NCBI GenBank assembly: GCA_021831785.1 | Contig: JAKBMB010000020.1 | Location: forward strand, 1-64,000 | Origin: Deltaproteobacteria bacterium | Lineage (GTDB): Bacteria; Desulfobacterota; Binatia; Binatales; Binataceae | Direction: 5' to 3' | Length of the DNA: 64,000 nucleotides | Shown: positions 1 to 64,000 of the stretch, in pieces | Numbering within the stretch: the first letter of the stretch is position 1 | Layout of the letters: each line of letters opens with the position of its first letter | Made by a program: the position numbers and the translations under genes | The notes under the pieces: model-generated | Database searches by the model: none | The model's input: the letters and a program-made list of their open reading frames with translations, nothing else | Told to the model about the DNA's origin: nothing

Positions 1-1383
1 GAGCACGAGAAGGCCGCCGCGCGGCGGGTCAAGGAAGAAGCGCTAAGCCGGCTGCCGGAGCTGCTCGAGCAACTTAAGCAGAACCTCGAGGCCAAAGGCG
101 CGCGCGTGTTTTTTGCCGCCGACGCGGCTGAGGCGCGAAATTACGTCGTCGACTTGGCCCGCAGTAACGCCGTCAAGCTCGCCGTCAAGGGCAAGTCGAT
201 GGCGACCGAGGAGATCGAGCTTAACCACGCGCTCGAACAGGCGGGAATCGAGGTCGTTGAAACCGACCTCGGCGAGTATATCGTGCAGCTACGCGGCGAG
301 CGCCCGTCGCACATCATAACCCCGGCGATTCATCTGTCCAAGGAAGACATCGGCCGGCTGTTCCAGCAAAAATTCGCTATCCCATACACCGACGTGCCCG
401 AGGAGTTGACGGCGGTCGCGCGCGCGCGGCTGCGCGAGAAATTTCTCGCCGCCGACATGGGCGTGGTCGGCGCCAACTTCGCCATCGCGGAGAGCGGCTC
501 GATCGTGCTGGTCGAAAACGAAGGCAACGGCCGGCTGACGACCGCGCTGCCCGAGGTGGTAGTCGTGGTCATGGGTATAGAAAAGGTCATTCCCCGCGCC
601 GCCGATCTAAGCCACTTCATGGAAGTACTAGCGCGCACCGCGACCGGGCAGAAGCTTACGACGTACGTCAATTTCGTCAACGGCGTGCGCCGGCCGGGCG
701 AGCTGGACGGCCCGCGAGAGCTGCACGTCGTCGTTCTGGACAACGGGCGCAGCCAGATGCTGGCCGACCCGGTGCTGCGCGAGGCGCTCTATTGCCTGCG
801 CTGCGGCGCCTGCCTCAACGTCTGCCCGGTGTTCCGCAGAATCGGCGGCCACGCTTACGGCACCACTTATCCGGGCCCGATCGGCTCGATCATCAGCCCC
901 GCGCTGGTTCACGACGGCCAGGCGGGCCATCTTCCGTTCGCGTCCACTCTTTGCGGAGCGTGCAAAGACATCTGCCCGGTGAAGATCGACATCCCGCGCA
1001 TCCTGCTCCATCTGCGCTGGCGCGCCACCGAGGGCAATATAGCCGTAAAATGGCCGCCGGCGCAGCAGCGCGTTCGCGCGGGCGCCAGGCGCACGGCGCG
1101 GCTTTTCACCCATCCCGCGCTCGTCCGGGCCTTGAGCCGCGCCGCCTCCACATTCCTGCGTCCGTTCGCCCGTGACGGTTACCTACGTTGGCTGCCGCCG
1201 CCTTTCGACGCCTGGACCGAAAGCCGCGATTTCCCACTGTTCGGCAGCAGACGCAACGGCGCGGCCAGCGATGGCGTAGGCCCTAGCGGCACACCCGATA
1301 CCGGCACAAGCCAGGTGCGGTCAGGCGGCGGGGCCGCGGGCCGCGACCAAACCGCTCAAACCGGCGAACAGGCGCGCCGATGA
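1..1383 (+). CDS. lutB: LutB-type iron-sulfur protein of lactate utilization (5' partial)
   Basis: The reading frame is open from base 1, so the true start lies upstream of the window; 460 codons are visible, close to the usual family length. LutB is the iron-sulfur subunit of the cytoplasmic LutABC complex that oxidises L-lactate to pyruvate. The N-terminal LUD domain carries the typical pattern around KGKSM and the later EGNGRLTT stretch. Two 4Fe-4S motifs of the CxxCxxCxxxCP type lie at visible residues about 265-276 and 318-328. The last 60 or so residues are a Gly/Ala/Arg-rich tail of low complexity. It overlaps lutC by four bases (ATGA), indicating one transcript. Confidence 0.93.
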   Translation, partial: EHEKAAARRVKEEALSRLPELLEQLKQNLEAKGARVFFAADAAEARNYVVDLARSNAVKLAVKGKSMATEEIELNHALEQAGIEVVETDLGEYIVQLRGERPSHIITPAIHLSKEDIGRLFQQKFAIPYTDVPEELTAVARARLREKFLAADMGVVGANFAIAESGSIVLVENEGNGRLTTALPEVVVVVMGIEKVIPRAADLSHFMEVLARTATGQKLTTYVNFVNGVRRPGELDGPRELHVVVLDNGRSQMLADPVLREALYCLRCGACLNVCPVFRRIGGHAYGTTYPGPIGSIISPALVHDGQAGHLPFASTLCGACKDICPVKIDIPRILLHLRWRATEGNIAVKWPPAQQRVRAGARRTARLFTHPALVRALSRAASTFLRPFARDGYLRWLPPPFDAWTESRDFPLFGSRRNGAASDGVGPSGTPDTGTSQVRSGGGAAGRDQTAQTGEQARR

Positions 1384-2081
1384 GCGATTTCGCGGCCGCC
1401 ATGGGCACGATGCGCGTCGCGCTGCGGCAGGCGGTGGTAGCGCCCAGCCGTCACGACGAGGCCCAGCCGCAGCCCGCGCCGCTCCCTGTGGCCTCCGCGC
1501 CGGGGCGCGAGGAGCTCAGCGCTCAGTTTGTGCGCGAGCTGGAGGCCCTAGGGGGCAAAGCGCTCACGGCGGCTTCGACGCAAGCGGCGATCGACGCGGT
1601 GCTGGATCTGGCTCAGGTGCTTAATTTCAAATCGGCAGCCATCGGCGACGGAGTCAGAACCGATCTGCGGCCGCTCGGCGAAGCGCTCAGCCGCCATAAC
1701 GTCGCCGTGTTGGACGCCGCCCGAGTGTCCGAGGAAAAGCGCCAGGAGTCACGCGCTAAGCTGGCCGGCTGCGATGCGGGCATTGTCGAGGCAGATTACG
1801 CGGTGGCCGCCAGCGGCACGCTAGTATTGGTTCCTACGCCGGCCCGGCCGCGCTCACTCTCGCTGGTGCCGCCGGTCAACGTTGTTCTTTTGCGTGTCGA
1901 CTTCATTGTGCCCGACCTCGCCGCGCTGATGTCGGCGCTGGGAGCTGACATCGTGGCTAACAACCCGGTCGCTTTCGTGACCGGGCCGAGCCGCACCGCG
2001 GATATCGAGAAGCGAATTGTAAAAGGCGTTCACGGACCCAAGGCGCTCTACGCGGTTCTAATCCAGCCGGCGCCAAGCTGA
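1380..2081 (+). CDS. lutC: LutC-type LUD domain protein
   Basis: A 233-residue protein of the LUD (LutC/YkgG) family, the third component of the LutABC lactate oxidation complex. The diagnostic C-terminal part includes the ADYAVAASGTLVLV stretch and the FVTGPSRTADIE segment seen in LutC proteins. The first 50 residues are a variable, Ala/Pro-rich region. The ATG overlaps the lutB stop codon. The gene order here is B-C-A, with lutA 104 bases downstream, so the operon is rearranged relative to the familiar lutABC order. Confidence 0.9.
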   Translation: MSDFAAAMGTMRVALRQAVVAPSRHDEAQPQPAPLPVASAPGREELSAQFVRELEALGGKALTAASTQAAIDAVLDLAQVLNFKSAAIGDGVRTDLRPLGEALSRHNVAVLDAARVSEEKRQESRAKLAGCDAGIVEADYAVAASGTLVLVPTPARPRSLSLVPPVNVVLLRVDFIVPDLAALMSALGADIVANNPVAFVTGPSRTADIEKRIVKGVHGPKALYAVLIQPAPS

Positions 2082-2185
2082 GGCCTTGCGGCGCTTGAAG
2101 ACTCGGGGCGCATACCGCGCCCAACGTCAGACGGCGGGCGAGCGCCCGCCAAGGCGTCCGGCGCTCCACGCTTCAAGGAGAGGTG

Positions 2186-2908
2186 ATGTCCGAGATACAG
2201 TTGTTTGCGGGCTGCCTGGCGCAGACGAGTTTTCCCCAGGTCGCCGAGGCGGCGAACGAGGTGATGATCCGCTTGGGGCTCAGGGTGCGCCGCCTAAGCG
2301 CTGCTTTCTGTTGCGGCCAGATGGCGTTCAACGACGGCTTGCGGCACGAGGCGACCGCGCTTGCGCGCCGCCTGCTCGATGCCGCCGACCCCAGGCTGCC
2401 GCTGGTGCTGCCCTCGGGATCCTGCGCCGCGATGGTGCGCATCTTTTACAGCGACCTTCTGGCGGGCGATCCGGAGCTTGCCGGCAAAGCGCAGCGCCTT
2501 CGGCCGCAGGTTTTCGAGTTTTCCGAATATCTGACTCGGGTGCTCAAGGCGACCGACGTCGGCGCGCGCTTCGAGCACCCGGTCGCCTACCATCCCTCGT
2601 GCCATTTGACGCGGGAACTGCGCATCACGGACGGTCCGCCGGCGCTGCTCAAATGCGTGCGCGGACTAACGCTGTGCGAGTTCGAGAAAAGCGAGGAATG
2701 CTGCGGCTTCGGCGGATTGTTCTCGGTTAAGTTTCCCCATATTTCGGCCGCGATGCTCGAGGACAAAATCGCGCACATCAGCGCCAGTGGCGCCAAGGCC
2801 GTGATCTCATGCGACTTAGGCTGCCTGATGCAGATCGGCGGCGGACTACACCGGCGAAAAGCGCCGATCGAGGTTCGCCATCTAGCCGAGGTGCTCGCCA
2901 GCAGATGA
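2186..2908 (+). CDS. lutA: LutA-type (Fe-S)-binding oxidoreductase, CCG domains
   Basis: A 240-residue protein of the LutA/GlcF-like family. It contains two cysteine-rich CCG domains: the first near the N-terminus (FAGCLAQT, then FCCGQMAFN), the second around CHLTREL, EECCGFGGLFSVK and CDLGCLMQIGG. These cysteines bind a non-cubane iron-sulfur cluster in related heterodisulfide-reductase-type subunits. It should work with LutB and LutC in oxidising L-lactate. ATG at 2186 is preferred over the adjacent GTG at 2183 because an AAGGAGAGG ribosome-binding site sits just upstream. Confidence 0.92.
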   Translation: MSEIQLFAGCLAQTSFPQVAEAANEVMIRLGLRVRRLSAAFCCGQMAFNDGLRHEATALARRLLDAADPRLPLVLPSGSCAAMVRIFYSDLLAGDPELAGKAQRLRPQVFEFSEYLTRVLKATDVGARFEHPVAYHPSCHLTRELRITDGPPALLKCVRGLTLCEFEKSEECCGFGGLFSVKFPHISAAMLEDKIAHISASGAKAVISCDLGCLMQIGGGLHRRKAPIEVRHLAEVLASR

Positions 2909-3125
2909 GATTCGAGCGCCGCACGCGCGCGCTCGGGTGAGTTCGACCAGCGTTCAAGCGCGCGCCAGGCCAAGGGTCGCCAAAGGCGGCCCGCGCAGCG
3001 CGCCTGCCCTTGAGCCTGAGAAGCCTCGTGCGCGAGAGGCGCCAGAACCCCACCACTGTCAGCTACGTACTGAACGAGTCCGTTCTCTTGATCCGGCATT
3101 TCGAATTCTATAGCTTTAGCGCCAC

Positions 3126-4580
3126 ATGCGTTTTACAGCAACGCAGCGTCGAACGGGTGCCGGGATAGGAGTGGCCGCAGCCGTCGCGCTCGGGGTGGTT
3201 GCTGGCAGTCGGATGCTCTCTGCTCGCCCCCGAGTCCATGTCAGGCGCGCAGTGGCGGCTTGGATTTGCGTCGCTTGCGGTCCCCGTCTTTTTGCCGGCA
3301 GCGCTGACCCTCCCGCAATTCGCGAGGAAGCGTTGGCGGACACGCTTACTCCGGCGCCGCCCGCCCGACCCGAGGCCGTAACGCTAGGCCAAGCATTCGA
3401 TGCTTACGCGTTTTTGAAGGCCGCGGGTTTAACTGAAACCGAAGCGCGAGCATGGGCCCGAAGACTGGAGTCCGTGACCCACGACGCAAGGCTTCTCCCC
3501 GGCCATCGGCTGCTCCTCTACCGCGCGCGAGACACGGGGGCGCTGCGCGGACTTCGCTACGACCTGGGTGCGCGCGCGTCGGTGGTGGAGGAAGCTCTCG
3601 GCGCGGGAGCGGTGCTGGTTCGGCCTCAATCGCTCAGATACCAAACGCGGCGCACCACGGTGGCGTTTGCCATCAACAAGAGCTTCTACCAGGATGCCGA
3701 GGCGCGCGGCCTATCGGCCGCAGTGATCACAAGCATAAGGCAGGCCCTCGGCCGCATCTATCCGCTCGATTTCGCGCCACCGGGCGCGGTTGTGAAGGTG
3801 GTGTATGAGCAGCAGATGAGTAGCGACGGCTTTTATCGACGGTCCGAGGAGCTAAAGGCCGCTCGACTCATCGCGGGAGAAAGAAGCTATGTGGTCTTGT
3901 CCTTCGACGAGGGTGGTCGCGCGCGCACCTACGACGAGCATGGGACGGCCATAAGCCCCAGCTTTCTGCGCTATCCGCTTAGGTTCAACTACGTCTCTTC
4001 CCGCTTTTCACTATTCCGCTATCATCCGATTCTGCGCCGCTTCCGTCCCCATCTGGGAGTGGACCTGGCGGCGCGCTATGGCACCCCGGTTAGGGCCGTC
4101 GGCGATGGAGAAATCGAATCGGCGCAATGGGAGAGCGAATTAGGCCGGTGTATAAGGATCAGGCACGAAAACGGCCTGGTTACTCTTTACGGCCATTTGT
4201 CTAGAGTCAAAGCCGGAGTTCGCCCTGGAGCGCGCGTGAGAGCAGGTCAGGTCATCGGCTTAGTCGGCTCAAGCGGACTATCCACCGGCGCGCACCTACA
4301 CTTCGCGATTCTCAAGGACGGCCGCTATGTCAATCCGCTGACGGCGCACCTGGACGAATCGAATGAAATCCCGGCTTATTTGCGGCCGCGCTTCAGAAGC
4401 TTCAGGCAGAAATATCTGGCCGCGCTGAATCAGGTCAATCCTCCCTTTCACGAACTGGTTTCGGTCGAAGCGGCTCAAGCGCAGCCGCCGCCGTTTGCGG
4501 CTGTCCATCACGTGTCACCCAGAATGGCTGAGGGCTTTGAGCAGAACCTCGAGCCGAGAGATATTGCACAGCGCCGGTGA
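3126..4580 (+). CDS. M23 family metallopeptidase (LytM-type)
   Basis: A 484-residue protein with a hydrophobic, basic N-terminus (residues about 10-30) that looks like a membrane anchor or signal sequence. The region at about 100-290 resembles the OapA/LysM-like segment found before the catalytic domain in many proteobacterial M23 peptidases. The peptidase domain is clear: RPHLGVDLAARYGTPV at about residue 306 supplies the first zinc ligands (HxxxD), and GAHLHFAI at about 388 supplies the HxH motif. Such enzymes cleave peptidoglycan cross-bridges in the periplasm. It appears to be a single gene, not part of an operon. An all-degenerate LytM would lack these histidines, so it is probably catalytic. 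Confidence 0.88.
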   Translation: MRFTATQRRTGAGIGVAAAVALGVVAGSRMLSARPRVHVRRAVAAWICVACGPRLFAGSADPPAIREEALADTLTPAPPARPEAVTLGQAFDAYAFLKAAGLTETEARAWARRLESVTHDARLLPGHRLLLYRARDTGALRGLRYDLGARASVVEEALGAGAVLVRPQSLRYQTRRTTVAFAINKSFYQDAEARGLSAAVITSIRQALGRIYPLDFAPPGAVVKVVYEQQMSSDGFYRRSEELKAARLIAGERSYVVLSFDEGGRARTYDEHGTAISPSFLRYPLRFNYVSSRFSLFRYHPILRRFRPHLGVDLAARYGTPVRAVGDGEIESAQWESELGRCIRIRHENGLVTLYGHLSRVKAGVRPGARVRAGQVIGLVGSSGLSTGAHLHFAILKDGRYVNPLTAHLDESNEIPAYLRPRFRSFRQKYLAALNQVNPPFHELVSVEAAQAQPPPFAAVHHVSPRMAEGFEQNLEPRDIAQRR

Positions 4581-4944
4581 TATCGGGCCGCAAGGATCGG
4601 CGCGAGCCGCAGGCTTGCTGTCGATAAAAGGCGAGCCCGCCGCCGGTCGGGCGACGCGCGCCGGAAACGCCTGATGCTGCTGATCCGCAAAGCCGCCCGA
4701 GACCTTGGTTCGGTCGGCGGGTAAGCGCGCGCGTTGAGCTGCGCGTAATTGAGTCACGAGGGCTTGTCGTTTTGCGCGTGCTCGCTGAGTACCTTAAGGT
4801 CTGGCCAGCGCAAGGGCAGCTAACCGGGCTTGAGAGCGCCGATGTGGGCCTTCCCTGGGAGCGCCATACGAAAATCGTTTCAAAGCCCTTTTTCGCGGAC
4901 ATCCGTTAATCTGAGCAGCAGAGCGCAGCAGGCGAGTTATTGCG
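4581..4944 (+). other. Intergenic stretch, no gene seen
   Basis: 364 bases between the M23 peptidase and the glycerophosphodiesterase. Open frames on the minus strand here give compositionally biased Arg/Ser/Ala-rich translations without any recognisable family. It probably holds the promoter of the downstream gene, but I cannot point to convincing -35/-10 boxes. Confidence 0.4.
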
Positions 4945-5736
4945 ATGCGAAGCAAGCTTGAGACAGATTTCTTCAGTTTGCCGCGGCCGCGCGTGATGGC
5001 CCATCGGGGACTCAGCGGTCTTTTTCCTGAGAACACGTTGCTGGCTTTCGAAGAAGCGGCAAGGGTCGGCGCCCCCTATATCGAGCTCGACGTGCACATG
5101 ACGCGCGACGGCGAAGTGATCGTATGTCATGACGCGGACCTAAAGCGCACCACGGACCGCGCCGGTCTGATCCACGAGTTGAGCTACGCCGAGGTCGCCG
5201 CTGCCGACGCGGGCTACAACTTTGGCGGCACGAAAGGAAAATTTCCCTTTCGCGGTCAAGGGCTTTCGGTACCGCGGTTGGCGGATGTCCTCGCGGGATT
5301 TGCGCAAATTCACTTTGTGATCGAGGTCAAGCAGATCGAGCCCAGCCTGATAGCGGCAATAAGCGAAGTGATCGAGAAAGCGCATATGCGCCGCCACGTG
5401 CTTATCGCCAGCGAACATCAGCAGCCGCTGAGCGAAGCGAGGGAGATGCTGGCAGGCGTTCCCACCAATTTTTCTGCCCTGGAAACGGCGGAGTTTTTCC
5501 GCCGCCTCGCTATCGGAATGGCGGGCTATGAGCCCCCCGGCGAGGCGCTGCAGATTCCCCCACAGCATCAGGGCTTAAGACTTGTGACCGAGCAGAGCGT
5601 GGCTGGGGCGCGCGACCTGGGCGTCGAGATGCACGTGTGGACGGTGAACGACCCCGCCGAGATGCGGTCGTTCTTGCGCCTGGGTGCGCATGGGATCATC
5701 ACGGATTATCCCGACCGAATGCTCGCGCTGGTCTAA
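4945..5736 (+). CDS. Glycerophosphodiester phosphodiesterase
   Basis: A 263-residue protein that hydrolyses glycerophosphodiesters to glycerol-3-phosphate and an alcohol. The GDPD TIM-barrel signature is complete: H20 and R21 in the MAHRG motif, E29 in PENT, E47 and D49 in IELDVH, and H62-D63 in CHD. The C-terminal strands (VHMWTVND-like and IITDYPD) are also typical. There is no signal peptide, so it is likely cytoplasmic, like UgpQ. The ATG at 4945 has only a weak upstream purine stretch. Confidence 0.93.
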   Translation: MRSKLETDFFSLPRPRVMAHRGLSGLFPENTLLAFEEAARVGAPYIELDVHMTRDGEVIVCHDADLKRTTDRAGLIHELSYAEVAAADAGYNFGGTKGKFPFRGQGLSVPRLADVLAGFAQIHFVIEVKQIEPSLIAAISEVIEKAHMRRHVLIASEHQQPLSEAREMLAGVPTNFSALETAEFFRRLAIGMAGYEPPGEALQIPPQHQGLRLVTEQSVAGARDLGVEMHVWTVNDPAEMRSFLRLGAHGIITDYPDRMLALV

Positions 5737-5829
5737 TCGCGCTAATCGCGGCCGCCGCATGCCGCCGAAGGCGCCACTGCCGTAGGCGCGAACGCGCCCT
5801 GCCGCTCGGCGCGCTGGGAGGTGTTTTCA

Positions 5830-6849
5830 ATGAAGCTTGACGCGTTAATGGACGTTCGCGACTTGCGTTCGGTGCCGGCCGCAGCGGCCGCGGCGCAACG
5901 GGTAGGCTTCGACGCGTTGTGGGCACCCGAGGCCGGCAACGATCCGCTTTTAACGCTGGCGCTGGCCGCCGAGCACACCAACAAGGTCAAGCTCGGCACG
6001 GCGGTGCTGGTGGCTTTTCCACGCAGTCCGATGGCCACCGCGTACGGCGCCTGGGAGCTTGCCGGGCTTTCTCGGGGACGCTTTATCCTCGGGCTGGGCA
6101 CTCAGGTCAAAGGTCATATCGAGCGGCGCTACGGTATCAAGTGGGAGCCGCCCGTGCCGCGCATGCGCGAGTACGTGGAGTCGCTGCGCGCGATCTTCAA
6201 GTGCTGGAGCGAGGGCACAGGCCGGCTATCGTACCAAGGTAGGTACTATAATTTCTCGCTGATGACGCCGTTTTTTGCTCCGCCTCCGCATGAATTTTAC
6301 CGCATCCCCATCTATGTCGCCGGAGTCAACCCCATGATCTGCAAGATGGCGGGCGAGCTGTGCGACGGTTTGCACGCCCATCCGTTGAATTCGCCCAAGT
6401 ACTTGCGCGAGCGCGTGCTGCCGCACGTGGAGGCGGGCTTGAAGAAGGCCGGACGCAGGCGCGAGGATTTCGCGATGGTGACCGGAGTATTCGTGATCAC
6501 CGGCAGTTCGCAAAAGGAGATCGACCAAGCTCGGGAAAGCGTTCGCCAGCAGATAGCCTTTTATGCCTCGACGCGAACCTACCGGGCCGTGCTCGACACG
6601 CACGGCTGGGGCGAGGTCGCCTCGAGGCTGCACGAAAAGGCAGCCAAGGGCGACTGGCGCGGGATGGGCCGCGAGATCACTGACGAGATGCTTGACGTTT
6701 TCGCGATGGCCGGCAGCTTCGACGAGATCGGCGCCAGGATCAAAGCACGGTACGCCGGCCTGCTTGATCGCGTGACCTTCTATACGAGCTTTCGTCCGGG
6801 CGTCGAGGACGAAAACTGGCGCCGGCTTTGCTTGCAGTTCAACGCCTAG
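5830..6849 (+). CDS. LLM class F420-dependent oxidoreductase
   Basis: A 339-residue member of the bacterial luciferase-like monooxygenase superfamily, the subgroup usually annotated as F420-dependent (TIGR03617-like). Visible family patterns are the N-terminal LDALMDVRDL start, GFDALWAPEAGNDP, the LGTAVLVAFPRSPMATA strand, and RFILGLGTQVKGHIERRYG. The fold is a TIM barrel binding F420 or FMN. A GTG at 5821 would add three residues, but the GGGAGG ribosome-binding site at 5814-5819 is spaced correctly for the ATG at 5830. The substrate cannot be told from the sequence. Its closest relatives, as I recall them, are in actinobacteria and in uncultured F420-using lineages. Confidence 0.9.
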   Translation: MKLDALMDVRDLRSVPAAAAAAQRVGFDALWAPEAGNDPLLTLALAAEHTNKVKLGTAVLVAFPRSPMATAYGAWELAGLSRGRFILGLGTQVKGHIERRYGIKWEPPVPRMREYVESLRAIFKCWSEGTGRLSYQGRYYNFSLMTPFFAPPPHEFYRIPIYVAGVNPMICKMAGELCDGLHAHPLNSPKYLRERVLPHVEAGLKKAGRRREDFAMVTGVFVITGSSQKEIDQARESVRQQIAFYASTRTYRAVLDTHGWGEVASRLHEKAAKGDWRGMGREITDEMLDVFAMAGSFDEIGARIKARYAGLLDRVTFYTSFRPGVEDENWRRLCLQFNA

Positions 6850-6908
6850 TTGGCCACCCGCTCGGCCGCGGGGCGTTCCGAACCTTGGCCCGGATTGGCC
6901 GCGATACG

Positions 6909-7775
6909 TCAGGCCTTCCAAGCAGACAGATCGCGCTGCAAAAGCGTCTCCAACTCTTCGACGAGCGGGCTGAACGAGCCCTGCAGACGGCCTCGAAGCT
7001 CAGGCGCGAGCGGCGGGAAGTTCGCGCCGCCTTCGGTACACAACTTCCACATCGCGGTTCGCTTGAGTCTGTCCAAAGCCGCGAATCGCCGATGCGATGC
7101 CAACCAGAACTCAAGCCGGCCTGCCAGGCGCGCCATGCGCCAACTTCGCGGGCTTCGCTCCACGATATTGATGCGCATCGCCAGCCGCGGCAGGCTGACG
7201 GCCGGCATCGGGACATCGATGAACCGGTGGAGCGCGGCGAGGTAATCCAGCGGGGCCGCGATCAAGTCGTCATAAAGCAGTACGAGGACGTTTTCTTTTC
7301 CCACCGCGTTCCACCATTCTTTGATATGAAGCGCGTAGCGGCTGATCAGCGGGAACGCCAGTTCTTTTTTGAAAGCCTTTTCGAAGCTTCGCTTGCGCGC
7401 CCATCCGTAGCGGCGCGCGAGCTTGTAGTAGGAGTAAAGTCGCTCGACCGGTTCGCGAAGCGTACAGACTATTTTACAGCGGGAAATATCGTCGGCGATT
7501 CTTAGGCGGGCCTGCGCGCTCGCGAAATAGCTTGTGCAGATTTCACCGAGCGTTAGCCCGCGGGGGCAATTGTTGAAGTGGGCTTGATACCAAGGAAGAC
7601 CTCGGTGGTAGTAGCGGCTGAAAAAGTGCGTCTCCTTGGTTCCCTCGGGCAGCCCGACGCATCCTTCGAGCATGAAGTGAAGCCATGAGGTCGCGGTTCG
7701 GGGCGGTCCAACGCAAAGGAAGCTGGGCATGCGCGGCCAATCAACAATCGGGCTCGCTTTCGGGACCCGTGTCAT
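6909..7775 (-). CDS. Sulfotransferase family protein
   Basis: A 288-residue protein transferring sulfate from PAPS to a hydroxyl acceptor. The 5'-phosphosulfate loop is seen near the N-terminus as GPPRTATSWL, and the 3'-phosphate-binding segment as KIVCTLREPVERLYSYY (Arg followed by the SYY-like motif). The ending is a helix rich in Leu. The frame opens with TTG at 7781; ATG at 7775 is used here, and ATG at 7730, just before PSFLCVGPP, is also possible. It is divergent from the downstream kinase gene. The acceptor (carbohydrate or lipid) is unknown. Confidence 0.87.
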   Translation of the reverse strand: MTRVPKASPIVDWPRMPSFLCVGPPRTATSWLHFMLEGCVGLPEGTKETHFFSRYYHRGLPWYQAHFNNCPRGLTLGEICTSYFASAQARLRIADDISRCKIVCTLREPVERLYSYYKLARRYGWARKRSFEKAFKKELAFPLISRYALHIKEWWNAVGKENVLVLLYDDLIAAPLDYLAALHRFIDVPMPAVSLPRLAMRINIVERSPRSWRMARLAGRLEFWLASHRRFAALDRLKRTAMWKLCTEGGANFPPLAPELRGRLQGSFSPLVEELETLLQRDLSAWKA

Positions 7776-7948
7776 CGACAAGACTTTACCTAAGATTTAT
7801 CTTGAGCAACAGGTTTCGGCATGCCGCAGCGCCCGCGCCTTAAGGTATTTGTCTAAATCGGGCAACATCGCCGAGGACCGCAGGACTGGCGCTTCTTTGG
7901 CGCAGGCTTAGGCCGCGCCTCGGGCCGAGCAAGCGGCGCAAAAATCCG

Positions 7949-8857
7949 ATGCGCAAGGTGCTTTTGTACGCGGAATCGGCACAATCGGCGGCGCTAATCC
8001 AACGCGCCGAGGAGCTTTTCGCCCGCGGCAGCGTGAGCCTGGTGAAGGACGAGCCAAAGACCAAGGCGGGCTTTATCCTCGATGGCGAGGGCCGCACGCG
8101 CTTCGTCAAGCGGTTTGAAGTGCGCTCACGCGGACGGGGGCTCCTCGAGCGGGTGCGCGGCTCGCGCGCCGCGCGCTCTCTTAAGGGCGCGGGACTGCTC
8201 GGCGGCGCCGGCTTCGCGCGGCCGATACCGCTGGCGGCGATGGAACTGCGCCGGGCCGGCATGGTGCGGTGCAGCTATCTTTTGAGCGAAGCGCTTTGTC
8301 GAGCGCGAACCTTCAGCGTGTTCATCGACCGGCGGACCGGGCCCGCCGGCTTCACCTATCAAAGACGCGCCCAGGTCTTGCATGCAGTTGCGCGCGAGGT
8401 GCGGCGGCTCCACGACGCCGGGCTGTTTACTTCCGACCTGCAAGAAACCAATCTCATGTTGGAGGAGGGGCCTCAGCGCGTGCAGATTTATTTCGTTGAC
8501 CTCGACGGCTTCCGGCGCCTGGCGGCCGCGTCGTGGAGCTCGCGCCGGCGCAATTTGGTGCAGCTCGACCGCAGCGTCGGCCGCTTTCTGAGCTATGCCG
8601 AGCGCCTGCGTTTTCTGCGTGATTATCTCGGCGCGCCGTCCGGTCACTTTAGCCGGGGGCAAAAGCGCCCGCTTTTTAATCAACGAGACGAGCGGGGGCG
8701 GAGGCATAAAATGGCGACCCAGCTTTTGAGCGAACGCGCGCGCAAAGATCGAGCGAACCTGCGCGGACGGCGTTATCGAACGCTTTTTTACAGCCTGCTC
8801 CGCGCCCGCGTGCTGACTTTGCGTTTGGGAGGATTACGCGCCAGATGCAACCGCTAG
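7949..8857 (+). CDS. Kdo/WaaP-like lipopolysaccharide kinase family protein
   Basis: A 302-residue protein with the fold of small kinases that phosphorylate LPS core sugars. The pattern FVKRFEVRSRG gives the ATP-binding lysine strand, GLFTSDLQETNLML the catalytic loop with D and N, and IYFVDLDGFRRL the metal-binding DxD-like strand. The C-terminus is strongly basic, suggesting membrane association at the inner leaflet. Its 3' end overlaps the VIT1/CCC1-like gene by 13 bases, so the two are likely co-transcribed. Assignment is by motif pattern; the exact sugar target is not predictable. Confidence 0.78.
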   Translation: MRKVLLYAESAQSAALIQRAEELFARGSVSLVKDEPKTKAGFILDGEGRTRFVKRFEVRSRGRGLLERVRGSRAARSLKGAGLLGGAGFARPIPLAAMELRRAGMVRCSYLLSEALCRARTFSVFIDRRTGPAGFTYQRRAQVLHAVAREVRRLHDAGLFTSDLQETNLMLEEGPQRVQIYFVDLDGFRRLAAASWSSRRRNLVQLDRSVGRFLSYAERLRFLRDYLGAPSGHFSRGQKRPLFNQRDERGRRHKMATQLLSERARKDRANLRGRRYRTLFYSLLRARVLTLRLGGLRARCNR

Positions 8858-9576
8858 TCCAGGCTTTTGGCAGCCGCCGTTACGCTCACCATACCGAGCA
8901 GGTGCACGCGCGCGCCGGAAAAATTCTGCGTGACTTGACGCTGGGTCTCAACGACGGAATGGTGGCGTCTTTCGCCGTCACTTCAGGCGTCGGCGCGGCC
9001 AGCCAGACCAGCGCTCTGGTGATCATCGCCGGACTGGCGGAGACCGTGGGTGGGGCGATATCCATGGGACTTGCGGCGTTCGCCTCGGCGCGGGCGCAAC
9101 TCGACTTCTACCAGAGCGAGGTCGAACGCGAGAACGAGGAGATTCAATTTTGGCCCGAGCACGAGCGCGAGGAGATTCGCGCGATTTACCGCGAAAAGGG
9201 TTTCGAAGGAAGCCTGCTCGACCAGATCGTAAACCATATCACGGCCGATCGCACGCGCTGGCACAACGTGATGATGCGCGAGGAGCTGGGATTTGCCCCG
9301 GAATCCTTCGATCCGCCGCTTCGCTCCGGACTGGTGGTCGCTTTGTCCTATCTGATCGGCGCGCTGGTTCCGGTACTGCCGTATTTTTTTGCTCAGCCGC
9401 GCAAAGGCGTGATCGCCTCGGCAATCGTCGCGCTCGCCACGCTGTTTGTCCTGGGAGTCGTCAAGGGCACGATTACGCGCAGACCGCTTTTGCGCAGCGG
9501 TGTGGAGACGGCGCTAATTGCGGCACTCGCCGCAGGCGCCGCCTTTATCATCGGCCGGCTGGTGGGCAGCCGCTGA
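8845..9576 (+). CDS. VIT1/CCC1 transporter family protein
   Basis: A 243-residue inner-membrane protein of the vacuolar-iron-transporter family, expected to export Fe(II) or Mn(II). The first helix pair LTLGLNDGMVASFAVTSGV and the glycine-rich GGAISMGLAAFASARAQ segment are diagnostic. They are followed by a Glu-rich cytoplasmic metal-binding region (ERENEEIQFWPEHEREEIR). Three C-terminal helices lie at about 155-240. The ATG lies inside the end of the kinase gene. A GGGAGG stretch upstream is rather far (about 14 bases) for an ideal ribosome-binding site, which fits translational coupling. Confidence 0.9.
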   Translation: MQPLVQAFGSRRYAHHTEQVHARAGKILRDLTLGLNDGMVASFAVTSGVGAASQTSALVIIAGLAETVGGAISMGLAAFASARAQLDFYQSEVERENEEIQFWPEHEREEIRAIYREKGFEGSLLDQIVNHITADRTRWHNVMMREELGFAPESFDPPLRSGLVVALSYLIGALVPVLPYFFAQPRKGVIASAIVALATLFVLGVVKGTITRRPLLRSGVETALIAALAAGAAFIIGRLVGSR

Positions 9577-9730
9577 AGCCGGGTTCTCTGCTCTTGGCTT
9601 GCCGCAGTCAACCGGGTGCAGGGCTCCGCCCGTTAATGTGAACCGCTCGACCCTAAGACGGGGCGCACGTCGCAGCGCTAATGGACGGGTCTGCTATTCC
9701 GTGAATGAGTTGGCGGGTATTCGTTTGAGG

Positions 9731-9824
9731 TGCGGGATTCTTCGGCGCGCGGAGAATAGCGGAAGCAAGCCGTATTGGTGGTGGTCATTCTCGACCGCTG
9801 CAGCGGCGGCCAAAGAATCCCGCA
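9731..9824. repeat. Inverted-repeat element with GGGATTCTT arms
   Basis: The arms TGCGGGATTCTTCGG (9731-9745) and CCAAAGAATCCCGCA (9810-9824) are complementary apart from one G-T type mismatch. A smaller palindrome CCGCTGCAGCGG lies inside. The arm core GGGATTCTT recurs in the hairpin at 28239-28269, so this may be a dispersed non-coding repeat. It sits in the gap between two convergent genes, where it could act as a bidirectional terminator. Confidence 0.6.
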
Positions 9825-9862
9825 ACACCGGCAATCGCCATCCTAGTCAGGGCGGCACCACA

Positions 9863-10450
9863 CTAGATGTTAGCGGTTAGCGTTGTCTCAAAGCCGCGTC
9901 GGTCTTGTATTCGCTGCAAGCACCCCTGCACATCGAACTCCAGCCTCTCCTGTTCGCCCATCGCCGGTTCGAACAGCCATATAGCGCGCTGGTCGTCCGC
10001 CTGCACATAAGAATGCTTGACCGAGCGCGCCAAAAGCGTGGTCGAGTCAATGAGTGCCACTCTGCCCGTCCATCGATGCTGTTCGCGACGGCGCAGATGC
10101 GCCACGATTAAAGCTTTGCATATCGCTAGGTCGGCATCGATTTCACGAAAGCGCCCCAGTTGTACCTCGACCGGACTGATCGCCGAGAGGGCTCTTACCG
10201 AACCCTGCATCAGATTATCAATAACTCGGTACTCGGCGCTGCGCGCGAAAGGACCGCGTCGGTAACGCAAGCGCACCTCAAGCATAAACCCGGCCTCGTC
10301 CAGGGCAGCGTCGACTTCGTAGACAGCTTTACTGAGCGCTGACTCGCGTCTGGTAGTTAGCCGCCCGACTTCCAGGCGCGTTTCTTCGATAGCGAGCACC
10401 TCGCCCTGCGTCCGGAATTCGTAACGATAGCGGCCGCTGGGGATGAGCAT
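9863..10450 (-). CDS. Protein of unknown function, putative glycolipid/beta-rich domain
   Basis: A 195-residue protein I do not recognise. It starts at an ATG preceded by a GGGAGG ribosome-binding site, supporting a real gene. The translation alternates charged and hydrophobic residues (YRYEFRTQGEVLAIEETRLEVGRL, then MLEVRLRYRRG), suggesting an all-beta fold. No signal peptide, membrane helix or cysteine cluster is seen beyond two isolated cysteines. It stands alone between the VIT1 gene and a downstream cupin on the same strand. Confidence 0.7.
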   Translation of the reverse strand: MLIPSGRYRYEFRTQGEVLAIEETRLEVGRLTTRRESALSKAVYEVDAALDEAGFMLEVRLRYRRGPFARSAEYRVIDNLMQGSVRALSAISPVEVQLGRFREIDADLAICKALIVAHLRRREQHRWTGRVALIDSTTLLARSVKHSYVQADDQRAIWLFEPAMGEQERLEFDVQGCLQRIQDRRGFETTLTANI

Positions 10451-10649
10451 CGCTACCTCCCATCAAGGCCGATTCAGACGCGACCCCCAACGTTTATTGA
10501 GAGCGGTCATCAAGGATCAGCACCTGTCCTTCCCGGACGGCGCAAAAGCCCGACTTTTTGCAACGCAAAACACGTATCGTCTCTGCCACGTTGTTTGGGC
10601 TCAAGGCTCTCGACTTAGAGCTGAAGTTAGAAACCGCTAGCGACACCAG

Positions 10650-11150
10650 CTACTCCTCGCCCTCCCAGTAATCGACTTCAGCGTCCGCTCTGAGTGACTT
10701 AGCAAGCGTGCGCTTTTCCTTAGGACCCCCGGGCGCGGCGCCTACGAAAATGCTCATCTTATTCGAGTCCGAGTAGACCGTGACCTCCGGTTCGATCATG
10801 GTCGATAGACACAGGTAGCGGAGCACCGAATCGGAGGTGTTGGTCAGCCGATGAGCGGCTGCGGGTTGAGGTAACAAGGCGATATAGTCTCCGCGCGCGA
10901 CCGCAAACTCACGCGTCCCTAGGCGCAGCGTACCTGAGCCTTCAAGGACGTAAATCGCCTCTTCGTTAGCGGTGTGGTAGTGCGCTGGCCAGGCGCTCTT
11001 GCCCGGGGCTAGCTCATAGAGCGAGCAACCGAGCAACTCGCCGCCTGCAGCGGCGCCGAGTTGCTTGCGCACGCTATGAAATCCGACGCCGTGGCCCATC
11101 GGGAGCCACGCCAACTCGTCCTCATTCACAATATTCTGTCGCTTCGCCAT
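10650..11150 (-). CDS. Cupin domain-containing protein
   Basis: A 166-residue single-domain cupin. The two conserved motifs are present: the first as WPAHYHTANEEAIYVLEGSGTLRLG (metal-binding His, His and Glu), the second around HRLTNTSDSVLRYLCLST. Such proteins bind metal and serve as small-molecule binding or isomerase proteins; the ligand here is unknown. The C-terminal SNKMSIFVGAAPGG segment is typical of a cupin subgroup annotated near sugar or transcription proteins. It is followed downstream by amtB on the same strand in the reverse order, with no obvious link. Confidence 0.85.
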   Translation of the reverse strand: MAKRQNIVNEDELAWLPMGHGVGFHSVRKQLGAAAGGELLGCSLYELAPGKSAWPAHYHTANEEAIYVLEGSGTLRLGTREFAVARGDYIALLPQPAAAHRLTNTSDSVLRYLCLSTMIEPEVTVYSDSNKMSIFVGAAPGGPKEKRTLAKSLRADAEVDYWEGEE

Positions 11151-11189
11151 CCTGGTGCTCTCTGTTACGAATAGATGGTGTCCTCAGTA

Positions 11190-12518
11190 TCACACTAATT
11201 CGAGCGCGTAGGCGCTTTCGTTGTGCTCGGTGAGGTCAAGACCCATGCTTTCGTCTTCCCCAGAGACGCGAAGCCCGACCAGGCCGTTGACGACCTTAAG
11301 CAGGATCAGGCTGCCGACAAAGGCGAAACTGACGCTGGCGACGACCGCGATTATCTGCACGAGTAATTGATGAGGATTGCCGTTGAACAACCCGTCGCCG
11401 CCTCCCGGATTGAGCAAGCGGTCGGCGAAGAGGCCGGTCGCGATCGAGCCCCAGATACCGCCGACGGCGTGCACGCCGACGACGTCCAGCGCGTCGTCAT
11501 AGCCCAGCCACTGCTTGGCGCTGACGGCGAAGTAGCAAAGCGCTCCCGCCGCCGCCCCGATCACTATCGCTGCCAGCGGTCCGACGTAACCCGAAGCCGG
11601 GGTTATCGCCACCAGGCCGGCGACCGCTCCGGAGGCCGCGCCGAGCATCGTCGGCTTGCCCCGAGTCGCCCATTCGGCCGCAGTCCAGCCCAGGCAAGCA
11701 GCCGCGCTCGCGGCGTGCGTCGCGACGAAAGCCACAACCGCCACGCCGTTTGCGGCAAGCGCGCTGCCGGCGTTAAAGCCAAACCATCCGACCCATAGAA
11801 GCCCGGCGCCGGTCAACGTCATGGTCAGGTTGTGCGGCGGCGTCGGCACGCTGGGATAGCCGGCGCGCCGGCCAATGACGAGCGCCGCGGCCAGCGCCGA
11901 GACGCCCGATGAAATGTGCACCACCGTGCCGCCGGCAAAGTCCAGCGCGTTGAGCCGATGAAGCCATCCGTCGAGTCCCCACACCCAATGCGCCAGAGGG
12001 TCGTAGATAAGCGTCGTCCATAAAAGGCTGAAAAGAAAAAAGCCGCGAAAGCTGATGCGCTCGGCAAAAGAGCCGGTGATCAACGCCGGCGTGATAATCG
12101 CGAACATGCACTGAAACACCATGTAAGCCTGGTGCGGAACGGTGGGCGCGTACGCCGAGCCCGCGCTGGCACTCACCCCGCGCAGGCCAAGCCAGGACAG
12201 ACCGCCGATCAATCCCATGTGATCGCCCGAGAAAGCCAGACTGTAGCCGAGCAAAATCCATTGCACGGTGACCAGGCCGGCCATGATGAAATTTTGCATC
12301 AGCACCGACAACACGTTTTTGCGCCGCACCATGCCGCCGTAAAACAGGGCCAGGCCAGGCGCGGTCATCATCAAAACCAGCGCCGAGCTGGTCAAGACCC
12401 ATGCGGTATCGCCGCTGTCGATCTTGACCGGCGCTTCAGCCGCAAAAGCCGCCTCCGCGCTCAGCATCAGCCATAAAAACCCAACCAATAGTTCCACAGT
12501 TCGCCTACAAAGGCGCAT
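11190..12518 (-). CDS. amtB: Ammonium transporter
   Basis: A 442-residue Amt/MEP/Rh channel for ammonium uptake through the inner membrane. A signal sequence (residues about 1-28, ending AEAAFAAEA) is followed by eleven predicted helices. The start FYGGMVRRKN, the FAGGTVVHISSGVSALAAALVIGRR signature and the DALDVVGVHAVGGIWG pore histidine segment are diagnostic. The open frame extends back to 12755, but ATG 12518 is chosen because an AAGGGGAG ribosome-binding site precedes it and it yields the normal length and signal peptide. No glnK/glnB partner gene is next to it, which is unusual for bacterial amtB. Confidence 0.95.
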   Translation of the reverse strand: MRLCRRTVELLVGFLWLMLSAEAAFAAEAPVKIDSGDTAWVLTSSALVLMMTAPGLALFYGGMVRRKNVLSVLMQNFIMAGLVTVQWILLGYSLAFSGDHMGLIGGLSWLGLRGVSASAGSAYAPTVPHQAYMVFQCMFAIITPALITGSFAERISFRGFFLFSLLWTTLIYDPLAHWVWGLDGWLHRLNALDFAGGTVVHISSGVSALAAALVIGRRAGYPSVPTPPHNLTMTLTGAGLLWVGWFGFNAGSALAANGVAVVAFVATHAASAAACLGWTAAEWATRGKPTMLGAASGAVAGLVAITPASGYVGPLAAIVIGAAAGALCYFAVSAKQWLGYDDALDVVGVHAVGGIWGSIATGLFADRLLNPGGGDGLFNGNPHQLLVQIIAVVASVSFAFVGSLILLKVVNGLVGLRVSGEDESMGLDLTEHNESAYALELV

Positions 12519-12897
12519 CGGCGTCACTCCCCTTTCCAACCAACGACTGGTCGCCGGCAGCGTGTCAGTTACCCAGGCAACTCCTGCGCCGGAAGGCATA
12601 AGCCCAGAGTTGAGGCAGCACCGGCGCCAGGCGAAGCAATATTTGGACGTTAAGAGGTTAGCAGCGTGCGATTGGAGCAAAAAGACCCACGGCGATTCCC
12701 TGAGACAACCGGCCGCACGGCCCGAAAAACCCACATCTGGACGCGGCGCAGCCATGAGGGCGCGGGCATAGGACTGTTAGATGAGCGCCGGTTCGAAGCC
12801 GGTCGCTCTTCGCAACCCAGCCTTGGTGCGCAGCGTTTCTTGCTGCCCCGGGCCTCAGACAAAAATCCACGGGCGCTGGGCGCGAATCAAGGCAAGC
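12519..12897. other. Intergenic region upstream of amtB with a hairpin
   Basis: 379 bases between gshB and amtB. It contains a 26-base near-perfect palindrome at 12783-12808 (GAGCG-CCGG-TTCGAA-CCGG-CGCTC) with no T-run. It superficially resembles a tRNA T-arm, but no acceptor or anticodon arms can be built around it. No sigma-54-like GG/GC pair was convincingly seen. Confidence 0.4.
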
Positions 12898-13860
12898 TCA
12901 GCGCGCGAGTGAAGCGACTTGTCCTTCGACGAAGTCGATAACCGCGGCCTCCAGATTCGCCGCGTCCAGACGGTCTATCTCCTGCACGCCGGTCGGACTG
13001 GTGACGTTCACCTCGGTCAGATAGTCGCCGATCACGTCAAGGCCGACGAAGTAGAGCCCGTCGCGTTCAAGCCGCGGCGCGAGCATCCGGCAGATTTCAC
13101 GGTCGCGCGCGCTAATTTCGGCCTTGACGCACTCGCCGCCGACGTGGATGTTGCCACGATGCTCGTCCGCGCGCGGCACGCGCAGCACCGCGCCCAGCGG
13201 CTCCCCTCCGAGCACGACAATTCGCTTATCACCGCGCCGCACCTCGGGCAGGTAGCGCTGCGCCATCACCGCCCGACTCTCGAAGGCGGTGACGGTCTCG
13301 AGAATGGCGTTCAGATTGCGATCGCCGCGGCTTAGGACGAAGACCCCTTCGCCGCCATGTCCGTCGAGCGGTTTGACCACGATCTCGCCGCCCTGTTGCG
13401 CGAGAAATTCCTTGATCTGCGCCATCTTCCAGCTCACGAGCGTGGGGGGGATCGCGGCCGGGAAGTTCAAACTGTAAAGCTTTTCGTTCGCCTCGCGAAG
13501 CCCCGCCGGATCATTCAGTACGAATGTGCGCCGCGAATCGACCAAGCTCAGCAGCATCGTGGCGTAAAGATACTGCGCATCAGCCGGAGGGTCCTTGCGC
13601 ATAAAGATCGCATCGAAGCTCTCCAGGGACAATTCGGTCTCGCCGCCCAAAAGGCGATAGTGGGGTGTCGCCCGCATGACCTCGCATCTCACCGCGCGCC
13701 CGAAGGCGCGGGCGTCTCTGACGAACAAGCCGCGCAGCGCAATAAAAAACACCTCGTGGCCGCGCTTGAGCGCCTCCAGCATGAAGACGAAGGTAGTGTC
13801 TTTGTCCGGCAGGATTCGATCCAGCGGGTCCATCACGAAGGCGAACTTGCGAGCGCTCAC
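12898..13860 (-). CDS. gshB: Glutathione synthetase
   Basis: A 320-residue ATP-grasp ligase that joins glycine to gamma-glutamylcysteine. The start FVMDPLDRILPDKDTTF matches the family's MDPI...DTS pattern. The ATP-grasp core is seen in IVVKPLDGHGGEGVFVL, DKRIVVLGGEPLGAVLR and YFVGLDVIGDYLTEVNVTSPTGVQEI. The open frame continues upstream into rsmE antisense-free sequence, but length and family alignment support the GTG at 13860, which overlaps the rsmE stop codon (GTGA). It is therefore the last gene of a prmA-rsmE-gshB unit. Confidence 0.94.
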   Translation of the reverse strand: MSARKFAFVMDPLDRILPDKDTTFVFMLEALKRGHEVFFIALRGLFVRDARAFGRAVRCEVMRATPHYRLLGGETELSLESFDAIFMRKDPPADAQYLYATMLLSLVDSRRTFVLNDPAGLREANEKLYSLNFPAAIPPTLVSWKMAQIKEFLAQQGGEIVVKPLDGHGGEGVFVLSRGDRNLNAILETVTAFESRAVMAQRYLPEVRRGDKRIVVLGGEPLGAVLRVPRADEHRGNIHVGGECVKAEISARDREICRMLAPRLERDGLYFVGLDVIGDYLTEVNVTSPTGVQEIDRLDAANLEAAVIDFVEGQVASLAR

Positions 13861-14624
13861 GGTCGCGCTCCCGGCGCGATGGGCGTGTCGGCGGCGTCGG
13901 CCAGCACGCTCAGCGCCGCCAGCGCCGCAGTCTCGGAGCGCAGCCGATACGGCCCGAGGCCCGTTGCGACGAAGCCGGCGCGCGCCGCGCTCTCCAGTTC
14001 CTCGCCGGTGAAGTCGCCCTCCGGCCCGCACGCGACCACCGCCGCTGCGCGCGCGTGCCGGCGCGCCAGTATCCCCAGAGGCGGCGCTCCTTGGCGGCAG
14101 ATCGCCGCCAATTCGGCGCCCCGCGTCTGCTCGAGAAACTGCCCGAATGAGCACGCCGGTATTATCTCCATAACAAACGGCGACAGGCATTGCTTGGCCG
14201 CGGCCACGGCCAGCCGGCGCCATCGCTGAACGCGCTCCGCGCCTGCTTCGCGCACGACCGAGCGCGCACAGTGCAGGGGCCAGAACTCAGCCGCGCCGAG
14301 CTCCGCGGCCTTTTCGACCACAAAATCCATCCGCCAACCCTTAATCATTGCGACCCCGAGCGTCCTGCGTGCAAGCCGGACGTTTTGCCGGCGGGACAAA
14401 ATTTCGACTAGCGCAAAGCTTCGATTGAACTCCTTTATTCGCGCGCGATATTCGGTGCCGACTCCGTCGACGAGCACGACGGCGGCGCCCGGCGCCAGCC
14501 GCAGCACCCGTCGCATATGATGAAAGTCCGCGCCGGTTACGCTTGCCGTTTGCGCGCTTGACAGACCGCCTGCAACGACGAAGCGCGGCGGCTCGCTTAA
14601 GCCTCGAGTACCAGTGTCGCCCAT
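13857..14624 (-). CDS. rsmE: 16S rRNA (uracil(1498)-N(3))-methyltransferase
   Basis: RsmE methylates U1498 of 16S rRNA. The protein has the N-terminal PUA-like part (HHMRRVLRLAPGAAVVLVDG) and the SPOUT knot: MIKGWRMDFVVEKAAELG, ACGPEGDFTGEELE and LGPYRLRSETAALAAL. The MRRVLR and LRSETA motifs are diagnostic for the family. The start at 14624 (MGDTGTRGL) is preferred to 14651; it still overlaps the end of prmA by 28 bases, as is common for this pair. Confidence 0.93.
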   Translation of the reverse strand: MGDTGTRGLSEPPRFVVAGGLSSAQTASVTGADFHHMRRVLRLAPGAAVVLVDGVGTEYRARIKEFNRSFALVEILSRRQNVRLARRTLGVAMIKGWRMDFVVEKAAELGAAEFWPLHCARSVVREAGAERVQRWRRLAVAAAKQCLSPFVMEIIPACSFGQFLEQTRGAELAAICRQGAPPLGILARRHARAAAVVACGPEGDFTGEELESAARAGFVATGLGPYRLRSETAALAALSVLADAADTPIAPGARP

Positions 14625-15481
14625 CCGCGTTCGACCGTTTCCCGCAGGCATCGAAAATGCGGCCGGTAGCGTTCAAGTAAAGGCCCGGCCTCGCGCCTGA
14701 GAATTCCGGAGAGTATCAAACTACCACCCGCCGCAAGCAGCCGCTTGAAAGCCGGTGGTGCCGCGCTCAACTCCTTGAACGATATGTTCGCCGCGATCAG
14801 ATCGAACGAGCCCTTGAAGGCTGAGAGCCCGGCTAGCGAAAAGCGAATTGCCCCTGAAAGGCGGTTGAGCTCGGCGTTGCGCCGCGCCTCCGCGATGGCT
14901 TCGGGCGCGACGTCTATTCCTACCACCTTGTCTACACCAAGTAGTTTCATCCCGATCGCGAGCACCCCGGAGCCTGAGCCGACGTCCAGCGCGCTTCTAA
15001 TCCGCCGTCTGGAGCATTCTATTTCCAAGGCGCGCAACGCGCTGCTGGTTGTCGCATGATGTCCGGTGCCAAAGGCTTGACCCGGTTCGATCACGATCCG
15101 CAGACGCGCCGGGTCGGACACGCGGCTCCATGGTGGAACGATGAAAAAGCGCCGGCCGACTTTGAGCGGCTTAAAGCGGCTCTGCCATAGGGTGCTCCAT
15201 CCCGGGTCAACGAGCGGCTGGATGAGTCCGGCCGGGGCGGCGTGTGCGAGCATCCCAGACGACGCGAGCGTTCTTTCAAGCTGTCCCAGCCCGCGCTTGG
15301 AGAGCCGCTCGAAGAACGCCTGTAAAACCACCACGCTTAGGGCGCGCCGGCGAACCAGGTTGCCCTTCACCGCGCATCCAAGCGCGCCGCGCCGCACTAA
15401 GATTGCCGCCGCATCGTCCGCTAAAGCTGCGCGCACGTGAAACTCGGCCTTGGCGTACGTTTTTGGTGCGCGCGCGGCCAT
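14597..15481 (-). CDS. prmA: Ribosomal protein L11 methyltransferase
   Basis: A 294-residue class I SAM-dependent enzyme that trimethylates ribosomal protein L11. The conserved FGTGHHATTSSALRAL segment and SAM motif I LDVGSGSGVLAIG are followed by VVGIDVAPEAIAEARRNAELN and by LIAANISFKEL, equivalent to the NI/NPPY-like post-motif. The N-terminal substrate-binding domain is shorter and more divergent than in E. coli. Start 15481 is selected among several in-frame ATGs because a GAAGGG ribosome-binding site precedes it. It heads the prmA-rsmE-gshB block. Confidence 0.9.
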   Translation of the reverse strand: MAARAPKTYAKAEFHVRAALADDAAAILVRRGALGCAVKGNLVRRRALSVVVLQAFFERLSKRGLGQLERTLASSGMLAHAAPAGLIQPLVDPGWSTLWQSRFKPLKVGRRFFIVPPWSRVSDPARLRIVIEPGQAFGTGHHATTSSALRALEIECSRRRIRSALDVGSGSGVLAIGMKLLGVDKVVGIDVAPEAIAEARRNAELNRLSGAIRFSLAGLSAFKGSFDLIAANISFKELSAAPPAFKRLLAAGGSLILSGILRREAGPLLERYRPHFRCLRETVERGWATLVLEA

Positions 15482-15995
15482 CCGACCCTTCATGAGAGCA
15501 AAGACGGGACGATTCGGAGTCGCATCAGCCGATGTCCCCGCTGCGTTCTCTCGTTTTTGACCACCGCGCTTCAATTAAGTTGCTCGCGCTGGGCACCGAA
15601 AAGGCGATGCCTCCCGATTCAGCAGAGAGCACCGTCGGCAAAGCTCGCGGACTGGACTCGCGCAGCACTCTACGCATGCGAGCTCGTGCCCGGCAGCCGC
15701 GCAATGCAAAGTGTACCTCAGGCGATAAGTAAAGCGGAGTGGGGCGCTGGGCGGGCCGCCACAGATGCGGCAGCCGGCGGCTCGTCAGACGGCGCCACGC
15801 AGCATCTGCGGCCGGCCGAAAATCGCGTGCCCACATAGAGGCATCCGTGCTTCAAGCTATGGAGTGCCGCTCACGGTGAAGACTTCCAAGTCGAGCGCCG
15901 GAGGTGTAGGTAATAATGAAGGGTCACTACTAGAAGATCGACACTTCATTCATATTGATCGCCGGGCTGATGCGCCTGGCCGCCGCCCGGCGAGA
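15482..15995. other. Intergenic region between prmA and dnaG, no gene seen
   Basis: 514 bases separating two divergent genes, presumably holding both promoters. Short open frames exist on both strands, but none has a ribosome-binding site or recognisable translation. A small AT-richer patch lies at about 15910-15960, the most likely place for the dnaG promoter. Confidence 0.4.
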
Positions 15996-17783
15996 ATGCC
16001 GAACATCGCGATGAGCCGCTTTAACCAGCAAACGCTTGAGACGTTGAGAAGCCGCGCCGACCTGGTCGAGATTGTCGGCGAACATGTAAGGCTTCGGCGC
16101 AGCGGCCGCAACTATCTCGGATTATGTCCGTTCCACGACGAGCGTACGGCCTCATTCACGGTGAGCCCGGAGCGGGGGTTTTTCCACTGCTTCGGATGCG
16201 GCGCGGGCGGCACCGTGTTCGACTTCTTGATGCGCACGGAGGGCGTCGCCTTTCCCGAGGCGGTGCGTTTGCTCGCCGGACGCTACGGAGTCGCCCTGAT
16301 CGAGACCGCGCCCGCGGCGACGCGCGAGGACACTGCGCGCGAAGCGATTTACCGCGTCGGCGAGTTCGCGCGCGAGTTTTTCGCCAGGCTCTTATGGGAG
16401 AGTCAAGAAGGAAAAGCGGCGCGCGACTATCTGCTCAAGCGCGCGATCACGGAAAAAACCGCAAAGGAGTGCAAGCTCGGCTTTGCTCCAGCGGGGTCTG
16501 CGGCCCTGACCGCTGCCGCGCGCAAGAAGGGCTTGCTTGAGGCGGCGGCCAAGGCGGGGTTGGTCCGCCCCGACGGCGCCGACGGCTTGCGCGACATGTT
16601 TCGCGCGCGCCTGATGTTTCCGATCCACGACGCGCAGGGCAGAGTAATCGCGTTTGGCGGGCGCTCGCTGGATGACAGCGCGCCCAAGTATTTGAACTCT
16701 CCCGAATCGCCGGTCTTCAGCAAGGGGCGCACGCTGTTCGGCCTTGACCAGGCGCGCCGCGCCATCGTCGCGACCGACCGCGCGATCGTTGTCGAGGGCT
16801 ATATCGACGCGCTGGCCCTGTGGCAAGGCGGCTTTCGCGAAACGGTGGCCACTTTGGGTACTGCGCTTACCGTAGAACATCTGCGAACTCTCGGCCGCCA
16901 CACCCGCAACGTCCTCGCCTGCTTCGACGGCGACGACGCCGGGCGGGCAGCTTCGCTGCGCGCGCTGCCGATCTTTCTCGGCGCTGGGATGCTTGGCCGA
17001 GCGGTGTTTTTGCCCAACGGATTCGACCCCGACAAGTTGGTCGCCGAGCAAGGTGCCGCAGCCTTCGCAAGCCTGCTCGATTGCGCCGACCTGCTGATCC
17101 ATTATTTCGTCAAGAACGAGGCGGCAAAAGCGCGCGGCTCGGTCGAGGGACGGGCCGGGGCGGCGCGGCGCGTGGCCGAAATGTTGCGCAAGGTGCGCGA
17201 TCCGTTTGAGTTCGATCTGTTGGCGCGCCAGGCGGCGGAAATGCTCGCCGTTGACGAGCAACTTTTGCGTCGCCAAGGAGACCCGGGTGCCGCCGCCGTT
17301 CGCGTCTCGGCGCCGGGCCCGGCTACAACACGCATCACCGACGCCGCGGAACTGGCGCGAATCGGCCTGCTGGCGGCGGCCCTGGCTCATCCCGAGTTGC
17401 GCTCGGAGATCGCCGCGGGCTTGGCCCCCGACGACGCCCAGGAATCCGACCTGAACGCGATAATTACGGAGATTTGTCAGACCCAAATAACCGACGCCGA
17501 GTGCCATGCGCTGTTGAGCACGCAACTGTCCGCGGCGCAGCAGAGCCACATCAGCCTGCTGATGGTTGGTCCGCGCAAGGGCGAGCCGCAGGTGGGCGAT
17601 CTCCAGACAGCGCGGCGTATGATCGCGGACTTTCACCAGACGCTCAAGCGCATGCGGCACAGGCGCCGAATCGATCAGGCGCCCCGCCTTGCAAAGGAGC
17701 TGCAAACGCAAGGGGACCAGGCCCGGGCGGACCAAGCTGCGCAAGACCTGATAGCGTTTAGGCGAGCGAACGAGCCGCAGTGA
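15996..17783 (+). CDS. dnaG: DNA primase
   Basis: A 595-residue primase that makes RNA primers at the replication fork. The zinc-binding domain is complete: C44, H47, C65 and C68 in LCPFHDERTASF and FHCFGCGAGG. The catalytic TOPRIM part holds GRSL, NSPESPVFSKGRTLFGLDQA, VVEGYIDALAL and CFDGDDAGRAA (the DxD acidic site). The C-terminal helicase-binding helix bundle is present but divergent. The open frame extends to 15765; ATG 15996 or 16011 fits homologs best. The usual rpsU-dnaG-rpoD neighbourhood is absent. Confidence 0.95.
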   Translation: MPNIAMSRFNQQTLETLRSRADLVEIVGEHVRLRRSGRNYLGLCPFHDERTASFTVSPERGFFHCFGCGAGGTVFDFLMRTEGVAFPEAVRLLAGRYGVALIETAPAATREDTAREAIYRVGEFAREFFARLLWESQEGKAARDYLLKRAITEKTAKECKLGFAPAGSAALTAAARKKGLLEAAAKAGLVRPDGADGLRDMFRARLMFPIHDAQGRVIAFGGRSLDDSAPKYLNSPESPVFSKGRTLFGLDQARRAIVATDRAIVVEGYIDALALWQGGFRETVATLGTALTVEHLRTLGRHTRNVLACFDGDDAGRAASLRALPIFLGAGMLGRAVFLPNGFDPDKLVAEQGAAAFASLLDCADLLIHYFVKNEAAKARGSVEGRAGAARRVAEMLRKVRDPFEFDLLARQAAEMLAVDEQLLRRQGDPGAAAVRVSAPGPATTRITDAAELARIGLLAAALAHPELRSEIAAGLAPDDAQESDLNAIITEICQTQITDAECHALLSTQLSAAQQSHISLLMVGPRKGEPQVGDLQTARRMIADFHQTLKRMRHRRRIDQAPRLAKELQTQGDQARADQAAQDLIAFRRANEPQ

Positions 17784-17879
17784 GCTGATTGGAGCGCGGG
17801 TTGCCTCTCAAACGGTGCCGCGTGCTTACGCAGGTCGGTCGCTGGTGCTAAGATGGTACTAGGGCGGATGTGCTGGTAC

Positions 17880-17955
17880 GGGCCCATAGCTCAGTTCGGT
17901 TCAGAGCTGCCGGCTCATAACCGGCTGGTCCCAGGTTCAAATCCTGGTGGGCCCA
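17880..17955 (+). tRNA. tRNA with CAT anticodon (elongator Met or Ile2)
   Basis: A full cloverleaf can be drawn: acceptor GGGCCCA/TGGGCCC, D-arm GCTC...GAGC, anticodon stem GCCGG/CCGGC with loop CTCATAA, and T-arm CCAGG-TTCAAAT-CCTGG. The 3' CCA is not encoded. A CAT anticodon without the initiator features means elongator tRNA-Met or, if lysidine-modified by TilS, tRNA-Ile2. The sequence alone does not settle which. Confidence 0.95.
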
Positions 17956-18058
17956 TCCCCATAAAAGCACCCGACTTCCAGGCTTGCCGAGTGCCCGCGT
18001 CGATGCGACAGACAAACGGCGTTGATTTCATCGATACTCCCGGACGGCGGAGGACAAG

Positions 18059-18763
18059 TTGCGTGAGAAACTAGAGCGCCTGATGCGCCTTCAGGCGCTT
18101 GACCTGGAACTAAGCGAAATTCGGCGCACCCTATCGTCGGTTACCAGCGAACTGCAAGAGCTAGAGACCCAGATCGGTGAATCACAGACCGAACTGGAGG
18201 GGCTCGAGCTCGAGGACAAGGAAGCTTCCGCCACTCGCCGAGAGCTGGAACAAACGCTGGCCGAAGGCGAGACCCAGATTCGGCTGAAGCGGATGCGCCT
18301 GACTTCGGTTCGAAACGAGCGAGAGCTCCAGGCCCTGGAGCATGAAGTCGAAGCGCTCAAGCAGAGCAACCAGCAGCTCGAGACCGAGCTGCTCGCGCGC
18401 ATCGAAGGCGCCGAACAGAGGGCGCGTCGCGTCAGCGAGCTTAAGACGCTGATCGAGCAAAAGCAAAGCCAACTGCAGGCCGCGCAGAAGAGCAGCGCCG
18501 ACCGGGTCGAGGAACTCAAGACCGCGCTGGCCAAGCGCCACGCCGAACGCGAGCAGCTCCTTGCGCAAATCGAGCCGCACTTGCGCCAGCGCTACGAGCT
18601 GATTCTCGAACGCAGGGGCGGACTCGCGCTAGTGGCGGCGCGCGCCGCGGCGTGCTTGGGATGCCGGATGCGCCTGCCGCCACAGCTTTACAATGAAATC
18701 CAAAGAGGCAGGTCGATAAAGTTTTGCCCTAATTGCCAGCGCATCCTCTACTTCGAGGGCTAG
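18059..18763 (+). CDS. Coiled-coil protein with C4-type zinc ribbon
   Basis: A 234-residue protein. Residues about 5-175 form a long Glu/Gln/Leu-rich coiled coil. The C-terminus is a zinc ribbon with two CxxC pairs, CLGCRMRLPP and FCPNCQRILYF. This architecture defines the COG1579 family of predicted nucleic-acid-binding proteins, whose function is not established. The TTG start at 18059 has a strong GGAGGAC ribosome-binding site. From memory, this gene often sits near rnpB in deltaproteobacteria-like genomes, as here. Confidence 0.9.
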   Translation: MREKLERLMRLQALDLELSEIRRTLSSVTSELQELETQIGESQTELEGLELEDKEASATRRELEQTLAEGETQIRLKRMRLTSVRNERELQALEHEVEALKQSNQQLETELLARIEGAEQRARRVSELKTLIEQKQSQLQAAQKSSADRVEELKTALAKRHAEREQLLAQIEPHLRQRYELILERRGGLALVAARAAACLGCRMRLPPQLYNEIQRGRSIKFCPNCQRILYFEG

Positions 18764-19015
18764 GCCGCCTCCGAGCTTGCGGCCCAACTGCGCCGCTGCG
18801 AAACCATCCAGCGCCGAGGGCCGCCGGCCGAGGCGACAGGTTATCTTTCGCCGGTGAGGACCAGCCACCGTAATGAGCCGGCGAGAGCGGGCCGGCTTTA
18901 GCTTCTCAGCAATCCGCCGGCCGTGATCGCCCGTTAGAGCGCGCATTGCCACCGACTTCCGCGAAACCCCCGTTGATTTATGAATTCCCTCGGACATGAT
19001 AGGTTCATCGGGTGC

Positions 19016-19361
19016 GAACCGGAGCGGGCCGGGCGACCGCCCTTGAATTAGGGAGGAAAGTCCGGGCTCCACAGGGCAGGATGGCCGCTAACGGCGGCGC
19101 GGAGCGATCCGCGGAAAGTGGCACAGAAAAAATACCGCCCGCAAGGGTAAGGGTGAAAAGGCGGGGTAAGAGCCCACCGGCGCGCGAGCGATCGCGCGCG
19201 CATGCTAAACCCCATCCGGAGCAAGGCCAAATAGGAGGAAGAGCTGCCCGCTCGTAATCCTCGGGTACGGCCGCTAGAGCCAATGGGCAACCGTTGGCCC
19301 AGATGAATGGTCGCCGCCCCGCAAGGGGCACAGAACCCGGCTTACAGGCCCACCCCGGTTC
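19016..19361 (+). ncRNA. rnpB: RNase P RNA (bacterial type A)
   Basis: The catalytic RNA that matures tRNA 5' ends. The universally conserved 5' core GAGGAAAGTCCGGGCTCC is present at about 19060, followed by CAGGGCAGGATGGCCGCTAAC-type P4 flank sequence in separated blocks. The 3' conserved AGANNAATGGTCGCC part appears at about 19300, and ACAGAACCCGGCTTA marks the end. The P1 helix forms between GAACCGG at 19016 and CCGGTTC at 19361. Length, about 346 nucleotides, is typical. Ends are set by the P1 pairing. Confidence 0.96.
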
Positions 19362-19402
19362 ACTCGCCGGCACGCAGCGAAGCTCAGCGCCCTGGCGCCG
19401 CC

Positions 19403-20575
19403 CTAGAGCCGGCGCCCGTGCTTTGCCGTAAGCCTGCCGGCCATATCGAACAGCCCGCGCAGATTGTTCACTTTGGAAGGAGACTCGGGCGCCAACGCCA
19501 GGTTAACCTCGCTGGGTAAATCGCGCGCGAAACGGGCAATCTCCGCCATCCGCTCCTGCACTTGCTCGCGATAGTCGTCCAGGTACTCGACCAGCGCGCG
19601 CATTCCAGCCGTAAGTAACGGCGGTTCGAAGATTAACTCACGCAACGACGCGATCTCTCGCAGGTGGAGCGGGTTTTGCGTGCAACCCTCTGCCAGTGCG
19701 GAACAAGTGCGCTCGTCGGCAAATCGGTTGATAACGATAGCGCCGAGGCGAAGCCGACGCGCCTTTAGCTCCTCAATCAGCCGCCGCGCATGCGCCAGAC
19801 GCTGCGGCTCAGCCGTAGTGACCAGGATAAATTTGGTGCACGGCGCGTGGAGCAACCGGTTTACGCGATCGAATCGCTCTTCCAGTTCGCCGATCATCTG
19901 CGCCGCGGTCGAAAAAAAATCGGCGGCTTGCGACAATGCCGCCAATCCGGCGAAGCGCTCCAGTTGTTCAGCTACCAGGCGCGCGGCCCGGCCCGCGAAC
20001 CGCGCTGCCAGGCCGGCGGCGGCCATCGGCGGCTTGAACAGCCAGTGGACGCCGCGTGTCCTGAGCAGACGAGTAAGCCGCTCGGGCGCGTCCAAAAATT
20101 CTAACGCGTGGGCGGCAGGCGGCGTATCAACGATGAGCGTGTCGAACAAGCGATCCTGATGGAGACGATAGAGTTGTTCCAGCGCAGCGTAGGTCTCTGC
20201 GCCGGGGAACTGCTCAGTAAAACGCCGGTAGAAGGAATTGGCAAGGATACGCTGGCGGACCGCGCGCGCGCCATTTAGGTGCTCAACCAGGTCATCCCAC
20301 ATAGCCCTAACGTCGAGCATCACGGCCGAGAGCTGCGCTGCGGGCGTCAGACCGGCGGCGGCAAGGCGGGCGCGGCTCAATTTGTTCGGCCGTAAGCCCG
20401 GTTTGCGCAGGCCCAGCGCGTCGCGCAGCCGGCGCGACGGATCGATCGTAATCAGCGCGGTGTCGAGCCCGGCGTCGGCCGCAGCCAAGCCGAGGGCGGC
20501 GGCAACCGTGGTTTTGCCCACGCCGCCTGTGCCGAGCAAGATCAGCACCGACTGCTTGTTCAGTAGCTCCTTCAC
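19403..20575 (-). CDS. ArsA family ATPase
   Basis: A 390-residue P-loop ATPase of the ArsA/Get3/MinD group. The deviant Walker A GTGGVGKTTVAAALG is near the N-terminus, and switch-like ALITIDPSRRLRDALGL and LIVDTPPAAHALEFLDAPERL are both characteristic. Most bacterial family members are not arsenite pumps, and no arsenic genes are nearby. The protein has a single ATPase half, so it would act as a homodimer. The start is a GTG. It is convergent with rnpB and lies just downstream of a DUF482 gene on the same strand. Confidence 0.88.
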   Translation of the reverse strand: MKELLNKQSVLILLGTGGVGKTTVAAALGLAAADAGLDTALITIDPSRRLRDALGLRKPGLRPNKLSRARLAAAGLTPAAQLSAVMLDVRAMWDDLVEHLNGARAVRQRILANSFYRRFTEQFPGAETYAALEQLYRLHQDRLFDTLIVDTPPAAHALEFLDAPERLTRLLRTRGVHWLFKPPMAAAGLAARFAGRAARLVAEQLERFAGLAALSQAADFFSTAAQMIGELEERFDRVNRLLHAPCTKFILVTTAEPQRLAHARRLIEELKARRLRLGAIVINRFADERTCSALAEGCTQNPLHLREIASLRELIFEPPLLTAGMRALVEYLDDYREQVQERMAEIARFARDLPSEVNLALAPESPSKVNNLRGLFDMAGRLTAKHGRRL

Positions 20576-20701
20576 GGCGCGCGCCGACTCACCGCCGCGA
20601 GCCCTTCCTCAAGAACATTGGCGCCGCGTTCGAGCTCGCCGCGGACCGGGCCGTGCGCCCATCGGCGCCGATTCTTAAAGGGCGTACCCGCTCTCCTCCG
20701 G

Positions 20702-21919
20702 TCACGACTCGTCACCAGCCATCCCCGGCGCACGAGCAGCCTCGTTGGAATTAGAGGGCGGCGGCGGTTTAAGCTGCGTGTTCGCGCGCCCGAAGCTGAT
20801 CCAATCTTCGACCTGGCGCCGCTCTCGCGCCACCGCATCCGCGACTGCGCGGCGCATATGGGGATCGACGATGAGATGCGCGCTCAATGTGGGTGACGGG
20901 TCGAATCCCCTAAGCCATTTGTAATCGCCGCCCGCGCCCGGTTCAAAGCGTTTGAGGCGCGCGCGGATACAATGCTCGATCGCGGCGTAGTAGCTGACCT
21001 CGAAATGCAGGTACTTTATCTCCTCGAAGCATCCCCAGTAGCGGCCATAAAAGACGCCCGCCTTTTGCACATTGAAGGTTGCCGCGAGCAAGCTTTGTCC
21101 TCGATAGGCGCAGACAAAGCATAGTTTCGATTTAAAGCTGTTCCTCAGCAGATCAAAAAACTTCGATTTAAGGTACTGCTGACCCCAGAAAAACTTCTCG
21201 ACCGTCGAGCGGTAGAGCTCGAACATCGGGCCGAACAGCCTGTCCGGGATTTCCTCGCCCTGGTAGACGCGAGTGCTTATGCTCTGCGCTGCGAGCTGGG
21301 CGCGTTCGTATTTTATCGCGTAGCGCCGCTTGTGCCGCAGTTGGCTAAGGTAGTCGTTGAATTCAACGAAACCGGGGTTGCGCCAGTGATACTGATAACC
21401 CAGGCGCTCGATAAAGCCCGCGCGCGCGAGGGCGGCAGCTTCGTCGGCAAGGCAGAAGTTGACGTGCGCCGAAGAAAGCTTGTTATCCACGCAGAGCGCG
21501 GCCAAACTCGCTGCCAGCAGCGCGCAAAGCAGCGCGCGGTCGGCGCCCGGTCGGGTCAAAAATCGCCGCCCGCTGTGCGGCGTGAACGGCACCGCCGCAA
21601 GCAGCTTGGGATAGTAGCGCAGCCCGCGGCGCGCCGCCGCCTCGGCCCAGCCGTGGTCGAAGACAAATTCGCCCATGCTGTGGCTTTTAAGATAAACCGG
21701 GCACGCGGCCAAAAGCTCTCCGTCGCTGGGCCGGCGAACAGCGATATGCGCCGGCATCCAGCCCACGCGCCGGTTGGCGCAGCCCGACTCTTCGAGCGCG
21801 AACAGCCACTCCCACTCAACGAAGGGCGAATCCTCCGGCGTCAGCAGCGAGTTCCACTGTGCGCGCGGGATTGAGCCGATCCGATCAACGATAACTACGC
21901 TGGGTTCCCTTGCCGCCAC
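20702..21919 (-). CDS. DUF482/peptidogalycan-type GNAT acyltransferase
   Basis: A 405-residue protein of the family named peptidogalycan biosynthesis or DUF482, related to FemAB-like GNAT transferases. Diagnostic segments are SPFVEWEWLFALEESG near the start, KRRYAIKYERAQLAAQ in the middle, and the ending FEVSYYAAIEHCIRARLKRFEPGAGGDYKWLRGF. The family's activity is not well established; a role in transferring an acyl or aminoacyl group has been suggested by fold. The start is a GTG. It probably forms a unit with the downstream ArsA-like gene. Confidence 0.85.
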   Translation of the reverse strand: MAAREPSVVIVDRIGSIPRAQWNSLLTPEDSPFVEWEWLFALEESGCANRRVGWMPAHIAVRRPSDGELLAACPVYLKSHSMGEFVFDHGWAEAAARRGLRYYPKLLAAVPFTPHSGRRFLTRPGADRALLCALLAASLAALCVDNKLSSAHVNFCLADEAAALARAGFIERLGYQYHWRNPGFVEFNDYLSQLRHKRRYAIKYERAQLAAQSISTRVYQGEEIPDRLFGPMFELYRSTVEKFFWGQQYLKSKFFDLLRNSFKSKLCFVCAYRGQSLLAATFNVQKAGVFYGRYWGCFEEIKYLHFEVSYYAAIEHCIRARLKRFEPGAGGDYKWLRGFDPSPTLSAHLIVDPHMRRAVADAVARERRQVEDWISFGRANTQLKPPPPSNSNEAARAPGMAGDES

Positions 21920-21980
21920 CGCCGTTGCTATCCTAAAGAGTGTGAGGTGCCGAACCGGGTTGTCCGTGGATTAACGCGCT

Positions 21981-22349
21981 ATGAGTCAAGGACGAAGTTC
22001 TGAAGCCTTTCGCGCACGCTCGACCGGAGCCCACGACCGCGAGGGCCTGACCGGCGGCCAGGTCATCGTCGAACCCAAGACGAAGACCAGGACTAAGCGG
22101 CCATCGCTCTACAGAGTGATCCTCCTCAACGATGATTACACCCCGATGGAGTTCGTCGTCGAGTTGCTCAGGACAGTTTTTCACAAGCCGCAGGCCGAAG
22201 CTACCCGGATTATGCTGCACGTTCATCAGAAGGGAAGCGGCATCGCCGGAATTTACCCGTGTGAGATCGCCGAGACCAAGGTGCGCGCGGTCGAGGAGCT
22301 GGCGCGCCAGGCGCAACATCCGCTCAAGTGCGCGATGGAGCCGGAATGA
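21981..22349 (+). CDS. clpS: ATP-dependent Clp protease adaptor
   Basis: A 122-residue adaptor that delivers N-degron substrates to ClpAP. The core is unmistakable: [20 protein letters not shown] (with the NDD of the binding pocket), the [23 protein letters not shown] stretch with the conserved HxxG, and a final helix. The first 45 residues form a longer than usual disordered N-terminal extension, the part that contacts ClpA. It lies 184 bases upstream of clpA. Confidence 0.96.
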
Positions 22350-22533
22350 AGGAAGCGATGCTTGCGCCGCAGCCACTTTTCGGCTGCAAAGGACCGCCCG
22401 GCGGACGTTTTTGCTCGTTCCTTGGCAGTGGTGCTGGTGCGCTAGGGCCCCGAACACCGCTCGTTCGCTGAACTGGATTGCGGCCGGCGAAGGGACCGGG
22501 CTGGGCCATTAAAAGATTCGGAAGGACAAAAGC

Positions 22534-24837
22534 ATGCCGCAACCTGGCGTGATGCTTAGCCGCGAATTGCAGATCACGCTGCAGCTCGCCGCGCACGAGG
22601 CGGCCTCGCGCCGTCACGAATACATCTGCCTTGAGCATCTGCTTTACGCGATGCTGCACGACGCAACCACCGGTGATATCTTGCGCCACTGCGGCGCCGA
22701 CCTGGAAGAATTGCGCAAGCGGCTTATCGACTTTCTCGAACGCAGCGTCGAACGGATCCCCGGCCGCGGACGCACCACGCCGGAGTACACGGTGGGCGTA
22801 CTGCGCGTGCTCCAGCGCGCGGCGCTTCACGTGCAGTCCGCCGGGCGCCAGGAGGTCAACGGCAGCAACGTTCTGGTCGCGATGTTTCACGAGACCGACT
22901 CGCACGCGCTCTATTTCCTGAGCGAGCACAGCATCACGCGTTTAGATGTGGTGAATTACATTTCGCACGGGGTAAGCAAGCTCGAGGCCGAACGCGAAGC
23001 GCCGGCCCGCGACGACGACGCCGAGGGCGGCGACGAAGACGCGCCGAGGCTCTCGCCCAGCCGAGCGCTCAAGGCCTATGCCGTCGATCTTACCGAGCGG
23101 GCGGCCAAAGGCGCGATCGATCCGTTGATCGGCCGCGAGCGCGAACTTAAGCGGGCAATCCACGTCCTTTTGCGCCGGCGCAAGAACAACCCCATCTTCG
23201 TCGGTGAGGCAGGCGTGGGCAAAACCGCGCTGGCCGAAGGGCTGGCGCTCAAAATCCATCGCGGCGAGGTTCCCGCGCCGCTTAAAGGCGTCGAGCTTTA
23301 CGCGTTGGACATGGGCGCGCTTTTGGCCGGCACGCGTTTTCGCGGCGACTTCGAGCAGCGGCTCAAGTCGGTAATCAAGAGCGTGGCCGGCAATCCGAAG
23401 CGGATTCTTTTTATCGACGAAATTCACACGCTGGTGGGCGCCGGCGCGGCGTCGGGCGGTTCGATGGACGCCTCGAACCTGCTCAAGCCAACGCTCGCTT
23501 CGGGAGAGCTGCGGTGCATCGGCTCGACCACGTACCAGGAATATCGCCGCTCGTTCGAGCGCGACAAGGCGTTGGCGCGCCGCTTCCAGCGCATCGACGT
23601 TGCCGAGCCCACCCGCGCCGAGGCGGTGCAAATTCTGCGCGGCCTCAAAGGCGCCTACGAGAAGCACCATGACGTGCGCTACACGGAACAGGCGCTCGAG
23701 GCGGCGGTGGACCTCTCCGCGCGCTATATCAACGACCGCTATCTGCCCGACAAGGCCATCGACGTTATCGACGAAGCCGGCGTCGAGGCACATTTGCGCG
23801 CCGAAGGCCCCGAGCCGAGCGACGTGGGCGAGCGCGAAGTCGAACGCGTAATCGCATTGATGGCGCGGATACCCGAACCGACGGTGTCGACCTCGGACCG
23901 CGAACGGCTGCGCAGTCTGGGCCCCGAGCTTAAGTGCGCGGTCTTCGGCCAGGATCATGCGATCGACGCCTTGGTCCAGGCGATCAAACTCTCGCGCGCC
24001 GGGCTGTCCCATCCCGACCGCCCGGTGGGAGCTTTTCTCTTCGCCGGACCGACCGGCGTCGGCAAGACCGAAGTAGCGCGCCAACTGGCGCGCGTGATGG
24101 GCGTTGAGTTCGTGCGCTTCGATATGAGCGAATATATGGAGCGCCACACTGCCTCGCGTTTGATCGGCGCACCGCCCGGCTACGTGGGCTTCGATCAGGG
24201 CGGGCTTTTGACCGACGCCATCAACCGCACGCCCCACTGCGTGCTGCTGCTCGATGAGATAGAGAAGGCCCACGAGGACGTTTTCAACCTTCTGCTGCAG
24301 GTGATGGACCACGCGGCCTTGACCGACAACAACGGGCGCAAGGCCGACTTCCGCAACGTCACCCTGGTGATGACCACCAACGCCGGGGCGCAGGAGCTGG
24401 CGCGCGCGCTCATAGGCTTCGGCAAAGAGGTAACGCGCGGCGACCCGAAGGGTGCGCTCGAGCGGCTGTTCAGCCCCGAATTCCGCAATCGTCTCACCGC
24501 GGTGATCGAGTTCGCGGCGCTGACCAGGCCGATCGTCGAGCGCGTGGCCGACAAGTTTATCGCCGAGCTCGCCGAGCGTCTTGCCGCGCAAAAGGTGAAG
24601 CTGACCGTGACCCCTCGCGCGCGGAGCTATCTGGTCGAAAAGGGCTTCGATGAGCGCTTCGGAGCGCGCCCGCTCGGCCGCCTGATTGAAACCGAGTTGG
24701 CGCGCGTGTTGGCCGATGAGCTGCTGTTCGGCCGGTTGGCCCATGGTGGTGAAGTCGTCGTTGACATCGCGGCGGACGGCCTCGTGTTCAGTTACGGCGA
24801 GCCGGGCCAACCCGATTCCGCCGGCGCAACGCAATGA
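22534..24837 (+). CDS. clpA: ATP-dependent Clp protease ATP-binding subunit
   Basis: A 767-residue AAA+ unfoldase. It has the N-terminal double Clp_N repeat that binds ClpS (residues 1-145). The first ATPase domain has Walker [10 protein letters not shown] at about 224 and Walker [15 protein letters not shown]; the second has Walker [10 protein letters not shown] at about 505 and [13 protein letters not shown]. The C-terminal domain includes [12 protein letters not shown]. The lack of a long middle coiled coil separates it from ClpB. A conserved acidic insert follows the N-domain ([12 protein letters not shown]). clpP is not in the window. Confidence 0.97.
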
Positions 24838-25078
24838 ATCCGCCATACCGCCTCGTTTGACGGGTCGCAGATCAACGCAGTCTCGCGCCGCCGGAGCCCG
24901 CGCGTCCAGCGCTCCGTTTTGCCTCTTCATCCAAGCGTCTTTCGCGACGCAACGGCCCGGCCGCCCAACAGAAGGCTTTCTCCGGATCCGCAAGACCAAC
25001 AGGCGCTGTCCGCGCCGGCGGACCTCCCTTAGCAGGTGTCTCGCATAAAGTATAACCTCGTCACGGTTGGCCCGGGTC

Positions 25079-26020
25079 ATGAAGTTTCCTCGACGCAGAT
25101 TAGAACCGGCGCTGCTGGCCACTTTCGTCGCTGTCGCCGACGCCAAGAAGGTTTCGACCGCGGCGGACTACCTGCACCTGTCGCAACCGGCGGTCACGGC
25201 CCAGGTGAGAAAGCTCGAAGACGCGCTGCGGACGTCCCTGTTCGTGCGCTCGGCGCGCGGCGTGATGATGACGGCCGCGGGCATGCGGCTTTACGAATTC
25301 GCGCGCCAGATTGAGGTCTTGCTGTCCAGGGCGGAAGAAGCCGTAGACGAAACGCGCGAACCCGAAGGGCACCTGGTGCTCGCGGCGAGCACAACCATAG
25401 GATCCTACGTGCTGCCGGGGACGCTGGCCGCCTTTTGCCGCCGCTATCCGAAGGTCGCCGTGGAGCTGATCATCGAGAACACCGAGCGCGTGCTCGAGCG
25501 CGTGCGTGGGGCGAAGTGCCCGCTGGGACTGGTCGAGGGATTGGCCCGCGCGCCTCAGCTTCGCCTGATACGCTTCGCCGACGACGAATTGGTCTTGGTC
25601 CGCGGCACCGATCCCGCCGGCAACGCGCTTTTCAACAAGCCTCTCGCGGCGCGCAATGCTCGCGACCTCGCGGGCTTTCCCTTCATCTGGCGCGAGTTGG
25701 GCTCGGGCACCCGCGCCGTAGTCGAGCAGGCCTTGCGCCGGGCAGGCGTGTCTCCCAAGCGGCTGTCGCATGCGCTCGTATTGGGAAACACCGAAGCCAT
25801 CAAGGCCGCCGTCGCCGAAGGCCTGGGGCTCGCCTTTGTGTCGCGCTGGAGCATTCAGAGCGAGCTGCGCGAGGGTCGGCTCGCGATCGTGCCGTTGGCC
25901 GACCTCTCGATTCGGCGCGTCTTGTCCTGGGCCTTTCCTTCGGGGGCCCTCGACGGTCCGGCCGCGCACTTTGTCAGGTTCGCCCAAGCGTCGGCGCCGA
26001 TGCCGCGCTTGGGCTGGTAG
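25079..26020 (+). CDS. LysR family transcriptional regulator
   Basis: A 313-residue regulator. The winged HTH is at the N-terminus (LLATFVAVADAKKVSTAADYLHLSQPAVTAQVRKLEDALRTSLFVR), followed by a linker helix and a periplasmic-binding-like effector domain from about residue 95 with GHLVLAASTTIGSYVLPGTL. The effector part resembles the CysB/CbbR-like branch. The frame opens with a TTG at 25067; ATG 25079 is preferred. It lies 167 bases upstream of the sulfite dehydrogenase pair on the same strand and could regulate it, which would suit a sulfur-responsive LysR protein, but this is inference. Confidence 0.92.
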   Translation: MKFPRRRLEPALLATFVAVADAKKVSTAADYLHLSQPAVTAQVRKLEDALRTSLFVRSARGVMMTAAGMRLYEFARQIEVLLSRAEEAVDETREPEGHLVLAASTTIGSYVLPGTLAAFCRRYPKVAVELIIENTERVLERVRGAKCPLGLVEGLARAPQLRLIRFADDELVLVRGTDPAGNALFNKPLAARNARDLAGFPFIWRELGSGTRAVVEQALRRAGVSPKRLSHALVLGNTEAIKAAVAEGLGLAFVSRWSIQSELREGRLAIVPLADLSIRRVLSWAFPSGALDGPAAHFVRFAQASAPMPRLGW

Positions 26021-26187
26021 GTCGAAAGATCGCGCAGAGCATCTTGTCCGCGCGGCGTCGAGTCATCAACGCCACTGATGTTGCATCAGTGATTTCGATT
26101 TGACGCCCTACCCGCGCGGCAACGACACTGAGCTTATCGGCAGTTCGCCGCGACGACCCTCGGATGCGGCGCCGAAAAGGAGCCTCG

Positions 26188-27456
26188 ATGTCGATTGAAC
26201 CGAGCCCGACCACCTCAGCAGGCGCCGCTCTGCCGCGCCGCGCTTTCATGAAAATCGCAGCCGCCTTGGGGGCCGCTGCCGCAACCGCCGCCCACGGCCT
26301 GACGCTGGAAGCGGCGCAGTATATGATGATGCCTTTTGCCAACGGCAAGCGGCGTCTGGCGGGATTCCCGCAAAAGCGCGAATTAATTTTGCTGCGCACG
26401 CGCGCGCCGCTGCTGGAAACGCCTATGGCGGTGTTCAACGAGGGAGTTTTCACGCCCAACGACCAGTTCTACGTACGCTGGCACTTGCCGGTGCTGCCGA
26501 CTTCCGTCGATGTCGGAACCTTTCGCTTACGCATCGACGGGCACGTGACAAAACCGGTCGAATTCACGCTGAAAGAGATTCTAAATGATTTTGCGCCGAC
26601 CGAGTTAGCCGCAGTCAATCAATGCTCCGGCAACGGGCGCGGCTTTTTCCAGCCGCGCGTTCCGGGCGCACAGTGGGGCAACGGCGCGATGGGCAATGCG
26701 CGATGGACCGGAGTGCCGTTAAAAAAACTGCTCGACAAGGCCGGCGTCAAGGCGGGGGCCGTGCAGGTGCGCTTCGGCGGCCTCGATTTGGGCGCGATGC
26801 CCGAGACCCCGCTTTTCAAGAAATCGCTAGACATGAACCACGCCTCGGACGCCACCGTGATGGTCGCTTACGGGATGAACGGCAAGCCGCTGCCGGTTCT
26901 CAACGGCTTCCCGCTTCGGCTGGTGGTTCCCGGATGGTACGCCACGTACTGGGTCAAGGCGCTAAACCGCATCGAGGTCTTGGACGCGCCGGACACCGGG
27001 TACTGGATGAGAAAAGCGTACCTCATACCGGACACGCCCGGCGCGGACATGAGCCCAGGCGAGGACAACGTTAGGATGGTGCCGATCGGGCTGATGGGGC
27101 CCCGCTCGTTAATTACCAACCTACGCAACGGCGCTTCCGTGCCGGTGGGCCGCGGCGTTCCGGTTCGAGGGATCGCGTTCGGCGGCAACGCCGGCTTGGC
27201 GAAAGTCTTGTTTTCCAGCGACGGCGGAGCGTCATGGAGCGAAGCTAAGCTTGAACGCGACTACGGGAAGTACAGCTTCCGCCGGTGGGAGAGCAGGTTC
27301 CTCGCAAAGAAAGCAGGCACGCATGTGCTGATCGCAAAAGCAATTAACAGCGACGGCGCGGAGCAGCCGATGCGTCCCAACTGGAACCCCAGCGGTTTCC
27401 TGCGCGGCGTCGTCGAACCGGTCGCAGTCCACGCGCCGTGGAGGACAGCATCGTGA
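26188..27456 (+). CDS. sorA: SorA-like sulfite dehydrogenase, molybdopterin subunit
   Basis: A 422-residue exported oxidoreductase of the sulfite oxidase family. A Tat signal with twin arginines (LPRRAFMKIAAALGAAAATAAHG) lies at residues about 15-40. The molybdopterin domain includes VNQCSGNGRGFFQPRVPGAQW, whose cysteine is the molybdenum ligand, and a C-terminal Mo-co dimerisation domain (from about 290, GIAFGGNAGLAKVLFSSDGGASW). Together with the overlapping downstream cytochrome it matches periplasmic SorAB, which passes sulfite electrons to cytochrome c. Start ATG 26188 has a GGAG site just upstream. Confidence 0.88.
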   Translation: MSIEPSPTTSAGAALPRRAFMKIAAALGAAAATAAHGLTLEAAQYMMMPFANGKRRLAGFPQKRELILLRTRAPLLETPMAVFNEGVFTPNDQFYVRWHLPVLPTSVDVGTFRLRIDGHVTKPVEFTLKEILNDFAPTELAAVNQCSGNGRGFFQPRVPGAQWGNGAMGNARWTGVPLKKLLDKAGVKAGAVQVRFGGLDLGAMPETPLFKKSLDMNHASDATVMVAYGMNGKPLPVLNGFPLRLVVPGWYATYWVKALNRIEVLDAPDTGYWMRKAYLIPDTPGADMSPGEDNVRMVPIGLMGPRSLITNLRNGASVPVGRGVPVRGIAFGGNAGLAKVLFSSDGGASWSEAKLERDYGKYSFRRWESRFLAKKAGTHVLIAKAINSDGAEQPMRPNWNPSGFLRGVVEPVAVHAPWRTAS

Positions 27457-27842
27457 CGGCGCGACAAACCGCGCGCATCATATTCGCGTGCGCGATCATT
27501 GGCGGTACATCCTTAATAATTGCGGGCCGTGCCTTTGCGCCGGCGTATGCCCAAGACCTTTCGCGCGCGCCGATAGAGCTGCACTCCGAGAACGTCACGC
27601 CGCCCTTCGGCGACCGCCAGTTCCGCGGCGGTCAATGGGCCGAGGTCGCCAACGGGCGCTGTCTTTTATGCCACTCTAAGGGAATGATCGACACGCAGCC
27701 GCAGATGCCCCTTGCCGTCTGGAAAAGTGAGATCGCCAAGATGCGTTCGGCCTATGGAGCACCCATAGGCGAGGATGAAATCGGTGGGCTGGCCCAATTC
27801 TTATACGAACGCAATCACCGGAACCGCTCGGCGCCCCACTAA
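27438..27842 (+). CDS. sorB: SorB-like cytochrome c subunit of sulfite dehydrogenase
   Basis: A 134-residue small exported protein. A signal peptide (residues about 12-38, ending FAPAYAQ) is followed by one heme c motif CLLCH (C75, C78, H79). A methionine-rich segment downstream could supply the sixth heme ligand. The start lies within sorA: ATG 27438, or GTG 27453 that overlaps the sorA stop as GTGA. This arrangement and size match the SorB partner of sulfite dehydrogenase. A class III small cytochrome from another complex is the alternative. Confidence 0.85.
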   Translation: MEDSIVTARQTARIIFACAIIGGTSLIIAGRAFAPAYAQDLSRAPIELHSENVTPPFGDRQFRGGQWAEVANGRCLLCHSKGMIDTQPQMPLAVWKSEIAKMRSAYGAPIGEDEIGGLAQFLYERNHRNRSAPH

Positions 27843-27959
27843 TCCCCCGCGCGGCGCCGCCGTTCTCTCGCGAGCCATCCTCGGACCGGCAGGCTTACCG
27901 CTTTGATCCGGCGATGCCGCCCTGTTAGGTTCTCGTTTATGCCGCGTCGGAAGGGTGCT

Positions 27960-28197
27960 CTAGTGCTTCGACCCATACGTAACGCCTTTAGCGCTGCACC
28001 CCCTCACCCGGAGCGCGAATTACTTCGTGACTCGCGCTCCGGCCTCTCCCGGCTTGCCCGCGCGGGCTTCCGCCGCACGCGCGGGAGAGGTGATAGGAGG
28101 GGCGCCCTTTGTGTCCCCTCGCCCGCATTATTTTACGGGAGAGGGTCAGGGTGAGGGTGCAGAATTCCGCATCGATACGCATGGGTCGAAGTACTAG
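27960..28197. mobile_element. MITE-like element, copy 1 (IS630-type ends)
   Basis: A 238-base non-coding element bounded by CTAG on both sides. The left end reads CTAGTGCTTCGACCCATACG and the right end, read inward, CTAGTACTTCGACCCATGCG, giving terminal inverted repeats of about 20 bases. Between them are GC-rich stem-forming segments (a hairpin in GAGCGCGAATTACTTCG.. and GGGAGAGG.. blocks). No reading frame of note is carried. A second nearly identical copy lies at 51365-51598 and a degraded one at 49506-49708. Confidence 0.85.
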
Positions 28198-28203
28198 TGT
28201 GCC

Positions 28204-28304
28204 GTCCCGTTAATAACTTTACAAATATTGTCAGCCATCCGGGATTCTTCGCGCAGCGAAGAATCCCGGTCCGCGCGGGTTGTTCGTCAAGTTATTTACG
28301 GGAC
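28204..28304. repeat. 101-base nested palindrome
   Basis: The outer arms GTCCCGTTAATAACTT (28204-28219) and AAGTTATTTACGGGAC (28289-28304) pair with one mismatch. Inside is a perfect 14-bp stem CCGGGATTCTTCGC (28239-28252) and its complement (28256-28269) around a GCA loop. The whole unit could form a cruciform or a long RNA hairpin. It abuts the right end of MITE copy 1 and lies directly upstream of the DUF2877 gene. It may be a second kind of miniature element. Confidence 0.8.
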
Positions 28305-28324
28305 ATTATACTTGGTGGTGTATA

Positions 28325-29413
28325 GTGCTTGGTCAACTCATCGTTGAGGCGACATCGATAAGCGCGTGCGCGCTCAAATCGCTTAATTCCAACCCCGGGC
28401 GGCGTGGCGTGGTTCACGACGTTCACCGTCGCGCGCTAAACATACTTTGGGACAGCGAATTGATTTCGGTCGTCTCACCCGAGCTCGGAAGTTTCCCCAA
28501 CGCGCTGGTTGCCCGGGTAGACCGCCTTGCCGAGCTTTTGCGCGTCGGCGACAAGGTCTTTCGCGTGTCCGAAGGCCTTATTGTCCAAGGCGCGGCTCCC
28601 GTCCTGTTCGACCTTCGCCAGGCCGCGTGCTGGTCACCGATCTTGAAACCCGCCGCGCCGGCAGACGGATGGGGCGCAGTAGGAATGCGGCTTAAATTTG
28701 TGCTGCGAGGGGCCGGCGCGCGCGCCGGCGCCGAGGGCTTCGGCCCGCTGCTCGCCGCGCTCGCGCTGGGCTCTGCGCCCTTGACGCCTGAATCGCTCTC
28801 CCCGCTTTGCCGGTACGCGCGAGGAAAGATTACCGCGCTGCTGCGGGCGCTTGCGGCATCCGACGCGCGCCGGCTCATACGGTGCGTCCGCGCGCTGATC
28901 GGGCTTGGCGCCGGGCTTACACCTTCAGGCGACGACCTGCTCGTGGGTATGCTCGCCGGGCTTGCCGCCGCCGCCGACGCGCGCGCCGTTATCCTCGCCC
29001 GCGCAATCCTCGCCACGCCCCCCAACCGCACGACGATTCTCGCCCAGACCCTGCTTCGCCATGCGTGCGAGTTCGAGTTCAGCGCAAGACTTCATGACGT
29101 AGTGAGCGCGTTTTTTGCTCCGGATCCGTACACCTTGGAGAGGCGCGCGCTCGCCGCGGTAGCCTGGGGTGAAAGCTCCGGCGCCGACTCGCTATTAGGT
29201 CTGGCCCTGGGATTAGACGCGGCCGTTGAACGCCGTTGTCAAGGGACCCGCCTCGGTTTCGATATGGAACAAGCCTTTCACTTCAAGCGGCGCTCGCGGC
29301 GCTCCAAGGATGACCGTGAAGAGCTTACGTCCGGCAACGCGCGAGCCGTCTTTGACGAGAACGCGAAAAGAGCCGATAGCAACGTTACGCGGGCGGCACA
29401 TTCTTTTCGGTGA
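28325..29413 (+). CDS. DUF2877 (AllH-like) protein
   Basis: A 362-residue protein with the DUF2877 signature: GLGAGLTPSGDDLLVGMLAG and the late ESSGADSLLGLALGLDAA. DUF2877 includes AllH of the oxamate carbamoyltransferase system in enterobacteria, but none of the partner proteins (FdrA-like or YlbE-like) is nearby, so the function here is open. The open frame begins with TTG at 28280; GTG 28325 gives a better N-terminus. The last 45 or so residues (from about HFKRRSRRSKDD) are basic and not family-like, possibly an extension created by local rearrangement. The 5' end borders a palindrome and a MITE. Confidence 0.8.
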   Translation: MLGQLIVEATSISACALKSLNSNPGRRGVVHDVHRRALNILWDSELISVVSPELGSFPNALVARVDRLAELLRVGDKVFRVSEGLIVQGAAPVLFDLRQAACWSPILKPAAPADGWGAVGMRLKFVLRGAGARAGAEGFGPLLAALALGSAPLTPESLSPLCRYARGKITALLRALAASDARRLIRCVRALIGLGAGLTPSGDDLLVGMLAGLAAAADARAVILARAILATPPNRTTILAQTLLRHACEFEFSARLHDVVSAFFAPDPYTLERRALAAVAWGESSGADSLLGLALGLDAAVERRCQGTRLGFDMEQAFHFKRRSRRSKDDREELTSGNARAVFDENAKRADSNVTRAAHSFR

Positions 29414-29428
29414 AGGAATCAGGATTAC

Positions 29429-29689
29429 TTATTTTTGTGCGAATGACTTAGCCCGTCCGACTCCTCGCCGAGACATCGTGTGCTTACCCTGTCTCCAACG
29501 ATAGAGATAGAAGGCGAGACCGCCGACTAGCGAAAAAGGCAGCAACGTGAGCATGACCGTGCTTGCGTAAAACGCGTGCAACACGCGGTTGTCGCTCGAA
29601 GCAAAACAGACCGGGCAGGCCATCGCCGGGCTAGAAACCAGTACGGCGAGCGGCGACCAGACCGAACGGCTGAGCAAGCCCTTAACCAA
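29429..29689 (-). CDS. Small membrane protein at the end of the oxidase operon
   Basis: An 86-residue protein if started at the TTG at 29689, which overlaps the stop of the upstream subunit III gene. It has a signal-like N-terminus ending AMA before CPVCFASSDN, a CxxC pair, then one clear membrane helix (STVMLTLLPFSLVGGLAFYLY) and a basic tail. Short proteins with a CPVCF motif occur at the end of cytochrome oxidase clusters in several bacterial groups; I recall no assigned function. An annotation starting further upstream (29731) is possible but would overlap the previous gene more. Confidence 0.65.
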   Translation of the reverse strand: MVKGLLSRSVWSPLAVLVSSPAMACPVCFASSDNRVLHAFYASTVMLTLLPFSLVGGLAFYLYRWRQGKHTMSRRGVGRAKSFAQK

Positions 29690-30329
29690 GGTACACCGTG
29701 ACATATATGACCGGCCACAACGCAACGACAAACCACCAGTAAAGCGAAAGCGGCACTACGCCGGCGTGATTCAGCACCCGTTTCTTCGGCATCGCCAGGC
29801 GATACGACACCACGAGCAGTGCAATCACAGCGGCCACCACGTGCAGGCCGTGAGCACCGACCAGCGTGTAGAAAAGAGCGCCGTATAGGCTCGACCTCAG
29901 GGTGAGTCCGAAGCGGACTAGGTGCACCCACTCGGTACCTTGAACGGCAAGAAACGTAAGGCCCAACGCCATCGTGGCCACAAGCCACGGAAGCGCCCCG
30001 GAGCGTGCCCCAAAACGCGTTTCGCTCACCGCGCGATACATCGTGTAGCCGCTGCCGAACAGGAATAGGCTATTTACCGCGGTTACACCGGCCGGCAACC
30101 ACGGCTGACCGGCTGGCGGCCAGGCGAGCGCTCCGGCCCGCAGGATGACATACGCGCTTAGGAGCCCGGCGAACAACATCGTCTCAGAAGCGATCAAAAC
30201 CAACACGCCCACAACCGCGGGAAAAATCGCTGACGTATTCGGTTCATCGGTCACTCGCGCGCGACCCCTGACGGCGGCCAGCCTGGCACCGCGCTCCCGT
30301 AGCACGCCTAATTCCGCGATCGATCTCAC
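29682..30329 (-). CDS. ctaE: Cytochrome c oxidase subunit III family protein (second copy)
   Basis: A 215-residue membrane protein with about five to seven helices of the heme-copper oxidase subunit III family. Family residues include VLIASETMLFAGLLSAYVILR and the late GAHGLHVVAAVIALLVVSYRL, with WYFVVALWPVIYVTVYL-like ending. Its GTG start overlaps the stop of the subunit IV gene (GTGA). It is a second, divergent subunit III in the same operon as the protein at 30641-31243, so the two may form a heterodimeric or NorE-like arrangement. Confidence 0.87.
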   Translation of the reverse strand: MRSIAELGVLRERGARLAAVRGRARVTDEPNTSAIFPAVVGVLVLIASETMLFAGLLSAYVILRAGALAWPPAGQPWLPAGVTAVNSLFLFGSGYTMYRAVSETRFGARSGALPWLVATMALGLTFLAVQGTEWVHLVRFGLTLRSSLYGALFYTLVGAHGLHVVAAVIALLVVSYRLAMPKKRVLNHAGVVPLSLYWWFVVALWPVIYVTVYLG

Positions 30330-30619
30330 TGTCGCAACGCGATGTCCGGCAGCAGAGTGAGCGTCAGACCAACGAATAACAGCACGGGTATCAGTGCAAT
30401 CGCATACAGCAGCAGATGCTCTCGCTTAAGATGCATATAGTTACGGACCACCAGCGCCGTCTTGGCAACCGCCGCCCCGAAAATCAGCGCGATGACTCCA
30501 AGTTTCGGCATGGGCGCGACGAACACCACCAGCCCCGCGGCCAGCAATAATACCAGGTATTCCCACACGCGAACGTCCCATAGACGCGCCGTCCTGAAGT
30601 TGTCGCCGAGCTGTGGCAT
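30326..30619 (-). CDS. Cytochrome c oxidase subunit IV family protein
   Basis: A 97-residue protein with three membrane helices and the family pattern AKTALVVRNYMHLKREHLLLY, typical of the prokaryotic subunit IV (CoxD/CtaF, DUF-type). It is thought to help assembly of the oxidase. It has a strong AGGAGG ribosome-binding site, follows the first subunit III gene by 21 bases, and overlaps the second subunit III gene. Confidence 0.9.
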   Translation of the reverse strand: MPQLGDNFRTARLWDVRVWEYLVLLLAAGLVVFVAPMPKLGVIALIFGAAVAKTALVVRNYMHLKREHLLLYAIALIPVLLFVGLTLTLLPDIALRQ

Positions 30620-30640
30620 AGTGCCTCCTGAATGCCTTGC

Positions 30641-31243
30641 TTAGCTCAGGTAAACCAGCGGAAACAGGAATATCCAAACTACGTCAACAAAGTGCCAATA
30701 AAGTCCCGCCAACTCTACGCGATGCTGAATTAAAGGCCACAGCCGTCCCCGAACGGCGCACACCCACAAAGACGTGTTGGCGACGACGCCGCCCAAAACG
30801 TGGCAGGCGTGCAGGCCCGTCAAGGTAAAATAAAAAGCAAAGAAAAGATTCGTGGCGGGCGTCCAACCGTCAGCAATCTCCCGGGAGTATTCGAATGCCT
30901 TAATGCCGAGAAAGGTTAGACCCAGAAACATCGTCAGGGCGAGGAAAATCTTGAGCGCTCTTTGATTTCCTTCTTTGACCGCGTCGCACGCCAAGGCCAT
31001 CGTGAGGCTGCTGGTCAGGAGCACGAGCGTGTTCAGCGCGCCGATGCGCCAGTGGACGTGGTCCGCTTCGGCGCGCCATCCGCCGTGGGCCAGGCGAATC
31101 AGAATGAAGCAGCCGATAAGTCCGCCGAAAATCATTATCTCCGAGGCCAAAAACCACCATACGCCCACTTTGCCCCGGGGAATCGCGCGGATGCGGTCGG
31201 TTTCAACAGGCAGGTCCGACGGTGAAGCTGCCAGCGTGTCCAT
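30641..31243 (-). CDS. ctaE: Cytochrome c oxidase subunit III
   Basis: A 200-residue membrane protein of five helices. Diagnostic segments are VGVWWFLASEIMIFGGLIGCFILIR (with the SE pair), LGLTFLGIKAFEYSREI, the FFAFYFTLTGLHACHVLGGV helix and the ending GLYWHFVDVVWIFLFPLVYLS. It stabilises the proton-pumping core. An AAGGAG site precedes its ATG. It is the third gene of the ctaC-ctaD-ctaE operon read on the minus strand. Confidence 0.93.
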   Translation of the reverse strand: MDTLAASPSDLPVETDRIRAIPRGKVGVWWFLASEIMIFGGLIGCFILIRLAHGGWRAEADHVHWRIGALNTLVLLTSSLTMALACDAVKEGNQRALKIFLALTMFLGLTFLGIKAFEYSREIADGWTPATNLFFAFYFTLTGLHACHVLGGVVANTSLWVCAVRGRLWPLIQHRVELAGLYWHFVDVVWIFLFPLVYLS

Positions 31244-31311
31244 GTTTTTTTCGACTCCTTCGAGACGGTGCCGTCAAGGTTTGATTCTGTCCGGGATATG
31301 GGCCAGGCGCT

Positions 31312-32634
31312 TCACCCGCCTCCGGCGGCCTGGGCAGGCTCGAGCGCTTGGTCCTGGGGGGTCCAGTCAAGGGCGCTGCCCGGCGCGCTGTACTCGTATG
31401 GGCCGTGCCGCACAACCGGGGTCAGCGCGAAATTGCCATGCCGCGGAGGCGACTCGACCGTCCATTCGAGCGTATTGGCGCGCCACGGGTTGTTTTCGGC
31501 CCGTGGACCTCGAACCATGCTCAGCACAAAATTAACTACGAACGGAACCTGGGAAGCCAGCAACAACATCGCTGCAACCGTGGCCACGACCTGAAAGTGC
31601 TGAAGCGGCTGGAACAGTGGATAAGCCGCCGCCGAGTAAACTCTGCGCGGCGTTCCGGCCAGACCTACAACAAACAGCGGGATGAAAACCACGTTGAACA
31701 AAACGAACGTCAGCCAGAAATGAATCTTGCCCAGCCGCTCGTTCATCATGCGGCCGAACATCTTCGGGTACCAGTAATAAAGACCGGCAAAGCCGGCGAA
31801 AAAGGTGACCGGGAACATCGTGTAATGAAAGTGAGCAACAACGAAATAGGTGGCGTGAAGATAAATGTCGGTGGTCTCGGATCCCAGAAAAATGCCGGTC
31901 ACTCCTCCCAGGAGAAAACTCGCCAGCCCTCCAAGCGCGAACAGCATCGGCGTTTCCAGCGTTATCAAACCGCCCCACAGGGTGGCCACCATGGCGAACA
32001 CGATGATCACGAACGGCACCGAGATGAGGATCGTCGTCACGCTGAAAGGCGTCGCAAGACGCGGATCCATGCCGCTGACGAACATGTGATGCGCCCAGAC
32101 GATCAGACTTAAGCTGTCCGCGGTTAGCACGCTTATCACGATCGTTCGGTAGCCGAAGATGGGCTTGCGCGCAAACACCGGGAAAATCTCCAGCATGATC
32201 CCGAAGCCGGGTAGCGCGATTACGTAAACCTCGGGATGCCCGAAGAACCAGAACAGATGCTCCCAGAGCAGCGGATCGCCGCCTCGCGCCGGCAGGTAAA
32301 AGCCGGTGCCCACCAGCCGGTCGAGCAACAGCATTATGGCGCCCGCAATCAATGGTCCAACCGAAAGCAGGAAGAGAAGCGAACCGCTCGCTTCGTACCA
32401 GACCAGCAGCGGCAGCCGCCATAGCGTCATCCCCGGGGCTCGAAGCGTGAGGGGCGTGGTCAGGAAATTGACGCCCCCCATCAAAAACGACGCGAACTCT
32501 AACGCAAGTGCAAGTATCCAGAGGTCTTGACCCAGGACCGCCGAAGTATAGGATGGGTCAGCCGACAGCGGCGTGTACGCCGTCCAGCCCGAGGCCGCGG
32601 CGCCTCCCGGCACGAAAAAACTCACCAAAAGCAC
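31312..32634 (-). CDS. ctaD: Cytochrome c oxidase subunit I, C-terminal fragment (frameshifted)
   Basis: This frame encodes 440 residues covering helices 4 to 12 of the catalytic subunit. The binuclear-centre residues are all here: WFFGHPEVYVIALPG (CuB ligand His with the cross-linked Tyr), VWAHHMFVSGMDP (the other two CuB histidines) and ATYFVVAHFHYT (heme ligands). The open frame begins with a GTG in the middle of a membrane helix, so it is not a natural start. The N-terminal part is in another frame at 32558-33040; a single-base insertion at about 32638 joins them. Confidence 0.9.
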   Translation of the reverse strand: MLLVSFFVPGGAAASGWTAYTPLSADPSYTSAVLGQDLWILALALEFASFLMGGVNFLTTPLTLRAPGMTLWRLPLLVWYEASGSLLFLLSVGPLIAGAIMLLLDRLVGTGFYLPARGGDPLLWEHLFWFFGHPEVYVIALPGFGIMLEIFPVFARKPIFGYRTIVISVLTADSLSLIVWAHHMFVSGMDPRLATPFSVTTILISVPFVIIVFAMVATLWGGLITLETPMLFALGGLASFLLGGVTGIFLGSETTDIYLHATYFVVAHFHYTMFPVTFFAGFAGLYYWYPKMFGRMMNERLGKIHFWLTFVLFNVVFIPLFVVGLAGTPRRVYSAAAYPLFQPLQHFQVVATVAAMLLLASQVPFVVNFVLSMVRGPRAENNPWRANTLEWTVESPPRHGNFALTPVVRHGPYEYSAPGSALDWTPQDQALEPAQAAGGG

Positions 32635-33040
32635 CAGCGAGGATGAGGAAGAAAGTCCATACGGAGAGCATGTTAAGACGCGGAAAAGCCATGTCTCTCG
32701 CGCCGATCATCAGCGGGATGCAGAAATTGCCAAACGTGCCCAGCAAAAGCGGCATGGCCACGAAGAACACCATGATCGTGCCGTGCATCGTGACCATCGC
32801 GTTATAGACATCCGGCGTTATCAGTGGGTGTCGCGCTCCCGCGGGCGCCGGCCATGCCAACTGCCAGCGTATCAGGTAAGTGGTGACACTACCCGCCACC
32901 GACCAGAACAAGGCCAACGCCAGATACTGTTTGGCGATCGTCTTGTGATCGGTGGAAAACACGTAGTGCCGCCAAAAGCCCGCTTCGGCGTAGTGGCCCT
33001 CAATCGCACCCTTGCGTGACGTGCCCGCTGTCGCCATCAT
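32558..33040 (-). CDS. ctaD: Cytochrome c oxidase subunit I, N-terminal fragment (frameshifted)
   Basis: This frame encodes the start of subunit I: STDHKTIAKQYL, MHGTIMVFFVAMPLL (heme a ligand His) and GNFCIPLMIGARDMAFPRLNMLSVW, which is the start of the D-channel. It is authentic for about 136 residues, then runs out of frame (AFGEFFRAGRRRG..) and stops. Deleting one base near 32638 would continue into the SFFVPGGAAASGWTAY of the other frame. The ATG overlaps the ctaC stop (ATGA), so both lie in one operon. Either a real frameshift or an assembly error is possible. Confidence 0.9.
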   Translation of the reverse strand: MMATAGTSRKGAIEGHYAEAGFWRHYVFSTDHKTIAKQYLALALFWSVAGSVTTYLIRWQLAWPAPAGARHPLITPDVYNAMVTMHGTIMVFFVAMPLLLGTFGNFCIPLMIGARDMAFPRLNMLSVWTFFLILAGAFGEFFRAGRRRGLGLDGVHAAVG

Positions 33041-33768
33041 CCGTCACTCCCGCGGGTTGCAGCGGGCCTTCCGGCCCGGTTCTGGGAAATGACCGGCGCC
33101 GCAGGCCAGTGCTCCTGCCACCAGTGCTCGTAATCCTTCGCGCCCAACACCACGATCACGCCTTGCATCTTGTAATGATCGGTGCCGCAAAGCTCGGTGC
33201 ACTCGATTTCGTAGCTGCCGGGCTTAGTTGCCTCGAACCACGCCTTTATGGTTCGGCCCGGAAGGATATCCTGCCGTAGCCTGAAGTTGGGCACGGCAAA
33301 ACTGTGTATTACGTCCATCGAGATCATCTCGAGCTCCACCGCCCGGCCCACAGGCACATGAAGCGTACCAACCTCCCACAGGTCGTCTTTGGTGCCGAAC
33401 TGCCCATCCGGACCGGGGTAAGTAAACAGCCACGCAAAGCGCTCGGCGGTGACCCGCGCTGTGATCGCTGCAGCCGGGCTTTGCTCCTTGATTTTTACCC
33501 AGGCGCGAGCGCCGCCCGCGTCGATGCCAAGGTCAAGCAAAAGAACGATAAGCCCGGGAACCAGAATCCACGCCAACTGCGAGGCCGTCTCGCCGCGAAC
33601 GTAAACCGCTCGCTCGCGACGGCCGCGCCGGTATCGAATCACGAAGAAAAGCAGTAGAACCTCAGCCAGAATGAACCACGCGCCTACAACGTAGAGGATC
33701 AGGCGGAAGACCCCGTCGACATCCCCGCCGAAGGTCGAGGCGTTGAGCGGAAGCCAATTCTCTATCAT
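33037..33768 (-). CDS. ctaC: Cytochrome c oxidase subunit II
   Basis: A 243-residue subunit with two N-terminal membrane helices and a periplasmic cupredoxin domain. The CuA site is intact: SMDVIHSFAVPNFRLRQDILPGR supplies a His and CTELCGTDHYKMQG supplies both Cys, a His and a Met. No C-terminal cytochrome c domain is fused, so this is an aa3-type rather than caa3-type enzyme. The ATG at 33768 has a GGAAGGAG site. It is the first gene of the minus-strand oxidase operon. Confidence 0.94.
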   Translation of the reverse strand: MIENWLPLNASTFGGDVDGVFRLILYVVGAWFILAEVLLLFFVIRYRRGRRERAVYVRGETASQLAWILVPGLIVLLLDLGIDAGGARAWVKIKEQSPAAAITARVTAERFAWLFTYPGPDGQFGTKDDLWEVGTLHVPVGRAVELEMISMDVIHSFAVPNFRLRQDILPGRTIKAWFEATKPGSYEIECTELCGTDHYKMQGVIVVLGAKDYEHWWQEHWPAAPVISQNRAGRPAATRGSDG

Positions 33769-34839
33769 CCCGTGCTCCTTCCCTCGGTTGCTCAATCAAG
33801 GCTGCCGCTCAGCCAACGATTCGGACTGCGCCGTCTGTTACTACCACCGGCGCTTCTCGTGGCGCTGGCCGGCCTCGGCTCTGGAAAAACGACACCCCGC
33901 GCGGCTGTTAATTCCGGCGGTCTTTGCATCCACATAGCAATATTCGCACCACGACGCCGATAAGGCGCCTGCCGGCCGAGGTGCCGTTAGCGGGTCGCGC
34001 TAGCGCGAGCACCGGCGCACGGCCGAGCCGCTCCGCGAGCCACGCTGAGCGGCTCGCGGATGCCATCACCATGGCGATGCGGCTCCCCACGTGCGCACGG
34101 GTCCGTCTTCAGCGGCGAACTTGCTGACTGCGCAGCCGCGCGGGAGCCTAGAGGGACACTTCGGTGCATTGGCGATCACCAGAAGCGCAAGTTGAAGATG
34201 TACAACTGGACGGCCTCAGCAATCCCAAGAAAGCGGGACCGCGGCCACCACCCAAGACGCCGATCGCGCTCGCATCGCAAGCTGCGCCATGAATGGGATC
34301 ACGCGGCAAGGACTGTTGCCGATGGAAGCAGGTTGCGCAAAGTCCTGGCGCTATGGGAAACAGATCGCGCGCACACTCGCTGCCTCTTAATTGCCCAGCC
34401 TGAGCCCCAGACTTTTTTGACAAAGGTAGACTCGCCCCAAAGCGTTGGCGTGAAAGACGCGTGAAGTCTCTGTGCCCGAAGCCTATGCAACACTGGCCAG
34501 AGTTGGCCCCCGCCTTGGAACGGCGGCCGCTGCGGGCGTGGTCAAGCGCATTTAGCGATATGGCACGCCGATTGCGGGTAAGTGTGCGCGCGCCTGGGAG
34601 TATCCGCCGCCAGGAAAAGAGGGTATTGGGCTGCCGATTGCGAGGTGTGGACTGAGTTCTAAGAGCGAGAGGTTCTAAGGCTCCGCTTACAACCGGCGAT
34701 AGAAGGCAGACGCAATGAGGCTGGCTCGCCGGTTAAGGTTCGCGCCAGGGAACGGGACAACGGGCAAGCCATAGCGCTCGGCAGCCGGCGTGCGCCAGGC
34801 CTGTTCGCTTCAAAGACGACGCTTTACGAGAGAAGGCCG
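33769..34839. other. One-kilobase region between oxidase and pqq operons, no gene assigned
   Basis: It lies between divergent operons. No open frame here has both a ribosome-binding site and a recognisable product; the plus-strand frame at 34060-34464 translates to a basic, patternless protein. A GC-rich inverted repeat (GAGCCGCT...AGCGGCTC) lies at about 34023-34055. I searched both strands by eye for a PqqA precursor (E-x3-Y) and found none. Confidence 0.5.
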
Positions 34840-35787
34840 ATGTTGGTTCACGTGCTCGGGTGCACAGCCGGCGGCGGATTTCCCCAGTGGAACTGCAACT
34901 GCAACAACTGTAGCGGAGTGCGCGACGGACGACCAAGTCTCAAAGCCCGCACCCAGTCGTCGATTGCCATCAGTTCCGACGGCAAGGTTTGGGTGCTAAT
35001 CAATGCGAGCCCGGATATCAGGGCCCAGATCGAGGCATTTCCGGCGTTGCGTCCCAGGCGCGCCATTCGCGACTCAGCGATCGCCGCGATCGTGCTCATC
35101 GACGGCCAACTGGAGCACTGCGCGGGATTGCTCTCGCTGTATCAGGGCGGGGGGCTATCCTTCGGGGAGAGGATGATAGGACCTACGCTCAACGTTTACT
35201 GCACCGACGCGCTTGGCGAGGATCTGACTACCACGCTCGCGGTTTTCCCGCTGCTCGAGCGCTACTGCGGCGTTAATCGTCATCGCATAGACATCGACAC
35301 CGGCGCGCAGTGGCTGATCCCGCAGGCCGAAGGGCTGCGTTTTCTCGCCGTGCCGGTCAAGAGCCGGGCGCCCATATACTCACCCCATCGCGAGAATCCC
35401 CATCGAGGCGACACCATCGCGCTATGGGTCGAGGATTTGCGCTCCCGCCGCGCTCTTCTTTACGCCGGCGCCCTTGGAGACGTCGACCCCGAGGTTTTGC
35501 GCAGGATGGAGCAAGCGGACTGTGTGTTCGTCGACGGCACGTTCTGGAGCGATCAGGAGACCGCCGCGCTGGGTATCTCGCCGGTGCTCTCGCACCAGCG
35601 CGGTCATCTTCCCGTGGCCGGTCCGGGCGGGATGATCGAGGTTTTACGTCCGCTTAAGCGCCCCCGCAAGATCCTCACCCACGTCAACAACACCAATCCG
35701 ATTCTCGACGAGACTTCACCCGAGCGCGCCCAACTCGCCCTCGAGGGAGTCGAGGTCGCTTACGACGGCATGGAATTCGAGCTCTGA
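34840..35787 (+). CDS. pqqB: Pyrroloquinoline quinone biosynthesis protein PqqB
   Basis: A 315-residue metallo-beta-lactamase-fold protein. The PqqB N-terminus is textbook: [24 protein letters not shown], with the cysteine trio that binds structural zinc. Later blocks include [21 protein letters not shown] and [47 protein letters not shown] in separate stretches. PqqB hydroxylates the tyrosine in the precursor peptide. A GAGAAGG site precedes ATG. It heads the pqqBCDE run. Confidence 0.96.
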
Positions 35788-35812
35788 ACAGGAATTGCGG
35801 GGGGCCATAAAT

Positions 35813-36565
35813 ATGGGGGAAAGCGACCTCGCACCTTGGGATCGCGGCGAGTTCGAGCGCCAACTCCGCGCGCTGGGCGAGCGCTATCATAGCGCTCATC
35901 CTTACCACGTGATGATGAACGAGGGGCGGCTTACTCCAACTCAACTGCGCGGCTGGGTTGCCAACCGCTTCTATTATCAGGTGAATCTGCCGCTCAAGGA
36001 TGCCGCGGTTCTCGCGAACTGCTCCGAGATGGCGGTGCGTCGGCGCCTGGTCCAGCGAATGGTCAATCAGGACGGGGCCGCGCAGGGTGTAGGCGGGATC
36101 GAAGCCTGGCTCAAGCTCGGCGAGGCTTGCGGCCTTTCGCGCGAAGAGATGCTCTCGATGCGCGACGTGCTGCCGGGCGTGCGCTTCGCGGTCGACGCGT
36201 ACGTCAACTTTGCACGCCGCGCGCCGTGGCAGGAAGCGATGTGCGCCTCGCTCAGCGAGCTGTTCGCCTCGAGCATCCATCAGCAGCGCCTGGCTAACTG
36301 GCCGCGCCTTTATCCGTGGGTCAAGGCCGACGCGTTGGAATACTTCCGCGAGCGCTTGCACCAGGGGCCGTCGGACGTTTCCCATGCGCTCGAGATCGCG
36401 CTTGATTATTTCAAGACGCGCGCCGAGCAAGAACGCGCGCTCGGCATACTGGCGTTCAAACTTGACGTTTTGTGGACCATGGCGGACGCGATGTACCTCG
36501 CGTACCTAGTCAACATGCCGCCGTACTCAGTTGTCCGTAAGCGGGAGGGACAAAGTGCAACTTGA
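35813..36565 (+). CDS. pqqC: Pyrroloquinoline-quinone synthase PqqC
   Basis: A 250-residue all-helical oxidase of the TENA/heme-oxygenase-like fold that performs the last ring-closing oxidation of PQQ. Conserved segments are [36 protein letters not shown], and [30 protein letters not shown] with the active-site His and Arg. ATG 35813 is used; a TTG at 35795 opens the frame. Its end overlaps pqqD by about 11 bases. Confidence 0.95.
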
Positions 36566-36836
36566 CGAAGACCGCGTGGTGGAGATGGGGCCCGGGTTTC
36601 GCCTTCAGTGGGAGCCGGCCCAACAGCGGTACGTGCTGCTGTATACGGAAGGAATGGTGCGCCTCAACCGCAGCGCGGGCGAGATCCTCAAGCGCTGCGA
36701 CGGCAGCCGAACCGCAACCGAGATAACACTCGAGGTCAAGAGCGCCTTCGGGCACACCGACGTTGAACAAGACACACGCAACTTTATGGAGGACGCCTAT
36801 GGACGCGGCTGGATCCGTTACAAGCCGACCACCTAG
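36555..36836 (+). CDS. pqqD: PqqD peptide chaperone
   Basis: A 93-residue RiPP recognition element that binds PqqA and delivers it to PqqE. The typical pattern [36 protein letters not shown] is present, with the LN..A.EIL motif. GTG 36555 is preceded by GGGAGGG; a TTG at 36531 is less likely. It overlaps pqqC at its start and pqqE at its end, so pqqCDE are translationally coupled. Confidence 0.92.
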
Positions 36837-37929
36837 CCCGCTGATGGTGCAAGCCGAGCTCACTTACTCCTGCCCGCTGCAGTGCCCTTACTGCTACAAC
36901 GGGGTTGACTTCGCTTTTCACCGCGACGATCTGACCACTGAGCAGTGGCTTGACGCACTGCGCCAGGCGCGCGCGCTCGGCGCCGTCCAGCTTGGTTTTA
37001 CCGGCGGCGAGCCGATGTTGCGCCCCGACCTCGAGACGCTGGTGCGCGAAGGCCGCCAACTCGGTTACTGTATCACTCTTCTCACCTCCGGAATGCTCAT
37101 GACCGAGAAGCGCCTGCAAGCGCTTAAAGAAGCCGGACTCGACGGGGTACAGGTCGCCTTTCCCTCCAGTTCTCCCGCCGAGTGCAATTTTATGAGCGGA
37201 ACTGCGTCGTTCGAGCAAAAGCGCGAAACCGCGCGGTTGGTCAAGGGATACGGCCTGTCGTTGGTGCTTAACTTCGTGGTATATCGGGACAATATCGACA
37301 AGACCGAGCAGATGTTGGAACTCGCGACCGAGCTCCAGGCAGATTACGTCGAATTCGCCAACTGCCAGTTCCACGGGTGGGGTTTCCTCAATCGCGACCG
37401 CCTAATGCCCACGCTCGAACAACTCACGCGCTCAGAAGCGTTAGTTAATCGCTTCCGTGAACAGCACCAGGGACGGATGAGGGTCTTTTACGTGATTCCG
37501 GACTACTATGCGGGTCGCCCGAAGCCCTGCCTAGGTGGTTGGGGCACTATCTTGCTGGCCATTGGACCTGACGGCGCGGCGACGCCGTGCCCCGGCGCGC
37601 GCGGCATGCCCGGCGTAGAGCTTCCCAATGTGCGCGAGAGCAGCCTCGAGACTATTTGGTACGATTCGCCAGTTTTCAACAAGTTCCGGGGCTTCGAGTG
37701 GATGAAGGAGCCGTGCCGGTCGTGCGAGGAGAAAACCAAGGACTTCGGCGGATGTCGCTGCCAGGCATACCTACTCACCGGCGACCCCGCCAACGCCGAC
37801 CCGACGTGCAGTCTTTCGCCCCACCACGGCCTGGTTGAGGCCGCCCGCGCGGGTTCTCAAACGTCGGCGTGCGCAAGACCCTATATCTTTCGTAACGTCA
37901 AAAACTCACGCCGACTCTGTGCGGACTGA
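36799..37929 (+). CDS. pqqE: PqqA peptide cyclase PqqE (radical SAM)
   Basis: A 376-residue radical SAM enzyme that makes the C-C cross-link between Glu and Tyr of PqqA. The SAM-cluster motif CPLQCPYC is at C25, C29 and C32, followed by FTGGEPMLRPDL. The SPASM-type C-terminus has CPGARG, CRSCEEKTKDFGGCRCQAYLLTGDP and TCSLSPHH for auxiliary clusters. ATG 36799 carries a GGAGGA site inside pqqD. The frame reading from 36763 would not be the natural start. Confidence 0.96.
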   Translation: MDAAGSVTSRPPSPLMVQAELTYSCPLQCPYCYNGVDFAFHRDDLTTEQWLDALRQARALGAVQLGFTGGEPMLRPDLETLVREGRQLGYCITLLTSGMLMTEKRLQALKEAGLDGVQVAFPSSSPAECNFMSGTASFEQKRETARLVKGYGLSLVLNFVVYRDNIDKTEQMLELATELQADYVEFANCQFHGWGFLNRDRLMPTLEQLTRSEALVNRFREQHQGRMRVFYVIPDYYAGRPKPCLGGWGTILLAIGPDGAATPCPGARGMPGVELPNVRESSLETIWYDSPVFNKFRGFEWMKEPCRSCEEKTKDFGGCRCQAYLLTGDPANADPTCSLSPHHGLVEAARAGSQTSACARPYIFRNVKNSRRLCAD

Positions 37930-38122
37930 AGACCGCGCAGATGTTTTGCCGGTAGATGTTTGGCGGCGCGCGCCGAGCACCAAAACGTCGGTTACGGGTT
38001 AACTCGCACAAAGTGCGGCGATGGCGCCCCCCTGGAAATTGAGGACGAGACGCTTGCTCCGATCGGGGTTCTTGGCGCGGTTCGCCCGGCTATGGAGACT
38101 TTCGGTTTGAAAGAGGACCTCA

Positions 38123-38815
38123 GTGGAAGCGCTTTTGATGCTTGCGCGCATGCTCCATTTGCTGTTTGTGATCTCCTGGATCGGCCGGCTTTACTGGGTC
38201 AACTTCGCCGAGAGCCCGTTCTTGCTCGAGACCAACACGCGCAGCCGCGGTTCGGACGTGATTTGGTGGTGGAAATGGTCGCCCTTGGGCACGGTGCTTT
38301 CGGGCGGATTTTGCCTGGCCACCAAATGGCGCCAAGCCGGGTTAACGCGGTTTGTCCACGCGCCCTACGGGATTTTCATTCTCACCGGCGCGGCGATAGG
38401 CCTTATCATGGCGGCGAACGTCTGGCTCGTGATTCGACCGCAGAAGCGACTGCTAAAGCACCCGTCGGCTGGCCCTGCGCCAACCTCGCGCGAGGGCAAC
38501 GCGGCCGCCAGCCTGCGCCGAATCGGCTTGGTGACTCGCACCAACACACTGCTCTCGATTCCGGCGCTGTTCTTCATGGGCGCGGCGGGCCATTACATGC
38601 CGTGGCCGTGGAACGAGATGAGCCGCGCGCGGCTTATGCTATGGATTGCCCTAAGCGCGCTTGTCATTGTCCCGGTCGAGTTGAATGCGCTGATCGGCAC
38701 GCGCGGGCTCGGCAAGCGGCTGCTCGAATCGCCGCCGGCCGTCGTATTTTCGGCGGTGGCGCTGTGCGCGATGCTGTTCGGTATCACAAGTTTCGCCTTA
38801 AGCGGCCGCCTGTAA
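38123..38815 (+). CDS. PuuD-like integral membrane protein, first of a tandem pair
   Basis: A 230-residue protein with about six membrane helices. Its pattern ARMLHLLFVISWIGRLYWVNF near the start and TRTNTLLSIPALFFMGAAGHYMP resemble the membrane half of PuuD-type cytochrome c urate hydroxylases, but there is no heme-binding C-terminus. Start is a GTG that aligns with its neighbour's. It lies 193 bases after pqqE. The adjacent paralog at 38888 suggests a heterodimer. The function is not known; a membrane electron-transfer or anchor role is a guess. Confidence 0.72.
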   Translation: MEALLMLARMLHLLFVISWIGRLYWVNFAESPFLLETNTRSRGSDVIWWWKWSPLGTVLSGGFCLATKWRQAGLTRFVHAPYGIFILTGAAIGLIMAANVWLVIRPQKRLLKHPSAGPAPTSREGNAAASLRRIGLVTRTNTLLSIPALFFMGAAGHYMPWPWNEMSRARLMLWIALSALVIVPVELNALIGTRGLGKRLLESPPAVVFSAVALCAMLFGITSFALSGRL

Positions 38816-38887
38816 ATCGGGCAAGCTTGCGTAAGGGTGCGACACCCTGGCGTCGGCTCGTCCTCCAGCCCCACGGTGCGGAAGGGA

Positions 38888-39586
38888 GTGGAAAATCGCT
38901 TGGCCGAGCTCTTGATGGCGATTCGATGGCTTCACGTTTTACTTGGGACTATCTGGATAGGATTGCTGTACTCGTCGAACTTAAGGGGCCCACAAGCTGC
39001 CGCGCCGGATACGGATAACGCGCCGGATCGACGGCGCGAGCCGCTATGGCTGGGCGGCTTTCCGTGGTCAGCGGGCGGCACGGTCCTGTTCGGCGCCGCT
39101 TATCTCGCCCTGGTCGAGCGGCACCGGCGCCTTGCGCGGCTAGCCCTGAGCCCGTATGAGACCACGATTCTTACCGGCAGCGCGCTAGGGGTCACCATGT
39201 TTATTAACGCGCTTGTGTTCTGGCTAGCGCGCAAGCGGCCGGCGGCGGCGGACCTCACCCGCGCGCTCGCGCAGCCCGCGCCTGCGGTGCGGGAAGCCGA
39301 CCGGCGAGCGATGCTGGCAACGCGGACAAACGTCCTGCTTTCGATCCCAATGCTCTTTTTCATGGTTGCGGCCAGCCATTACCGTCTTTTTCCGCATCTG
39401 AGCACAGCGCAGGCGACCGCGTGGTTCGCCACGGTGGGGAGCACAATTGTCGTGCTCGAACTGAACGCGCTGCTCGGTCTCGGCAAGACCGGCGAGCGCT
39501 TGCTCGGGACGGTCGGCGGCGCGGTTGGCTCGGGGTTCGCGGTCTGGGCGCTGTTATTCGTCATCAGCAAGATGCTTTTCGCATGA
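38888..39586 (+). CDS. PuuD-like integral membrane protein, second of a tandem pair
   Basis: A 232-residue paralog of the preceding protein. Shared patterns are AIRWLHVLLGTIWIGLLY, TRTNVLLSIPMLFFMVAASHYRLFP and VELNALLGLGKTGERLL. It also has about six helices and no heme motif. Start GTG 38888 is aligned to the neighbour; ATG 38915 or the TTGs between are also possible because the upstream GGAAGGGA stretch is too close to the GTG. It is 72 bases downstream of the first copy, so probably co-transcribed. Confidence 0.7.
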   Translation: MENRLAELLMAIRWLHVLLGTIWIGLLYSSNLRGPQAAAPDTDNAPDRRREPLWLGGFPWSAGGTVLFGAAYLALVERHRRLARLALSPYETTILTGSALGVTMFINALVFWLARKRPAAADLTRALAQPAPAVREADRRAMLATRTNVLLSIPMLFFMVAASHYRLFPHLSTAQATAWFATVGSTIVVLELNALLGLGKTGERLLGTVGGAVGSGFAVWALLFVISKMLFA

Positions 39587-39815
39587 CCGCTATCAGGCCT
39601 CGTTCGACGTTGAACGATCGTAAGCCGTGGGCCCGGCTCTACAAAGCGGACCCGCGCGGGGCTGACCAACCGGATGTGCGGACTTGTCGCCGAGCGCAAC
39701 ACGGTCCTGCCAGGCTAGGTCCGTATGTTGTCAGGCCTTGGCCAGGAACAAGTCGTTCTGATCATGGTGGTGGGTCCGGTCGTCATGTCCGGGGCTACTC
39801 TGTCCGGCCTCCCAA
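39587..39815. other. Non-coding stretch after the membrane protein pair
   Basis: About 230 bases with no recognisable gene; it leads into an inverted-repeat element at 39816-40050 and then decayed coding sequence. The whole gap up to 40542 holds no intact gene. Confidence 0.4.
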
Positions 39816-40050
39816 CCCTGAAGCGAAAATAACTTCATCGATGAAGACTCGGAAGTCCACGCCCTATGCCGGTGCCATAGCCGAAAGGCAGCGGACCGGC
39901 TTGCGGGTTTTTGGTGCGTTGGAGGTTGCCCGGTCCGCGGGCCTCGGTGGCGCGGGCGGCCCTGCCCGCGCGGAGCACGGGCGGGCATTCTTCGGCTTCG
40001 CTCAGAACAGGCTCCGGCCCGCCCCACTAAGATTTATTTTCGCTTCAGGG
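39816..40050. mobile_element. 235-base MITE-like element with 17-bp terminal inverted repeats
   Basis: The left end CCCTGAAGCGAAAATAA (39816-39832) is exactly complementary to the right end (40034-40050). The interior is non-coding and contains a GC-rich hairpin region (GCGGGCGG..CCGCGC). The flanks share an AAC/TAAC-type sequence that could be a short target duplication. The ends differ from those of the CTAG-bounded elements, so this would be a separate family. Confidence 0.75.
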
Positions 40051-40079
40051 CTAACGCTGAGCAACCTGCCGACGCTGCC

Positions 40080-40345
40080 ATGCGACGTTTCGACTGTCAG
40101 ACTCCTCGGCTTAGTCATGGGCCTGGCCGTTGTCGCCCGCGGGATGGAGCCGTCGGTTGTCGCGATCATGGGCCTTTCCGCCACACCGACGCCAAGGGGT
40201 CTTGATCCCCGGGCGCCGGGTGCGGCAGGCGATCCTAATCGGACTTGGCGTCGGCGCCGCAATGGGCTTGTTGAACGGCGTCGTGATTGCTTTCCCTGAG
40301 ATTGCCGCCCGGCTCACAACTTTCGCGCCGCACGAGCGGGCTGAA
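40080..40345 (+). pseudogene. Decayed sugar-ABC-transporter permease fragment
   Basis: Two frames on the plus strand carry short segments resembling RbsC-type permeases: LLGLVMGLAVVARGMEPSVVAIMGLSATP in one, then VRQAILIGLGVGAAMGLLNGVVIAFPEIAARLTTFA in the next. A frameshift separates them, and the flanks are unrelated. The second segment matches the GxxxGxxNGxxxA helix of BPD_transp_2 permeases. Short, so tentative. Confidence 0.4.
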
Positions 40346-40542
40346 AGCCCACACCAAACTCGGGTCAAGTTCAACCAGCCCCGGTATACCCGCGTTTTCG
40401 CTGCCGCGTGTTACGAAAGCGATGAGGTTTTCGGGCGCAACTGCGCCGCGCTAGAGCATAAGGCTTGTCGAGAACCTCGAATAGCCGCTGGCGCCGCGGG
40501 ACCGTTACGGCCGCCTCAGCGTGTACGGTTGCACGAATCTGC

Positions 40543-41040
40543 CTAGTGCTTTCTGTGCGGCTGTTGACGCTGATGTTTTCCGCGCTGGTAGGTTCCTATA
40601 AGTACGGCCTGTGCAACGATGTGCCCCTGCATGGCTTTTTCCAAATCGGCCTTGGTGGGCCGCGTCAAATGCAGCACGCTGTCCAGTGCATACAGCTTGA
40701 AAAAGTAGCGGTGACGCCCGATGGGGGGACAAGGGCCGCCGTAGCCCGTGCGCTTCCAGTCGTTGAGCCCCTCGGATGTTCCGGCGGGGAGCTTATCGGC
40801 GCTCACCCCTTCGGGCAGCCCACCCGCGCTCGCGGGCAGATTGTAGAGTACCCAGTGCACCCAAGTCATTTTGGGTGCCGCGGGGTCGGGTGCGTCCGGG
40901 TCGTCCATGATCAATGCGAGACTCTTCGCACCTGGGGGCGCGTCGGACCAGTTCAACGCGGGAGAGCGATCATCCGCATCACAGGTGTGGGCAGCGGGGA
41001 TTGCGTCGTTAAGGGCAAAGGCAGGCGACCAAAGGTTCAT
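40543..41040 (-). CDS. YbhB/YbcL family Raf kinase inhibitor-like protein
   Basis: A 165-residue PEBP-family protein. The signature segments are SPALNWSDAPPGAKSLALIMDDPDAPDPAAP with the DPDAP motif, MTWVHWVLYNLPAS, and GGPCPPIGRHRYFFKLYALD (the GPxPPxGxHRY pattern). The bacterial family has a phosphate- or small-anion-binding pocket and no known kinase role. ATG 41040 sits correctly behind an AAAAAGGA site, better than ATG 41046. It is convergent with the preceding pseudogene and isolated. Confidence 0.94.
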   Translation of the reverse strand: MNLWSPAFALNDAIPAAHTCDADDRSPALNWSDAPPGAKSLALIMDDPDAPDPAAPKMTWVHWVLYNLPASAGGLPEGVSADKLPAGTSEGLNDWKRTGYGGPCPPIGRHRYFFKLYALDSVLHLTRPTKADLEKAMQGHIVAQAVLIGTYQRGKHQRQQPHRKH

Positions 41041-41304
41041 AGGCATTCCTTTTTCTGCGCACTCGACGAGGCAAGTGCGCTCACGTCATGTATGATGAGA
41101 GTCTACCGCTTTTGTCCGGCGCCGGAGAACCCTCGGCTCTGATGTTGATCGGTATGGGGGCCCTCAGCCCGCCGCTTTCTTATCGAGAGAAGCCAGACCG
41201 CGGCCGTAAGATAAATGCGGCAGCGTCCGAGCGGTCGGTCCGAAGCTGCATGGCGCAAAGTTATCGTCAAGTTGCGCGGGGCCATACCCAACACGAGCTC
41301 TTTC

Positions 41305-42036
41305 ATGACCATGAGCATGGGTTTCCGATTTCTTGCTCCGGGGAGTCAATCGCAAGTGGAACCCACGAGGGCGACAGATAATTCATCCGCGGCTGATACG
41401 CTCGCCCGGCGCCGTTATGACCGCATCGCGCCGTTTTACGACGTACTCGAGCAGCTTTTTCAACCACGCTCCTCACTGTGGCGCAGAGAACTCTGGGGCC
41501 GCGTGGACGGCGGGCAGGTGCTGGAGATCGGAATCGGCACCGGACGGAACGTTGCGTACCAAGCCGCCCCGGCGCGCGTCTTTGGCATCGACATCTCCCC
41601 GCGGATGCTGGCGCGTGCGCAACGCAAGCTGCGCTGCAACGGCTCGGTTTCGCGTCTCCTCCTCGGCGATGTCCAGACGCTGCCCTTTCGCGACCGCGTC
41701 TTCGATGTTGCGGTCGGAACGTTCGTGTTCACCTCGCTACCCGACCCGGTGCGCGGGTTGCGCGAGGTGCGAAGAGCGCTGCGACCCGGCGGCCGGTTGC
41801 TTCTGCTGGAACGCGCCCTGTCGAGGTGCTGGCTCATCGAACGGCTGACCAAACGTTTGGCGGCAGTGCTTTACCGGGCGTGCGGCGCCCGTCTGGACCG
41901 CGACATAGTGGACATGGTGCGCGCCGCGGGCTTCACGAAAATCAAGGTGGACAATCTTGCCCTAGACATTGTGAAGCTGATTGAAGCGGCCGCGCCGGTG
42001 ATTGCAGCCGCTCAAGAAAACCGGCACGGCGAATGA
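41305..42036 (+). CDS. Class I SAM-dependent methyltransferase (UbiE/PmtA-like), 3' end altered
   Basis: A 243-residue methyltransferase. Motif I is VLEIGIGTGRNVAY, then FGIDISPRMLARAQRKL, LLLGDVQTLPFRDRVFDVAVGTFVFTSLPDPVRGLREVRRALRPGGRLLLLE in separate blocks, typical of phospholipid N-methyltransferase or UbiE-like enzymes. Several starts are possible (41305, 41311, 41317, or GTG 41356 with a GGGGAG site). The last residues (AAAPVIAAAQENRHGE) run into sequence that belongs to a phage terminase in another frame, so the natural C-terminus may be lost. Confidence 0.85.
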   Translation: MTMSMGFRFLAPGSQSQVEPTRATDNSSAADTLARRRYDRIAPFYDVLEQLFQPRSSLWRRELWGRVDGGQVLEIGIGTGRNVAYQAAPARVFGIDISPRMLARAQRKLRCNGSVSRLLLGDVQTLPFRDRVFDVAVGTFVFTSLPDPVRGLREVRRALRPGGRLLLLERALSRCWLIERLTKRLAAVLYRACGARLDRDIVDMVRAAGFTKIKVDNLALDIVKLIEAAAPVIAAAQENRHGE

Positions 42037-42745
42037 CTACAGCGCGGCGGCGCTTGTCGGCGAGGCGCCGGCTGGCTTCTATCTGCTCCATGTCTGGCGC
42101 GAGCGGGTTGAGTTCCTCATCCTGAAACGCAAGATTGTTGAGTTAGCGACGGCGTGGAAGCCCGGCGCGGTGCTGGTCGAGGACAAGGCCAGCGGGCAAA
42201 GCCTCATCCAAGAGCTGCGTTCGACCAATCTCCCCGTGCTCCCCATCCGCGTTGACACGGACAAGGAATCACGCGCGCATGCCGTGAGCCCGCTGGTCGA
42301 GGCCGGGCGCCTGTTCCTTCCGCCCAAAGCGCCCTGGTTGGCCGACGTCCTCGACGAGGTAACAAACTTTCCCAGCGCACCCCACGACGACCAGGTTGAC
42401 GCGCTCGTTCAGGCGTTAGGCTGGTTGAGGCACCAAGGCGGCGGGAATAATTTTATCGAATACCTGCGGCTCAGCCTTGGCGAGCCGGCGCCCAGCGAGC
42501 CCGAAAAGCCGCTGCCGTGGGCCCACGATAAGCCGCCGGGCACGGATAACCCGCTGATTGAAGCCTACCAGCGCGCGCTTGCCGATGGCGCGACACTGCT
42601 CAAAAGCCGCTGCGCGAGTTGTCGGGAAGCCATCGCCCCGGGCGCTGTCTACGTCGATGACGGCGCGCGCCGCTGGCACAAAGGCCGCCGGCCGCCGTTC
42701 GGATTCGCGGCGCAAGCTGGCCTGAACCGCGCTCGCCCCGCGTGA
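42002..42745 (+). pseudogene. Phage terminase large subunit, C-terminal nuclease fragment
   Basis: The frame encodes 247 residues. KKTGTANDYSAAALVG, HVWRERVEFLILKRKIVELA, VLVEDKASGQSLIQEL and HDDQVDALVQALGWLRHQ match the nuclease domain of TerL, with acidic catalytic residues in EDKASG and DDQVDA. The ATPase domain and the first nuclease Asp are missing, so it is a remnant. The start at TTG 42002 lies within the end of the methyltransferase gene, which marks a recombination joint at about 42010. The rest of the prophage is nearly gone. Confidence 0.85.
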
Positions 42746-42831
42746 TGGGACATTTTGGGACGAGCCCGCGATCCTGAGGACGCGCGTGAGACAGACCCTG
42801 CGTCGGTCCATGCTGTCGCCACGATGAGCAC
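42649..42831 (-). CDS. Small ORF, paralogous leader to the Ser-rich ORF
   Basis: A short minus-strand frame beginning near 42831 with an ATG ATC start after GAGGCCTAG. Its first 25 residues (MICVVLIVATAW..) resemble those of the downstream-listed Ser-rich ORF (MMIYVLIAATAPW), and the 40 bases around the start are clearly duplicated between the two. It overlaps the 3' end of the terminase fragment on the other strand. Whether it is expressed is unknown; it may be a phage-encoded small membrane peptide. Confidence 0.35.
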   Translation of the reverse strand: MLIVATAWTDAGSVSRASSGSRARPKMSHHAGRARFRPACAANPNGGRRPLCQRRAPSST

Positions 42832-42859
42832 GACGCAGATCATCTAGGCCTCTTCTAGG

Positions 42860-43069
42860 TTACGGCCTCGACCGCGAGCCGGAGTGGGAGTACGAACGGG
42901 ACCTTGACCTCGACTTCGACTGCGACTGCGCCACCGGCCCCGACCGCGACCCTGACAGCGACCACGGCGGCCCTGATCCCGACCACGACCACGACCACGA
43001 TCCCGACCGCGACCCCGCCATTGCCGTCAGCCACGGTGCGGTGGCTGCGATTAGCACGTAGATCATCAT
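42860..43069 (-). CDS. Small ORF with signal-like start and Ser-alternating low-complexity tail
   Basis: A 69-residue frame. A short hydrophobic start (MMIYVLIAATAPWLTAMA) is followed by about 50 residues in which every second residue is Ser, alternating with Arg, Gly, Trp or Lys (SGSWSWSWSGSG, then SKSRSRSRSYSHSGSRSR). The DNA is a degenerate hexamer run built on TCG. The opposite strand is also open and reads Asp-rich. A ribosome-binding site is not obvious. It lies between two other phage-like small ORFs. Confidence 0.5.
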   Translation of the reverse strand: MMIYVLIAATAPWLTAMAGSRSGSWSWSWSGSGPPWSLSGSRSGPVAQSQSKSRSRSRSYSHSGSRSRP

Positions 43070-43184
43070 AGGCCTCCCGGCCTGAGTCTTCCCGGACCCG
43101 ATCGTTAATCGCTCCCCCACGAAACACACATACACCTATGGACACGTTTCGCATAGCCCGGACCGGCGGTTAACCGCTCCCCCG

Positions 43185-43442
43185 TTAAACGCCCGCCATC
43201 CGCCCACGCGCGCCCTTACGATAAGCCGGCCAGCGGGCGACACCTTTGGCATACATGCCCGCGAGGGCGGCCAAGGTGTCGAGTTGGAACGAGGTCAGCG
43301 GCCCTAGTTCCTCGCCCTTCACGTTCGTCGCGAGTTGCGCGACTTCGCCGGCCGCCCCCTGGATTGCAGAGTCGGGCACGAAGTCGGCCAGCGTCTCGCT
43401 AAGCCGGCATTCCAATTCCGCCCTAATTTCGGTCGTCGTCAT
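43185..43442 (-). CDS. Small hypothetical protein of the phage remnant
   Basis: An 85-residue protein starting MTTTEIRAELECRLSETLADFVP, mostly alpha-helical, with an AAGGAG site nine bases before its ATG. I do not recognise the family. Its size, strand and place next to the Ser-rich ORF and the terminase fragment suggest phage origin. It is probably translated given the good ribosome-binding site. Confidence 0.65.
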   Translation of the reverse strand: MTTTEIRAELECRLSETLADFVPDSAIQGAAGEVAQLATNVKGEELGPLTSFQLDTLAALAGMYAKGVARWPAYRKGARGRMAGV

Positions 43443-43641
43443 TATCTTACCGCTCCTTGGCTCAAAAGGCCCAAGCGTCTATATGGCCGGCCTTTGAGCG
43501 GTTTGGTGCAACGAGCTTGAAACCGTTTCCTAGCTCGATTTGGCGCGAAAAATCGCGCCTATTTGGCGCTGGAAACCAAGACGACGCGCTGGCTGCTGAG
43601 CGCATCCCTTGGTAAGTCCCTGATTTTATTAACGAATTTGC

Positions 43642-43716
43642 TGGTGGTCCCAGCGGGAATCGAACCCGCGTTACCGACGTGAGAGGCCGGCGTCCTAACC
43701 GCTAGACGATGGGACC
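43642..43716 (-). tRNA. tRNA-Glu (CTC)
   Basis: The minus strand reads GGTCCCATCGTCTAGCGGTT with an anticodon loop CTCTCAC (anticodon CTC), a T-arm GCGGG-TTCGATT-CCCGC, and an encoded CCA end. All arms pair. It sits 22 bases from the tRNA-Gln gene, so the two form a small cluster. Confidence 0.97.
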
Positions 43717-43738
43717 CCGCAAACTGCGGCTCGCTCGA

Positions 43739-43814
43739 TGGCTGAGGAGGGAGGACTCGAACCTCCATTAGCCTGATCCAGAGTCAGGTGGCTTGCCAAT
43801 TAGCCCACTCCTCA
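43739..43814 (-). tRNA. tRNA-Gln (CTG)
   Basis: The minus strand gives acceptor TGAGGAG paired with CTCCTCA, a discriminator G and an encoded CCA. The anticodon stem CCTGA/TCAGG encloses loop CTCTGGA, anticodon CTG. The T-arm is GGAGG-TTCGAGT-CCTCC. It is upstream of tRNA-Glu in the same transcript. Confidence 0.97.
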
Positions 43815-44234
43815 GCGCGCGGTCTGCTCGCTCGGACGGCATCTGCCCGCAACGGGCGATCCGTTGGCCGCGTTCGGGCCGGTAGGGCCACTGCTCGTGA
43901 ACGGGTTTAATTGCCGTCGCGCAACTCGTTTAACTTTACTAGCAGCACGAACCGAACGCTGCAACCTGAACGGACGTCAGGACCAGCCGGAGCACGCGGC
44001 GAATGCGAAGCCGCACCGAACCACCCCCTTTAGCCGGATGCCAGTTTAAGACGCGAATGAAGTGAAGCCCCGGCGAAAGCCGATGCCGTAAAATCCCGAT
44101 GTCGGCACCGCTCCCAACCGCCGGCCTTTCGGCGCCCGCCAGTTGCCTATATGCAGACCGAGTGCGAGAATTAAAATATCGTAAGGCTAAGAGCTGTGAA
44201 CAGTATAGCCCTCATGGGCAAAGCTAAGGTCGTC
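43815..44234. other. Intergenic region between tRNA pair and VWA gene, no gene seen
   Basis: 420 bases. It should hold the promoters for the minus-strand tRNA pair and for the plus-strand VWA gene. An AT-richer patch (GCGAGAATTAAAATATCGTAA) at about 44163-44185 is the most likely promoter site for the VWA gene; no full consensus was identified. Confidence 0.4.
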
Positions 44235-45425
44235 ATGAATCGCATGCGGGCGGCCTACCTACTGACGGCGCTGCTTTTGACAGCCGGGCCTGTCATGGGC
44301 TGGGCGCAGCAGGGCGGCTATCAAAACTATCCCAATTTTCCTCCGCCGGCCGGCCAAGGCGGCGCGAATCCGCCGTCGGGCACGTTGGAAATCCCTGCCC
44401 GCCAGGGAAATTATCCTCCGTCAACCGCCGTGATACCGCCCCAGTCTCCGCAGCAAGGCTCGACCGACGTGATTCCGCCCCAGGCGCCGCAGGGGACTAG
44501 CGAGCTGCAGATTCCGGCGCGCGAGCTTAGGCGCCAGCCCGGTTACGCGCAGGTTACAGTGACGGTCATGAACCAGGACGGTGGGTATGTCAGCGGACTG
44601 CAGAAGCAGGATTTCACGGTGTACGAAGACGGCATACAGCGTCCGGTAGAGTTTTTCCGCCGCGATCTTAACGTGCCGGTGTCAATCGGCATCCTCGTGG
44701 ACACCTCCGGAAGCATGGAACCTAAGCTAGCCCAGGCGCGTCTGGCGATTAGCCAGTTTTTGCGCGATTTAAATCCGCAGGATGACGTCTTCCTTTTTGC
44801 TTTCTCAAACCGTCCCTTCCTGTTACAGCCGTTCACCACTGACCATGCGCTGGTGATGTCGCGGTTGTCGCTGCTGCGTGCCTTCGGCCGCACCGCTCTA
44901 TATGACGTCATCCTCGACGGCTTGCTGATGGTCGAGCGCGGCCGACACGAAAAGAAAGCTCTGTTGGTCCTTACCGACGGAATGGACAACGCGAGCATGT
45001 ACTCGCTGAGCCAGGTGGTCTCGCAGGCAAGACGCCTGGGCGTTTTGATCTACTCGATCGGCATCGGTAACCCTAACATCGGAGGTTCATCGCCCTGGGC
45101 GTCGTTTTTGGGTCCGCTCGGCTTCGTCGGCGCTCTAGACTACGACCGCGTGGACGCAGCGACGCTGGAGGCCCTGTCGCGCGAGACCGGCGCGCGCACG
45201 TTCATTATCCGCGCCGTAGGCGACGGCGCTCAGTTGCGCTTAGCGACGCAAACTATTAGCACGGAGTTGCGCCAGCAGTATACGGTCGGTTTTCTGTCGC
45301 CGGACCCCAGCCGCGGCGGCTACCGGCGGCTTCGCGTGGAAGTGAACGATCATCCCGGCGTCAGGGTGCGCGTTCGCGAGGGCGTGACGGTCGGCGCCAG
45401 CGGACCGACTTATCCCCCGTCCTGA
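44235..45425 (+). CDS. von Willebrand factor A domain protein (secreted)
   Basis: A 396-residue exported protein. A signal peptide ends at about residue 25 (LLTAGPVMGWAQ). Residues 26-110 are a Pro/Gln/Gly-rich linker with repeated IPPQ/IPAR motifs. A beta-rich segment follows (VTVTVMNQDGGYVSGLQKQDFTVYEDG), then the VWA domain with the MIDAS motif DTSGSM, a conserved TALYDV and VLTDGMDN. This layout matches the VWFA-related domain family common in Acidobacteria-like bacteria. ATG 44235 is preferred for its AAGG site and clean signal peptide over GTG 44196. Confidence 0.9.
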   Translation: MNRMRAAYLLTALLLTAGPVMGWAQQGGYQNYPNFPPPAGQGGANPPSGTLEIPARQGNYPPSTAVIPPQSPQQGSTDVIPPQAPQGTSELQIPARELRRQPGYAQVTVTVMNQDGGYVSGLQKQDFTVYEDGIQRPVEFFRRDLNVPVSIGILVDTSGSMEPKLAQARLAISQFLRDLNPQDDVFLFAFSNRPFLLQPFTTDHALVMSRLSLLRAFGRTALYDVILDGLLMVERGRHEKKALLVLTDGMDNASMYSLSQVVSQARRLGVLIYSIGIGNPNIGGSSPWASFLGPLGFVGALDYDRVDAATLEALSRETGARTFIIRAVGDGAQLRLATQTISTELRQQYTVGFLSPDPSRGGYRRLRVEVNDHPGVRVRVREGVTVGASGPTYPPS

Positions 45426-45741
45426 AGCTCAACCCCATCTGCCCGAGATCACGTTCCGTTTCCCGAAACTCGGCGTCAGAACTTGTCAATTTTTGGCAAG
45501 CTGTCGCATGCCGCCGTAGCCTGCGCCCGATAGGTCCCTAGCGGGGCGACCCGCCGTGCCCGCCCCACTGCGCAAAAATTCACCAGCTCTCAGGTGATGA
45601 CCGGGAGTTGGAGGAAAGGGACGTATTCGAGGCCCTCATCGCACCGGCGCGCGGACGGAGTAGGGGATCCGTACCTAATGCCTTCGCGAGCCCTGGTACC
45701 TGGCGCGCGGACGGCCTACTGATACGCCCCCTCTATTCGGT
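45426..45741. other. Intergenic region with a dispersed-repeat fragment
   Basis: 316 bases. At 45481-45569 is a segment (CTTGTCAATTTTTGGCAAGC... and GGGGCGACCCGCCGTGCCCGC) that recurs in part at 49466-49508 and 49710-49737. The rest has no feature I can name. Confidence 0.5.
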
Positions 45742-45960
45742 TTAAGTCTTCCGCTTAGTCCAGCGCTCGATCTCGTCCCGATCAAAACGCCAGTCGCCGT
45801 TTATCCTGAAACCCGGAATTCTATGATGGCGCAAGAGCCTATAAATTGTGCTCCGATGCACGCGCAGATGGTCCGCCAACTCGCGCACGGTAAGTAATTG
45901 CCGGCGCGATCCTTGGAGGCCTGCGCCCGTTCGCGTGCTACGAATGTCGCCGGTAACCAT
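45742..45960 (-). CDS. Excisionase-family (helix-turn-helix) DNA-binding protein
   Basis: A 72-residue protein. The MerR-like HTH of the excisionase type is plain: LLTVRELADHLRVHRSTIYRLLRHHRIPGFRINGDWRFDRDEIERWTK. Such proteins regulate excision of integrated elements or act as small repressors. There is no adjacent integrase. The gene stands alone between the VWA gene and a large membrane protein gene, near other mobile sequence. Confidence 0.88.
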   Translation of the reverse strand: MVTGDIRSTRTGAGLQGSRRQLLTVRELADHLRVHRSTIYRLLRHHRIPGFRINGDWRFDRDEIERWTKRKT

Positions 45961-46266
45961 CACTGCTTATGGTCCTGCTCGGCGTCCCTTGAGAGCAATC
46001 AGCTCGACTGGCGGCCTAGAACTTCCACTCTCCCAATAGACTTAGTTTACACTGCTTCTATTTAGCTTTCATCAACCCTTAAGTGGCGCGCGTAGCTTTT
46101 GGCGGCCAATGCCGGGTAATATGACCACTCGGCGTCGCAGCAGCAGGTTTATTTTTCCTGAGCCACCGAGCGCGTTCCTCGGGCGCGGCAAATTCAACTC
46201 GTCGCGTGTCGCCAAGCAAGCCGCAGCTTAAAAGCGGCTGGCGGTCGCGGACCCACCCCCGGGGCG
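45961..46266. other. Intergenic region, no gene seen
   Basis: 306 bases. It contains an AT-richer patch at about 46030-46080 likely to be promoter for the excisionase-like gene (minus strand). Nothing else is recognised. Confidence 0.35.
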
Positions 46267-47925
46267 TCAGTCATTACGCAGCAGCCCGGAAAGGCCGGCG
46301 AAGAGCAGCGGCGTGATCGTCCATCCGGCTAGAATGTGCACCCATAGGTACCAGCGCAGAAGTTTTCCCGGGACGGTGCCGAGTCCGCCACGCCGGCTGA
46401 ATAGGTGGGGGCCATGCGCAGCGCTGTGGCGCGGGTTGGGCCGCCAGTATGCGCCCTGATGCAGATCGACCACGGGCAGGAAATTCTCGAGCGAATAGAT
46501 AAAGCTACTGAACGGAGGATAATGCGCCGGCGCTTCGCCGGTGGCATTAAAGGATTCGTAGGCCCTCGCCTCGGTCGGCGCGATCAACCGCGCGCGATAG
46601 CCCAGGTCAAAAAGGATCGTCCCCAACGCGACGAAGAGCAAAATCCACCAGAGCGCGCGCAGCGGACGATAGCCGTAGCCAATCGTCACCCACAGCGCGA
46701 ACTTCCAGGCCCGCTCGACAACACCTAGATTGCCATAGCGCGAAAGCGCGCCTTCCCGTGAGATCTCAACCTCGCTGGCGCCGGCGTCCAGCCCGCTGTT
46801 GCGCATCACCCAAGCTAGGCGACGGTAAGGCTGAGGCTGCGTCCACAATGACTTCGGCTGGAGGCGAAGCCATTCCAAACGGCTTGTTGCGTCGGTGGGA
46901 CCACCGGTAAAGTCATCGTAAACTAAGCCCACCAGAAAGAGGTTGCCCATCGAGGGCCAACTCGATCTGTCGTCCCACAACGAACCGACGCGGGCGTTGC
47001 CGAGATTGAGTTCCGTATGAGGGCCAAGCTTCATCTTGACCCAGTAAAGGGTGCCACCGATCACCGCGCGCTCGGCGGTGAGCCCGTTTTCCTGCTCCCC
47101 GGTGAAGTGGGCATCGTTGAAACTCAACGAGCGGCTGACGTTGGCGAGGCGGAAATCCAGGAGACCTGCGGTTTGGAAGCCCTCCTGAAAAAGCGCGTCG
47201 CCCTTGACCTTCGTCTCCACCGCCGAAAGCGGCTCGTCGCCGACCAGCTGCGCGCCGCGGAAATCCAGGTCGCCGTCGATTTCCGCGCGGAACAAACTCA
47301 CTGGCCCATAGCGCCCGTAGCGCAGCGCCAGGTCGCCGCGCACCACGGCTTGGTCGGCGTTGATTGGGCCGCTCCAACTATCGCGCAGAACAAGGGCCGC
47401 GACGTGGGCGTAAGAAAGGTCCAAGCCTTCGGGGACGAAAGACCGCACTATCGTAAGCGGAAGTTCGGTAGTCGCGTAGGAAAGGTCGATCGTGTGCGCG
47501 ATGCGCGCGCCGGCGATGCCTACTCCGCTCGGATGAACCAGCCGGGAGGCCTCCGCGTCGCCAAGCAGCCAGCATACGATCTCCTCTCTGATCGCGCGGT
47601 CGCTGCCCCAAGCCTCAGCCTTAGAAACGTCATTCGAGGGGTCGTTCGGGTCAGAGCTGGGTCCGCTCCAGGCCAGGGTGCGGTAAGGCGCGCTGCGCAC
47701 TAGGCGCAACTCCGCGGCGCTCAGCGGGCCGAAGCTCGCCCGCGCCTTGCGCTCCAGTATGCCGGCGTTGCGCGCCTGCGGGTCATCACTTCCCGGTTTG
47801 TCGCCGGCCGTCAGCGCGCCGCTCGCCGCTTGCGTATCACCCGCGGTCGCTGGTAATAAGGGCAACACTTCCATCACTAGGGCGCCGAGCAGCAGCGGGA
47901 CAAGCGCAGTTGAGCGCGCCGTCAT
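46267..47925 (-). CDS. Large exported membrane protein, pentapeptide-repeat-like
   Basis: A 552-residue protein. An N-terminal signal (MTARSTALVPLLLGALVMEV) is followed by about 330 residues with repeated short segments (DLSYATTELPL, LDLSYAHVAAL, LDFRGAQLVGD, LDFRLANVS) reminiscent of a pentapeptide-repeat right-handed beta-helix. The C-terminal 150 residues hold two membrane helices, one before an VTIGYGYRPL motif and one near the end (LRWYLWVHILAGWTITPLLFAGL). Relatives with this layout are annotated as pentapeptide-repeat or membrane-associated oxidoreductase proteins; no activity is established. ATG 47925 has a GGAAAG site. Confidence 0.78.
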   Translation of the reverse strand: MTARSTALVPLLLGALVMEVLPLLPATAGDTQAASGALTAGDKPGSDDPQARNAGILERKARASFGPLSAAELRLVRSAPYRTLAWSGPSSDPNDPSNDVSKAEAWGSDRAIREEIVCWLLGDAEASRLVHPSGVGIAGARIAHTIDLSYATTELPLTIVRSFVPEGLDLSYAHVAALVLRDSWSGPINADQAVVRGDLALRYGRYGPVSLFRAEIDGDLDFRGAQLVGDEPLSAVETKVKGDALFQEGFQTAGLLDFRLANVSRSLSFNDAHFTGEQENGLTAERAVIGGTLYWVKMKLGPHTELNLGNARVGSLWDDRSSWPSMGNLFLVGLVYDDFTGGPTDATSRLEWLRLQPKSLWTQPQPYRRLAWVMRNSGLDAGASEVEISREGALSRYGNLGVVERAWKFALWVTIGYGYRPLRALWWILLFVALGTILFDLGYRARLIAPTEARAYESFNATGEAPAHYPPFSSFIYSLENFLPVVDLHQGAYWRPNPRHSAAHGPHLFSRRGGLGTVPGKLLRWYLWVHILAGWTITPLLFAGLSGLLRND

Positions 47926-48474
47926 CGGCTTTCCGGTTCCTTGTCCTTTCGTCGGATGCGCGGCGAGGGAGAGCAGGGGCATGGCGGGGAGCCCAGGTTT
48001 TCCGGATCAGCGCAGAGAGCATCCGGAGTCGCGACAGCGTCGAGAAGCATGCCTGCGTGTCGCGACGGCTGTGTCCGCGCGCCTTGGCGGGCAGGGATTG
48101 CAGACCGCGCCCCGGAGTTTGTCGCCGGCCGTAGCAACCAATAGCCCGTAGCGTAAAATCGGAGAATTCCGGCCCGCGCCCGCACGTCTTCTTTTATCAT
48201 TATTATCATTGCTCTGCGGCGCCGGTCCGTAAGCGCCGTATCCTCGGCCAACTCTGCGCCACCAATCGGGCTTAGCCCGAACATCGACCGGTGCCGTCGG
48301 GCGAGGGCACCGGCAAAGCCGCTTTCATATTCTCCCGGTGATGCCGCGCTAGCGCCTCGCTTTCGTCGGCACCCTGTTCCCGCTTGCCCAAGCCCGCGGA
48401 CCGCGCCCATCCATCGTCGTTTCTTTCGAAACCGATCGGCCCGGCTCCGCCGCCGTCGTCATCTAACCCGCGAC
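47926..48474. other. Intergenic region upstream of the IS630 element, no gene seen
   Basis: 549 bases between the exported membrane protein gene and the insertion sequence. Several minus-strand frames are open but none is convincing. A short AT-rich tract (TTTTATCATTATTATCATTGC) at 48192-48213 is a likely promoter area for the minus-strand gene. It lies about 270 bases upstream of that gene. Confidence 0.35.
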
Positions 48475-49335
48475 TAGTGCTCCGACTCATGCATAAGGCT
48501 TCATGAGTAGTGGAAGACACGGCGTGCGCCGGCGGTGGAGAAGCGCCAATCGATGCCGCGGCGGCTGCGATTGGCGCGGGCGTTCCAAGCGCGGGTGCGG
48601 CGGCTCAATTCGGCGAAAGTAGAGACCCGATCGCGTGCGAGGTACTCGCGCGACCACAAGCTCGCTTCCGGTTGCGCGGGATTGAGCCAACTGCCATGGT
48701 TGGGCGTGTAGTGCGCCGTGAACCGGCGCCACAGCGTGTGACCCTGCGCGGGACCGAAGGCGCCGGCAAGCGGCTTCTCGCAATGAGTGTTGAGGTTGTC
48801 CATCAGCAGATGGATGGTCTTGGCGGCGGGGTGAGCATCAGCGATCCGTTGGAGCGCGGCGGCGAACTGAGGCCCCTTGCGGTTGACGGTGGCGTGAGTC
48901 TGATGACGGCCCGCCTTGGGTTCGATGATGCAGAAGACGTTGGCCGTCCCGCAACGCAGGTATTCGTAGTCGCAGCGCGCGCACCTGGCCGGCGCCATGA
49001 GCCGGCCCGGCCGCGCCGCGTCCAACAACTGCACCGGCCGCTCGTCCAGCGCCACCACCGGCGCGCGTTCATCGGCCGGCCGGCTCAGGACTTCCAGCAC
49101 CTCCTCCATGCGCGCGACGTACTCCGCGTCGAGCTGCTGCGAATCCGCCGCCAGGCGCGACTACTCAATCGCTGCCGGCCCTGGCGCCTGTCCTTCAGCG
49201 CGCGGCGGTCCGCCGCCCGCAACCGCAACCCCGGAAACCTCTGCCGCCGCCCACCTCGCCTCATGCATAGCGTTTCATCAAATCCTCGGACATAAAGCAA
49301 GCTGCCAAATCACTGCGCTTAGGTCGAAGCACTAG
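48475..49335. mobile_element. IS630-family insertion sequence, decayed
   Basis: The ends, read inward from both sides, begin CTAGTGCT(C/T)CGAC and stop at matching CTAG tetranucleotides (48475-48478 and 49332-49335), giving the TA target duplication of IS630-type elements. The 861-base element carries one minus-strand transposase frame that lacks its N-terminal DNA-binding part, so it is non-autonomous. Its ends match those of the MITE copies in this window. Confidence 0.8.
48501..49145 (-). pseudogene. IS630-family transposase, truncated and catalytically altered
   Basis: The frame encodes the DDE half: LDAEYVARMEEVLEVLSRPADE, ALDERPVQLLDA with the first Asp, HLLMDNLNTH with the second Asp, and the segment HYTPNHGSWLNPAQPEASLWSREYL. 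In active enzymes the position after NPx is the catalytic Glu; here it is Gln (codon CAA). Upstream, a helix-turn-helix start (LRLRAADRRALKDRRQ) is visible in another frame (49085-49300), but about 100 residues between it and the DDE part are missing. It is a pseudogene. Confidence 0.88.
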
Positions 49336-49505
49336 AGTCTATCTCCTAAACGCTTTTGCTTTCTGCGTCATGTTGAACGACGTGAAGCATCTACGCGAAG
49401 CGCTTTGCCTGGCAGCAGCGTGGCGAACCAAATCGCTGCGCGCAGATTCTTCGCTGCGCTCAGAGCCTGTGAATTTTTGGTAAGCTGCCGCATCTCGCCG
49501 TAGGC
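49336..49505. other. Non-coding repeat-rich stretch
   Basis: It contains GATTCTTCGCTGCGCTCAGA (49445-49464) and the AATTTTTGGTAAGCTGCCGC repeat segment (49472-49491) shared with 45481-45569. No gene is present. Confidence 0.45.
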
Positions 49506-49708
49506 TGCACCCTCACCCCAACCCTCTGCCGCAAAACGATGCGGGCGAGGGAGCACAAGGGGCGCCCATCCTATCACCTCTCCCGCGCTCGCGGCGCAAG
49601 TCCGCGCGCGCAAGCCGGGAGAGCTCGGAGCGCGAATTACGAAGCGTAATTCGCGCTCCGGGTGAGGGGGTGCAGCGCTAAAGGCGTTAGACATGGGCCG
49701 AAGCAGTA
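49506..49708. mobile_element. MITE-like element, copy 3 (inverted, degraded)
   Basis: The reverse complement begins TACTGCTTCGGCCCATG and goes through the same internal blocks as copies 1 and 2 (ACGCCTTTAGCGCTGCACCC, GAGCGCGAATTAC, GGGAGAGGTGATAGGATGGG). The far terminus is lost and the sequence runs into another repeat. It carries more mismatches than the other copies, so it is older. Confidence 0.75.
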
Positions 49709-49876
49709 GTAGGGCGGGCACGGCGGCCCGCCCCACTTAAATGAGTCACAGGCTCTTCGACATGGCTCGCTTCGCTCGCCGGCTCAGGATGACGGAGGCG
49801 GTGGTGCTGGCGGCTGCTGCAGCGATCCGCGCCTTAGCCCCGAATTGTTCAACGCACTTTAAACTCGCCACCCTAG

Positions 49877-51364
49877 TGCTACTGTGTCATAAAGTTGCGG
49901 CTCGCGCTATTCCTGTGAGATACTTCGGGCATGGGGCGAGAGCGAGCGGCGGGGGCGGAGCGGTTTGAGAAGTATCTAGGGCGGTTAAGCCAGGTGATCG
50001 GACATGCCGATCGGCGCGCGCCACTGCGGGCCTACATCACCGGGCTGTTGCTGGCCGGTGAGCGCAAAAGCGTTGAACCGATGGCCGCCAAGCTAGATCC
50101 GAAGCACGTCAGCATGCGTCATCAGTCGATGCACCATTTCGTCGCCAACGCGCGGTGGGACGAGAAAGCGCTGATTGCGGGCGCACGCGACTATGCGTTG
50201 CAGCAGCTCGAGCGCCATGGGCCGGTGGCGGCGTGGGTGGTAGACGACACCGCGTTTCCAAAGAAGGGCCGGCACTCGGTGGCAGTAGCGCGGCAGTACT
50301 GTGGGGTAGTGGGAAAAGAAGACCATTGCCAAGTAGTCGTGAGCGTGTCGCTGGTCAACGCCAGCATGAGCGTGCCCTGCACTTATCGACTGTATCTGCC
50401 CGCGGTGTGGGCCGCTGATCGCGCGCGGCGGCGTGCCGCAGGAGTTCCCGAGGAGCTTGGGTTTGAAGAAAAATGGCGGCTTGCGCTGGCCCAGATCGAC
50501 CAGATGTTAGCAGACGATTTGCCGCAGGCGCCGGTAGTAGCGGATGCCGGTTACGGTTCCAACACCGAATTCCGCGAGGGCCTCACCACGCGCGGTTCGG
50601 CATACGCGGTTGGCATCATGCGCGACACCACGGTGTGGCCGCCAGGACAGGGTCCACTCACCCCATCGCCAAGTGGCGGCCGCGGCCGGCCCGCCACGCG
50701 TTTGCGCCGCGCTCCTGCTCATCAGCCGGTTGCGGTCCGCGCCTTGGCGCGACAGCTGGACCGCGCCAATTGGCAACTGGTGCGCTGGCGCGAGGGAACC
50801 AAAGGGGTGATGCAATCGCGTTTCGCACTGACCAGTGTGCGCCCGGCCCATCGCGACCATCTGCGGGTTGAACCCCGCCCGCCGGAACTGCTCTTGATTG
50901 AATGGCCGCTGGGGGAGAGAGAACCCGCGCGCTACTGGCTTTCCACGTTACCAGCCGGCACCGATATGGCTGAGCTGGTGCGCTTGGCAAAAGTCCGCTG
51001 GCGCATCGAACGCGACTACCAGGAACTCAAGGATGAAATCGGGCTGGATCATTATGAAGGTCGCAACTGGCGCGGGCTTCATCACCATGGAGCCTTGTGT
51101 ATCGCGGCCTACGCCTTTCTTGCCGCCGAGCGCGCTCGGCTTTCCCCCCCAGCGCCTGTTGCCTTCCTCCGTCCCGCTCGCGTACCCGCGGGTTTCCGTC
51201 CGCGCGGAGCCGCCGGTGCGTCCTGAGCGTCACAATCCAAGCTCGATTGCGAGCCTCCGCCTCTGCCACGCGCGCGTGCTTACCGCTGCTCTGCCTGCCT
51301 GCGCCGCAGCCGCGGCAGGCAGGCCTGCCCCTGGTGCGGAGCTTAACTTTATGACACAGTAGTA
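49877..51364. mobile_element. IS701-family insertion sequence, apparently intact
   Basis: The element is 1488 bases. Its ends, TGCTACTGTGTCATAAAG on the left and the complement of TACTACTGTGTCATAAAG on the right, are inverted repeats of about 18 bases with one mismatch. They are flanked by CTAG on both sides (49873-49876 and 51365-51368), the YTAR-type 4-base duplication of IS701 elements. One transposase gene fills it. The right CTAG is also the left end of MITE copy 2. Confidence 0.88.
49931..51226 (+). CDS. IS701-family transposase
   Basis: A 431-residue DDE transposase. Family segments are EPMAAKLDP, MHHFVANARWDE, AWVVDDTAFPKKGRHSVAVARQYCGVVGK (with DDT), VPCTYRLYLP, VVADAGYGSNTEFREGL (second Asp), and KVRWRIERDYQELKDEIGLDHYEGRNWRGLHHHGAL (catalytic Glu). 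The frame is open across the whole element and the catalytic triad is present, so it may be active. The last 25 residues (Pro/Ala/Arg-rich) are variable. Confidence 0.95.
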   Translation: MGRERAAGAERFEKYLGRLSQVIGHADRRAPLRAYITGLLLAGERKSVEPMAAKLDPKHVSMRHQSMHHFVANARWDEKALIAGARDYALQQLERHGPVAAWVVDDTAFPKKGRHSVAVARQYCGVVGKEDHCQVVVSVSLVNASMSVPCTYRLYLPAVWAADRARRRAAGVPEELGFEEKWRLALAQIDQMLADDLPQAPVVADAGYGSNTEFREGLTTRGSAYAVGIMRDTTVWPPGQGPLTPSPSGGRGRPATRLRRAPAHQPVAVRALARQLDRANWQLVRWREGTKGVMQSRFALTSVRPAHRDHLRVEPRPPELLLIEWPLGEREPARYWLSTLPAGTDMAELVRLAKVRWRIERDYQELKDEIGLDHYEGRNWRGLHHHGALCIAAYAFLAAERARLSPPAPVAFLRPARVPAGFRPRGAAGAS

Positions 51365-51598
51365 CTAGTGCTTCGACCCATACGTTACACCTTTAGCGCT
51401 GCACCCCCTCACCCGGAGCGCGAATTACTTCGTGATTCGCGCTCCGGCCTCTCCCGCGCGCGCGGCCTTCCGCCGCGCGCGCGGGAGATGGTGATAGGAG
51501 GGGCGCCCTTTGTGTCCCCTCGCCCGCATTATTTTGCGGGAGAGGGTCAGGGTGAGGGTGCAGAATTCCGCATCGATACGCATGGGTCGAAGTGCTAG
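51365..51598. mobile_element. MITE-like element, copy 2
   Basis: A 234-base element nearly identical to copy 1, with the same CTAG-bounded inverted ends and the same internal GC-rich blocks. Differences include a shorter variable hairpin (CGCGCGCGGCCTTCCGCCGC). Its left CTAG is shared with the right flank of the IS701 element. No reading frame is carried. Confidence 0.85.
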
Positions 51599-51643
51599 CA
51601 GCGCGGCAAATGGTTTGCCGCGCGTAGGTTTCGTCGCCAAGCC

Positions 51644-53278
51644 TCAGGCGGCACCGAGGTCGATGACGACGCCCTCGTCGGCGCCAAGGACAAGCCTCGC
51701 GTCCAAGCTCTGCGGGAGTCGGTCCGGTTCGGTGCTCAGAAGAAGCGTTCCGGCGGGGGATTCGGTTTGGCGCGGCTCATGCGCGAAGTTGAGCATCACC
51801 AGCAGGCGGCGGCCGGCGCCCTCGCGGTAAAATGCTAAGCAGTCTTGTGGAATGCCGTCGAAGCTGCGATAGACTCCTTCGCGCAAGGTCGGGGTTTCGC
51901 GGCGAAGCCGAATCAGCCGCCGATATAACGCAAGCAGCGAGCGCCCGTCGCGCGCCTGCGCGGCGACGTTGGTCCGCAGGTAATCGCCGCAGGGCAGCCA
52001 TGGACCGGCGGGTGACGCCGTGAAGCCGCCCTGCAGCGCCGACGACCACTGCATCGGCGTGCGACATCCGTCGCGCCCCATCGGGTCACGGCGGCGCGCC
52101 GGCGGGATGTCCACTTGACGCATCCCGATTTCCTCGCCGTAGTAGATAAACGGAGTGCCGCGCAGGGTCATTAGCATCATAGCCGCCACCCGCGCGCGCC
52201 CCTCGGTTGCGTTGTCGCTCTCGTAGCGGCTGATATGGCGCATAAAGTCGTGGTTCGAAAGCGTCCACGTTGGCCATGCGCCCGCCGCGCAAAGCTCGTC
52301 GTTGTCCCGTACCGCAGCCCCGAAAGCACCGGCCGAGTAAGGTGACTTGAAGAAGCGGAAATTGAACGCCAGATTGAGCTCATCCGGCCTTAGATACTGC
52401 GCTAGCAGGGGCTGCTCGCGCGGCCAGACCTCTCCCACCATCATGCGGTCGCCGTAGCCGTTCAACACGCGGCGAAAACCGCGAAGCAGTTGGTGTACCT
52501 CGGGTTGATCGTGGCAATAAAAATTGACGCGCACGCCGCCCGCATCACTCCGAGAAGCCCCAGCGCGATCGCTCGCGGCGGGATTATCTCTAAGCTCGGC
52601 GTCCTTGCTCAGACGCGACACGGCGTCGACACGAAAACCGTCGGCGCCCCGTTCCAACCAAAACCGCATCACCCCATGCATCGCCTCGGCCACTTCGGCG
52701 CGGCGATAGTTGAGATCCGGCTGCTCGGGAAGAAACGAATGCATGTACCATTCGTCGGTGAAAGGATCGTAGGTCCACGCTGGGCCCGCGAATGCGCTAA
52801 CCCAGTTGTTCGGCGGGCCGTTTCCCTTTCCGGGCGCCCAAATATACCATCTGCGCTTGGAGTTCCGTCTCGAACCGCGCGACCGACGAAACCACGGATG
52901 GCGGTCGGAGGTGTGATTGGGCACGAGGTCCAGGATCACGCGGATATGGCGCCGGTGAGCTTCGGCGATTAAGCGGTCGAAGCTTTTAAGATCTCCCAAA
53001 TCGGGATCGATCGCGCAATAGTCGCTGATATCGTATCCCCAGTCTCGATGGGGCGACGGATGAATTGGACACAGCCAGATGGCGTCGATGCCGAGGGAAT
53101 CGGCAGTCCCGTCGTTGAGGTAATCAAGCATCGTGGTGACGCCGTCGAGGTCGCCGATGCCGTCGCCGTTTGAATCGCGAAAGCTGCGCGGGTAGATCTG
53201 GTAGAAGACCGCGTCGTGCCACCAGCGGCGAGGTATGGGATGACGCGACTGGGGCGCGGTTTGCGCGCTTATAATCAC
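51644..53278 (-). CDS. GH13 alpha-glucosidase/oligo-1,6-glucosidase-like enzyme
   Basis: A 544-residue glycoside hydrolase family 13 enzyme. The four conserved regions are present: DLVPNHTSDRHPWF, GFRVDAV (catalytic Asp), VGEVWP (catalytic Glu) and LSNHDFMR. The start WWHDAVFYQIYPRSFRDSNGDGIGDLDG is typical of the oligo-glucosidase/trehalose-6-phosphate hydrolase subgroup, which acts on short alpha-glucans. No signal peptide, so cytoplasmic. It is divergent from glgB 250 bases upstream, in an alpha-glucan locus. GTG start. Confidence 0.92.
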   Translation of the reverse strand: MIISAQTAPQSRHPIPRRWWHDAVFYQIYPRSFRDSNGDGIGDLDGVTTMLDYLNDGTADSLGIDAIWLCPIHPSPHRDWGYDISDYCAIDPDLGDLKSFDRLIAEAHRRHIRVILDLVPNHTSDRHPWFRRSRGSRRNSKRRWYIWAPGKGNGPPNNWVSAFAGPAWTYDPFTDEWYMHSFLPEQPDLNYRRAEVAEAMHGVMRFWLERGADGFRVDAVSRLSKDAELRDNPAASDRAGASRSDAGGVRVNFYCHDQPEVHQLLRGFRRVLNGYGDRMMVGEVWPREQPLLAQYLRPDELNLAFNFRFFKSPYSAGAFGAAVRDNDELCAAGAWPTWTLSNHDFMRHISRYESDNATEGRARVAAMMLMTLRGTPFIYYGEEIGMRQVDIPPARRRDPMGRDGCRTPMQWSSALQGGFTASPAGPWLPCGDYLRTNVAAQARDGRSLLALYRRLIRLRRETPTLREGVYRSFDGIPQDCLAFYREGAGRRLLVMLNFAHEPRQTESPAGTLLLSTEPDRLPQSLDARLVLGADEGVVIDLGAA

Positions 53279-53527
53279 GGTCTGTGTTTTCTCCGCGGTG
53301 TGTTCTGGACGATCTTTTTTTCGGCTACAGATATAATTGAAAAAGCCGGCATATTTTACTATCGTGCGCCGCTACTGCGCGACGCTTTGACGCAGCAGAG
53401 GGTATCTCGCTGCAATTGCATTCGGCAGAAAATTCCTCGAGCGCGCCGCTTCGAGCGCCTCGGCCGACTTGAGTCCGGCGCGTAATTTTCCCGCAAGCCG
53501 GAGAGTCTCGTTAGGATTGTAGACACT

Positions 53528-55807
53528 ATGCCTCAAGATCAGAACACCGAGCGATCACAAGCCGCCGCAGTTAATCAGAAGCAGCAAGCTTTTGATATCG
53601 AACGCGAGATCGAGCGATTGATTGCCCTTAAGCATCGCGATCCGCACCGCCTGCTCGGAGTTCATCGGACGGCGACGGGTTTTATCGTGCGCGCGTATCG
53701 GCCTGGCGCGACGCGAGTATTGCTCAGAGCGCCCGGCATGTCGTCGCGCTCGATGGAGAAGCGTCACGAGGCGGGTCTTTTCGAGCTCCTGGTCGAGCAA
53801 TGGCGCGAAGTTCCCCGATACGGCTTCGAGATCGAATACCTCCAAAACAAGACGCTGGTCGAAAGAGATCCCTACGGCTTTCCACCCACCCTCGGCCGGC
53901 CGGACTTGCGGCTCTTCGGCGAAGGGAAACATCAGGAGACCTACAAGAAGTTCGGCGCTCATGTTCTCACGATCGACGGCGCAAGAGGCACCGCCTTCGC
54001 CGTGTGGGCGCCCAACGCTCGCGGCGTGAGCGTAGTGGGCGATTTCAACGGCTGGGACGGACGCTTGCACATGATGCGCAGGCTGGGCTGCTCGGGCGTC
54101 TGGGAACTGTTCATACCGGGGGTATGGGAAGGGGCGCTGTACAAATTCGAAATTCAGACTGCCGACCGCACGGTCGCGCTAAAGACCGATCCATATGCGG
54201 CCGCGATGGAGAAGCCTCCGGCAACCGCGTCAGTCGTCTATCGGTCGACATACTCTTTCCGGGACGCCGGATGGATGGAAGCGCGGGCCGCGCGCGATGT
54301 CATGCGCGCCCCGATTTCGATTTATGAGGTGCATTTCGGCTCGTGGCGGCGTTACGGGCAGCATGGGGAGCAGCCTTTAAGCTATCGCGAAATGGCGCAG
54401 GCACTGGGCGATTACGCGGCCGACCTGGGCTTTACCCATGTGGAATTCCTCCCGCTTATGGAACATCCTTACGAACCTTCGTGGGGTTATCAGGTCAGCG
54501 GCTATTTCGCTCCGAGCGCCCGCTACGGCAGCCCCGACGATTTCCGTTATTTGGTCGACTGTCTTCACCAGCGCGGCGTCGGCGTCATTCTGGATTGGGT
54601 CCCGGGCCATTTTCCCAAGGACGCGTTCTGCCTGGGGTGGTTTGACGGCACAGCTCTTTACGAGCATCTCGACCCGCGCCAGGGGCAGCATCCGCAATGG
54701 GGGACCTACATTTTTAACTTCGGGCGCAATGAAGTGAACACGTTTTTGCTTTCCAGCGCCCAAAACTGGCTCGCCGAATATCACGCCGATGGGTTGCGCG
54801 TCGACGCGGTAGCTTCGATGCTGTATCTGGACTACGCGCGGGCCGAAGGGCAGTGGATACCGAACCAGTATGGCGGGCGCGAAAACCTGGAGGCCATCGC
54901 CTTCCTTAGAACGCTCAACCGTCAGGTTTACGCGCGAAATCCGGGGATCATGATGATCGCCGAAGAATCCACGGCTTGGCCCGCCGTCAGTCATCCGACG
55001 CACACCGGTGGTCTCGGCTTCGGCTTGAAGTGGGACATGGGCTGGATGCACGACACGCTCGAGTATTTTGCCAAGAACCCGGTCCATCGCCGCTACCATC
55101 ACCGCAACCTGACCTTTGGCTTTCTGTACGCGTGGAACGAGAACTTCGTGCTGCCGCTTTCGCACGACGAAGTTGTTTACGGCAAGCGGTCTCTGCTCGC
55201 GAAGATGCCCGGCGGTCGAGCGCAGCAGTTCGCTAATTTACGCTCCTTGTTCGGTTACATGTGGGCGCGCCCCGGCAAAAAACTCCTGTTTATGGGGGGC
55301 GAGTTCGGCCAGTGGCGGGAATGGGACTACAACCAGAGCCTCGACTGGCACTTGCTCGAAGAGCCGGACCATCGCGGGCTCAAGTCGCTGGTGCGCGACC
55401 TGAATCGCCTTTATCGCGCGGAGCCCGCGCTATGGGAGGCTGACCTCGAGCAGGCCGGGTTCGAATGGATCCAACCCGATGACGCCGACGCCAACGTGAT
55501 TGCGTTCATGCGCGTGGCACCGCGCGCTCGCCGCCGGGTGGCGTGCGTATGCAACTTCTCCGGCGCAAAGCGCGAGCAGTACCGGCTCGGCGTTCCCGAA
55601 GCCGGCGTCTATCATGAGATATTAAACACGGACAGCTCTGCCTACGGCGGCGGCAACGTGGGCAACAGGGGCGCGGTGCAAGCGGAGCCCGTTCCATGTC
55701 ACGGTCGCGCTTACTCAATCTCCGTGACTCTACCTCCTTTCAGCGTGTTATGGTTTGCCGTTCCGCAGCCAGCCGAAGGCGCTGCGCAAACGCAGGAGGT
55801 CAAGTGA
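53528..55807 (+). CDS. glgB: 1,4-alpha-glucan branching enzyme
   Basis: A 759-residue GH13 enzyme that introduces alpha-1,6 branches into glycogen. It has an N-terminal CBM48-type module (residues about 40-140, FIVRAYRPGATRVLL), a second one with AVWAPNARGVSVVGDFNGWDG, and the catalytic barrel with EVHFGSWRR, ILDWVPGHFPKDAFCLG, GLRVDAVASMLYLDY (catalytic D426) and MIAEESTAWPAVSHP (catalytic E479). SHDEVVYGKRSL and GGEFGQWREWDY complete it. Length is as expected for the two-N-domain form. Confidence 0.97.
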   Translation: MPQDQNTERSQAAAVNQKQQAFDIEREIERLIALKHRDPHRLLGVHRTATGFIVRAYRPGATRVLLRAPGMSSRSMEKRHEAGLFELLVEQWREVPRYGFEIEYLQNKTLVERDPYGFPPTLGRPDLRLFGEGKHQETYKKFGAHVLTIDGARGTAFAVWAPNARGVSVVGDFNGWDGRLHMMRRLGCSGVWELFIPGVWEGALYKFEIQTADRTVALKTDPYAAAMEKPPATASVVYRSTYSFRDAGWMEARAARDVMRAPISIYEVHFGSWRRYGQHGEQPLSYREMAQALGDYAADLGFTHVEFLPLMEHPYEPSWGYQVSGYFAPSARYGSPDDFRYLVDCLHQRGVGVILDWVPGHFPKDAFCLGWFDGTALYEHLDPRQGQHPQWGTYIFNFGRNEVNTFLLSSAQNWLAEYHADGLRVDAVASMLYLDYARAEGQWIPNQYGGRENLEAIAFLRTLNRQVYARNPGIMMIAEESTAWPAVSHPTHTGGLGFGLKWDMGWMHDTLEYFAKNPVHRRYHHRNLTFGFLYAWNENFVLPLSHDEVVYGKRSLLAKMPGGRAQQFANLRSLFGYMWARPGKKLLFMGGEFGQWREWDYNQSLDWHLLEEPDHRGLKSLVRDLNRLYRAEPALWEADLEQAGFEWIQPDDADANVIAFMRVAPRARRRVACVCNFSGAKREQYRLGVPEAGVYHEILNTDSSAYGGGNVGNRGAVQAEPVPCHGRAYSISVTLPPFSVLWFAVPQPAEGAAQTQEVK

Positions 55808-55859
55808 GAGCGCGCTCACACGCGCTTCGCGTTAGCCTAAAGCGACAAAACCCGGATTT

Positions 55860-57080
55860 TCATTTTCCAAGTGGACTACCAATTTGATAAAATGCGCGCA
55901 AAGTCCTGATGGGCGGTGGTTTGGATGCAATTGGGGTGGTGCGGAGGTGATGCGGCGGTGGATGAGGCGCAAGAAGAGTCCTTCCGGCTCTCTCAGGATA
56001 TCGCCTTCCGGCTGATCGGCTCGCGCAAGGTCCTGGAGCGCGGCGCTGCGCTGATGTCGCGCCTGCGGTCATTCGAGACGGAGATTCTGACCCAGGGCGG
56101 AAAGCCTCGCCGCTCTGGCGCGGATCAACCGCGAGCTGCTCGCCTGCGCCGAGGCCATCGATCCACCCCGGCGGGTGATGTTGGAGATGGACTCTACCGA
56201 GATTGCGCTTTACGGCGAGCAGGAGCAAAGCGCCTACAACGGCCACTTCGAGTCCACGTGTTATCATTCGCTGGTACTGTTCAATGACCTGGGCGACTGC
56301 CTGGGGGCGACGGGCGGCTTCGCGCAGACGCATCCGCAACAGCCGTTGATGCGGCGTGGCGCCGATCACGCGAGTGAAAGTCCGCAGAAAATGATAGCGG
56401 CTCATTCCGGCTGATTCTGCAAGCGCGGCCAGCGGATACGGCCGCGTAACGTCCGACTCAAGCTCGCGCAAGAGGCGGCCGATCCGAGCTAGATCGCGAT
56501 CGCTCGACGCCGCCCGCCCGGCCTGGCGCGATTCGTTGGCCGTAAGGAGTGCGCCGCCGGCCAATTCCAGCGCGATTTCCTCGAAAGTTCCAGCCGCCGA
56601 TGCGGAACCGTTTTCGACCGCCGCCACCGCGCGCATCGTCACCGCCGCGAGCGAACGCAACGGCGGCAAGGAATTTCGCTCGAACGACGGACGCGAGGCG
56701 CCCGCTTCGTCGGCGACGCGCGCGAACCAGTCCTCGTCGAACTGGAACGAAAGACAGCGGTCGCCGTCGCCGTGGTCGTGCGAGCATTCGAATGAGCGTC
56801 CGGCGCTTCCGAGCAGCATCGCGCCCGGCGCCATCATCGAGGGGCCGCGATCGCCGCAATAGACAAAGGTTCCGGCCAGGATTAGCGATACGGAAGCGGT
56901 CGCATGGTGTTCCTCGTACGGACGATCGCGCGGCCCACAGGTGCATACGATGTCCTGCACGCGCCATCCGGGGTCGGCGGCGGCGATCCGGTGGTCGAGC
57001 CCGCCCGGGGCGTCGAGAGCAGGCTTGCGCGTGAGGGCAAGGGCGAGAGGATCGGCGGGGATTTTCGGCGTCGAGAGCAA
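55860..57080 (-). CDS. AraC family regulator, truncated in its DNA-binding domain
   Basis: The frame encodes 406 residues. Residues about 1-230 are an AraC-type effector domain (GWRVQDIVCTCGPRDRPYEEHHATASVSLILAGTF). The HTH begins RPYPLAALAESAGMSRYHFLRTFTRVIGATPHQRLLRMRLREAA and then ends: beyond about base 56312 the frame reads antisense to the IS1380 fragment. The second HTH of a normal AraC domain is lost, so the protein is probably inactive or altered. TTG start. The upstream edge of the IS fragment joins here. Confidence 0.8.
   Translation of the reverse strand: MLSTPKIPADPLALALTRKPALDAPGGLDHRIAAADPGWRVQDIVCTCGPRDRPYEEHHATASVSLILAGTFVYCGDRGPSMMAPGAMLLGSAGRSFECSHDHGDGDRCLSFQFDEDWFARVADEAGASRPSFERNSLPPLRSLAAVTMRAVAAVENGSASAAGTFEEIALELAGGALLTANESRQAGRAASSDRDLARIGRLLRELESDVTRPYPLAALAESAGMSRYHFLRTFTRVIGATPHQRLLRMRLREAARRPQAVAQVIEQYQRMITRGLEVAVVGALLLLAVKRNLGRVHLQHHPPGWIDGLGAGEQLAVDPRQSGEAFRPGSESPSRMTAGATSAQRRAPGPCASRSAGRRYPERAGRTLLAPHPPPHHLRTTPIASKPPPIRTLRAFYQIGSPLGK
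55961..56316 (+). pseudogene. IS1380-type transposase fragment, frameshifted
   Basis: Two plus-strand frames give RLSQDIAFRLIGSRKVLERGAALMSRLRSFETEIL and, after a shift near 56096, NRELLACAEAIDPPRRVMLEMDSTEIALYGEQEQSAYNGHFESTCYHSLVLFNDLGDCLGAT in pieces. The DSTE..YGEQE.SAYNGHFES.CYH pattern is characteristic of IS1380-family transposases. Only the middle of the protein remains. Its right edge abuts the AraC gene, at about 56312. Confidence 0.8.
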
Positions 57081-57148
57081 TTTTCGCCAAGTATCCGCGC
57101 GCGGCTGAGCCTAGCCTAGACCCTATCAAGGTTTCACAGGAGATTCAG

Positions 57149-57670
57149 ATGAGCAACCTCGCGAACCGTCGGACGGGCGCGTCCGAAGCCGGCGGTGTGG
57201 AACTGGCCGGGCGATGCGCGTGCGGGAAAATCCGCTATCGGCTCGGCGCGAATCCCCTAATCGTGCATGCGTGCCATTGCCGGGATTGCCAGCGGATTAC
57301 GGGCGGCGCTTTCGCGCTCAACCTCTGGATCGAGCGGAAGTTCGTGACGCGCGAAGGGCCGGAACCGAAGTCGTGCCGGCTCGCGGGCGGCAGCGGGCAA
57401 CCGCACGACGTGTTTTTCTGCGGGGATTGCGGCACGTATCTGTGGAGCTTCTATCACGGCGCGCCGGGGGATGCGTTATTCGTCCGCGCGGGCACGCTGG
57501 AGCATCCGGATGCTGTGCGGCCGGCCGTGCATATTTTCACGCGCAGCAAGCTGCCGTGGGTGCAACTTCCGGCCGGGGCGCGCGCGTTCGAGACGTTTTA
57601 CAAGCTCGACGAAGTCTTCTCCGAGGCGAGCAAGGTGCGGCTTAAGGCTAATCGCGCGGAGTCGGCGTAA
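57149..57670 (+). CDS. GFA family protein
   Basis: A 173-residue protein of the Gfa-like family (Mss4-like fold). The zinc site is formed by GRCACGKIRYRL, HACHCRDCQRITGGAF and FFCGDCGTYLWSFYHG. Family members include glutathione-dependent formaldehyde-activating enzyme, but this name is often over-applied; the GSH-specific residues cannot be confirmed here. An AGGAG site precedes ATG. It is divergent from the AraC gene 68 bases away, a layout in which an AraC protein often regulates its neighbour. Confidence 0.9.
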   Translation: MSNLANRRTGASEAGGVELAGRCACGKIRYRLGANPLIVHACHCRDCQRITGGAFALNLWIERKFVTREGPEPKSCRLAGGSGQPHDVFFCGDCGTYLWSFYHGAPGDALFVRAGTLEHPDAVRPAVHIFTRSKLPWVQLPAGARAFETFYKLDEVFSEASKVRLKANRAESA

Positions 57671-57762
57671 CTTGACGGAGATCAAGGATTCTTCGCCTCG
57701 CCCGGAATGACGAAAACGGTGGCGGGAAGGACGAACCCGGCCGCCAAAATGGAGGAACGACG

Positions 57763-58140
57763 ATGCTCAATCACGTATCGATTGGAGTAAAGGACCTGGC
57801 GCGGGCGCGCCGCTTTTATGACGCCGCATTGGCGCCGCTCGGCTACAAATGCCTGTACGAAAGCACGGAGGTGCTGGGCTACGGCGGCAAGTCGCCGGTG
57901 ATGTGGCTGCTGTCGTCGAAGAGCCCCGTGCCGGCGGCTAGGGCCTCGGGACTGCATTTCTGTTTTGACGCGACGCATCGCGCGGACGTGGACGGCTTTC
58001 ACGCCGCGGCGCTGAAGGCGGGCGGGCACGATAACGGCAAGCCGGGGTTGCGGCCGGATTACGGCGATAATTATTACGCCGCGTTCGTAATCGATCTCGA
58101 CGGCTACCGGCTGGAGGCGTATTGCGCCAGCGACAAATAA
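57763..58140 (+). CDS. VOC family (glyoxalase-like) protein
   Basis: A 125-residue single-module vicinal-oxygen-chelate protein. The pattern MLNHVSIGVKDLARARRFYDAALAPLGY at the start and DYGDNYYAAFVIDLDGYRLEAYC at the end are typical. Metal ligands would be His near the start and Glu near the end. A GGAGGA site precedes the ATG. It follows the GFA gene by 92 bases on the same strand, possibly as one transcript. Confidence 0.92.
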   Translation: MLNHVSIGVKDLARARRFYDAALAPLGYKCLYESTEVLGYGGKSPVMWLLSSKSPVPAARASGLHFCFDATHRADVDGFHAAALKAGGHDNGKPGLRPDYGDNYYAAFVIDLDGYRLEAYCASDK

Positions 58141-58315
58141 CGCTGGTTTCGCGAAAGGGGCGGCGGGGTTACGCGCCGCCGCCCTGTATCGGCGAGCGAT
58201 CAGGATTTGCCGGAGCTGACGCCGCGTGCGATCACGTCGACGTCGGCGGAATCGATCAGGTCGCCCACTTTCCAGCCATTTTTGTCATATTCGCCGAGGA
58301 ACTCGTCAATCCACT

Positions 58316-59779
58316 CTAAAAGTCGTGGGTGAGGATGTCTGTTGCCCGCCGGCAAATCTCGCGTCCGTAGTCGGTCCACTGGCCCTGACCCCAGTAACGA
58401 TAGCAGCTCGTCTGGGAAGCGAGCAGATGGAACAGCGCATTGCGGTAGCGCGCTTCAGAGGTTGGGACGCCCGGTTTTATCGCCTTTTCATAGAACAGCG
58501 AGCTTACCTCTTCCATCGGCCCGAGAACCTCTCCGTAGCCGCGAACCCAGGAGATATTGTTGGTCCAGCTTCCGCCGTCCATGGTAAAGCGCGAGTCCTC
58601 CTTGCGCAGATCGGCTATGGCTTTAGCCAGCCTTTCGGGGCCCTCGCCGGGCCGGAAACGCTCCCATATGCGCTTTTGGAAAAGCGGTTGAAGCACCGGC
58701 AGGCTTTCTTCTTTGACCCCGAGCTCGTCAAGATACTCCAGGTATTCGGTCACGTTTACGGCCGGCGTCTCCGAACCGGAGCATTCTCGCATGACTTCCA
58801 TGTACTTGGGGGGGAACTCGTTCATCATCACGCCGCCGTTCTCGCCGTCGGCGATCTGCGTGACCAACGGCGGGACGTTCCGTCCTGCCAGCTCCAGGCG
58901 CCCGAGGCCTTTGGCCTCGTAATAGGGCTGCATCTGGGCAACCAGTTTGGTGTCGCTGCCCTGGGTCTTGATGATCGCGACGATCGATGCCGCCTCCCCA
59001 TGCGAGTTACGGCACACCAGCTTGTGGGGTATATGCTTGCGCTCCGGGCCGTGGCCGGTTTCGGCGCGCTCGACGGTGTGCTCCTGGACCAGCACCCATC
59101 GGAAGCCGCAATCCCGAAGCGTTTTCACGAACTCGTAGGCAACGTCCGGATGGTTGGGCAGGGCCATCTCGGCCGGCGAAAAGCCGCGCACGCGAGCCAG
59201 CGCCTCGAAGCCGAAGATGGCGGCGAAATGATGTTGCCAGGCCTTGACGTGCAGCCGATAATCCTGCACCGGCGTGGAAGGAGCCACGGGATGACCCCAG
59301 GCGCCGCCCAGCCATTCGACGGCGTCTCTGTATTGCGGGTTCACGGTAATCGTCTTGAGGCTGTCGAAGACGTCGTTCAGGCCCATGTCGCGCAGACCGT
59401 GAAGCAGGGTCCCCGAATAGTCGAGCATCACGCGCGGCTGCTTGCCTTCATGTATCAACTGGGGGATGAATTCGCCCATGCGCTTGTAGCACCAATGAAA
59501 GACCGGCGCGTTGTGATTGTCGCCGACGCCCTGGTGGTCCATCATGTACCTGAGGTTGCTGATAATGCCCGCGGTCCGCAGGTCCGGGCCGCCGGCCGGA
59601 ATTAGCGGCTGATGCATGTGAAGTGCGATCGTGAACGCGCTGCGGGCGCGCCCCAGATCGATCCGGTTCCTCGGCTGCGCGGCGGCCTTGGCTTGCTCCG
59701 CGCGCAGCGCCTTTTCTAGGGTGTCTTCCTGGCCGCAAATGTTTGGCAAGCCGGCGATGTCCTCAGGCATTCCGTTCAT
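58316..59779 (-). CDS. GH57 family glycoside hydrolase (alpha-amylase-like)
   Basis: A 487-residue enzyme of glycoside hydrolase family 57. Typical stretches are AFTIALHMHQPLIPAGG (the HMHQP motif), HWCYKRMGEFIPQLIHEGK, MLDYSGTLLHGL, FSPAEMALPN and WGQGQWTDYGREICRR. Substrates of such enzymes are alpha-glucans; the exact reaction cannot be read from sequence. It ends in THDF with a TAG; a coding-like segment in another frame follows. ATG 59779 has a GGGGCG-type site. It sits 57 bases downstream of glgA, so the pair is an operon. Confidence 0.88.
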   Translation of the reverse strand: MNGMPEDIAGLPNICGQEDTLEKALRAEQAKAAAQPRNRIDLGRARSAFTIALHMHQPLIPAGGPDLRTAGIISNLRYMMDHQGVGDNHNAPVFHWCYKRMGEFIPQLIHEGKQPRVMLDYSGTLLHGLRDMGLNDVFDSLKTITVNPQYRDAVEWLGGAWGHPVAPSTPVQDYRLHVKAWQHHFAAIFGFEALARVRGFSPAEMALPNHPDVAYEFVKTLRDCGFRWVLVQEHTVERAETGHGPERKHIPHKLVCRNSHGEAASIVAIIKTQGSDTKLVAQMQPYYEAKGLGRLELAGRNVPPLVTQIADGENGGVMMNEFPPKYMEVMRECSGSETPAVNVTEYLEYLDELGVKEESLPVLQPLFQKRIWERFRPGEGPERLAKAIADLRKEDSRFTMDGGSWTNNISWVRGYGEVLGPMEEVSSLFYEKAIKPGVPTSEARYRNALFHLLASQTSCYRYWGQGQWTDYGREICRRATDILTHDF

Positions 59780-59835
59780 TAGCCGCCCCACTTTGGTTGT
59801 TTTAATGTTGCTGTTGACCGCTGCTTGCGGCGTTC

Positions 59836-61308
59836 CTACTTGTGGCGGATGTACTCGTAGACGTTCAGATAATGCTGACCCGGAGCGGTCCATGAATAGT
59901 CGCAGCGCATGTCGTTGAGCATTAGCTTGCGGAACTCCTCGGGGAAAGTGTACCACAGGCCGAGCGCGCGGCGCAGCGCCGATTCGAGCCCAGGGACGTC
60001 GGGTTGGTGAAAGACGTAGCCGTTGCGCTGCTCGAAAGGCCGTTCTGAGTTATCGCGATCGAATACGCTGTCGGCCAGTCCGCCTACCGCTCGCACGATC
60101 GGCACCGTACCGTACTTAAGCGCGATCATTTGCACTAGGCCGCAGGGCTCGAAGTTGCTGGGTACGACCAGCATATCGGCGCCCGCGTAAATCATGTGCG
60201 CCAACGCTTCGTCGAAACGCAGCTCCAGATGACAGTCGGGATGATCGTTGAATCGATGCTTGAGGCCCCAGAACTCGCGATTGAGCGCCGGGTCGGGGCT
60301 CGCGCCCAGGCATACGAACTGCGCGCCGTTGGCTAGCGAATAGAAGAGCGTGTGGCGCACGAGATGGGCGCCCTTTTGAAAATCTAATCGCCCCACGTAA
60401 GCGATTATCGGCTTTAACCCTTGGCGCAGCCACAACCGATTGCGCAGGGCTTCTTTGTCGAGATACTTAGTCTGGATGTTCCTGATGCCGTAGCGGTGCG
60501 GTATGAGGAGATCGACTTCGGGGTTCCACACGTCGTAGTCAACTCCGTTGCGAATACCGCCGAACTTGGACCTGTGAACGTACAAGACGTGGCCAAGGCC
60601 GTGCCCCTCGAGGGTGTGACGAACCTCCCAGGCATAGCGGTCCGACACCGTGGTTACGAAGTTGGCGTACACGATCCCGCTCTTGAGAAAATTAACCCGC
60701 CCAGGATTGGAGGGATCAGCCAGGCGGTCGGCGTGCAAGAAATACCCGGGTCTTCCCAGGCCGGTTGCCGACAGCACCTCCGGTCCGGCTGTTCCTTGAT
60801 GGCGAAAATTGTGCACAGTGTAGCATACTCGCTGGTTCGGCATGCCGCCGAACTTGTACATCTCGAAAAGCAAGACCGGGAGCAAGCCGGTATGCCAATC
60901 ATGGCAGTGAATCACTTCCGGGCGCTTGTTGGACTTGAGCATGAATTCGAGCGCCGCCTTGCTGAAGAACGCGAACCTCATCGCGTCATCAGGACAGCCG
61001 TAAAATGTTCCCCGATTAAAGAAATTGTCTCGCGAGTGCGGCTCGATGAAAAAACATTTGCGCCCGTGAACGAACCCGAACCAAACCGAACAGTTGATCG
61101 CGCCGCCGTACCACGGCACCCGCAGATCGCGGCTGTTGCAGGTCAAGCCCCAGACCTGATCATAACGTAGGCAGTCGTACTTGGGCAGAATAATCTCGAC
61201 CGCATGGCCGCGGACCTCCAACTCCCGACTCAAGCCGAAAACGACGTCGCCGAGACCTCCGCTGACGGCCACGGGCGCACACTCGGACGCGACCATTACG
61301 ATATACAT
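59836..61308 (-). CDS. glgA: Glycogen synthase
   Basis: A 490-residue GT5 glycosyltransferase that elongates alpha-1,4-glucan. The N-terminal part MVASECAPVAVSGGLGDVVFGLSRELEVRGHAVEIILPKYD is clear, but the usual Lys of the KxGGL nucleotide-sugar motif is Val (GTC codon). HCHDWHTGLLPV, YTVHNFRHQG, the C-terminal IAYVGRLDFQKGAHL and LVVPSNFEPCGLVQMIALKYGTVPIVRAVGGLADSVFD are conserved. ATG 61308 is used. glgC (ADP-glucose pyrophosphorylase) is not in the window. Confidence 0.93.
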   Translation of the reverse strand: MYIVMVASECAPVAVSGGLGDVVFGLSRELEVRGHAVEIILPKYDCLRYDQVWGLTCNSRDLRVPWYGGAINCSVWFGFVHGRKCFFIEPHSRDNFFNRGTFYGCPDDAMRFAFFSKAALEFMLKSNKRPEVIHCHDWHTGLLPVLLFEMYKFGGMPNQRVCYTVHNFRHQGTAGPEVLSATGLGRPGYFLHADRLADPSNPGRVNFLKSGIVYANFVTTVSDRYAWEVRHTLEGHGLGHVLYVHRSKFGGIRNGVDYDVWNPEVDLLIPHRYGIRNIQTKYLDKEALRNRLWLRQGLKPIIAYVGRLDFQKGAHLVRHTLFYSLANGAQFVCLGASPDPALNREFWGLKHRFNDHPDCHLELRFDEALAHMIYAGADMLVVPSNFEPCGLVQMIALKYGTVPIVRAVGGLADSVFDRDNSERPFEQRNGYVFHQPDVPGLESALRRALGLWYTFPEEFRKLMLNDMRCDYSWTAPGQHYLNVYEYIRHK

Positions 61309-62437
61309 GCTAGCGTTGACCCCATGCTGGTGATGGCCGCATCGAGCGGCGCGCTCGTCTATCGCGAACAGGCGCATGGGCGGTGCGACTCCGGCCTCGA
61401 CAGCCAAGCTCGAACTGTCGCACGCTTAAGTCCCTGCATTCGCGCGCGACGTGATTGACTCCGACCTGCGGCAGCGAAGTTCCGGCGGCCGCGCGCCCGG
61501 CGGCGAGCGGCCGCAGCCGCCTTTTTCGGGCAAGCGGAAATTGTCGGCGAAGGCCGGACACTGTGCATCGGAACAGCGACCGGCCGGCAAGCGGCGGAGC
61601 AGTGCCACAGTTCCCATTCAACCGATTTTTCGCCGACCGGGCCGTTGATTCGCTTTTCAAGGAAGAGGCAATGACCGCGTGTTCGCAAAGCGCCCGCAGG
61701 GCAGGCCGCATCGCGCCGGTCATACTCGCTCGGAACGCCGGTTAGAGCGGAGCGGACATCGACGCGCTTGAATAACTAAGATTCGGGAGATGACTTTGAC
61801 CGCAAATCGTCGATCAAAAAGCTTATCGGCTCAGGCATCCTAGATTGCCGATCCAACCTTTTAAATTAATACCATCGGTTTTATTTACCAGTCAAGGATT
61901 TGAGAAGCGTGGCGCGTCTTGTCCGTTTTTGCTCGCTATCCTCGGCGCGGCCTGGCACTGCGCGCGCGACCTAGTGAGGGCATAGCGCAGATGGCCCGAG
62001 CAGAATCGTCGGCACACAATAAGGGACGCTGCGGCCGCGGGTGACCGGGCCTTTCCGCGAGGTGCAAAGCATAAGCATTGTCGACCTGCGCTCGGATCTC
62101 CGTTCCAACGCGGAAGTAGTCACAACCGTTTGCGAACTCTATGTTTCGCGTCCGGCGGGTCGCCCGATGTTCACCGCTTGAAATCAGGGCGGTTTGGCGT
62201 GGCCCGAGCGCGCCTTCGGGAACCCCGCGAAAAAACTTCCGCAGCCGAGCCGAAAAAGGTATATTAGGTTAGATGAACCTGGGGAGAGATCGACGACGGA
62301 GCGCGGGCAGACCGCCAGCCTGAGTGCGAGCCGCGGCGCTTGAACGGCTTTGCGAGCGCAGTACGCTGGCGACAGCTCCCGCGTCGATTGTTGCGCTAAA
62401 ACGGCGTGCCTGGCGACCTGACGAAGGGGAAGACGTC
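61309..62437. other. Region between glgA and the stress protein gene, no gene assigned
   Basis: About 1.1 kb. It is locally AT-rich at 61850-61900 (ATTAATACCATCGGTTTTATTTACC), in contrast to the surroundings. A tiny plus-strand frame at 61671-61745 (MTACSQSARRAGRIAPVILARNAG) has an AAGGAAGAGG site but no family. The rest holds open frames of biased composition only. Promoters for glgA and for the downstream gene must lie here. Confidence 0.45.
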
Positions 62438-62920
62438 ATGAGCGAAGGGAAAGGTTTCATGACGGTGCGCAAAGTGTTGTGCCCCGTAGCGTTTGAGGAA
62501 AATTCGCTGGCGGTGCTCAGAATCGCGAAGGAGATCGCCGCAACCCAGGGAGCGACCCTCTTGCTGGTCCACGTCGCGCCGATCGTGATGGTCCCGATGG
62601 AATGGACGCTGGAGCCCTACAAGGCCGCTGCCGAAGACGCCAGAGAGAGGCTGCAGAAGATCGCCAGCCAGCTCGGGGACCAACTCAAGTGCGAGATTAT
62701 CGTGCGCGTAGGTGATCCTCCTCAGGGGATCATCGTCATGGCCACCCACGCGAAAGCGGACCTGATTGTCATGGCCACCCACGGTCGCACCGGAATCTCA
62801 CATTTCGTACTCGGCAGCGTGGCTGAACGAGTGGTGCGCGAGGCGCCCTGCCCGGTCCTGACCATCCGTCCGGAAACGATCGTTGCCAAAGCGAGCGCTC
62901 CCCAGGCGCCGGGGACCTAA
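62438..62920 (+). CDS. Universal stress protein (UspA family)
   Basis: A 160-residue single-domain UspA-like protein. KVLCPVAFEENSLAVLRIAKEIAATQGATLLLVHV starts the fold; ADLIVMATHGRTGISHFVLGSVAERVVREAPCPVLTI carries the ATP-binding GxxG..GS loop. Members bind ATP and protect cells under stress. The frame extends back to 62324, but ATG 62438, behind AAGGGGAAG, matches the family length; ATG 62459 is a second possibility. Confidence 0.94.
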   Translation: MSEGKGFMTVRKVLCPVAFEENSLAVLRIAKEIAATQGATLLLVHVAPIVMVPMEWTLEPYKAAAEDARERLQKIASQLGDQLKCEIIVRVGDPPQGIIVMATHAKADLIVMATHGRTGISHFVLGSVAERVVREAPCPVLTIRPETIVAKASAPQAPGT

Positions 62921-63248
62921 GCGGGGTGGCGAATCCTTCTCGGCGAACGGGTCTTTATCCGACTCGGTTCTGAATATCTGTCGGGCACCGTGCCACCTGG
63001 CATCTTGGCGGAAGCTTTCGACATGGCGGCGCTGCCGACGCAACCGAGTATCGACCAATGTGCCTTGCGGCGCGCTCCGAGGAGGCGCAAGGGTCCTTTT
63101 CCTGCGCTCTCACTTAGAGCCGTTAGAGCCGAGACAAATGCGCGGCGCCGGCGCAGGTATATGCGAGACTGCGTAGCCCTCTGTTGTTAACGGCTGAGTC
63201 CGTTTTGCGCCGGCGAATCGCCGACCGTTGTCCGCGGAGATGCTCGCG
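62921..63248. other. Intergenic region between uspA-like gene and pgk
   Basis: 328 bases. A stem CCTTGCGGCGC...GCGCAAGG followed by GTCCTTTTCC at 63063-63101 could be a weak terminator for the stress-protein gene. No gene is seen. Confidence 0.4.
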
Positions 63249-64000
63249 ATGCTCATTGGTCTCGAAGATCTACGGGTTGAGCAGAAGAAGGTTCTGCTGC
63301 GATGCGATTTTAACGTTCCGTTGAAGGACGGCAAGATCGTCGATCCTGCGCGCATCGACGCCAGCCTGGACACGATCCGGTACGTTTTGCAGCACGACGG
63401 CGCAGCGGTGCTATGCTCTCACCTCGGACGTCCGAAGGGCCAAGCGAGCGCCGCGTTGAGCCTGAAACCGGTCGCGGAACACTTGAGCCGCGCGCTGGGC
63501 AGCGAAGTCAAGTTGGCGCCGGACTGCGTTGGCGCGCAGACGGAGCGGCTCGTGGAATCGCTCGAACCGGGCCGCGCGCTGCTCCTGGAGAATCTGCGCT
63601 TCCATCGTGAAGAGGAAGCAAACGGCCGGCAATTCTCTCGCGCGCTCGCGCACGGCAAGCAGATTTACGTCAACGACGCTTTCGGCACCGCGCATCGCGC
63701 GCACGCTTCGACCGTGGGCGTTACGGAGTTCGTGAAGGAACGCGCGGCGGGCCTGTTGATGCTGCGGGAGCTCAAGGCTTTGCGCGCCCTGCTTGAGAAT
63801 CCCGCGCGACCGTACGTGGCGGTTCTGGGCGGCGCTAAGGTGTCGGATAAAATCGGCGTGATCCGAAACTTGATGACTAAGGTGGATACGATTCTGGTCG
63901 GCGGCGCGATGGCTTACACGTTTCTCAAGGCTCGGGGCGTTGAAGTCGGCCGGTCGTGTCTGGAAGCAGATAAACTTGAGCTCGCGTGCGATCTGATGGA
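63249..64000 (+). CDS. pgk: Phosphoglycerate kinase (3' partial)
   Basis: The gene runs off the end of the window; 250 codons are visible of about 390. The glycolytic enzyme transfers phosphate from 1,3-bisphosphoglycerate to ADP. Diagnostic segments are [72 protein letters not shown] and [18 protein letters not shown] at 63236-63239 suits the ATG at 63249 better than the ATG at 63240. Confidence 0.96.

Follow-up and report, generated by a model that had tools for sequence, protein, structure and literature searches.

A second pqq gene set followed by two short DUF989 genes

The window, by which we mean the whole stretch of 64,000 nucleotides analysed, carries on its forward strand four pqq genes that were named by NCBIfam equivalogs: pqqB (34840..35787; TIGR02108, 357.6 bits), pqqC (35795..36565, likely start 35813; TIGR02111, 322.6 bits), pqqD (36531..36836, likely start 36555; TIGR03859, 91.3 bits) and pqqE (36763..37929; TIGR02109, 471.3 bits). 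All four scored above these cut-offs, PqqD falling slightly below that of NF002535; the listed start of pqqE falls inside pqqD, and its likely start lies further downstream. Directly after pqqE, on the same strand, are two ORFs for short membrane proteins of the DUF989 family, which we call PA (38123..38815) and PB (38837..39586), as the first-pass annotation had reported when it described tandem PuuD-like genes at this place. The GTG start listed for PB is probably too early, and a TTG at 38900 likelier, since the PB proteins of two relatives (G001 and G009, introduced below) begin at matching residues. Both genes score as coding by codon usage, judged with a codon table trained partly on the two themselves.

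Elsewhere, the same genome (G000) carries a canonical pqqABCDE cluster, making the window pqqBCDE a second copy. The window set matches the canonical arrangement in the order and families of pqqB, C, D and E, yet no pqqA was found in it and PA-PB replaces the genes that follow the canonical pqqE, which in G000 encode an ABC ATP-binding protein, an ABC-2 permease (PF01061, above cut-off) and an M16 peptidase. By eye, the canonical clusters of G001 and G015 look like that of G000, and no relative of PA or PB was found by blastp (1e-8) in 13 canonical pqq loci (L138-L150). Upstream in the window, an AllH-like gene (oxamate carbamoyltransferase subunit family) lies at 28280-29413 (+), ~9 kb from PA/PB. 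A cox1-type gene for cytochrome oxidase subunit I, named by eye, lies at 31312-33040 (-) and seems to consist of two overlapping ORFs (31312-32634 and 32558-33040), a split that resembles a frameshift or an assembly error.

The unit recurs in the relatives that have two pqqE copies

Searching 57 related genomes for PqqE with TIGR02109, we counted only matches above the cut-off, because all 14 control genomes also gave weak matches, none of which exceeded it. Thirteen genomes had a pqqE by this measure (in G019 the gene lies in two pieces, each below the cut-off), and three of the 13 had two copies: G000, G001 of the same genus and G009 of the same family. These are the very genomes that carry PA and PB, a coincidence with a chance of 1 in 286 when calculated by hand. 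The order pqqB-C-D-E-PA-PB is the same in the window, in L055 (G001) and in L056 (G009), with the unit proteins of the two relatives 49-58% identical to those of the window (53% for PA, 50-51% for PB). Of 21 other window ORFs searched against the two loci, L055 matched none and L056 one, weakly: cox2, at 38% identity along a 60-residue stretch within the nosZ ORF. The recurrence of pqqBCDE-PA-PB in G001 and G009 thus indicates that the arrangement is not due to chance, and the conservation of the pair next to pqq genes beyond this strain, on which the first-pass annotation had made its reading depend, was indeed found.

When 84,980 species were scanned with a PB profile, by a method that uses two short peptide patterns and hence can miss divergent relatives and may omit the window's own genome, 4 loci emerged: G001 (FK3.bin99), G009 (DX1.bin15) and two distant single genes. 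Among 148 genomes of the class, 44 had a relative at 1e-25, and the PB type occurred only in G000, G001 and G009 (E < 1e-127; next best 5e-52). With a PA profile, only G000 and G035 passed 1e-35 in a search of 395 genomes of the phylum that scored at most 7 candidates per genome and evidently did not draw G001 and G009, which would pass. The linkage of the two DUF989 genes to a spare pqq set is well supported.

Of the 13 canonical loci, 9 gave a pqqA in a motif search. Among the second sets only that of G009 did, with a PqqA that looks canonical; none was found beside those of the window and G001. In G014, a second pqqA-like peptide (L145, 4546, -) lies away from the pqq operon, ~2 kb from a gene for a PQQ alcohol dehydrogenase.

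PA and PB share the DUF989 core of PuuD

Against the Pfam family Urate_ox_N (PF06181, DUF989; cut-off 26.9), PA scored 33.8 bits and PB 24.0 bits, the latter below the cut-off, as was the PB orthologue of G009 (21.2 bits), with no match for that of G001; the best stretch spans positions 166-279 of the 295 in the profile. PA and PB are 37% identical and fall in one DUF989 tree, bearing out their description as paralogues. Neither sequence contains a CxxCH haem motif or has a Pfam match to a cytochrome domain, so that the lack of a haem domain, also claimed at first pass, was confirmed. Of the two motifs said to be shared, TRTN[TV]LLSIP[AM]LFFM is common to both proteins, whereas VELNAL stands in PA and reads LELNAL in PB.

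The six helices attributed to both proteins were borne out, as a prediction, for PA, the one modelled: its model, built from an 8-row alignment (pLDDT 77.9, pTM 0.75), contains six long helices (residues 2-28, 48-72, 81-112, 120-158, 168-194 and 204-227). Folding PA-PB as a single chain, with the stop read as Q and no alignment, gave a useless model (pLDDT 45.4, pTM 0.26). No match was found in the PDB by sequence search with the PA profile (E 5) or by Foldseek with the PA model (1e-3), and a VIA fold search with this model returned unrelated helical bundles (top 9ivk, Z 10.2; bd oxidase, 7.2; cytochrome b561, 7.1), with Z values below the level that the tool deems telling for such bundles.

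We aligned 69 DUF989 proteins (3 PA, 3 PB, 27 single-copy proteins of the class, 5 pqq-linked and 28 other proteins of Pseudomonadota, and 3 PuuD), and found G61, M96, N99, N141 and M152 in all 69 and H12, W19 and G21 in 68. Both PA and PB retain every one of these residues, while departing from the family consensus elsewhere (PA at W105R and Q108K; PB at R51P, P106 and Q108R). In addition, PA, PB and 28 of 28 single-copy proteins of the class all have H157, though it is not among the columns conserved above 85% in the 69-protein alignment. The helix I-II loop, predicted to be cytosolic and strongly conserved in PuuD (PMC4562309), is partly kept in PA, its residues being mostly changed or missing in PB. 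This asymmetry would fit one working and one supporting subunit. That PA and PB form separate clades (100/100 each) which co-occur in three genomes likewise fits a reading of the pair as two unlike subunits.

PuuD, the cytochrome c urate oxidase of Doniselli et al. 2015 (PMC4562309), shares with the pair the DUF989 core, the histidine of helix I and the invariant Asn and Met residues, but it is described with a cytochrome c domain, eight helices and neighbouring purine genes, where PA and PB have no such domain, six predicted helices (PA model) and pqq genes. Indeed, no purine context is shared around the pair, the genes common to the three loci being pqqBCDE. Closer in form are the short DUF989 proteins without cytochrome c that the same paper mentions, which similarly show a partial HMM match, no CxxCH and a non-purine context; these are given four helices, whereas the window has a diverged tandem pair after pqqE, with six predicted helices in PA.

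Active-site residues are altered in two of the three second PqqB and PqqC

To compare the second copies with canonical ones, we aligned 22 rows of PqqC, in the numbering of K. pneumoniae PqqC (1otw), and 21 rows of PqqB. We take H84, H154, Y175 and R179 of PqqC to be its oxygen site, and the first motif of PqqB presumably sits where metallo-beta-lactamases have HxHxDH. The second PqqC of both G001 and G009 carries H84Q, H154Q and R179Y, R179 being arginine in the other 20 of 22 rows. H84 is also Q in seven further rows (the second copy of the window and the canonical copies of G002, G005, G008, G014, G017 and G024), and H154 is M in G007, G030 and G038. The second PqqB of G001 and G009 shows H-N in place of D-H in the first motif and a P in place of the histidine of HxNNTNPIL; neither change occurs in any other of the 21 rows, of which G024 is incomplete at the first motif. 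These altered proteins are still 67 (PqqB) and 71% (PqqC) identical between the two genera, so they are probably not decaying and are probably retained for some use.

The second PqqC of the window, in turn, has Q at position 84 and retains H154, Y175 and R179, ruling out a loss of the presumed oxygen site in all three second copies. Its PqqB reads DGQLEH (E-H) and retains the histidine of HxNNTNPIL; in the majority of the other rows the first motif is D-x-Q-x-D-H or a close variant with a final DH. Judged by these residues, the second PqqB and PqqC of the window are nearly intact and look serviceable.

Descent of the unit

For PqqB, C and E, the canonical proteins of G000 and G001 share 80-90% identity and the second copies of the same two genomes 48-55%; between G001 and G009, which belong to different genera, the second copies reach 67-71% (51% for PqqD). 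The trees of PqqB, PqqC and PqqE each join the second copies from G001 and G009 as sisters (at least 100/99). A single origin of all second-cluster genes was considered and not upheld: the PqqE tree supports it, with the second copies of G000, G001 and G009 in one clade (100/98), but the PqqC tree groups the three weakly (58/16) and the PqqB tree does not recover them as a clade (2 changes; 8% of bootstrap trees). The unit's history may thus involve sideways transfer, a partly multiple origin or an old duplicate lost elsewhere; the window pqqBCDE-PA-PB set is probably transferable.

In the DUF989 tree, which was midpoint rooted and included 14 of 28 single-copy rows, the PA and PB clades are sisters (94/88), and a 100/99 branch sets them, together with single-copy genes from the window's own family, apart from the rest. 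The three genomes branch in a different order in the PA tree than in the PB tree, and long branches were flagged.

Most single-copy DUF989 genes of the class adjoin a cytochrome c gene

We extended the analysis to 28 single-copy relatives of the class, comprising 27 from the class search and G055 (loci L111-L137 and L006). By motif search, a small monohaem cytochrome c gene adjoins 22 of the 28, and a protein search added G035 as the 23rd single with such a neighbour. A single-copy DUF989 gene together with this cytochrome c is a split form of the membrane domain and cytochrome of PuuD. Three shorter relatives outside the 28 (G038, G044 and G050) have no such cytochrome c alongside, and it was not found in G000, G001 and G009. 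The cytochrome c as an obligate DUF989 partner was ruled out: it is present in 22 of the 57 relatives, 16 of which gave no DUF989 match, and no DUF989 gene was seen in 11 stretches of this kind that were inspected.

A short DUF989 relative turned up at 1e-10 in 86 of 398 Pseudomonadota genomes; pqqE lies within 1.5 kb of the DUF989 gene in one of 30 fetched loci (G551), and the close DUF989 type occurs in 3 of 371 genomes of the order of G551. Short DUF989 genes are therefore frequent away from pqq, and the family at large has no fixed tie to it.

DUF989 genes follow pqqE in some Pseudomonadota clusters lacking pqqB and pqqC

While PA had no match among plasmids at 0.01, a single-copy DUF989 relative used as plasmid query identified a cluster in Acidibrevibacterium fodinaquatile, a bacterium of acidic mine water, with the order pqqA-pqqD-pqqE-short DUF989-class-V aminotransferase-DHO_dh and neither pqqB nor pqqC anywhere on the plasmid. 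A plasmid of Methylovirgula sp. HY1 has the same gene order. G1199 and G1216 also hold a pqqA-D-E-DUF989 cluster with no pqqB or pqqC alongside, and in G551, where a canonical set in addition was looked for and seen, such a cluster lies 2.3 kb from pqqABCDE and adjoins a gene for a PQQ alcohol dehydrogenase. In all, pqqA-D-E-DUF989-SerC-PyrD clusters, two of them on plasmids, were located at L202 29530-33607, L203 12256-16200, L235 7286-11282, L244 ~8375-12448 and L245 ~8387-12469. Their PqqA proteins have a common ending, RLGFEVTAYVYVR, unlike the canonical PqqA here. In Methylovirgula, a pair annotated as cbpA/cbpB (modified peptide and radical SAM; L203 8839-10418) lies directly upstream of pqqADE-DUF989.

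In denitrifiers, Hyphomicrobium among them, Li et al. 2025 reported pqqAED-puuD-serC-pyrD in addition to classical clusters, and they speculated that this cluster completes PQQ without oxygen (PMC12423496). The window unit resembles these clusters in holding a pqqD and pqqE additional to the canonical set, with a short PuuD-like gene directly after pqqE. It differs in retaining pqqB and pqqC, in belonging to another phylum, in having two paralogous DUF989 genes, which group with single-copy genes of their own family, and in the six helices predicted for PA, compared with four given in that paper (PMC12423496). Moreover, tblastn (1e-5) with the Acidibrevibacterium and Methylovirgula proteins as queries found no relative of serC or pyrD in the window, L055 or L056, the last of which, the G009 contig, ends ~230 bases after PB. 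The combination of pqqBCDE with a DUF989 pair, in another phylum, did not appear in the literature searched.

A putative role in PQQ synthesis with little oxygen

Known PQQ synthesis ends with oxygen-dependent steps, and denitrifying methylotrophs nevertheless need PQQ. Bacteria with only canonical pqq genes (Klebsiella pneumoniae and Pseudomonas aeruginosa) are reported to make no PQQ in anaerobic growth (PMC12423496). In G009, the second pqq set (pqqA near 13780, pqqB at 14016 of L056) shares one contig with nosD and nosZ (1982-6061), nosZ lying ~8 kb from it. Near this set, L056 4034-11323 holds nosZ, nosD and a multihaem cytochrome weakly similar to hydrazine dehydrogenase. NosZ was found in 10 of the 57 relatives (8 above cut-off), among them G009 and, on another contig, G000; it is absent from G001. 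As a marker of the pair genomes it proved too weak (2 of 3 against 8 of 54; chance ~0.08, by hand).

We arrived at the hypothesis, in our view the best reading and one to which we assign a probability of about 0.45, that PA-PB carries out redox chemistry in PQQ synthesis when there is little oxygen, alongside the spare pqq enzymes. PA and PB, as two dissimilar halves, would together form a redox module in the membrane that has the DUF989 core of PuuD as its scaffold. PqqE, acting with PqqD, would cross-link a PqqA that probably comes from the canonical cluster, and in the window strain PqqB and PqqC could still hydroxylate the product and close the ring. At the cytosolic face, PA-PB would draw electrons from PQQH2 or a precursor of PQQ and hand them to the respiratory chain, with the consequence that the last oxidations of PQQ would need little or no O2. 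In G001 and G009, where residues at the presumed oxygen and metal sites of PqqB and PqqC are changed, the pair may do a larger share. Whereas the linkage of the genes and its recurrence, the duplicate pqq set, the protein family and the altered residues were observed, we infer the substrate, the direction of the electrons, the use at low oxygen and the heterodimer.

Several observations argue for this redox role: the unit is kept in G000, G001 and G009, and the two-copy genomes are the pair genomes; the Pseudomonadota clusters without pqqB and pqqC, a type reported in denitrifiers (PMC12423496), likewise have a short DUF989 gene after pqqE; the PqqB and PqqC sites are altered in G001 and G009 and the DUF989 invariants are kept in PA and PB; and a cytochrome c stands beside 22 of 28 single-copy genes, with nosZ ~8 kb away in G009. 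Others count against it. The nearly intact PqqB and PqqC of the window mean that the pair may only assist there, which argues against a full replacement, and H84Q also occurs in six canonical copies. Unlike the published cluster type, the unit has pqqB and pqqC, and serC and pyrD were not found. No pqqA was found beside the window and G001 sets, the unit contains no cytochrome partner, nosZ is absent from G001 and short DUF989 genes are common away from pqq. G038, G044 and G050 lack an adjoining cytochrome, and PA and PB depart from the DUF989 consensus.

A bolder version, which we regard as possible but doubtful, holds that PA-PB is a two-subunit membrane oxidase replacing O2 as electron acceptor, and that the window cluster is an intermediate toward a take-over by DUF989. 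The series would run from intact PqqB and PqqC with the pair (window), through altered PqqB and PqqC with the pair (G001 and G009), to their absence (the Pseudomonadota type). Should the redox role be true, PA-PB may let cells complete PQQ without the oxygen that the ordinary pathway requires. A second phylum in which PuuD-like genes are tied to a spare pqq set provides separate evidence for the 2025 proposal, and the pair gives a named protein couple with which to test oxygen-independent synthesis, key PqqB and PqqC residues being altered in two of three cases.

Other roles of the pair account for parts of these data. It is unlikely that the second cluster yields a PQQ-like product other than PQQ, tailored by PA-PB: such a product would suit the PqqB and PqqC of G001 and G009, altered at the active site yet probably kept for use, and the distinct ending of PqqA in the Pseudomonadota clusters, but the PqqA of the G009 cluster looks canonical and the window PqqB and PqqC nearly so. 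Export of PQQ across the inner membrane, in place of the canonical ABC transporter, seems less probable still. PA and PB do stand where the canonical G000 cluster has its ABC and M16 peptidase genes, and PQQ, a product of the cytoplasm, acts in the periplasm (PMC12124388); against this, the PuuD authors argue that DUF989 serves oxidation and not transport (PMC4562309), the residues in common with PuuD are kept in both PA and PB, and the Pseudomonadota clusters place DUF989 with enzymes.

We consider it very improbable that PA-PB is the membrane electron acceptor of a periplasmic PQQ dehydrogenase. PuuD is thought to feed electrons to a periplasmic cytochrome c (PMC4562309), each pair genome has 3-6 PQQ alcohol dehydrogenase matches, and a gene for such an enzyme adjoins the DUF989 cluster of G551. 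However, the unit common to the three loci contains neither a dehydrogenase nor a cytochrome, both cluster types link DUF989 to biosynthetic genes, and the number of dehydrogenases is not linked to the pair: with fragments counted, the pair genomes hold 6, 5 and 3 PQQ alcohol dehydrogenase matches, and G015 and G038, which have no pair, 5 and 8. The first-pass suggestion of a membrane partner for such an enzyme is therefore not borne out. Equally remote is the notion that the pair oxidises purines (urate) or travels with the pqq genes as an unrelated passenger. The Pfam domain is named for the N-terminus of urate oxidase and the AllH-like gene lies upstream, but PA and PB are of the short form without a cytochrome domain, and short DUF989 genes are described as having a context completely different from that of puuD (PMC4562309). 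As for a passenger, the linkage to pqq is kept at ~50% identity in changed surroundings, and a like linkage exists in another phylum.
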